Virus record (IMG/VR): IMGVR_UViG_3300048037_000562
Coordinates: 1-29,314 of that record
Origin: a virus
Length of the DNA stretch: 29,314 bases
Reading direction: 5' to 3' (one strand)
In this document: piece by piece, positions 1 through 29,314 of the stretch
How positions within the stretch are numbered: position 1 is the first letter of the stretch
Layout of the letters: every line of letters starts with the position of its first letter
Position numbers and translations under genes: made by a program
Notes under the pieces: model-generated
The model's database searches: none
Told to the model about the DNA's origin: nothing
The model's input: the letters and a program-made list of their open reading frames with translations, nothing else

Positions 1-473
1 CACCAGCAGTTTTAAATAGTAGTGCTACTATTAATTTACAAAGAAGAATATCTGCACCTACAGATTTTCAATTTAATGTTTCTGCGCCAGTATCTGTAGA
101 ATTTCCTGCAAGACTTGCATTACCAGACGATGAATTACATATCATCAGTTCTTCGATATTTACATTTAACGGAGTGTTAGCAAGATTACGTAATAAACTT
201 AGCTCAACAACATTAGAAGTTGTAGATGTTAATACTAGTGGAATACTTAATGAAAATGCTGGAAGCTATGATCGTCTAAATGGTACAGTTCGTTTAGATG
301 ATACATTTAACATTAGTGCACATGAAGGAGCATTTATAAAAATAAGTGCAACACCTGATAATCAAAGTACAATTAAACCATTAAGAAGTCACGTATTATT
401 ATATGATAAAGATACTTCGCTTTCTTCTGGTACCATTGATACACAAAATACATTAGCGGTAATTACAACATAA
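1..473 (+). CDS. gp6: Baseplate wedge protein gp6-like, C-terminal part (5' end outside window)
   Basis: An open frame runs from the left edge (first full codon at base 3) to TAA at 471-473, so the apparent GTG start at 174 is internal and the gene is truncated by the window. The visible 156 residues are a beta-rich C-terminal region with a stretch reading GILNENAGSYDRLNGTVRLD and then FIKISATPDNQS. In T4 and marine relatives gp6 is the wedge protein that dimerises to form the continuous ring of the baseplate, and it directly precedes gp7 and gp8. The assignment rests mainly on that gene order (gp7-like and gp8-like genes follow at once) and on the general look of the C-terminal domain; I cannot align it residue by residue. 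Only one base separates its stop from the next ATG, so the two are probably co-translated. Confidence 0.6.
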   Translation, partial: PAVLNSSATINLQRRISAPTDFQFNVSAPVSVEFPARLALPDDELHIISSSIFTFNGVLARLRNKLSSTTLEVVDVNTSGILNENAGSYDRLNGTVRLDDTFNISAHEGAFIKISATPDNQSTIKPLRSHVLLYDKDTSLSSGTIDTQNTLAVITT

Positions 474-474
474 T

Positions 475-1521
475 ATGGCTCATACAGTAAAAGATTATAA
501 TCGGAAAAATATTACTTTAACAACATCTAAAGTTGGTGAAGTAGTACCGCAATATTTTGGTGAAGAAAATTCTAAATTAATTGAATTTTTAGAAAAGTAT
601 CAAGATTTTTTAGATAGCGATCAAACCGGTGGTTTTGGTTATAAGATTAAACAACTTATTCATGCAAGAGATGCAGACAGAGTTGATGCAGATGAGCTTG
701 ATTCAATCATAGAAGAAATAGGCAATGGATTAAAATCAGCATCATTCTTTCAAAAACCAAGATTAATGACTAAATTACTTGGTGATTATTATAGAGCAAA
801 AGGATCATTTAACTCGGCACAAGGTTTTTTTCGTGGTTTCTTTGGTTTAGAGCCGGAAATTAGTTATCCTAAAAAAGATATATTTACGGTTGGTGAATCT
901 AATATTGGATTTGAAGCTCAAAAATTTTTAGTAAACGCAGGCATTTATCAAGTTTTTTCAATATTAATTAAGTGCGGTATATCGACATTAGATTATGAAA
1001 CGTTATATAAAAAGTTTGTACATCCAGCTGGATTTCACTTTGCAGGTGAAGTTGTTGCGGTTGATGAAGGTATTTTAGATGTCGGTGTACCATCTGGTGA
1101 ATTTCTTATTGATCCACTTGAACCTGATAGTCCTGATTTAGTTACAGTAGGTCAAGCTTTTGTAACTCCACTAACTGGAGTAAGATCTGACGGAACAGTT
1201 CAGCAAGATGTTGCACCAGTTGTACCATTTAGAGAATTAACTGTATTATTAGATTCAGGTGGTGATGTAACTTATATTACAAATGATGCATATAGAGTTG
1301 ATCCATACGGTACATCAATAACAGATATTCAAACATTGGTATCAGGTAATTTAAATAAATTTTATTCTAATATTGCAGAAATACTTACGCCTAATTCATT
1401 TACATTTGATGATAGTGATACAGGTGCAACTGCAGCAAATGCTAGACCGGATTTTTCATTAACAATAGAAACTATGGATGATGATAAGTTTACTACATAT
1501 TTGAGCGATTCTGCATATTAA
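475..1521 (+). CDS. gp7: Baseplate wedge protein gp7-like (matches the C-terminal part of T4 gp7)
   Basis: The 348-residue product resembles the C-terminal third of T4 gp7, the wedge protein that nucleates baseplate assembly by binding gp10 and then gp8, gp6 and gp53. Matching points are a helical opening in which the protein is read as a chain segment (IEFLEKYQDFLDSD, residues 37-50; T4 gp7 has a comparable FCEAYIQYLSDGYG), a region around residues 95-128 with YYRAKGSFNSAQGFFRGFFG, and the signature FVHPAGFHF at 181-189 (T4: FVHPVGFGF). T4 gp7 is about 1030 residues, so this phage has only the core, without the large N-terminal beta domains. The rest (190-348) is acidic and repetitive with no recognised motif. 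The ATG at 475 follows the previous stop by one base and has only a weak ribosome site. Between the gp6-like and gp8-like genes, the position agrees. Confidence 0.75.
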   Translation: MAHTVKDYNRKNITLTTSKVGEVVPQYFGEENSKLIEFLEKYQDFLDSDQTGGFGYKIKQLIHARDADRVDADELDSIIEEIGNGLKSASFFQKPRLMTKLLGDYYRAKGSFNSAQGFFRGFFGLEPEISYPKKDIFTVGESNIGFEAQKFLVNAGIYQVFSILIKCGISTLDYETLYKKFVHPAGFHFAGEVVAVDEGILDVGVPSGEFLIDPLEPDSPDLVTVGQAFVTPLTGVRSDGTVQQDVAPVVPFRELTVLLDSGGDVTYITNDAYRVDPYGTSITDIQTLVSGNLNKFYSNIAEILTPNSFTFDDSDTGATAANARPDFSLTIETMDDDKFTTYLSDSAY

Positions 1522-1525
1522 CCTT

Positions 1526-1533
1526 TATAAATA
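1526..1533 (+). promoter_or_regulatory. T4-type late promoter box TATAAATA
   Basis: A perfect TATAAATA octamer lies in the short gap after the gp7-like stop (TAA 1519-1521), 20 bases upstream of the ATG at 1554. In T4-like phages this box is recognised by the gp55 late sigma factor with gp33/gp45 and drives virion gene expression. It is one of the few gaps between structural genes here to carry the full consensus, so it probably starts a transcript covering the small gp9/gp10-type gene, gp8 and the giant structural gene. Confidence 0.7.
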
Positions 1534-1553
1534 ACATAAATTAAGAGTGAAAC

Positions 1554-2045
1554 ATGGCAAAACAAGTAATAGCAACAGGCAGCGCAGCTAACGACGGAAC
1601 CGGAGATACACTACGATCTGCCGGTACGAAGATTAATTCTAATTTTACAGAATTATACGATATGCGCGCGCGAGTAACTAAAACAGAAACTACTGCCTCA
1701 ATTAGTAATAATGACCAAGATAAATTAACTTTTGCTGATAGCGATGTTGGTAAGTCATTTGTATTGCATGAGATTAAACCAAGTGCCGCATCTTATATTA
1801 AACTTTATACTGATTCAGATTTACGTGTAGCTGATATAGGTAGAGGACAATTAGCTTCTCCGGTAGGCGAAGGTTTAATAACTGAATTTGTAACTCAAGC
1901 AGATAGCGCTATCAGATTTGCACCTGGCATAATCGGCTATACAGATTCTGATAATGTATTAGGAGTTTCAATGCAAGTTAAAAATTTAAGTGGTAGCACA
2001 ACTGCAATAAGTGTTCGTTTAAAAGCGTTAAAATTAGAGATATAG
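1554..2045 (+). CDS. Small gp9/gp10-type baseplate protein
   Basis: The 163-residue protein begins with a motif widespread in T4-like baseplate and fibre-connector proteins: GTGDTLRSAGTKINSNFTEL (residues 16-35), which corresponds to NASTGDILFDGGNKINSDFN near the start of T4 gp9. In T4 this N-terminal segment anchors gp9 to the baseplate. The C-terminal part (60-163) is a compact beta-rich domain ending in VRLKALKLEI; it is far shorter than T4 gp9 (288) or gp10 (602), so this is a minimal relative rather than a clear orthologue. A late promoter and a GAG-type ribosome site (AAGAG, about 6 bases upstream) precede the ATG. Its place between gp7 and gp8 implies a stoichiometric virion component. 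Confidence is good for 'baseplate/connector protein' and low for naming it gp9. Confidence 0.65.
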   Translation: MAKQVIATGSAANDGTGDTLRSAGTKINSNFTELYDMRARVTKTETTASISNNDQDKLTFADSDVGKSFVLHEIKPSAASYIKLYTDSDLRVADIGRGQLASPVGEGLITEFVTQADSAIRFAPGIIGYTDSDNVLGVSMQVKNLSGSTTAISVRLKALKLEI

Positions 2046-2055
2046 GAATAACACC

Positions 2056-3498
2056 ATGACTGCTATAGCAACAGAAGCTTTAAAATTTAATTTTGCTGAT
2101 TTATTGCATAAAGAAATAATAAACACCACTGACAATAATCATTTTTATATTGGTATCGGTAAAAGTGATCAATATGATAGTGCTTCTGATAATACAGTAG
2201 ATCCAATAAGAGTAAGAAGAGATGAGCAAGAAGCTCGATATAATTTAGAATCAGTCATTAAAGTTTCTGAAACCGCAATGACTTTTAGTATTCCAAGAAA
2301 TAATTGGATAAGTGGCACAATATATTCTGCATATAACGATAACCAAATTGGATATCCAATTCAACCTTATTACGTAATTACTGAAGACCAACAAATTTAT
2401 ATTTGTTTGGCGAATAATCGTAATACTTCTGGTGTTGCACAACCATCTACAATAAAACCGAGTTTTGCTACTGAAGGTGTAGGAAATCATCAAGCGTTTA
2501 AAACAGCTGATGGTTATATTTGGAAATATTTGTATGAACTTTCAGTGGTTAAAGTTGCAGCATTTTTATCTTCTAATTTTATGCCAGTCGGAGTTTTTGA
2601 TTCATCTACTGCCAGTGGCGCTGCTGAAAATGATCAGGCTAAAATAAGAAAAACTGCAGTGCCTGGTCAAATTATCGGTGTTGAAGTCGTAGATCCAGGT
2701 GCAGGTTATTCGAGTACACCAACATTAAATTTTATTGGAAATGGAACAGGTGCTGCTGGTACGGTCACTCTTAACGGTACGACCGTAGGAAAAATTGATA
2801 TGAATTGCGTGGTAAGTGATTCAGGATTTGGTTCAGGATATGATTTCGCACGTGCACAATTATCGGGTGGCGGTACACCAAGCAAACCAGCAGTTCTACG
2901 TCCTATACTTGGTCCGACAAAAGGATTTGGTTTTGATGCAAGAAGAGATTTAAAATCATCTTCCTTAATGTTTAATGCAAAACCTGCAGGTGCACAAAAT
3001 AATAATTTTTCAATAACAACTACTGGTACATTTGGTGGACAATCTGATTTTAGACAAATAACATTATTTAAAAATATAGATTATATTGATAGTGCAACTG
3101 CAGGAAATAAAGTTCAAGTAACAGATGCAAGAGCCAATAGAGTTGTAACACTGACAACAAAACCTGCATTCGTTAAAGATGAAAAAATAACAGGACAAAC
3201 AAGTGGTACTGTAGCTCATATTGATCACATAGATAGTACAGGCGGTGGAGCATTACAAATTCATTATCATTTTAATCATAGATCAGATTTTAGACATGGT
3301 ACATTTTCAGGTTCAGAAGTTCTTCAAGGAAATACATCTGGTGTTTTTGGAACAGTAGATTCTGATAGTCAGCCTAAAATAGCGAATTTAGGAGCTATTA
3401 ATAGATTTAGTGGTGATGTGCTGTATATCGATAATAGATCGAGAATTATAAGATCGGCTTCACAAACTGAAGACATAAAAATTGTACTTACAATATAG
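2056..3498 (+). CDS. gp8: Baseplate wedge protein gp8-like
   Basis: The 480-residue protein matches T4 gp8 (334 residues), a wedge component that forms dimers and joins gp7/gp10 to gp6. Points of identity are YIGIGKSDQYD near residues 31-41 (T4: FITFGRSEPWS), DGYIWKYLYELS at 152-163 (T4: DGYVWEYLFEIP), FRQITLFKN near 332 (T4: FRQISIITN) and the C-terminus SGDVLYIDNRSRIIRSASQT (452-471; T4: SGEMIYMENRPPIIMAMDQT), which ends in IVLTI. The extra length comes from insertions between about 200 and 310 and around 375-400. The first includes a Gly-rich beta module (VVDPGAGYSSTPTLNFIGNG) of a type common in marine phage structural proteins. The ATG is preceded by AGGA. The gene follows the gp9/gp10-type gene after 10 bases and is followed by the giant structural gene after 12. 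Confidence 0.85.
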   Translation: MTAIATEALKFNFADLLHKEIINTTDNNHFYIGIGKSDQYDSASDNTVDPIRVRRDEQEARYNLESVIKVSETAMTFSIPRNNWISGTIYSAYNDNQIGYPIQPYYVITEDQQIYICLANNRNTSGVAQPSTIKPSFATEGVGNHQAFKTADGYIWKYLYELSVVKVAAFLSSNFMPVGVFDSSTASGAAENDQAKIRKTAVPGQIIGVEVVDPGAGYSSTPTLNFIGNGTGAAGTVTLNGTTVGKIDMNCVVSDSGFGSGYDFARAQLSGGGTPSKPAVLRPILGPTKGFGFDARRDLKSSSLMFNAKPAGAQNNNFSITTTGTFGGQSDFRQITLFKNIDYIDSATAGNKVQVTDARANRVVTLTTKPAFVKDEKITGQTSGTVAHIDHIDSTGGGALQIHYHFNHRSDFRHGTFSGSEVLQGNTSGVFGTVDSDSQPKIANLGAINRFSGDVLYIDNRSRIIRSASQTEDIKIVLTI

Positions 3499-3510
3499 TA
3501 GAGATAAAAA

Positions 3511-6500
3511 ATGGCAACAAATCTTTCAAATGTAACTTTCAGCAACGTTTACAAAGACGATTTTGCAGACAGTGATAATTTTCACAGAATACTATTTAAT
3601 AGTGGTAAAGCATTACAAGCTCGTGAGCTTACACAAATGCAAACTATTATTCAAAAAGAAATCGAGAGATTTGGTTCAAATATTTTTAGACAAGGTGGAG
3701 CAGTTACTGGCGGTGGTTTAACAATTGATAATAAAGTCGAATTTGTTAACTTAGCTACAAACCAATTACCATCGACTCCGTCAACGCTTGTTGGAAAATA
3801 TTATAAAGATAGTACAAACAATCTTATTATTAGAATTAAAGAAGTTTTAGTAGCAAATGCATCGACTTCAGATATTGCTATTGGTGGTGGAAGTGCAGTT
3901 AATCATAACGTTGATACATTAATTGTAGAATATGTAAGCACAAGTTCAGGTACGCCTGGATCCGCACCAGTAAGGTTGCAAGCAAGTAATATGCTACAAA
4001 GAATAGTTGCTGCTAATGATTCAACTTTGTTTAATGATGCTGTTAATTATCCGGATATGGCATTAACCGCTGGACATCCGAGTACAGGACAGAACATATC
4101 TGGTTTGGGATTAAAAGCACATATCGATAAAGGTAGTTTCTTTGTACAAGGGCATTTTGTATTTTGTAAAGCTCAAACAGTTACAGTACAAAGATTTTCA
4201 CCAATACCTAATACAATATTAGGATTTCAAATAGCTGAACAAATTATTAATACTGATGATGATACGTCTTTATTTGATAATCAAGGATCGGCACCGAATT
4301 TATCATCGCCCGGTGCAGATAGATATAGAATACAATTAACTCTTACAACAAAAGTTCTTGCTGGTAGTAATAATTTTATATACTTAGCAAACATTGTAAA
4401 TGGTAAACTTTCTGATGAAGTTAATTTAGATAATTCATATAGACAATTACAAGAAGTATTAGCTCTTAGAACAAAAGAAGAATCAGGTAATTATATTGTA
4501 AAAAGATTTGATTTAAATCCGAGTTCAATAACTTCTACAAAAGTCAATTATAATATATCAGATGGCATTGCGTATGTCGACGGTTACAGATTAGATTTAG
4601 ATGCAAAAAGTATCGAAGTTGATAGACCGATTACAACTCAAGAAGTTACAGGTGAATTAGTTAGCGCTAACTTAGGTAACTATGTTATGGTTATCGGTCA
4701 TCCTCTTTCGGGGACCGATTCTGGTAGTTTAGAAAACAATAATATACCGGATATATCTAATTTTCAAAAATTAAATTTATATGCAACGTTTTCGGCGGGA
4801 CAAGGAACAGCAGGTGGTAATACTGCTGATCATGCATCATTAGTTATTGGATCAGCTCGTTGTCGTGGACTTTATAGAGAAACGACTAGTAGATATCGAA
4901 TGCACTTATTTGATATTCGAATGAAAGTTGGCCAATCATTTTCTTTTGTAAGAAGTATTGGTAGAGATCAAACAAATTTCATGAATATTGTTTTAGAAGG
5001 TGATCAAGCTGTTCTTAAAAATACTACTAATAATGATTTGTTATTTTCACTTCCAAAAAATAGACCACAGTTCGATGGCATCACTGGTTCATCGATGATT
5101 GTACAAAGAAAATTTACTTTTACAACATCACTTGGTATGACTACTATTTCTGGTACAAACGGCGGTGGGTTACCTGCTGGCTGTGATGCATTCTTTGGTG
5201 GATCGAACTGGGTAGTATCAGAAGTTGGAGAAGGAATCGTTGAAGGTGCAGTTTGTACAGTTGAAGCCGGCAATGTTACTTTTGCAGTTACTGGCTTACC
5301 TGTTGGATCTAAAACATTTAATGTGCTAGCACAAGTTCAAATGAGTGGATCTACATCTGTATCAGAAAGAACAAAAACATTAAAAGAGACTACAATAACT
5401 CGAGGTGCAACTTCTGATTCAGATGGTCGTGGATTTAAATTTATAAGTTTAGATAAACCTGATATCTTTGCAATCAAATCAGTTAAAGAAACAGATTCAA
5501 ATGGTGTAGATATATCTGGCAATTTTGAATTAGATAACGGTCAAAGAGATAACTATTATGGTATCGGAAGATTATTGCCTAAAAAGAATGTAGATATGCC
5601 AGCTGCTAATATATTCGTGAGGTATCAATATTTTGAACATGAAGCTTCTGTCACTGGTGTCGGCGGACAAAAATGTTATTTTAGTGCTACATCCTATAAA
5701 AATAATTCAAATGCAGTAGGATCATTAGATGGAACCGGAGTAACATATGAAACAATACCTGATTATACAAAGGGTAATGGACAAAAAGTTAATTTAAGAG
5801 ATGTTTTAGATTTTAGACCGGTAGGTGTATTACAACACGATTTTGATTCGGCTGGTGATGTATTAAAAGCAAATGGTCATCACAATATTACATTTGATTC
5901 AAATGGTCCAGATGTTGCTGGTACAGTACCTTTAATTCATTTACTACCACAGCCTGGCGGAACAGTTCAAGCGGACATAACATATTTCTTACCAAGAAAA
6001 GATAGATTAGTTGCTAATTCTTCAAATCTTAGAGGTGGCAGATCTGCAACTGGATCTGTTGATTATATACAGGGTTTACCAAGTTTTGATCCTGAACTAC
6101 CAATTCTTCCAAATGGAGCTATGCCACTTTATAATATTAATTTAGGTGGAAATACGATTAATACGAAAGATATTACTACAGAGCCGTATGCGAATAAAAG
6201 ATTTCAAATGGCTGATATTGCAAGATTAGAAAGAAGAATTGATAATTTAGATGAAGTTACATCATTGAGTTTATTAGAATTAAATACATCAACACTTAAC
6301 GTCGTTGATTCTGCTGGTAATTCAAGAGTTAAGTCTGGTTTCTTAGTTGATAATTTCAGAGATTATTCATTTACAGATATTACAAATAATGAACAAAGAG
6401 CAAGTATTGATCCACAAGCAGGATATCTATCTCCACTCGTTGTTTCAAAGGTTACTAGATTAGCATACGATTCTGCAGATGGTAGTAGTAATGCTGCTCT

Positions 6501-8970
6501 TCGCGGTGATAATTTATATCTTTCTATGTCCGATTCAGCAGTAGAATTTATAAATCAAAATCTTGCAACTACTATAGAAAATATTAATCCTTTTGCAGTT
6601 ATTAGATCTAATGGTCATATAGAATTATCACCTGCAACTGATACGTGGGTAGAAACACAATTTGCTGCAGACGATGTTAACGGTGGGGGAACTATAACTC
6701 AAACAGTACCAACACAAATTCAATTTGGAAGTTTAGCTTCATTTAGAGATAACTGGATTGGTCAACCAACTGCATGGAACGTCGGAGAAACTTCAGTAGC
6801 AGCTTCTGGCAGAAGAAGAGATTTTTCAAGAACAAATACAAGAAGTGTTACAATTAGTGGAGGATTTGATACAGTAACTACGCAAGTTGGTGAAAGAGTA
6901 TTAAGTGTTTCAATATTACCATTTATGAGATCAATTAAAGTATATTTTAGAGCTCAAGGTTTAAGAAGAAAAACAAGGCACTTTCCATATTTTGGTAATT
7001 CATCAATTGATAACTTTACAAGACAAGAATCATTTGCTCGATATTCTACAAGAACAGATGCAGGTTCAGTGAGCGCTGGTGCTACTGCACATCCAGACGG
7101 TTCTACGAATCTTACTTCTGATAGTAATGGAACTATTACAGGTTCATTTATTATTCCAAGTAATAATACATTACAATTTAATACAGGAACACAACAATTT
7201 AAATTATTAGATATTAGCGGTGGTATAGATTCCAATTCTATATCTTCAGCTAATACTTCTTTTACTGCGTCTGGCACATTAGAAACAAGACAAAGAATAT
7301 TTACTTCAACACGTGTTGAAAGAGTTCAAACTATTGTTGAAGAAGCAACTTCGTCTTGGACAAATTGGGTCGACCCATTAGCTCAATCATTTTTAATTGA
7401 TCCAATTGATAATCCAAACGGTGTATTCATAACTAAAATAAAAGTGTATTTTGCTACTAAAGATGATAACCACGGAGTTCCAGTACAATGCCAAATTAGA
7501 CCAATGGAAAATGGGATCCCAGTAAATCAACCTTTACCACAAGCAGTTAAATTTGTAGAACCAGCTAATGTGAATGCGACAGCATTAAGCACTGCCACAA
7601 TGAGTGGAATACAAGGTGCAGGAACAGATTTTAAATTTGATGAACCAATTTATTTGGCTCCTGGTGAAGAATATGCAATTGTTCTTCTTGCAGAATCAAC
7701 GGCTTATACAGTCTATGTAGCAGAAACTTATGAGTTTGTTGTTGGCACAACATCGCAAAGAATAGCTAAACAGCCAACACTAGGTTCATTATTCTTATCA
7801 CAAAATGGTTCAACATGGACACCAGAACAAAGTAAAGATTTAATGTTTACTTTATATAGAGCAGATTTTAATTCAACTAGTTCTGCAGTATTAAATACTC
7901 AAACTCCAGGAACCGAAAAATTAGCTACAAATTCAATACAAACCGCTACTAGTGATTCAGATGTTAGAGTATTTCATACCGGTCATGGATTTTCAACTGG
8001 TGATCAAGTAACAATAAGTGGAATTACAGATACGATTGCTGGAGTAACAGCGGCTAATATGAATGGTAGTAGATTAGTATCAGAAGTAGATGCAACAGGA
8101 TATACATTTAAAATGGGTGTTGATGGCGTAGCTCCACCAAATTCCAATGTAAGAGGTGGCGGAGCAAATATGGTTGTGACTGCTAATACTGTTTTTAATA
8201 CATTTTTACCACAAGTTCAAACACTACAAGTATTAAATACTAATATTTCTGCAGAAGCAAAATTTACATCAAGTAGATCATTTGGCGGAGCAAGTTCTAG
8301 AACAGCTGGAAGAACATACGCAAAAGATACAGGTTTTTCTAGTATTACTTTAAATGAATTTAATTTTACAGATAATTCTAGAGTAATACTTACTGATTCA
8401 AATGCTACATCTGGTATAAGTGGTGCTAAATCTACTACAATTAAATTAAATCTTTCAACAAATGATTCAAAAGTTTCTCCAATTATCGATTTACAAAGAG
8501 CAAACTTTGTTGGATTTGAAAATTTAATTGATAAATTAGATTCAACAGGAACTGGCGGAGATGGTATTAAACCTTTGTTAACATCGTTTACACATGAAAC
8601 AGAACCAACAGATGGTACGCACTCGGCTAAACATTTAACAAAACCAGTTAACCTTGAAGAATCTGCGGTTGGATTAAAAATATTATTTGCTGCTAATAGA
8701 CCAGCTGATTGTCAATTTAGAGTTTATTATAGAACTGCAACATCAGACGAAGATCTATCTACTCAAGCTTTTAGACTTCAACCCGAATTTAGTAATAATC
8801 CTGCTGACGATGATAATCAAACTTTTAGAGAATACGAATATCTACCAGGCGGTCAAATTGGTAATTTGGATGCATTTACAAAATTTCAAATTAAGATCGT
8901 TATGAGATCAACAAATCAATCTAAGATACCGACATTAAAAGATCTTAGAGTAATTGCAATGGTGACATAA
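3511..8970 (+). CDS. Giant DUF4815-type tail/baseplate structural protein (1819 aa)
   Basis: The N-terminus has the signature of the phage DUF4815 family: DNFHRILFNSGKALQARELT with QTIIQKEIERFGSNIFRQGG following (residues about 22-62). The middle has the conserved RFQMADIARLERRIDNLDEV segment near residue 897, a likely short coiled coil, followed by LVDNFRDYSFTD. A domain starting DPLAQSFLIDP (about 1287) and running through VFITKIKVYFATKDD and GEEYAIVLLAES to SKDLMFTLYRADF (about 1450) is typical of large structural proteins of marine T4-like phages. A small 'GHGFSTGDQVTISG' module lies near 1490, and the C-terminus has a beta-sandwich-like end with PTLKDLRVIAMVT. In such phages this protein is a virion component placed after gp8; its exact baseplate position is unknown to me. 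The start has a TAGAGA ribosome site. The stop shares one base with the next start. Confidence 0.75.
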   Translation: MATNLSNVTFSNVYKDDFADSDNFHRILFNSGKALQARELTQMQTIIQKEIERFGSNIFRQGGAVTGGGLTIDNKVEFVNLATNQLPSTPSTLVGKYYKDSTNNLIIRIKEVLVANASTSDIAIGGGSAVNHNVDTLIVEYVSTSSGTPGSAPVRLQASNMLQRIVAANDSTLFNDAVNYPDMALTAGHPSTGQNISGLGLKAHIDKGSFFVQGHFVFCKAQTVTVQRFSPIPNTILGFQIAEQIINTDDDTSLFDNQGSAPNLSSPGADRYRIQLTLTTKVLAGSNNFIYLANIVNGKLSDEVNLDNSYRQLQEVLALRTKEESGNYIVKRFDLNPSSITSTKVNYNISDGIAYVDGYRLDLDAKSIEVDRPITTQEVTGELVSANLGNYVMVIGHPLSGTDSGSLENNNIPDISNFQKLNLYATFSAGQGTAGGNTADHASLVIGSARCRGLYRETTSRYRMHLFDIRMKVGQSFSFVRSIGRDQTNFMNIVLEGDQAVLKNTTNNDLLFSLPKNRPQFDGITGSSMIVQRKFTFTTSLGMTTISGTNGGGLPAGCDAFFGGSNWVVSEVGEGIVEGAVCTVEAGNVTFAVTGLPVGSKTFNVLAQVQMSGSTSVSERTKTLKETTITRGATSDSDGRGFKFISLDKPDIFAIKSVKETDSNGVDISGNFELDNGQRDNYYGIGRLLPKKNVDMPAANIFVRYQYFEHEASVTGVGGQKCYFSATSYKNNSNAVGSLDGTGVTYETIPDYTKGNGQKVNLRDVLDFRPVGVLQHDFDSAGDVLKANGHHNITFDSNGPDVAGTVPLIHLLPQPGGTVQADITYFLPRKDRLVANSSNLRGGRSATGSVDYIQGLPSFDPELPILPNGAMPLYNINLGGNTINTKDITTEPYANKRFQMADIARLERRIDNLDEVTSLSLLELNTSTLNVVDSAGNSRVKSGFLVDNFRDYSFTDITNNEQRASIDPQAGYLSPLVVSKVTRLAYDSADGSSNAALRGDNLYLSMSDSAVEFINQNLATTIENINPFAVIRSNGHIELSPATDTWVETQFAADDVNGGGTITQTVPTQIQFGSLASFRDNWIGQPTAWNVGETSVAASGRRRDFSRTNTRSVTISGGFDTVTTQVGERVLSVSILPFMRSIKVYFRAQGLRRKTRHFPYFGNSSIDNFTRQESFARYSTRTDAGSVSAGATAHPDGSTNLTSDSNGTITGSFIIPSNNTLQFNTGTQQFKLLDISGGIDSNSISSANTSFTASGTLETRQRIFTSTRVERVQTIVEEATSSWTNWVDPLAQSFLIDPIDNPNGVFITKIKVYFATKDDNHGVPVQCQIRPMENGIPVNQPLPQAVKFVEPANVNATALSTATMSGIQGAGTDFKFDEPIYLAPGEEYAIVLLAESTAYTVYVAETYEFVVGTTSQRIAKQPTLGSLFLSQNGSTWTPEQSKDLMFTLYRADFNSTSSAVLNTQTPGTEKLATNSIQTATSDSDVRVFHTGHGFSTGDQVTISGITDTIAGVTAANMNGSRLVSEVDATGYTFKMGVDGVAPPNSNVRGGGANMVVTANTVFNTFLPQVQTLQVLNTNISAEAKFTSSRSFGGASSRTAGRTYAKDTGFSSITLNEFNFTDNSRVILTDSNATSGISGAKSTTIKLNLSTNDSKVSPIIDLQRANFVGFENLIDKLDSTGTGGDGIKPLLTSFTHETEPTDGTHSAKHLTKPVNLEESAVGLKILFAANRPADCQFRVYYRTATSDEDLSTQAFRLQPEFSNNPADDDNQTFREYEYLPGGQIGNLDAFTKFQIKIVMRSTNQSKIPTLKDLRVIAMVT

Positions 8971-9194
8971 TGAGTGATCATATAAGAGTTGAAGGGCATT
9001 CATATCTTATGAGAGATGGCCAATCTGGAGCGATAATAAATACAAATGTAAATGAAATGACACAAGCACGTATAAGAAAAGCTCAGCAGAAAAAACAACA
9101 AAATGAAATAAAAGAATTAAGAAGTGAACTTCAAGAAATGAAACAACTTTTAAATAAAATGATAGAGGTTAATGATGGCCGTCACAACAGTTAA
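8970..9194 (+). CDS. Small coiled-coil protein, probably virion-associated
   Basis: The 74-residue protein begins MSDHIRVEGHSYLMRDGQSG, with a short beta segment containing a 'GAIINTN' turn, and then a highly charged helix rich in Gln, Lys and Glu (residues 30-68, heptad-like leucines in ELRSELQEMKQLLNKMI) that should form a coiled coil. The start codon overlaps the preceding stop by one base (TAATG) and the 3' end overlaps the next gene by about 20 bases, so it is translated within the same structural operon. The arrangement is typical of small chaperone, connector or scaffold-like proteins near baseplate genes, but I do not recognise a named family and assign no function. Confidence 0.6.
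   Translation: MSDHIRVEGHSYLMRDGQSGAIINTNVNEMTQARIRKAQQKKQQNEIKELRSELQEMKQLLNKMIEVNDGRHNS
9164..9168 (+). promoter_or_regulatory. Ribosome binding site AGAGG that favours the ATG at 9175
   Basis: Two consecutive ATG codons stand at 9172 and 9175. The AGAGG sequence ends 3 bases before the first and 6 bases before the second. The spacing favours the second, giving a protein that starts MAVTTVNLSD, the usual form for this kind of phage protein. The site lies inside the end of the upstream coiled-coil gene. Confidence 0.5.
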
Positions 9195-9447
9195 TTTATC
9201 CGATACAATTTCAAATTGGGTGACTAAAACAAACACTATATCGACTAATTTAGGTGATAAATCTCTTTTAGCAACACCTGTTACGACTGATATAGTTTCT
9301 GGTATTAACTCGATAAAAATGATAGATTCGTCTAGCGTGAAAACAATAACAAATTTCACAAGTTTTAATTTTGATAATCTTGTAACTACACAAATACTTG
9401 ATTCTGCTGGAGGTGTATTGAAAACGCTTAGAACCCCGGGATCTTAA
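9175..9447 (+). CDS. Small structural protein with 'VNLSDTISNWVTKTN' N-terminus
   Basis: The 90-residue product (91 if the ATG at 9172 is used) starts with VNLSDTISNWVTKTNTISTN, followed by a GDKSLL segment and DIVSGINSIKMID. This N-terminal pattern recurs in baseplate and fibre-connector proteins of marine T4-like phages, where a helix of the form 'NL.DT...W..KTN.I...LGD' takes the anchoring place of the 'KINSNF' helix of the gp9/gp10 type. The C-terminal half is a short beta-rich end (TQILDSAGGVLKTLRTPG). The gene overlaps the upstream coiled-coil gene and precedes the NYTG-repeat protein by 13 bases. It is probably a small virion protein or attachment adaptor; the family assignment is by pattern only. 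Confidence 0.6.
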   Translation: MAVTTVNLSDTISNWVTKTNTISTNLGDKSLLATPVTTDIVSGINSIKMIDSSSVKTITNFTSFNFDNLVTTQILDSAGGVLKTLRTPGS

Positions 9448-9460
9448 AGGTAATTATATA

Positions 9461-10489
9461 ATGCCACAACCATTAAAAGTTAATGCTGGTAATAATTTGC
9501 AAACCATGTCTGTTGCTGAGACAGACTATATGGTTTATCGTATGGGTACCACTTTTGCTTCTACAGATACTAATACAGGATCTGTACAAGTTAACCCGTC
9601 GGATACAACCGGTTTAACTCTTATTGGAACATTCACTGATACAACAAGACAAAATGCTGTTGGTACGCACCCTGTTGGAACAAGTGTAAACAGTACAACG
9701 TATAATTTTTATCAAGATAGGACAGCGTACGCTGAAGGTTCTTTAGAAGTTCCACTTGAATATAATGCTAGTTCCGGAAATATAGAACAACAGTCTACTG
9801 CAACTATCAATTCTACTTGGATAGATAGAGCACAAGATACAATTGTTGCTATGGGTTCAAATGCTGTAGGTTGTTATGTATTACAGCCTACTGCACCGAG
9901 TGGTGGTACTTGGACGGCAAAAGGTACGATAACAAATTCTTTAATTGACGGTACGACTAATAACACATATCTTTGGAGAAAAACTGCAGCTGCATCAGCT
10001 CCAACTGATATAAAACCAGTAAAATATACTAGCGGTGATATTCAAGTATTCACCGATGCAGAAATAAATGCATGGCACGGCAGGCTTCGTAATCAAATAA
10101 AAGACGGTATAGGTCAGTATCAATTATCTGCTTCAGCTCCAACGTCCGGTGGTACTTGGGCCGCGGCTGGAAGTGCTTTTGTTGATACAAGAAAACAAGT
10201 AGGGAATGTAACTTACGTTGGTACCAGTTCTGCTAACTTTACAGGAACTTATACCGGAAATTTTACAGGAAACTATACTGGAAGCTACGCTGGAACTTAT
10301 ACGAGATTTTTTTCTGGAGTAGCACACGGAAATTATACCGGCACTTATTCCGGTACATATGCTGGTACTTATAGCAATACCTTTTCCGGTACATATGCTG
10401 CATTTTATACTGGGTTTTATCAAGGATTAACTGTATTATCGTCAGACGAAACTGTGTCTAGTATGACTCTATGGGTGAGGACTGCATAA
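9461..10489 (+). CDS. Structural protein with C-terminal tetrapeptide (NYTG-type) repeat
   Basis: The 342-residue protein starts MPQPLKVNAGNNLQTMSVAE and contains a beta-rich body with two related 'APTSGGTW' modules (around residues 145-155 and 225-235: PTAPSGGTWTAKGT and APTSGGTWAAAGSAFVDTR). From about residue 258 to 323 comes a run of four-residue units of the form x-[F/Y]-[T/S/A]-G, for example FTGTYTGNFTGNYTGSYAGT, ending in a short aromatic tail before LTLWVRTA-like sequence. Proteins with this layout are frequent in T4-like marine phage virion gene clusters and are usually called structural proteins. The repeat probably forms a regular beta or helix-like rod. No enzyme motif is visible. 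Its ATG has AAAGGT upstream, and a near-consensus late promoter box follows at its stop. Confidence 0.6.
   Translation: MPQPLKVNAGNNLQTMSVAETDYMVYRMGTTFASTDTNTGSVQVNPSDTTGLTLIGTFTDTTRQNAVGTHPVGTSVNSTTYNFYQDRTAYAEGSLEVPLEYNASSGNIEQQSTATINSTWIDRAQDTIVAMGSNAVGCYVLQPTAPSGGTWTAKGTITNSLIDGTTNNTYLWRKTAAASAPTDIKPVKYTSGDIQVFTDAEINAWHGRLRNQIKDGIGQYQLSASAPTSGGTWAAAGSAFVDTRKQVGNVTYVGTSSANFTGTYTGNFTGNYTGSYAGTYTRFFSGVAHGNYTGTYSGTYAGTYSNTFSGTYAAFYTGFYQGLTVLSSDETVSSMTLWVRTA
10233..10429 (+). repeat. Coding tandem repeat, period 12 bases (NYTG/TYSG units)
   Basis: About sixteen consecutive, partly degenerate 12-base units of the form 'aactatactgga' encode x-Y/F-T/S/A-G. The unit is broken once around TRFFSGVAHG. 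It lies wholly in frame within the C-terminal third of the protein at 9461-10489. The same low-complexity stretch makes an artefact open frame on the other strand. Confidence 0.8.
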
Positions 10490-10492
10490 ATA
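10485..10492 (+). promoter_or_regulatory. Probable late promoter box CATAAATA
   Basis: This matches the T4 late consensus TATAAATA at seven of eight positions. It overlaps the stop codon of the NYTG-repeat gene (TAA 10487-10489) and lies 21 bases upstream of the ATG at 10514, close to the spacing of the perfect boxes at 1526 and 17385. It could drive the charged protein gene and the start of the enzyme cassette. The first-base mismatch makes it less certain. Confidence 0.4.
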
Positions 10493-10513
10493 ATTTACAC
10501 GTGAGGAAATATA

Positions 10514-10948
10514 ATGGATTATACACATTTACCAAGAACAATTAAAGAACCTTATTGGTCTAATGAAAAAAAAGATCAAGTTATTTGCCAATTTCACTAT
10601 GAAAGTGGACCTATGGTTATTGCAGCTGTTTCAGATGCTGAAAAAGGTAACCCTGATTGGAAAGAAATCATGGAAACTTTTGCATTAGAAGAAATAGATA
10701 AAAATACTGAAAAAATAATTGATGAACATAAAAGAAAAAGTGATGTTACTAAAGAAGAAAATAAAGATAAAAAAGAAAAACAATCTAGTGATGTATTATT
10801 TAATTCTAAATTAGAAGCTTTCGAAATTGATATTATAAAAAATTCTAAAAATAGAAAATTAAAATCTAGAATTAGAAAAGCAAAAAATTTGACAGAAGTT
10901 ATAGCATTTTCTTCTGCGCTCATTTCAAAAGAAATAGATAATGAATAA
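10514..10948 (+). CDS. Conserved charged phage protein of unknown function
   Basis: The 144-residue protein has two parts. Residues 1-60 are a compact N-terminal domain with MVIAAVSDAEKGNPDWKEIM, a 'GNPDW' motif seen in small proteins near virion genes of T4-like marine phages. Residues 60-144 are very rich in Lys, Glu and Asp with long helix-forming stretches (DEHKRKSDVTKEENKDKKEK, LKSRIRKAKNLTEVIAFSSA). There is no membrane segment or catalytic motif. A strong GAGGAAA ribosome site precedes the ATG, and the 3' end overlaps the first glycosyltransferase gene by 8 bases, so it and the cassette are likely to be translated together. It could be a structural accessory or chaperone; no function is assigned. 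Confidence 0.6.
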   Translation: MDYTHLPRTIKEPYWSNEKKDQVICQFHYESGPMVIAAVSDAEKGNPDWKEIMETFALEEIDKNTEKIIDEHKRKSDVTKEENKDKKEKQSSDVLFNSKLEAFEIDIIKNSKNRKLKSRIRKAKNLTEVIAFSSALISKEIDNE

Positions 10949-11627
10949 TGGATTTCTTTATGTTGCAAGTTTAAATAAAAGATATTTAACTGCCGCAAAA
11001 TATTCTGCAAGTAGTTTAAGAGATTATTGGCCTGATGCTAATATTACTTTATTTACTCACTCTGAGTGGGTAAAAGAATCAGATAATATATTATTTAATA
11101 ATATTATAACTGAAAATGTACCCTATCACAAAAGAGCTAAACTATGGGCTTTAAATAAAACTTCATATAATCTTACTTGTTATATGGACGTAGACACTTG
11201 GGTTGAACATAATGATATAAAAGATATTTTCAAGCAACATAAAAAATCTTCAGATATTACTATAACTAGAGCACGTTCATATGCAGCTGCTATTAATTCT
11301 AAATTTAATGGCAATGAATTAGAAGATCATTGTGGTTTATTCATCTATAATAATAAAAGGCAAACATTAAATTTTATGAATCAATGGTGGAAATTATATT
11401 TAAAACAAGAAAGTAAAGAATGGAAATGGGACACATCACTATATCCTGAATATTTAAGACCATGGGATATGTGGACATATTGGTGGTTACAAAATATGAC
11501 TGAACATAAAATAAAAAGATCATATTTTTCAAAACCAGATGCTCGATGGAATTTTGTACATATCTATAAAGAAGAAGAACTTATGAAAACAGAACCAGTA
11601 ATTTTACATAGGCCAATACCGCGATGA
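10941..11627 (+). CDS. GT-A-like glycosyltransferase
   Basis: The 228-residue protein opens with FLYVASLNKRYLTAAKYSAS, a nucleotide-sugar binding strand-turn typical of small GT-A glycosyltransferases. The central CYMDVDTWVEHND contains a DxD motif (Asp83-Val-Asp85), used to bind the metal and sugar nucleotide. Further on, NELEDHCGLFIYNNK and LRPWDMWTYWWLQNM lie where the acceptor pocket is in GT8-like enzymes. There is no signal peptide or membrane helix, so it should be cytoplasmic. It starts inside the previous gene with no clear ribosome site and ends in a four-base ATGA overlap with the oxygenase-like gene. Donor and acceptor cannot be read from the sequence. It is not an obvious paralogue of the two other glycosyltransferase-like genes in the cassette, though all have DxD near residue 85. 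Confidence 0.65.
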   Translation: MNNGFLYVASLNKRYLTAAKYSASSLRDYWPDANITLFTHSEWVKESDNILFNNIITENVPYHKRAKLWALNKTSYNLTCYMDVDTWVEHNDIKDIFKQHKKSSDITITRARSYAAAINSKFNGNELEDHCGLFIYNNKRQTLNFMNQWWKLYLKQESKEWKWDTSLYPEYLRPWDMWTYWWLQNMTEHKIKRSYFSKPDARWNFVHIYKEEELMKTEPVILHRPIPR

Positions 11628-12238
11628 AAGAAATACAAATAAAAAATGAAGAATTAATTGAATTATTAGAAAATATTAAAAATTGGTTTGATTTAAAAAA
11701 TAAAGATGATGTAAAACTTAACGGTAAAGTTGATAAAGATGAGTATTATACATCAGAAGAATATTTTAAAAATATAAATCAAGAAAAACATATAGGTTAT
11801 CCTGAAGTTACTCTTGGTATGGATTTAAACAATGTAGATTCAACGCCATTAGATTGGAGAGAAGAAATAAGAAATTTTGATAATAAAATGAAATCTATAT
11901 TATCTTCTCCGAATTGTGCTGTAAAGATGTATTATCCTAAAGGTGGTTATATGAGTTGGCACAATAATCATAATGCATCAGGATTTAATATTTTGTTATC
12001 ACACACCGAAAATGGCAATGGTTTTTTTAGATATAAAGATCCTCAAACAAAAGAAACTATTACAATGAATGATGAACCTGGATGGACTGCAAAGGTTGGA
12101 TATTTTGGAAGCAATAAAGAAAAAGATAAAATATTTTGGCACTGTGCTCGAGCATATGAAGATAGATTAACATTAGGTTTTGTTATACCAAATCAAAACA
12201 TGTGGGAAATGATGTGCGATGATATTCAAGACCAATAG
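11624..12238 (+). CDS. 2OG-Fe(II) oxygenase-like protein
   Basis: The 204-residue protein has the layout of the small phage 2-oxoglutarate/iron oxygenases (prolyl 4-hydroxylase-like fold). The first metal site region is YPKGGYMSWHNNHNASGFNI (His113, Asn115), followed by FFRYKDPQTKETITM on the beta sheet. The second site is FWHCARAYEDRLTLGFVI (His173, Arg181), the Arg being the probable 2-oxoglutarate carboxylate anchor. The classical HxD triad would need Asp two residues after His113, but Asn stands there (His-Asn-Asn-His), so the metal set may be variant or the protein may bind iron differently. It shares a four-base overlap with the glycosyltransferase upstream and ends in a 13-base convergent overlap with the minus-strand gene. 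Substrate unknown; a cassette product or a virion protein is possible. Confidence 0.6.
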   Translation: MKEIQIKNEELIELLENIKNWFDLKNKDDVKLNGKVDKDEYYTSEEYFKNINQEKHIGYPEVTLGMDLNNVDSTPLDWREEIRNFDNKMKSILSSPNCAVKMYYPKGGYMSWHNNHNASGFNILLSHTENGNGFFRYKDPQTKETITMNDEPGWTAKVGYFGSNKEKDKIFWHCARAYEDRLTLGFVIPNQNMWEMMCDDIQDQ

Positions 12239-12972
12239 TGCTCAAATCCTTCATATAACCAATCATACTTTGGTCCATTAAATAGACATATAGTTCTATC
12301 TTTTATATGGTGTAAGTATATAGTATCATAATCTAATTTTTCATCTCCTGTTTCTTTTATTTTATTTCTAGTTAATTCAGCAGTAGAAATATCATTTTCT
12401 GTTTCACCAAATATTCTTGAGTAGATAATACCTTTAGGAAAAAAATCTATTTTCATTTTTTCGTGAAAAATAAAACGATCTATACCTTTATATTGAACCA
12501 TAAAATAATCCGGATCTTTTTGAAAATGATTCCATATATCTACGCAATTATTAGATTTCCATAATAATACACTTGAGTTTGCGTACATATCCCATCTGTC
12601 TTTTTCTCTTTTATGAGAACCATCGCTCATTAAATTGCCTTTCCAATATGCTCTAACCATCATTAAATCATCAGATAAATAGTTAAACAAATGATCGATA
12701 TTATTTTGTATTATTACATCGTGATCAAAATATAAACATGGACCAGGAGGCACAAAATCTTTTTGAAACATTGCTAATTTATTCCAATAAATTTCTAAAT
12801 AATTATCTGGTATTGGAATAATATTAATATTGTTATTTAAACCAGACGCGTTTTCTGTATAGCAATAAAATTTAAAAGGAATAGATATACTACGAGAAAC
12901 CATTTTATATAACCGGTTTGTAATATCGGAATTATATTTGGCACCCCATTTAACGCATATTACATTAACCAT
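12226..12972 (-). CDS. Glycosyltransferase-like protein, minus strand, paralogue of the one at 16538
   Basis: This is the only convincing minus-strand gene here. The 248-residue product has an N-terminal region with VKWGAKYNSDITNRLYKMVS, then FKFYCYTENASGL (residues 33-45) and a DxD motif in CLYFDHDVII (Asp83-His-Asp85), all typical of GT-A glycosyltransferases. It aligns along its N-terminal half with the gene at 16538-17278, which has KVGTKYSHEYVNK, FNFYCYTEDASKL and CLLLDIDWIVI at the same spacing. Its 3' end overlaps the oxygenase-like gene, and its start is only 12 bases from the start of the divergent methyltransferase-like gene, leaving little room for promoters. No TATTTATA (reverse late box) is seen upstream within about 150 bases. 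Its reversed orientation suggests a separate origin from its neighbours or inversion of the block. Confidence 0.65.
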   Translation of the reverse strand: MVNVICVKWGAKYNSDITNRLYKMVSRSISIPFKFYCYTENASGLNNNINIIPIPDNYLEIYWNKLAMFQKDFVPPGPCLYFDHDVIIQNNIDHLFNYLSDDLMMVRAYWKGNLMSDGSHKREKDRWDMYANSSVLLWKSNNCVDIWNHFQKDPDYFMVQYKGIDRFIFHEKMKIDFFPKGIIYSRIFGETENDISTAELTRNKIKETGDEKLDYDTIYLHHIKDRTICLFNGPKYDWLYEGFEHYWS

Positions 12973-12984
12973 GAAGATATATAT

Positions 12985-13584
12985 ATGAAATTTTATATAG
13001 ATGATATAACAAAAAAAGTATTAAAAAAATTTCCTCATAGAGTAGAAGATATTGTTAATTCATTTGATCATAATAAAATTCACGCTAAAAATGAATTAGT
13101 TAGTAGAATTAAAAATTTACAAAGTAGAGGTAATTTACGTAATCCAATACCAAGAATAAGTATTGTTGGTGGTTGGTATGGAAACATATTAATTTCATTA
13201 TTAGATGAATATAAAATAAATTATGAAAAAATAGATTTTTATGAAATAGATGAAGAAGCTATTAAGATAGCTAAAAATCATTTTTTGTTTGATATAGATA
13301 ATATAAATTTTAAACTACAAGATGCAACAAAAATAGAATTTTCTGGTAATAGACATTTAATTATAAACACTTCAGCTGAACATATGAATTCATTAAATAT
13401 AAAAAGTGGAATTTTAGCAGTTCAATCTAATGATTATACATCAGTAGATGATCATACTAATTGTGTTAATAATGTACAAGAATTAATTGATCAGTATAAA
13501 TTTAAATTAAATAAAATTTGGTATAAACTTACTACGGAATATGACAATAAGTATAATAGATTTACGGTTATAGGTAGAATATAA
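12985..13584 (+). CDS. SAM-dependent methyltransferase-like protein
   Basis: The 199-residue protein has a Rossmann-type methyltransferase core. PRISIVGGWYGNILISLLDE (residues 56-75) is the SAM-binding motif I with a Gly-rich loop; DFYEIDEEAIKIAKNHF (84-100) contains the acidic residue that would hold the ribose hydroxyls; LQDATKIEF (111-119) fits the next strand and loop; HLIINTSAEHM (124-134) is in the place of motif IV. The first 50 residues are helical and the C-terminal half is short, so it is smaller than most class I enzymes, and the substrate is not visible. Its ATG is preceded by GAAG, in the 12-base gap to the divergent minus-strand gene, and one base separates its stop from the radical SAM gene. 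It may methylate a cassette intermediate. It is possibly SAM-binding but not an active methyltransferase. Confidence 0.55.
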   Translation: MKFYIDDITKKVLKKFPHRVEDIVNSFDHNKIHAKNELVSRIKNLQSRGNLRNPIPRISIVGGWYGNILISLLDEYKINYEKIDFYEIDEEAIKIAKNHFLFDIDNINFKLQDATKIEFSGNRHLIINTSAEHMNSLNIKSGILAVQSNDYTSVDDHTNCVNNVQELIDQYKFKLNKIWYKLTTEYDNKYNRFTVIGRI

Positions 13585-13585
13585 T

Positions 13586-14563
13586 ATGTATTATTCTGAT
13601 ATAGAAAACCTTCATGTTGAATTAACAAACAGATGTAATGCTGGTTGCCCATCATGTGTTAGAACTGGAGATTTTCCTGGGTTTGTATCTGAAACTATTT
13701 TTAATAGCGGAATTCACGATTTATCGCTAAATGATATGAAAAATATATGTGAACAATTACCAAAACTTAAATGGATCCATATGTGTGGCAATCTTGGTGA
13801 TCCAGCTGTTTCCCCAGAATTTAAAGAAATAGTACATTATCTAAATTCAAAAAATATTTATTGTACTATATCAACAAATGGTGCACCAAGAAAACCAGAA
13901 TATTGGAAAGAAATAGCATTAAAAGGTGTTAGCGTTTCATTTCACATAGATGGTGATGAAGATACGAATCACTTGTATCGTATTGGAACAAACTATTATA
14001 AAATTATTGATAATGCAAAAGCATTTATTAAAGCTGGTGGTCATGCTCGATGGGTTTTTATACCTTTTAAACACAATGAACACGTCATAGAAAAATGTAA
14101 AAATTTAGCTAAACATTTAGGTTTTAAAGAATTTAACGTAAAAAAATCTTATAGAGTGACTAACTTAAGCCCAAAGGCAAAAATAAAAATAGAATTACCT
14201 AAAAATGAAAATTTAATAAATTTTGGAGCTACTAATAATAAAGGAGATAAATGTATTAGTTGTAAAGTAAGTAATAATAATGAAATTTATTTTTCATGTA
14301 ATGGTGAAATTTATCCTTGTTGTTGGTGGGCTGGATATTTTTGGAGTAAAAAATTTTCGAATAAAGAAAATAAATTTTCGTATTTATTAGATTTTGAAAA
14401 TAATTTTAAAAAAAGAGATATCAAAGATATTGTAAATGACTATATTAAAAAAACAGATGTTTATAAATTAGTATGGGATCTTAAAAAATTTAGTGTATGT
14501 AATAAAAAATGTGGTAATGATAAACACAAAGATAGATATGTTGAAAGCAGAAAAAAATTATGA
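13586..14563 (+). CDS. Radical SAM protein with C-terminal SPASM-like cysteines
   Basis: The N-terminus has a CX3CX2C cluster (Cys17, Cys21, Cys24 in TNRCNAGCPSC), which ligates the SAM-cleaving 4Fe-4S cluster. This is followed by MCGNLGDPAVSPEFKEIVHY (66-85), which fills the role of the GGEP motif, and by ISTNGAPRK (95-103) and SFHIDGDEDT (118-127) on the barrel strands. After the barrel, cysteines at 223, 226, 238, 245, 246, 305 and 309 form a SPASM-like region that could hold a second cluster (CISC, CNGEIYPCCW, CNKKC). In characterised families SPASM radical SAM enzymes act on peptides or small molecules, for example in RiPP maturation. The product here is unknown. One base separates it from the methyltransferase-like gene; its 3' end overlaps the PP-loop gene by four bases, and its 5' end shows no strong ribosome site. 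Confidence 0.85.
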   Translation: MYYSDIENLHVELTNRCNAGCPSCVRTGDFPGFVSETIFNSGIHDLSLNDMKNICEQLPKLKWIHMCGNLGDPAVSPEFKEIVHYLNSKNIYCTISTNGAPRKPEYWKEIALKGVSVSFHIDGDEDTNHLYRIGTNYYKIIDNAKAFIKAGGHARWVFIPFKHNEHVIEKCKNLAKHLGFKEFNVKKSYRVTNLSPKAKIKIELPKNENLINFGATNNKGDKCISCKVSNNNEIYFSCNGEIYPCCWWAGYFWSKKFSNKENKFSYLLDFENNFKKRDIKDIVNDYIKKTDVYKLVWDLKKFSVCNKKCGNDKHKDRYVESRKKL

Positions 14564-15303
14564 TAAAATTTGAAGTAGATAACCAATCAATAGAAATTGA
14601 TGTTGAAAAATTACAAAAATATAAAAAAATTGGAATTGCATTTTCTAGTGGAACTGATTCAAGTTTAATATTTTGTTTATTAGCTAAGTATGTACCAAAC
14701 ATAGAAATCATACCATGGTATGGAATAGAATTTCATCAATTACCCGGTTTAGATTTTGTTAAAGACGCACATAAAAAAATAGTTAATAATTACCCTAATG
14801 CTAATATAGCACCAATGCGATATTTTGGTATAGATAAAAAAGATCCTATTTGGATAAAAAAATTTGAAAATTCAAAAAACAATGATTTTCTTGTCAGTAA
14901 AAACATAAAAAATTATATAGTTGATGAAGCACATAATGAATATCTTAGAACTGGCATTACAAATCTTAATGTTTTTGGTACGTTATCAGCACCACCAAAA
15001 TCAGAATGTATTAAATATAATTTTATTAAATATGTCCAACCATATCGTTTTAATCCAAATGGTGATATATGGAGTATAACTAACACAAAAATATGGCAAC
15101 CTCTTAAATTTGTAAATAAAAAATTTGTTGCTGGAATGTTTAAAAAAGAAGGTCTTATGGATTGGTTATATTCCCATTTAAATTCATGTGCAAGTAGAGA
15201 TCCAGTAAAAACTAAAAATTTTACATACCCCTGTAAAACCGATTGTTATCAATGTCATGAAAGATATTGGGGTTTTGGAACATATGATGGATCAACAAAA
15301 TGA
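14560..15303 (+). CDS. QueC/N-type PP-loop ATP pyrophosphatase-like protein
   Basis: The 247-residue protein carries a PP-loop near the N-terminus (FSSGTDSSLIF, residues 28-38; usually SGGxDS), which binds ATP and adenylates a substrate. The C-terminal third has cysteines at 210, 225, 229 and 232 in NSCASRD and PCKTDCYQCHERYWGF. The spacing resembles the zinc site of QueC (CxxCxxC with a following arginine and GF), which converts 7-carboxy-7-deazaguanine to preQ0. The rest of that pathway (FolE, QueD, QueE) is not in the window, so a role in queuosine or 7-deazaguanine DNA modification is not supported; a carboxylate-activating amide, thio or nitrile reaction on another substrate is possible. 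It overlaps the genes before and after by four bases each (ATGA), so it should be co-produced with the two radical SAM proteins. Confidence 0.7.
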   Translation: MIKFEVDNQSIEIDVEKLQKYKKIGIAFSSGTDSSLIFCLLAKYVPNIEIIPWYGIEFHQLPGLDFVKDAHKKIVNNYPNANIAPMRYFGIDKKDPIWIKKFENSKNNDFLVSKNIKNYIVDEAHNEYLRTGITNLNVFGTLSAPPKSECIKYNFIKYVQPYRFNPNGDIWSITNTKIWQPLKFVNKKFVAGMFKKEGLMDWLYSHLNSCASRDPVKTKNFTYPCKTDCYQCHERYWGFGTYDGSTK

Positions 15304-16541
15304 AAAATTTTCCAAAAAATTTCTGTCCCCAACCATTTACATATATTTATCCTAATCATCATGGTGCATGGAAACCTTGTTGTAAATGTCAGAATTATCC
15401 TCAGAAAAAAATATCATTTGATGAATGGTGGTATGAAGATAAAGAGTTAAAAGATTTAAGAAATACTTTATTGTCTGATACTCCTTATGATGAATGGAAT
15501 GAAAATTTACAAAATGTTTGTGAACGATGTTTTGGTCCAGAAAGCAGAGGTGTAAAGTCTTATAGACAACATTCAGTAGATTCATGGTCACACCCAAGTG
15601 TAAAAGATAATTTATTAGATATGATAAATTCTTTTAAAGAAACAGGAAAGTTAGTAGCAAATCAACGAACATTTATAGTTAAAGTAAGAGGTTTTGGTAA
15701 TGAATGTAACTTAAAATGTTATATGTGTGTTCCTCATAATTCAACAGCTAGAAATACTGAATTACTTAAAGCAAATGAAGATAGTGTTAAGATTTTCTAC
15801 CCTAAAGGTCATCAAAGATTAATTAAAAATAAAACTATACCATTAGACAATGAGTATGAAAAACAACAAATGTATGATGTTATAGAAAAAATGAGTCCAT
15901 ATATAGCTCAGTTTAATTTTTCTGGTGGAGAGCCAGTAATGATAAAAGAATACTATGAGTTAATGGATAAAATTATTGAAACAGGACAAAATCAAAACGT
16001 CCGAATTCATATGAATAGCAATCTTACTAGACTTAATTTGGGTAATAAACACTTAGAAGAATACATTCCAAAATTTAAAATGTTTTTTATACAAGCGTCA
16101 ATTGATGATATATATGAAAGAGATGAATGGTCTCGTTATCCCTCAAAATTTGAAAAAGTTATGGAGAATTACAAGTATCTTCAAAATAATAAAAAAATAC
16201 AAATTATTGTGCACCCAACTTGGTCTCTACTAAATGTGGCAAATGCTGAAAATATATTAAATTTTTTTCTAGCTAATAGTATGAGAATAAATGATAATAT
16301 AAATTTTGTATCTAATCCATCAGTTTTACATATAAAAAATTATCCACACAAAGACTTTTTTATAGAAAAATATAAAAATTCTAAATTTAAAATGGTGAGA
16401 GAATTATCTCTTGAATTGCAAGCAGAATTTAATCAAGCAGAGTTTTTAAAAGCAATTAACTATATTAAAGATTTAGATAGAATTAGAAAAACAAAAAGTT
16501 GGGAAGTATATCCTGAATTAAGTGAATTTTTAAAACCATGA
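15300..16541 (+). CDS. Radical SAM protein with N-terminal cysteine clusters (twitch/SPASM-like)
   Basis: The 413-residue protein reverses the usual order: an auxiliary cysteine-rich region comes first (Cys9; Cys27, Cys28, Cys30 in KPCCKCQ; Cys74 and Cys77 in NVCERCF), and the radical SAM core follows. The core cluster is CX3CX2C at Cys136, Cys140, Cys143 (ECNLKCYMC), the SAM-binding motif is FSGGEPVMI (207-215), and RIHMNSNLTR and FIQASIDD are the later barrel strands. The 'FCPQPFTYIYPNHHGAWKPC' start resembles the beginning of a SPASM domain, so the protein may hold one or more extra Fe-S clusters. Such proteins are seen in marine phage accessory regions; the reaction is unknown. ATGA overlaps of four bases link it to the PP-loop gene and the glycosyltransferase gene. 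Confidence 0.8.
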   Translation: MKNFPKNFCPQPFTYIYPNHHGAWKPCCKCQNYPQKKISFDEWWYEDKELKDLRNTLLSDTPYDEWNENLQNVCERCFGPESRGVKSYRQHSVDSWSHPSVKDNLLDMINSFKETGKLVANQRTFIVKVRGFGNECNLKCYMCVPHNSTARNTELLKANEDSVKIFYPKGHQRLIKNKTIPLDNEYEKQQMYDVIEKMSPYIAQFNFSGGEPVMIKEYYELMDKIIETGQNQNVRIHMNSNLTRLNLGNKHLEEYIPKFKMFFIQASIDDIYERDEWSRYPSKFEKVMENYKYLQNNKKIQIIVHPTWSLLNVANAENILNFFLANSMRINDNINFVSNPSVLHIKNYPHKDFFIEKYKNSKFKMVRELSLELQAEFNQAEFLKAINYIKDLDRIRKTKSWEVYPELSEFLKP

Positions 16542-17278
16542 TTAATATACTAACACTAAAAGTTGGGACAAAATATTCACATGAATATGTAAACAAATTA
16601 TTTTTTAATTTAAATAAAAATAGTAATACTAAGTTTAATTTTTACTGTTATACTGAAGATGCATCAAAATTAGCATCAGGTATAAAAGTAATACCACTTG
16701 AAAATCCTGATAAATTTCAACTACAATGGCATAAATTAAAATTACATAAAAATGATTTTGCAGGTATATCGCAAGGTGAAAAATGTTTACTATTAGATAT
16801 TGATTGGATTGTAATTGATGATGTAGATGAAATATTAACTTATAATTTACCACACAATCATCTTGGTTGTTTTGAAAGATGGTGGTCTAATCTTAGACAT
16901 TTCTGTAAGTTAAATGGTGGATTTCAAATGTTTTATATGGGTGAAACAAATTATCTTTGGGAAAGATTTAACAAAAACCCAGAATACTGGCAAAGATATT
17001 ATGTGGAAAATGGATTTGCAGAAGGGCCAATAAATGGTGAACAAAACTTTATTGATGAACATACAAAAAATAAACATTGGTTACCAATGGAATGGTTCGC
17101 AAAATATCATAGTGAAGATTGGATTAAAATAAATCGTAACTGGCAAAGAGATGTTAATCCAGAAGAGCCATATTATATGGGAGGTACTTTTGCTGAAACT
17201 ATTAAGATGGTACATTTTTCAAACTCTGAAAATTTAATTCATAATAGTAATGAACATTGGATAAAAGATTATTGGTAA
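16538..17278 (+). CDS. Glycosyltransferase-like protein, paralogue of the minus-strand gene at 12226
   Basis: The 246-residue product has TLKVGTKYSHEYVNKLFFNL, FNFYCYTEDASKL (33-45) and a DxD motif in CLLLDIDWIVIDDVDE (Asp87-Ile-Asp89), which places it with GT-A fold transferases. The C-terminal half (FKLNGGFQMFYMG-like segment, NGEQNFIDEH, KMVHFSN with a late His) fits the usual acceptor region with a C-terminal metal or phosphate-binding His. The N-terminal half lines up with the 12226-12972 protein along its length, but the DxD is Asp-Ile-Asp instead of Asp-His-Asp, so the two have diverged. It is the last gene of the coupled run, sharing four bases with the second radical SAM gene, and is followed by a 141-base intergenic region. 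Confidence 0.65.
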   Translation: MINILTLKVGTKYSHEYVNKLFFNLNKNSNTKFNFYCYTEDASKLASGIKVIPLENPDKFQLQWHKLKLHKNDFAGISQGEKCLLLDIDWIVIDDVDEILTYNLPHNHLGCFERWWSNLRHFCKLNGGFQMFYMGETNYLWERFNKNPEYWQRYYVENGFAEGPINGEQNFIDEHTKNKHWLPMEWFAKYHSEDWIKINRNWQRDVNPEEPYYMGGTFAETIKMVHFSNSENLIHNSNEHWIKDYW

Positions 17279-17281
17279 ACT

Positions 17282-17365
17282 ATGGTGATGTATAAAAACC
17301 TAGCTGACATAAAAAGATTAGAACTTTTCATTATAAATAATGGTATTAATATTCTTTTCGGTTGA
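17282..17365 (+). CDS. Possible 27-residue leader ORF (uncertain)
   Basis: A small frame runs from ATG at 17282, three bases after the glycosyltransferase stop, to TGA at 17363-17365, giving MVMYKNLADIKRLELFIINN followed by GINILFG. The first part is charged and the end is hydrophobic. There is no ribosome site before it, and the frame overlaps one of two late promoter boxes and a hairpin. It could be a leader, a relic of a gene end or chance. I favour chance or relic. Confidence 0.2.
   Translation: MVMYKNLADIKRLELFIINNGINILFG
17332..17339 (+). promoter_or_regulatory. T4-type late promoter box TATAAATA (upstream of tandem pair)
   Basis: This is a perfect consensus octamer within the 17279-17419 gap, 80 bases before the ATG at 17420. 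It stands 53 bases upstream of a second perfect box. A transcript from it would pass through the hairpin at 17356-17374 before the second box. Confidence 0.55.
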
Positions 17366-17374
17366 AAGCCGAGA
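17356..17374 (+). other. Short hairpin between two late promoter boxes
   Basis: The bases TTTCGG at 17356-17361 pair with CCGAGA at 17369-17374 (one G-T pair), with a seven-base loop TTGAAAG. The stem is six base pairs with three G-C pairs, so it is weak. No run of T follows, so it is not a classical rho-independent terminator. It lies between the two late boxes and might act in RNA processing or just be incidental. Confidence 0.25.
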
Positions 17375-17384
17375 CTTTATATTA

Positions 17385-17392
17385 TATAAATA
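17385..17392 (+). promoter_or_regulatory. T4-type late promoter box TATAAATA (proximal of tandem pair)
   Basis: This perfect late box stands 27 bases upstream of the ATG at 17420. Its gap matches the one at 1526 and the near-consensus one at 10485. It is the likely main start for the fibre block that follows the enzyme cassette, so the cassette is separated from it transcriptionally. Confidence 0.7.
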
Positions 17393-17419
17393 ACATTAAT
17401 AGTTTTTAAGGTATTTTTT

Positions 17420-17782
17420 ATGGCTCGGTACGAAGAATTTACAATAGATAAAGGTTCAGATATTTCAATTAAATTGGAATTAACTGATGCTGGTGGAGCT
17501 AAGAAAAACTTAACTGATCATTCTTTAAGAGCGAGAATAAAAAAGAATTATAATGATAGCGCAGGAGAAGCTGTTGAATTTTTTACAGCAATACCTCTTG
17601 CAACTCAAACTGATGGAGTAGTAACTTTAGGATTAACACATGGTCAAACTAAAGGTATGAAAGCAGGAAGATACGTGTTTGATGCTGAGCTAAATCATAT
17701 TGCTGCAGGTGGTCTTCGAATAAAGGAACGTGTTTTAGAAGGTGTCATTACTGTTACTCCTTCTGTAATGGATTCGGCATAG
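17420..17782 (+). CDS. Small BppU-like structural protein
   Basis: The 120-residue product has a beta-sandwich layout with FTIDKGSDISIKLELTDAGG, KKNLTDHSLRARIKKNYND, GVVTLGLTHGQTKGMKAGRY and a final VFDAEL...RVLEGVITVTPS. This is the pattern of the N-terminal domain of phage baseplate upper proteins (BppU type) and of small proteins of T4-like marine phages near fibre genes. Such domains anchor or stack receptor-binding modules, and it would be a virion component. It sits 10 bases before the fibre gene and is preceded by the proximal late box; the bases between the box and the ATG hold an AAGG-type ribosome site. Family assignment is by pattern, and an exact baseplate role is not claimed. Confidence 0.55.
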   Translation: MARYEEFTIDKGSDISIKLELTDAGGAKKNLTDHSLRARIKKNYNDSAGEAVEFFTAIPLATQTDGVVTLGLTHGQTKGMKAGRYVFDAELNHIAAGGLRIKERVLEGVITVTPSVMDSA

Positions 17783-17791
17783 GAGAAATAA

Positions 17792-20221
17792 ATGGCGACA
17801 ATCGTAAATACAATCACTCAATCCACTCCGAGCTCATCACCAGCTGAGGGTCAAGAAAAGAAAAATTTCGATTCGTCAAGAATAGACTTTTTATCAAGCT
17901 CATTTGCAAACATTGATTCCGGAAGATATACAAATCTTCATGCTGATTCAGCGCATGTTAATACATTAACAGCTAATAGTATTAGCTTTACAGGATTAAA
18001 TGTCGACTCTGGTAATATTACCACGTTATCAACAACGACTTTAAATCCTGCTACTATCAATGCTACAACAATTAACGGTGATTCTGGTAACTATACAAAC
18101 CTTACGGCAGTTAATTTAACTGCTACTAATTTAAATATTAGTAATGGTACTACACTTTCTTTTGCAGGTATCTTTACAAATTTAACGGCTGATTCAGCCA
18201 ATATTACAAACATCACATCTAATACTTTAAAAAGAACTCCTCCTGCTGGTGTTACACCTGGCAAATACGGTCAAATGGGAGGTAATAGTAAATTATCTAA
18301 AGCACCAATTATAACAGTTGATTCTTCTGGATTTATTAATATCACAGATCAAGGTGCTGTTGCTGGTGTTGCAAGTACTGCTTTTGATAGTGCTAGTTTT
18401 AACTTTAGTATTAATACTACTGATAGTGGAAGTACGCCAGTAGTTAAAATGGCTCACACAAGAAAGCCTGGTTTAGCGGCAAGTGCAAGTTTTTACGGAA
18501 CAGCATCAAAAGTTCCAACAATAAAAATAAATCAATACGGTCATGTTGATAGTATTGCTTTAGTTGACATTGCAGGAATTAGTGGTACAAATTGGGATTC
18601 TGCTAATTCAACATTTCAAATTACTCAAACAGATGGTACTACAGTAGGTGAAGTTATTAATGGTTGGGGTGACAACCAAAAAATATATTTCGGTGCTGGA
18701 CAAGATTTAGAAATATATCATGATACGTCAAACAGTGTTATTAGAGATGGTGGAACTGGTAGTTTAATTATTGCTGGTGATACAATTCAAATAATGAATG
18801 CAGCACAAACAGAAACAATGGGTTTGTTTCAACAAGATGCTGCTACTTCAATACATTATAATAATGATCCTAAATTATTAACAACCGCAACAGGTGTTCA
18901 AGTAAGTGGTACCGCAGTAACAACTGCTGGGATTACTGCAGGTAGTCATATCTTACCGGCAACTGATGGCGACGTTGATCTTGGATCTTCTACAAAGAAA
19001 TTTAGAGATTTGCATTTAAGCGGTTCAACTCTTAAAATTGGAACTATACAATTTAAAGACAGCGCATCCGGATTAAGAGTAGAAAAGATTGCTGGCAATG
19101 AAGTAGTTCCAATTGTTTTTAGAGAACTCGAAGTTGATTCTGCCACAGTATCAGGTAATATAACTGCCGGTACTTTTACAGGTGACGGTAATGCTTTAAC
19201 TAATTTTAATGCAGCTCAAATTAGAACACATATGTCTGCAGGAACCGGTGTTGGATTTGCAAGTGGCGTTATATCGATTGGCCAAGCAGTAGGTACTGGC
19301 AATGATGTACAATTTAAAGATCTTTTATTAACTGGAGACTTAACAGTTCAAGGTACTACAACAACTATTAGTAGTGCAACAATGGATGTTACAGATAAAA
19401 ATATCACTATAGCAAAAGGTGCTGCTGATGCTTCAGCCGCAGACGGTGGTGGTATAAACATTGAAGGTGCTGGTGCTAACTTTACTTACACAAGTAGTAA
19501 TGATAGATGGAATATGAATAAAGCCCTTGTGGTTTCAATGGTACACGGCAACGTAACTGGTACTGTAACTGATATTAGTAATCATAGTACTGATACTCTT
19601 TCAGAAGGTTCTACAAATCTATATTTTACACAAGGTAGAGCAAGACAATCTATTAGCGGCGACAAAGGTTTAACTTATAACTCTGGCACCGGAATAATGG
19701 ATGTTGATTCATCAAATATTATAGAATTTACAAGAGCTTCTTTAGGAGGAGATAAAGGTTTAACTTATAATACTACAACCGGTGTCATGGATGTTGATTC
19801 TGCTAACGTCAAAGAAATGTTTACTGGTGCAAATAACATAGTTTATAATAATTCCACTGGACAAATTCGTACAAATATAACAAGTGCAGATCTATCAACA
19901 GATAGTTCTTATTTAACTGCCACATCATCTAATCAACTAATATCATCGATATCAGCATTAACTCACAGAAGCGTAAAGTTTTTAGTACAAGTTCGTGTAG
20001 ATGCTGGTGGTGAAAAAGTTCAAACTTCGGAAATAAATGTTATACATCAAGGTGGTAATGCGTTTATGACTGAATACGGTAGAGTAGGTAACACTGACGA
20101 TAATTTGGCTACATATGATGCAGATATAAATTCAAACAATTTAAGATTGTTGGTGACTCCAGCAAATGCAAATACTGAATTTAAAGTATTTAAAACGGCA
20201 GTCAAAATTAATACAACTTAA
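17792..20221 (+). CDS. Tail fibre/baseplate protein with gp9-like C-terminus (809 aa)
   Basis: The N-terminal 180 residues are a run of beta-strand repeats with DSGNYTNL, ADSAHVNTL and ADSANITNI units. Around residue 296-345 comes NQKIYFGAGQDLEIYHDTSN with SVIRDGGTGSLIIAGDTIQI, then PATDGDVDLGSSTKKFRDLH and a 'LTVQGTTTTISSATMDVTDKNITIAKG' region, all common in fibre proteins of marine T4-like phages. Two to three DKGLTYN repeats follow (622-695). The last 90 residues (VKFLVQVRVDAGGEKVQTSE, INVIHQGGNAFMTEYGRVGN, and a final FKVFKTAVKI) match the C-terminal domain of T4 gp9 (KLLVTCQSVDGRKIKTAEIN, SEYAVMRVGNETEE), the connector of long tail fibres to the baseplate. A GGAG ribosome site stands upstream. 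It is probably a virion connector or fibre. Confidence 0.65.
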   Translation: MATIVNTITQSTPSSSPAEGQEKKNFDSSRIDFLSSSFANIDSGRYTNLHADSAHVNTLTANSISFTGLNVDSGNITTLSTTTLNPATINATTINGDSGNYTNLTAVNLTATNLNISNGTTLSFAGIFTNLTADSANITNITSNTLKRTPPAGVTPGKYGQMGGNSKLSKAPIITVDSSGFINITDQGAVAGVASTAFDSASFNFSINTTDSGSTPVVKMAHTRKPGLAASASFYGTASKVPTIKINQYGHVDSIALVDIAGISGTNWDSANSTFQITQTDGTTVGEVINGWGDNQKIYFGAGQDLEIYHDTSNSVIRDGGTGSLIIAGDTIQIMNAAQTETMGLFQQDAATSIHYNNDPKLLTTATGVQVSGTAVTTAGITAGSHILPATDGDVDLGSSTKKFRDLHLSGSTLKIGTIQFKDSASGLRVEKIAGNEVVPIVFRELEVDSATVSGNITAGTFTGDGNALTNFNAAQIRTHMSAGTGVGFASGVISIGQAVGTGNDVQFKDLLLTGDLTVQGTTTTISSATMDVTDKNITIAKGAADASAADGGGINIEGAGANFTYTSSNDRWNMNKALVVSMVHGNVTGTVTDISNHSTDTLSEGSTNLYFTQGRARQSISGDKGLTYNSGTGIMDVDSSNIIEFTRASLGGDKGLTYNTTTGVMDVDSANVKEMFTGANNIVYNNSTGQIRTNITSADLSTDSSYLTATSSNQLISSISALTHRSVKFLVQVRVDAGGEKVQTSEINVIHQGGNAFMTEYGRVGNTDDNLATYDADINSNNLRLLVTPANANTEFKVFKTAVKINTT
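19658..19880 (+). repeat. DKGLTYN-type repeats in the 809-residue protein
   Basis: Two clear units (GDKGLTYNSGTGIMDVDSSN and GDKGLTYNTTTGVMDVDSAN) and a diverged third (GANNIVYNNSTGQIRTNI) in a row, period about 26-27 residues, each one probably a beta-turn unit. The same unit occurs in the following gene, so the module has spread between neighbours. Confidence 0.75.
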
Positions 20222-20239
20222 TAACGGCAGTTAAAATTA
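20194..20239 (+). repeat. Direct repeat around the stop of the gp9-like gene
   Basis: Two copies of aacggcagtcaaaatta, 17 bases with one change (t for c), begin at 20194 and 20223, a period of 29 bases. The first copy encodes the last residues TAVKIN of the 809-residue protein. The second lies after the stop, in another frame. It looks like a small duplication or recombination scar at the gene border. Confidence 0.7.
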
Positions 20240-20252
20240 CAGGATAAATCAT

Positions 20253-23200
20253 ATGCCTATTAGAAAAATAACGTTACAAAGAGCGGCTTCTGATAAACCG
20301 CAGCTGGGTGCAGATTATATTGATTCAAGCTTTGCATTAGACTCATCGGAAGCAATTCAGCTACTAGGATTTAATCCAACACTTGGTAATAGTTTTGTCG
20401 ATTCTGCAGAAGCTAAAAAACTTATTGAAGGAGATAAAGGTTTAACTTATAATACTGGTACCGGTGTTATGAGTATTGATTCTGCAAACATCAAAGAAAT
20501 GTTTGAAGGTGACAAAGGTTTAACTTATAATAATTCTACCGGTGTTTTCAATTTAGATTCAGCAAACGTTATTAGTTTTACTCGAGAATCGATATCTGGT
20601 GATAAAGGTTTAGTTTATAACAATGCTACTGGTGTATTTAATCTTGATTCAGCAAACGTTAAATCAATCTTTGGAACAGATAACAAAGGTTTAGTTTATA
20701 GTAATGGTACATTTAATGTCGACTCAGCAAATATAAAAAGTTTTACGATTGCTGATGCGATTAATGATGGTACTACTACTATTGCGCCTTCACAAAATGC
20801 GGTGTTTGATGCACTAGCTCTTAAAGCAAATACGGCTGCAATACCAACTCTTGGTGGAAATTTTGTTGATTCGGCTGAAGCAAGAAAACTAATTTCAGGT
20901 GATAAAGGATTAACGTATAATAACGCAACCGGTGTTATGGATCTTGACTCTGCTAATGTTACAGAAGTTGCTCGAGCAAGTATTATATCACATAACAAAG
21001 GAATAACATATAATAATACTAGTGGCGTTATTCAAGTTGACTCTTCAAATATTAACATTATAGCAGATGCAAGAATAACTACAGCTTTAGCTGGCAATAT
21101 TATCATTGGTGGTACCTTAACAGTTAACGGTACTACAACCACTGTTAATTCAAATACTGTTAACATTGGTGATAATATAATTGTATTGAATTCTGATGAA
21201 ACTGGAGCTGCTTCACAAGACGCCGGAATTGAAGTAGAAAGAGGATCTGATACTAATGTTCAACTTAAATATGATGAAAGTTTAAATAGATGGCGTTTTA
21301 CTAATGATGGTACAACTTTTCAAGATCTCGGTGCAGGTACCGGTGATATTACAGGCGTCGATATTACTGCAGGTACTGGATTAACTGGTACAGTAAGTAC
21401 ATCTTCAGGTGATCATACACAAACAATTAATGTTGATGTTGGTACTGCTGCAAATAAAATAGTTCAGTTAGATGGTACTGCAAAATTACCAGCAGTTGAT
21501 GGGTCAGCCTTAACTAATTTACCAGCTGCATCAACGGCTTTTATTTCTTTAACAGATACTCCTGCAAACTTTACCGGTGCTGCAACTAAAATAGTAAGAG
21601 TTAATGCCGCCGGAAATGCATTAGAATATTTATCTGATACTACATTAGTTGATGCTGATTTTTCTTCTGCTGGTTTAATGAAAACAGATGGTGCTGGTAA
21701 TTATTCATTAGTTACTGATGCTAGCGCTAATTGGAATACCGCTTTTGGTTGGGGTAACCATGCGAGTGCTGGATATTTAACATCGCAAACATCTCATGCT
21801 GATGTTCTAGTTGATGGTGATTTTTCATCAGCAGGTATTATGACAACAAACGGTTCTGGCACCTATACAATAATTACTGATGCTAGTTCAAATTGGAATA
21901 CTGCGTTTGGTTGGGGTAATCACGCCAGCGCTGGCTATCTTACTGGCACTTTACCAACTTTAGGTGGAAGTTTTGTAGACTCGGCTGAAGCTGCTAAAAT
22001 ACCAGAAACAGAATTTAGTGTTACAACAGCAAATGGCGGTGTGTACAAATTTACTGGTGATGGTTTTCCTACACAATCTGGTGATAATCCACCAATCTTT
22101 TTTACTCGTGGTAAAAAATATGTTATAAACAATTCTTCTCACGGATCTCATCCACTGTATATTAAAACAATTGCAGGTGCTGGAACTGGAAATCAATATT
22201 CATCTGGAGTAACTGGACAAGGAACTGTTAAGGTTACTTTTGAAGTTCCAATGGACGCACCTAAAGTATTATACTATCAATGTTCTGCTCACACAGCGAT
22301 GTACGGTCCGATTTATATATTAAATGATACATTTGGTCCTGATTCTTCTGGAGTTAATACATTAGCAGATGCTAGAATTGCTGCTGCTTCAATTAACGCT
22401 TTATCAGACGTAAATACTGCAGGTATATCAAGCGGCCAAGTTTTAAAATATAACGGATCACAATTTGTAGCTGGCAACGATTCTAGCACAATTGGTATTC
22501 AATTCGCAGATTCAAATGGAACATTAGCAACATCCGGCACACTAGTAACTTTTACTGGAACTGGTGTTACTGTTTCTGGATCAGGCGCAAGTAAGACCGT
22601 TAATATTACAGGTGGAGGTGGCGGAGGAGGCGGATCTCTTAATAACATTGTTGAGGATACCACACCACAATTAGGCGGAAATTTAGATGTAAATGGACAA
22701 AAAATTGTTAGTGTTTCAGGCGGTGATATCGATATTGAACCGAATGGAACTGGAGATGTTTTACTTGGTAATTTTAAATTTGATGCCGATCAAAGCGTTG
22801 GTTCTGGTCAAGATAATCATGTTTTAACTTATGATAATTCAACCGGAAAAATAAGTTTAGAAGCGTCTGCTGGCGGTGGTGGAAGTGCCATTACTATACA
22901 AGAAGAAGGTTCATCATTATCAACAGCAGCATCTACAATTAATTTTGTTGGAGCAGGAGTAACTGCTTCTGGAAGTGGGACAACAAAAACAATTACAGTT
23001 GGTAGTAATATAATAGCTACCGGTAATACAGCAGAAACATTCACTGGTAATGGATCACTAACTGCTTTTACTTTAACAAATACATTTACTACTACTAGTG
23101 CAGTTGTATTTTATAATGGTCAACATTTAACACCGACATCTGATTATGCGATAAGTGGCCAAACATTAACATTTACATTTACGCCTGTTAATGGTTCAGA

Positions 23201-23840
23201 AATTGTTGTTAGAAATATAAATGCTGGTAGAACAAAAATAGATACGTTTACAGCAAATGGATCGACAACCCTGTTTACAACAACAAATGTTTATTCTACT
23301 ATTTCAGAAATTATGGTATTTGTAAATGGTAGTTTATTAGTTCCAAGTACTGACTATACATTTGTTGCTCCAAATAAAGTAACATTTACTTTTACTCCAA
23401 CTAATCTTTCAGAAATTGCTATAAGAGGTTCTGGTGAAAATGCAGTTCTTGCTAATAGATTTACGTATGTTGCGACTAATAATCAAACCGCATTTACTGG
23501 CGCAGATGCAAATGGTAATACTTTATCATTTATAGCAGACAATATTGATGTATATTTAAATGGTTCTAAATTAAGTAAACAACAAAGCGATTTTTCAGTA
23601 AGTGGTGGTAATACGGTAACTTTGAATGCTGGTGCAGCCGTTAGTGACATATTAGAAATAGTTGTATTGGATCCTTATGAAGTAGCTAATGTTTTACAAA
23701 TAAATAATAATTTAAGTGATTTAAGTAATGTAACAACTGCAAGAACTAATTTGGGAGTAATAAGTTTAGCTACTTTAAAATCTGAAGTTGCGGCTTCAGC
23801 AGATTTTGCAGCGTTTAAAGCAAGAATAGCAGCACTATAA
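20253..23840 (+). CDS. Modular tail fibre with cupredoxin-like domain (1195 aa)
   Basis: In order: an N-terminal region with repeated DSxEA motifs (SSEAIQLL, DSAEAKKLI); four DKGLTYN units (60-164) and two more (216-270); LTVNGTTTTVNSNTVNIGDN (290-309); a duplicated block ending in FGWGNHASAGYLT (466-564); a cupredoxin-like domain (about 590-690); a poly-Gly linker of eight residues near 792; NIVEDTTPQLGGNLDVNGQK; three beta repeats (about 928-1141); and the C-terminal end LSDLSNVTTARTNLGV and ASADFAAFKARIAAL, typical of phage fibre tips. The cupredoxin-like region has GVYKFTGDGFPTQSG, FFTRGKKYVINNSSHGSHPL, VTFEVPMDAPKVLYYQCSAH, with His633, Cys677, His680 and Met683 in copper-ligand positions. 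It should be a virion adhesin or fibre. Copper binding is inferred. AGGA lies upstream of the ATG. Confidence 0.7.
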   Translation: MPIRKITLQRAASDKPQLGADYIDSSFALDSSEAIQLLGFNPTLGNSFVDSAEAKKLIEGDKGLTYNTGTGVMSIDSANIKEMFEGDKGLTYNNSTGVFNLDSANVISFTRESISGDKGLVYNNATGVFNLDSANVKSIFGTDNKGLVYSNGTFNVDSANIKSFTIADAINDGTTTIAPSQNAVFDALALKANTAAIPTLGGNFVDSAEARKLISGDKGLTYNNATGVMDLDSANVTEVARASIISHNKGITYNNTSGVIQVDSSNINIIADARITTALAGNIIIGGTLTVNGTTTTVNSNTVNIGDNIIVLNSDETGAASQDAGIEVERGSDTNVQLKYDESLNRWRFTNDGTTFQDLGAGTGDITGVDITAGTGLTGTVSTSSGDHTQTINVDVGTAANKIVQLDGTAKLPAVDGSALTNLPAASTAFISLTDTPANFTGAATKIVRVNAAGNALEYLSDTTLVDADFSSAGLMKTDGAGNYSLVTDASANWNTAFGWGNHASAGYLTSQTSHADVLVDGDFSSAGIMTTNGSGTYTIITDASSNWNTAFGWGNHASAGYLTGTLPTLGGSFVDSAEAAKIPETEFSVTTANGGVYKFTGDGFPTQSGDNPPIFFTRGKKYVINNSSHGSHPLYIKTIAGAGTGNQYSSGVTGQGTVKVTFEVPMDAPKVLYYQCSAHTAMYGPIYILNDTFGPDSSGVNTLADARIAAASINALSDVNTAGISSGQVLKYNGSQFVAGNDSSTIGIQFADSNGTLATSGTLVTFTGTGVTVSGSGASKTVNITGGGGGGGGSLNNIVEDTTPQLGGNLDVNGQKIVSVSGGDIDIEPNGTGDVLLGNFKFDADQSVGSGQDNHVLTYDNSTGKISLEASAGGGGSAITIQEEGSSLSTAASTINFVGAGVTASGSGTTKTITVGSNIIATGNTAETFTGNGSLTAFTLTNTFTTTSAVVFYNGQHLTPTSDYAISGQTLTFTFTPVNGSEIVVRNINAGRTKIDTFTANGSTTLFTTTNVYSTISEIMVFVNGSLLVPSTDYTFVAPNKVTFTFTPTNLSEIAIRGSGENAVLANRFTYVATNNQTAFTGADANGNTLSFIADNIDVYLNGSKLSKQQSDFSVSGGNTVTLNAGAAVSDILEIVVLDPYEVANVLQINNNLSDLSNVTTARTNLGVISLATLKSEVAASADFAAFKARIAAL
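20430..20745 (+). repeat. Four DKGLTYN-type repeats
   Basis: Four units of 25-28 codons (GDKGLTYNTGTGVMSIDSAN, GDKGLTYNNSTGVFNLDSAN, GDKGLVYNNATGVFNLDSAN, and a diverged NKGLVYSNGTFNVDSAN) at residues 60-164. They match at the DNA level closely enough to be a recent duplication, and match units of the gene before. Confidence 0.8.
20898..21062 (+). repeat. Two further DKGLTYN-type repeats
   Basis: The units GDKGLTYNNATGVMDLDSAN and NKGITYNNTSGVIQVDSSN are separated from the first group of four by about 150 bases with a 'PTLGGNFVDSAEARKLI' stretch that is itself a copy of the pre-repeat segment (PTLGNSFVDSAEAKKLI). So a larger block was duplicated. Confidence 0.75.
21648..21944 (+). repeat. 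Duplicated block, period 162 bases (FGWGNHASAGYLT units)
   Basis: Two copies starting at 21648 and 21810 encode VDADFSSAGLMKTDGAGNYS and VDGDFSSAGIMTTNGSGTYT, each continuing to NWNTAFGWGNHASAGYLT. They are of near-identical length, so it is a tandem duplication within the fibre gene, immediately before the cupredoxin-like domain. Confidence 0.8.
22020..22325 (+). other. Cupredoxin-like domain inside the 1195-residue fibre gene
   Basis: Residues about 590-690 contain GVYKFTGDGF, a strand with FFTRGKKYVINNSSHGSHPL, then an edge with VPMDAPKVLYYQCSAHTAMY. The Cys-x2-His-x2-Met set (Cys677, His680, Met683) and His633 on the earlier strand are in the places of the four ligands of type 1 copper proteins (plastocyanin has Cys-x2-His-x4-Met). 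The spacing is two residues shorter in the loop. This kind of domain occurs in marine phage and bacterial surface proteins; metal binding is inferred from residues only. Confidence 0.6.
23034..23676 (+). repeat. Three tandem fibre domains of about 70 residues
   Basis: The units start ETFTGNGSLTAFTLTNTFTT, DTFTANGSTTLFTTTNVYST and NRFTYVATNNQTAFTGADAN. Each goes on with a 'VFxNGxxL.PxxDYxxxG' strand (FYNGQHLTPTSDYAISGQ, FVNGSLLVPSTDYTFVAP, YLNGSKLSKQQSDFSVSG) and a hydrophobic end. Together they form a stack of beta domains before the fibre tip. Confidence 0.75.
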
Positions 23841-23859
23841 TGAAAAAAGGACTAATTAT

Positions 23860-26800
23860 ATGGGTATAGCAAAGAATAGAGCTGAAAGAATAGGATCGAC
23901 TGTAGTTCAAATTGGTTCTACTAAACTTGTACCTAATGCTGATAACGATATTGAAGTTAAAGATACTAGTAATAATAGAAAAAAAGTTATTGCTTCTGAA
24001 TTAAGAGTTGGTACAGGTAATGATATTGTTATTATTAAAAGAGATTCAAGTACTGGTAAAGCAAAATTTGAAACATCTTCTGATGGTGGTGGAAGTACTG
24101 CTGCACAAAATTTAGGTGGAAGTTCAGTATATACAAATCCTTCAGATTTACCTATTACCGGAAATACGGCCGGAGATATGGCTTTTGTAACATCGACTAA
24201 TAATCTGATGATCCATAATGGTTCAGGTTGGTATAAAGTCGCTACAGTAACAAATGCTACACCAACCATATCATCGGCTGGAGATGCATCTTATTCATTT
24301 TTAACTGATGGAACTGCTGTTTCAATAGAAGTTACGGCCAGTGATCCTGAAGGTGTTGCATTACAATATAAGTATACTGTATCAAGTGGATCTGTTGGAA
24401 GTACAGCAACGATAACTTCAAGCTCAACATCTGGTGGTACTTATAGTGCATTAAACGCAAATACCCTTACTACTAATAAATATTTTAAAGTTACACCTTC
24501 TACAAATGAAGCGCATGCTGGAACTTTTTCTCTTACTTTTTCGGCTTATGATGGCATTAATACCGGATCCTCAACCGCATCATCTTTTACATTAGGATTT
24601 GATGTACCAGGATCTCTCATATTTGATGGAACTAGCGATAAGATAACAGTAGAAGATAGTGATGATTGGCATTTTGGTACTGGAGATTTTACAATAGAGG
24701 CATGGATTTATTCTAACTCTTTTGCTAATGGATTCAATGCTATTGTAGGTCAATGGCCTAGTAATGGTGCTAATGCAAATAATTCTTTTGTTTGGGAAAC
24801 CGTTGGTACTGAATTAGATTTTTATACTTTACATGGTGGAACAACCATAACTAGTCATCTAGGAGGAATTACTTTAAGTTTATATACTTGGTATCATGTT
24901 GTTGTACAAAGATCTGGTGGAACTGTAAAACAATACATAAACGGTGTTGAAGATTTTTCGGTTAGTAATAGTAATAATTTTAATAATGTTTCACAACCTC
25001 TAACGATTGGTGGTGGAGTGACAAGTTTAACTGGAGGGACTTGGAATGGATATATTTCAAACTTGAGACTTGTAAAAGGATCTGCTGTTTACACTCCAGG
25101 CAGTACTGGTAATAGTACTTATTTTGACGGAACCGGAGATTACCTTAGTATACCTAAAAGTGCAGACTTAGAGTTTGGCAGTGGAGATTTTACAATAGAA
25201 ATGTTTGCTAAATATACAGGCAGTACTTTCCCAAGCTATACTTGTCTTTACTCTCAAAGTTATCCAATTCAATTTTACTTGGTTAGTGGAAAACCATATG
25301 TCTTTTTTAGTGATGCTGGAGATAGTCCAAGTTACTATGCACCATTAGATGCAAACTCAGCTATTACAGGTTATAATGGCACTTCAGTTGTAAAAGATAC
25401 ATTTTATCATTATGCAATCACTAGATCTGGAAATACTTTTCGACTCTTTATTAACGGCTATCAGGCAGCAACTAGTACATCAGGTACCGCTTTAGGAACT
25501 CCATCTTCTATTGGTGTTTCTATAGGTGATTATGCTAGTTCAGGACTATATGAATGGACAGGAAATATAAGTAATGTTAGGGTTATAAAAGGTACTGCTC
25601 TTTATACTAGTAACTTTACTGCACCAACTGCTCCACTGACAGATGTAACAAACACTAAACTATTAACTTGTCAAAATAGTAGTGGTTCTATTACGGATGC
25701 GAGTACAAGTAATCATACAATAACTGCTCATGCTAATGCAGCTGCGAATGCAGCTGGTCCATTTGGAGCATTTACTGTACCAACTGACGCACTTACAGCA
25801 GTTTCAAATACTAAATTATTACTATCTACTAATAATGTAATAAATGTTACAAATGGATCAATATTATTTGATACAAATACTGAAAATTTATTAATAGCAG
25901 ATCATGCTGATTTTGCATTCGGATCTGGAGATTGGACTATAGATTTTTGGTTTTACTTTTTAGCAGCACCAGGCAGCAACAACTGGTTTTGTAATGTAGG
26001 TGTAGATAATTCGGATTCTATTCAAATCTATTATCTACACAGTAGTAATTCATTATCATTTTGGGATAATGGCGGCGGCGGAACTGGTGGTATGGTTTTA
26101 ACTAATTTTGGGTCAGAAGTTGGTCAATGGCATCATATAAGATTTTGTAGACACGGAAATAACCATTACATATTTCTTAACGGTAATTGTACAGATACTT
26201 CTGGTAATATAATTACGACAGGCCAAACTTGGACAAGAAGTTATACTCACGCACCTGCAACAAATAAGCTTCGTATTGCTGGATATGGTAGTGGTAGTTA
26301 TGGATGGGATACTCCAGGAATGCTTTTAAGTGATTTTAGAATAGTTAAAGGTACAGCGGTAAGTCAATCTGCTGCTAAATTTGCTTTACCATCATCACCA
26401 TCAACTGCTGTTAGCGGTACAGTTTTATTGTGCGCACAAGGTGACAGTGGTCTTTTAACTGACAATAGCGGAACAAGTAAAAATCTTACCATAGGTGAAG
26501 GAGCCCCGACAGTAGATGCAAGAAAAGTCCAATTACCAGTTTCTGACATCAGCGGTAATAATGTTGGTCTAACCTTCGGGGGTGATGTAGCATTTTCTTA
26601 TGTTACACCATTTGTTGATAATAAAGGTGGTTCAGTATTTTTAGATGGTAATAGTGATTATATACAATTTCCAGATAGTACAGACCATGAATTGGGTAAT
26701 GTCAATTTTACAATAGAAGCATGGGTATACCAACTTAATTCTGCTGCTTCTGACTCTCACCATATTATTAATAAATGGAGTAATAGTGGAACAAATAAAG

Positions 26801-28017
26801 AATATATATTAAGAATAGCTGAAAGTAGTGGCAACAAACTACAATTCCTTTACACAAACAACGGTAGTACTAATATTATTATAACAGGTAATGATGTAAT
26901 ACTAAACAATACTTGGACTCATGTAGCTGTACAAGCTACTAGTCTTACTGTAACATTGTACGTTAATGGTATTGCTCAATATTCTACTGGAGCACAAGGT
27001 GCTATTTACGCTGGAACAGAAGGAGTAGGTATTGGTGCTCAAACAAATGCTGGTAGCCCTAGTCAATACTTTGATGGTTATATTTCAAATGCAAGAATTG
27101 TTAAAGGATCTAATGTTTATACACCAAGTACTGGTTCAGGAGGATCAACTTTATTTGATGCTAGCAGTGAAGATTTATTAATAGAGCATGCTGATATGTC
27201 GCTTGGAACTTCAGATTGGACTATAGATCTTTGGTTTAAATTATCGGGTAATACTTCAGGTGGTACTTACTTGTTATGGTTTGGCCCTAGTAATGGTACT
27301 GATAATACCGAATCTATTCATGTATATTTTCCTTCTCACAGACATTTAGTTTTTTACGACTTTGCTGGTGGTGGTGGATATGGTGTTATGCCTATACCTA
27401 CAAATAATATATGGTATCATGTAAGATATTGTCGGCATGGACTTAACCATTACCAGTTTCTTAATGGTAATTGCTATGAAGATTGGGACCGAGGTGGGAG
27501 TGGATCTAGTACTAGTGGTGATATTATTACGACTGGTGCATCATGGATTGCCACTAGCAATTATGATCATGCTCCTGCATCTAATGACTCTCTCCGTATT
27601 GGAGGTGGTTATTCAGGTGGATATGGTTTCGGAAATGGTGTAAGAATAAGTAATGTTAGAATAATAAAAGGTACAGCGTTAAATACATCACCTGCTCCAT
27701 TTAGTGTACCCCAATCACCTTTAACAGCAGTAGCAAATACAAAATTGTTAACGTGTCAAAACTCTAGTGGTGATCCTACAGTTGACAATAGCGGAACAAG
27801 TAAAACTATTAGTATTGCTAATGGTTCCCCGACAGTAGATGCAAATAATCCATTTATTGGTCATTTTGTTGTTCCGACATCAAAATTAACTAATGTAACA
27901 AATACTAAACTTTTAACTGCAAATGATAGTAATATTATTAATGATGCCAGTACAGGCAATCATACAGCTACAAAATATCATTCAACGGTTGCAACAAAAT
28001 TTCATCCCTTTTCATAG
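23860..28017 (+). CDS. LamG-domain fibre/adhesin protein (1385 aa, five LamG-like domains)
   Basis: The first 250 residues form an attachment region (MGIAKNRAERIGSTVVQIGS, TNPSDLPITGNTAGDMAFVT, LMIHNGSGWYKVATVTNATP and a cadherin/Ig-like VEVTASDPEGVALQYKYTVS). Then come five concanavalin A-like (LamG) domains at about 251-414, 420-592, 666-847, 923-1092 and 1094-1287. The first, second and fourth have the 'FxGxxDxxxxPxSxDxxFGxGDFTIExWxY' opening and 'WYHVVVQRSGGTVKQYINGV'; the third and fifth have 'SGDWTIDFWFY' and 'RFCRHGNNHYIFLNGNC'. Linkers between them carry 'NTKLLTCQNSSG'. Such domains bind glycans or proteins, and in phages they make host-contacting fibres. The N-terminal 250 residues are repeated in the next gene. 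AAGGA precedes the ATG. Function as a receptor-binding protein is inferred. Confidence 0.75.
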   Translation: MGIAKNRAERIGSTVVQIGSTKLVPNADNDIEVKDTSNNRKKVIASELRVGTGNDIVIIKRDSSTGKAKFETSSDGGGSTAAQNLGGSSVYTNPSDLPITGNTAGDMAFVTSTNNLMIHNGSGWYKVATVTNATPTISSAGDASYSFLTDGTAVSIEVTASDPEGVALQYKYTVSSGSVGSTATITSSSTSGGTYSALNANTLTTNKYFKVTPSTNEAHAGTFSLTFSAYDGINTGSSTASSFTLGFDVPGSLIFDGTSDKITVEDSDDWHFGTGDFTIEAWIYSNSFANGFNAIVGQWPSNGANANNSFVWETVGTELDFYTLHGGTTITSHLGGITLSLYTWYHVVVQRSGGTVKQYINGVEDFSVSNSNNFNNVSQPLTIGGGVTSLTGGTWNGYISNLRLVKGSAVYTPGSTGNSTYFDGTGDYLSIPKSADLEFGSGDFTIEMFAKYTGSTFPSYTCLYSQSYPIQFYLVSGKPYVFFSDAGDSPSYYAPLDANSAITGYNGTSVVKDTFYHYAITRSGNTFRLFINGYQAATSTSGTALGTPSSIGVSIGDYASSGLYEWTGNISNVRVIKGTALYTSNFTAPTAPLTDVTNTKLLTCQNSSGSITDASTSNHTITAHANAAANAAGPFGAFTVPTDALTAVSNTKLLLSTNNVINVTNGSILFDTNTENLLIADHADFAFGSGDWTIDFWFYFLAAPGSNNWFCNVGVDNSDSIQIYYLHSSNSLSFWDNGGGGTGGMVLTNFGSEVGQWHHIRFCRHGNNHYIFLNGNCTDTSGNIITTGQTWTRSYTHAPATNKLRIAGYGSGSYGWDTPGMLLSDFRIVKGTAVSQSAAKFALPSSPSTAVSGTVLLCAQGDSGLLTDNSGTSKNLTIGEGAPTVDARKVQLPVSDISGNNVGLTFGGDVAFSYVTPFVDNKGGSVFLDGNSDYIQFPDSTDHELGNVNFTIEAWVYQLNSAASDSHHIINKWSNSGTNKEYILRIAESSGNKLQFLYTNNGSTNIIITGNDVILNNTWTHVAVQATSLTVTLYVNGIAQYSTGAQGAIYAGTEGVGIGAQTNAGSPSQYFDGYISNARIVKGSNVYTPSTGSGGSTLFDASSEDLLIEHADMSLGTSDWTIDLWFKLSGNTSGGTYLLWFGPSNGTDNTESIHVYFPSHRHLVFYDFAGGGGYGVMPIPTNNIWYHVRYCRHGLNHYQFLNGNCYEDWDRGGSGSSTSGDIITTGASWIATSNYDHAPASNDSLRIGGGYSGGYGFGNGVRISNVRIIKGTALNTSPAPFSVPQSPLTAVANTKLLTCQNSSGDPTVDNSGTSKTISIANGSPTVDANNPFIGHFVVPTSKLTNVTNTKLLTANDSNIINDASTGNHTATKYHSTVATKFHPFS

Positions 28018-28033
28018 AAAGGTACTTATATAA

Positions 28034-29314
28034 ATGAGTAAGGCAAGAGATAGAGCAGATAGAAAAGGAGTTGATCCAGTAAATATTGGTAATGCTCGTT
28101 TAGCTTTAGATTCAGCTGGTGGCAGCGATCTTAAAGTTACTGCACAAGATGGATCGACACTTAAAAAAGTTTTTGCTGAACAAATACAACTTGGAACCGG
28201 TGCTAATAGAGTTATAATTAAAAAAGCTGCAGCTACTAATAAATTTGAATTTCAAACTACTGATGGTTCATCAACAGATGCTGCAAGTATAGGTACTGGT
28301 GTAGTAACAAATCCATCAGATTTACCATTATCTGGAAATAGTGCAGGAGATACAAGGTTTGTAACATCTAATAATAATTTAATGATCCACAACGGTTCAG
28401 GTTGGTATAAAGTAGCAACAGTAACAAATTCATCTCCAACTATTTCGTCAGCAGGAAATGCATCATATGGTTTCGCAACAGATGGTACTCCAGTAAGTAT
28501 TGAAATTACGGCATCTGATCCTGAAGGCGTGGCACTTCAATACAAGTATACCGTATCAAGTGGATCAATTGGTAGTACTGCTGCTGTTACTTCAAGTGCA
28601 ACTTCTGGTGGTACATATAGTGCGCTAGCAGTTAATACTCTTACAAGTAATAAATATTTTAAAGTTACACCAAGTACTAACACTGCTCACGCTGGAACTT
28701 TTAGTTTAACATTCTCAGCATCCGATGGTGTAAATGTTGCAAATTCATCAGCTTCATCTTTTAGTTTAACATTTGCAACTTATGGTTCTGTTAATGTTGA
28801 TGGTACTGGCGATTGGGTAACTGGTACAGTAGCTGCAGCCGGAACGAATGATTTTACTTTAGAAGCTTGGGCAAATTGGGATACTATATCACATAGTGGG
28901 GTTGTTTCCATACATACTTCTCTTAATGCAAGTGGTGTTAATGGGTTTGCTTTTGCTAGAACAAATGGTACAGGATATCAAGTATATTATGGTAATACTT
29001 ATACCACTAGTACAATTGGTTCTGATCCAATAGCTGGCACTTGGTATCATTTAGCTTTAGTTAGAATTAGTAATGTACTAAAATTATATGTAAATGGCGC
29101 GGAAAGTTTTTCAGTATCAGATTCGACAAATTACACACAAACTATTTTGCAAATTGGTGGTTATTATAGTGCCTCTTATTTAATGGATGGTAAAATTTCA
29201 GACGTAAGATATGTTGTTGGAACCGGAGTTTATACCGGGGATTTTACTCCACCAAGTGGTGCATTAACTAAAACTGGTGGAACTTATCCTTCTAGTACTA
29301 ATGTCAATACATCT
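28034..29314 (+). CDS. Second LamG-domain fibre protein, paralogue of the previous (3' end outside window)
   Basis: An ATG at 28034 follows AAAGG by about 9 bases and the frame stays open to the window edge (427 codons). The product begins MSKARDRADRKGVDPVNIGN, and from residue about 90 to 250 it is very close to the preceding protein: TNPSDLPLSGNSAGDTRFVT, LMIHNGSGWYKVATVTNSSP, EITASDPEGVALQYKYTVSS, SNKYFKVTPSTNTAHAGTFS. It then enters a LamG-like domain (NVDGTGDWVTG, NDFTLEAWANW, WYHLALVRISNVLKLYVNGA, DVRYVVGTGVYTGDFTPPSG), the first of probably several. It is the tandem duplicate of the 1385-residue gene, with a more diverged N-terminal tip. Both are probably alternative or paired fibres. 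Confidence 0.75.
   Translation, partial: MSKARDRADRKGVDPVNIGNARLALDSAGGSDLKVTAQDGSTLKKVFAEQIQLGTGANRVIIKKAAATNKFEFQTTDGSSTDAASIGTGVVTNPSDLPLSGNSAGDTRFVTSNNNLMIHNGSGWYKVATVTNSSPTISSAGNASYGFATDGTPVSIEITASDPEGVALQYKYTVSSGSIGSTAAVTSSATSGGTYSALAVNTLTSNKYFKVTPSTNTAHAGTFSLTFSASDGVNVANSSASSFSLTFATYGSVNVDGTGDWVTGTVAAAGTNDFTLEAWANWDTISHSGVVSIHTSLNASGVNGFAFARTNGTGYQVYYGNTYTTSTIGSDPIAGTWYHLALVRISNVLKLYVNGAESFSVSDSTNYTQTILQIGGYYSASYLMDGKISDVRYVVGTGVYTGDFTPPSGALTKTGGTYPSSTNVNTS

What the first reader, a model, noticed from the sequence alone, without database searches (positions are those of the whole stretch)
23860..29314. Tandem LamG-domain fibre genes with exchangeable modules
Two adjacent genes share the region of residues about 90-250 almost unchanged, including DNA stretches such as ggttcaggttggtataaag, and diverge beyond. 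The first carries five LamG-like domains in two classes (first/second/fourth versus third/fifth), and DNA segments between modules (for example a run with gacaatagcggaacaagtaa near 26461 and again near 27784) are repeated. This is a host-range diversification layout.
Basis: partly seen in the sequence, partly recalled or inferred. Interest (0 to 1): 0.55.

Follow-up and report, generated by a model that had tools for sequence, protein, structure and literature searches.

The report
Phage tail-lectin genes built by module shuffling
A marine virus of bacteria carries neighbouring genes for probable tail proteins that share a fixed front end and carry strings of lectin-like (sugar-binding type) domains, and comparison with relatives shows those domains being swapped between genes and viruses like interchangeable heads, probably to change which hosts are recognised.

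Summary
Gene A (23860-28017, 1385 aa) has an N-terminal segment, an Ig-like domain and five LamG domains. Gene B (28034 to the contig end) starts the same way. The shared part is 81% identical in protein but 67-79% in DNA: conserved, not freshly duplicated. LamG 3/5 and 1/4 pair up; LamG 2 fits neither pair.

A profile scan brought in 34 loci on 32 contigs. With the window, 9 of 33 contigs carry 2-4 copies in tandem, so the window probably holds the start of a longer array. The N-terminal segments define gene 'slots'. A LamG module's closest relative lies in the same slot for 31 of 101 modules, against 28 of 32 for Ig. Close relatives that match at 90-97% in flanks, N and Ig carry different LamG stretches, with breaks near domain edges. 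The window's own LamG 3 is 88% identical in DNA to one in another lineage, whose N and Ig are only about 60% alike.

Best reading: receptor-binding tail proteins diversified by recombination that swaps lectin modules between phages. The exchange is well supported; receptor binding and host range are inferred. New variant of a known kind.

The parts
23860..28017 (+). Gene A: multi-LamG probable tail protein (slot A), 1385 aa, N - Ig - LamG1 - LamG2 - linker - LamG3 - linker - LamG4 - LamG5 - tail linker
   Evidence: ORF; Pfam PF13385 five stretches; domain HMMs; slot by N tree, 99/99 support
23860..24120 (+). Gene A N-terminal segment (aa 1-87), slot-specific, probable attachment part
   Evidence: 92% aa identical to the slot-A gene of L006/L030, DNA 91%; attachment role inferred from position only
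24121..24600 (+). Gene A conserved block aa 88-247 with Ig-like domain
   Evidence: 81% aa identical to gene B; the N+Ig model of gene B has pLDDT 82.0, its residues 130-247 match Ig/cadherin-like folds (best Z 9.5, rmsd 2.5, 92 aligned)
24607..25113 (+). LamG 1 of gene A
   Evidence: HMM; nearest relative L008 LamG 1, 74% aa, in a different gene lineage
25108..25635 (+). LamG 2 of gene A
   Evidence: HMM; nearest relative L028_5039 LamG 1, 51% aa
25636..25851 (+). Linker after LamG 2 with repeated 'NTKLLTCQNSSG..D.S...HTIT' type motif
25852..26400 (+). LamG 3 of gene A
   Evidence: HMM; 89% aa and 93% DNA (gaps left out) identical to LamG 3 of L051 while N is 59% and Ig 60% in DNA
25845..26528 (+). 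Module-sized block (LamG 3 plus about half of the linker) shared with L051/L012 at 88% DNA identity: exchanged module
26401..26625 (+). Linker after LamG 3, holds the exact repeats at 26460-26482 and 26504-26521
26626..27135 (+). LamG 4 of gene A
   Evidence: HMM; nearest relative is LamG 1 of L050, 71% aa, i.e. moved position
27139..27720 (+). LamG 5 of gene A
   Evidence: HMM; nearest relative is LamG 3 of L050, 69% aa
27721..28014 (+). C-terminal tail linker, holds the second copies of the repeats (27783-27805, 27827-27844)
28034..29314 (+). Gene B (slot B), cut by the contig end: N - Ig - LamG1 ...
   Evidence: ORF open at 3' end; slot by N tree, 100/99 support
28034..28294 (+). Gene B N-terminal segment (aa 1-87)
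28295..28774 (+). Gene B conserved block aa 88-247 with Ig-like domain
28781..29263 (+). LamG 1 of gene B
   Evidence: Pfam PF13385; model residues 250-408 match concanavalin-type folds, best Z 16.2, rmsd 2.4, 155 aligned

Best explanation
These are receptor-binding tail proteins of a T4-like marine phage, encoded as a tandem array of paralogous genes. Each gene slot has its own N-terminal segment (probably the part that docks to the tail), then an Ig-like spacer, then a string of LamG (concanavalin-type) lectin modules and short repeated linkers. Shown: in related phages LamG modules have been swapped between slots, positions and phage lineages, with breaks at the N/Ig edge, the Ig/LamG edge and the linkers, while N segments stay with their slot; Ig domains have crossed between slots A and B. 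Inferred: the swaps happen by homologous recombination between co-infecting phages, using the conserved Ig and linker DNA as matching arms, and are kept because new lectin combinations bind new surface sugars and so change host recognition.
For: High-identity DNA ends at domain edges between close relatives: L039/L040 97% and 97% flanks, 90.5% N+Ig, LamG part replaced; L043/L049 97% flank, 92% N+Ig, then one internal stretch replaced (1.1 kb versus 0.4 kb), then 95%; L032/L030 95% and 93% up to aa 244 and 247 in two slots. Of 21 breakpoints 2 lie inside a LamG core against 9.4 expected at random; mean distance to a domain edge or gene end 15.8 aa against 37.3. LamG modules: nearest relative in another contig is in the same slot for 31 of 101, Ig 28 of 32, N 32 of 32 (slots were named from the N tree, so the N figure is circular). 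Examples: L028 slot B versus L035 slot C2 LamG 3 96% DNA with N 69% and Ig 68%; window LamG 3 versus L051 93% DNA (gaps left out; 88% by BLAST) with N 59% and Ig 60%. AU tests: Ig rejects slot A (p 0.0014) and slot B (1.5e-4); LamG 1 rejects slots A, B and C2 (p below 1e-40); N rejects the Ig grouping (2.3e-5). Backbone more diverged than the fibre: baseplate wedge 28% and DUF4815 protein 22-36% to the L031 phage, gene B N+Ig 62-72% to its three array copies and 51% to its fourth copy.
Against: No host, receptor, virion structure or binding data. Tail location rests on neighbours and PHROG labels, not on proteomics. Contigs are metagenomic fragments; some of the swapped copies (L032, L039, L049 among others) were seen in one assembly only, so a chimeric assembly is not excluded case by case. 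Many contigs are closely related, so the counts are not independent. LamG keeps some slot memory: 31 of 101 against 14.5 of 106 for random partners, and 18 of 35 among pairs of 80% identity or more; in L031/L033/L035 slot A stays alike at 84-87% through LamG 1 and 2 and changes only from about residue 710. Near-identical contigs show no swap at all, so exchange was not caught in the act.
Confidence: 0.77

Rival explanations
1. The LamG parts simply evolve faster by point change and small indels under positive selection; no exchange is needed.
For: LamG 1 of some same-slot genes shows no clear kinship at all (long branches in the LamG 1 tree), as fast divergence would give.
Against: Modules up to 96% identical in DNA sit in genes whose N and Ig are 60-70% alike; identity returns to 95% downstream of a replaced stretch; positions shift (window LamG 4 resembles LamG 1 of L050).
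Confidence: 0.06
2. The phage shuffles its own array: modules are copied between tandem slots within one genome (gene conversion), as a built-in repertoire.
For: Slot A and slot B Ig domains of the L031/L033/L035 lineage (with L028 slot B, L037 and L038) form one clade with 100/100 support and AU rejects slot-wise Ig inheritance; the window's own A and B Ig fall in one weakly supported group (81/79).
Against: Among the 106 LamG modules only 2 pairs within one contig reach 55% identity, both in L030 slots A and B (60% and 62%); the window's own LamG 3 and 5 reach 51%. Recent copying inside a genome is thus not seen, and the best donors are in other phages.
Confidence: 0.12
3. A dedicated diversity machine, a diversity-generating retroelement or an invertible segment, varies these genes.
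For: Tail adhesins are classical targets of both (recalled).
Against: RVT_1 in 0 of 33 and Resolvase in 0 of 33 records including the window, with controls ringing in 3 and 10 of 14 genomes; inverted repeats of 25 nt or more in 20000-29314 are seven weak pairs (26-31 nt, 70-78%); variation is by whole modules.
Confidence: 0.03
4. Assembly artefact: the tandem array and swaps are chimeras made by the assembler from a mixed population.
For: Metagenome contigs; the window ends inside gene B and L035 ends inside an Ig domain, as repeats and strain mixtures cause.
Against: Longest exact repeat between slots of one contig is 19-44 nt (24 in the window); contig pairs with different dataset numbers agree at 99.6-100% through these genes (L033/L034, L030 with L029/L036, L040/L041, L043/L045).
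Confidence: 0.04

Closest known systems
Domain shuffling in phage receptor-binding proteins (PMC10684548, passages read)
   Same: Conserved N-terminal part with exchanged downstream domains, also across distant phages; recent mosaicism; N-terminal Ig-like domain among the over-represented ones
   Different: Here three layers with different mobility (slot-bound N, slot-crossing Ig, mobile LamG), often several LamG per protein, and 2-4 such genes in tandem in 9 of 33 contigs
Host recognition cluster of pelagimyophages (PMC7029224, passages read) and metaviromic islands (PMC3909814, passages read)
   Same: Hypervariable host-recognition region of marine phages; concanavalin domains (first paper) and lectin-like domains (second) named; non-tail genes inside the cluster (first)
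   Different: Those passages describe region- or gene-level variability; module-level swaps and slots are not described in the passages I read
Broad-host-range Schizotequatroviruses (PMC12028318, passages read)
   Same: Several tail fibres per phage and recombination hotspots at receptor-binding loci; divergence goes with recombination, not with dN/dS
   Different: Cultured Vibrio phages with seven candidate fibres; no tandem LamG array in the passages I read
T4-type tail-fibre adhesin evolution: domain duplication and exchange at conserved motifs (recalled, not looked up)
   Same: Short conserved stretches serve as recombination arms around variable adhesin modules
   Different: Different protein family and fold

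Membership tests
Laminin_G_3 (PF13385), concanavalin-like lectin domains | Profile match above the curated cut-off | tested here: met
   217.8 and 60.4 bits against a cut-off of 27.6; five and one stretches
Laminin_G_3 (PF13385), concanavalin-like lectin domains | Jelly-roll fold of the concanavalin/pentraxin/LamG type | tested here: met
   Predicted LamG of gene B, best Z 16.2 with rmsd 2.4 over 155 aligned, model residues 250-408; the whole model is of modest confidence, pLDDT 67.9
Laminin_G_3 (PF13385), concanavalin-like lectin domains | Sugar binding | not testable with these tools
   Needs protein; the fold alone shows no function
Domain-shuffled phage receptor-binding protein | Constant N-terminal part with exchanged C-terminal modules in close relatives | tested here: met
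Domain-shuffled phage receptor-binding protein | Protein sits on the tail and binds the host | not testable with these tools
   Only neighbour genes and PHROG labels (baseplate wedge, tail fibre connector, virion structural protein) support it
T4-like myophage (Kyanoviridae-like) | Baseplate wedge homologue | tested here: met
   phrog_438 E 8.1e-64; best row of 522 records in the phage collection is Phage C48C1 (Kyanoviridae) at 34.5% identity, then Pelagibacter phage Mosig at 28.5%
T4-like myophage (Kyanoviridae-like) | Membership in a named genus or family | not tested
   No phylogeny was made and capsid or terminase genes were not looked for
Diversity-generating retroelement target | Reverse transcriptase nearby and adenine-directed variation | tested here: inconclusive
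   RVT_1 in 0 of 33 records, most of them fragments; adenine-directed change was not tested, but the variation seen is by whole modules
Invertible tail-fibre segment | Serine invertase and inverted repeats flanking the variable part | tested here: inconclusive
   Resolvase family in 0 of 33 records, most of them fragments; no strong inverted repeat of 25 nt or more in 20000-29314

The most novel reading that the evidence does not exclude
A shared pool of lectin modules serves a whole group of marine phages whose backbones are far apart: each phage shows several multi-lectin fibres at once through slot-specific anchors, and modules are exchanged like for like by position (same neighbour context in 35 of 61 cross-slot pairs against 14.3 expected), so host recognition works as a combinatorial code that can be read from sequence.
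Probability: 0.27. Interest if true: 0.68.

Novelty: new variant of a known kind. Interest (0 to 1): 0.46.

Why it matters
Which part of a phage decides its host is mostly unknown in the ocean, where many hosts are hard to grow (general knowledge). Here the parts are already sorted by nature: anchor, spacer and lectin modules have different histories and can be told apart from sequence alone. Each swapped module in otherwise near-identical phages is a natural experiment on host recognition. No record of the phage collection matches the N+Ig part of gene B at E 1e-3, so the family may be new to the laboratory.

Tried and rejected
Recent duplication of gene A into gene B: rejected by third-position divergence. 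Retroelement and invertase: not found, with fragments as the limit. Relatives of N+Ig among 50,697 phage records: none at E 1e-3. Whole gene A gave 192 records, all below 60% identity; in the 20 rows shown the match begins at residue 232 or later, i.e. essentially the LamG part. Host by bacterial genomes: 121 pattern matches, none a relative, so the host stays unknown. Fold of the N segment (1-87): not settled; rows of the fold search cover 130-247, and the viral and PDB lists gave full-length alignments with large rmsd. Copying inside a genome as the main source of LamG diversity: not supported. Asking whether near-identical contigs differ mostly in LamG: 36 differences in four comparisons (9, 13, 13, 1), of which 10 fall in LamG domains (8 of these in the one upstream frame L030_2), 6 in linkers, 20 outside these genes and none in N or Ig; too few to conclude. 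Papers: searches listed none whose title or abstract start tells of this arrangement; one search held 2,618 papers and showed 10, so this is a statement about the listings only.

Rows dropped before counts: the architecture scan left out L014-L022 (brought in by gene A's LamG part; no N or Ig match) and loci repeated under a newer number, and read only the + strand of each oriented locus. The module tables use 25 sources, the window included, as a nearly non-redundant set (42 genes, 112 modules of 120 aa or more); slot statistics use 106 of these 112, leaving out L036, L054, L055 and L059. The trees of N and Ig have 34 rows and that of LamG 1 has 30. The 21 breakpoints were picked by hand from the blocks, some from related pairs. 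In one search the fragment L032_1 was counted as its own slot; searches count it as slot A.
Full report
What is there. The window is a whole virus record of 29,314 bases from the tail region of a T4-like phage: a baseplate wedge homologue at 2056-3498 (phrog_438), a DUF4815 protein at 3511-8970, two other fibre-type proteins (17792-20221, 20253-23840), and then genes A (23860-28017) and B (28034 to the end, cut). The best wedge matches in the phage collection are Phage C48C1 (Kyanoviridae, 34.5%) and Pelagibacter phage Mosig (28.5%), so the phage is far from the records there.

Anatomy. Gene A reads N segment (1-87), a conserved block with an Ig-like domain (88-247), LamG 1 and 2, a linker, LamG 3, a linker, LamG 4 and 5, and a tail linker. 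Gene B has the same start and one LamG before the contig ends. The linkers carry a repeated motif of the type NTKLLTCQNSSG..D.S...HTIT (75 linkers and tails of 40 aa or more in the set). The LamG of gene B is predicted as a concanavalin-type jelly roll (Z 16.2, rmsd 2.4, 155 aligned); residues 130-247 as an Ig/cadherin-like sandwich (Z 9.5, rmsd 2.5, 92 aligned).

The shared front is old. In the A/B comparison protein identity is 70-90% in the windows from residue 88 to 237, DNA 67-79%, and third positions agree at 47-60%. So the block is held by selection and is not a fresh copy.

Relatives. Two single-protein scans and one profile scan of the viral collection brought 5, 15 and 34 loci. Counting N+Ig matches per record, 8 records (G001-G005, G012-G014) hold three or four and the window two, so 9 of 33 records have tandem copies. 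One match in G001 is a partial copy at the contig start, and the fourth copy in G003 lies elsewhere, about 46 kb away. The other records hold one gene each; in G010, G011, G028 and G032 one gene is split into two matches, and G030 has a weak second match (residues 88-150, E 2.7e-6) that may be part of another copy. By population the nine are seven, since L029/L030 and L033/L034 are near-identical pairs. Among 31 genes complete at the 3' end, the number of LamG is 0 in 2, 1 in 5, 2 in 2, 3 in 6, 4 in 8 and 5 in 8.

Slots. The tree of N segments gives groups: slot A (8 rows, 99/99), slot B (7 rows, 100/99), C1 (2 rows, 100/99), D (3 rows, 97/96) and C2 (3 rows, 85/87 only). The order along the genome is A-C1-B-D in L030, A-C2-B in L031, L033 and L035, and A-B in the window. 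The array content therefore changes too.

Three layers of mobility. The nearest relative in another contig lies in the same slot for 32 of 32 N segments (circular, as N names the slots), for 28 of 32 Ig blocks, and for 31 of 101 LamG modules; a random partner would give 14.5 of 106, so LamG keeps some slot memory, and among LamG pairs of 80% or more it is 18 of 35. AU tests: the Ig data reject slot A and slot B as clades (p 0.0014 and 1.5e-4), the N data reject the Ig grouping (2.3e-5), the LamG 1 data reject slots A, B and C2 (p below 1e-40) and the pair L043/L049 (9e-4). The groups were named from the tree or blocks of another segment; with related rows the p-values are rough.

Direct swaps. 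Between close relatives DNA identity is high, stops, and returns. L039 and L040: 97% upstream, 90.5% to residue 255, then different LamG, then 97% from about two codons before the stop. L043 and L049: 97% upstream, 92% to residue 280, a stretch replaced, then 95% from the linker after LamG 2 of L043. L032 and L030: 95% up to residue 244 in slot C1 and 93% up to residue 247 in slot B, with the downstream parts different; a later part of the C1 gene of L004 (the same contig as L032) instead resembles the slot-A gene of L006 (the same contig as L030) at 79%. L050 and L051: 95% up to residue 344, 35 residues into LamG 1. In L031, L033 and L035, slot A stays alike at 84-87% through LamG 1 and 2 and changes from about residue 710. 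Of 21 breakpoints, 2 lie in a LamG core against 9.4 expected (hand-picked list). The window itself takes part: the block 25845-26528, LamG 3 with about half of the next linker, is 88% identical in DNA to L051, while the genes' N and Ig are 59% and 60% alike. LamG 4 and 5 resemble LamG 1 and 3 of L050, so gene A looks like a gene extended by a second module set (inference).

Like for like. Of 61 cross-slot nearest pairs at 50% identity or more, 35 keep the same neighbour context and 36 the same ordinal position, against 14.3 and 14.6 in shuffles. Mutual pairs are counted twice and relatives are included, so the exact p means little. The excess suits homologous recombination guided by flanking Ig and linker DNA.

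Not within one genome. Only two module pairs inside one contig reach 55% identity, of the 106 modules compared. The nearest LamG relatives are in other phages. For the Ig block, exchange between slots A and B is supported: Ig of slot A and slot B in the L031/L033/L035 lineage are 81-84% alike in DNA, their N 67-71%.

Backbone contrast. The L031 phage matches the window's wedge at 28% over 395 residues (plus a 30-residue piece at 50%) and the DUF4815 protein at 22-36% in pieces, while its three array copies match gene B's N+Ig at 62-72% and its fourth copy at 51%. The wedge search matched 1 of 32 records and the DUF4815 search 2 of 9, the others being fragments or too far. The fibre genes have therefore probably moved between distant phages, or the N+Ig part evolves unusually slowly; the first is more likely given the module data.

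How it works, shown and inferred. Shown: shared front, LamG strings, array, module exchange at domain edges. Inferred: tail attachment by N, sugar binding by LamG, recombination between co-infecting phages, change of host recognition. A diversity-generating retroelement or an invertase was looked for and not found in 33 records, most of which are fragments.

What is known. [quoted passage not shown] passages read). The tandem, slot-ordered LamG array with three levels of mobility was not described in those passages, nor seen in the listings. I rate it a new variant of a known kind.

Noticed in passing
10514-17278: A low-GC stretch (24-28% in the kilobases 11001-17000, against 31-38% elsewhere) between tail genes holds two radical SAM proteins (13586-14563, 15300-16541) and several ORFs without Pfam match at E 0.01, two of which (12226-12972 minus, 16538-17278) are 28-29% alike; looks like an inserted modification or surface-sugar cassette.
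   Followed up: partly
17792-20221 and 20253-23840: Two further fibre-type proteins share repeats of the type GDKGLTYN..TGV...DSANV with each other; a protein with partial similarity to the second follows the array downstream in L003, L004 and L006, whereas in the window the second stands upstream of gene A.
   Followed up: no
9461-10489: A 342-aa protein with no Pfam match at E 0.1 or PHROG match at E 0.01 carries a tyrosine-rich repeat run near its end (FTGNYTGSYAGTYT and the like).
   Followed up: no
L030:2-3196: Upstream of slot A another open frame with four LamG runs off the locus, about 113 bases short of the contig end, so that array may hold a fifth gene.
   Followed up: no
L042:9977-12832 (L031's 145-kb contig, near 38.8 kb): A fourth N+Ig+LamG gene lies far from the three-gene array on the same contig and belongs to another N group, shared with the single-copy contigs of L039, L040, L043 and L049.
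   Followed up: partly
G030 (contig of L057), 4609-4800 minus: A weak partial second match to the N+Ig profile (residues 88-150, E 2.7e-6) upstream of the main copy near the contig end.
   Followed up: no
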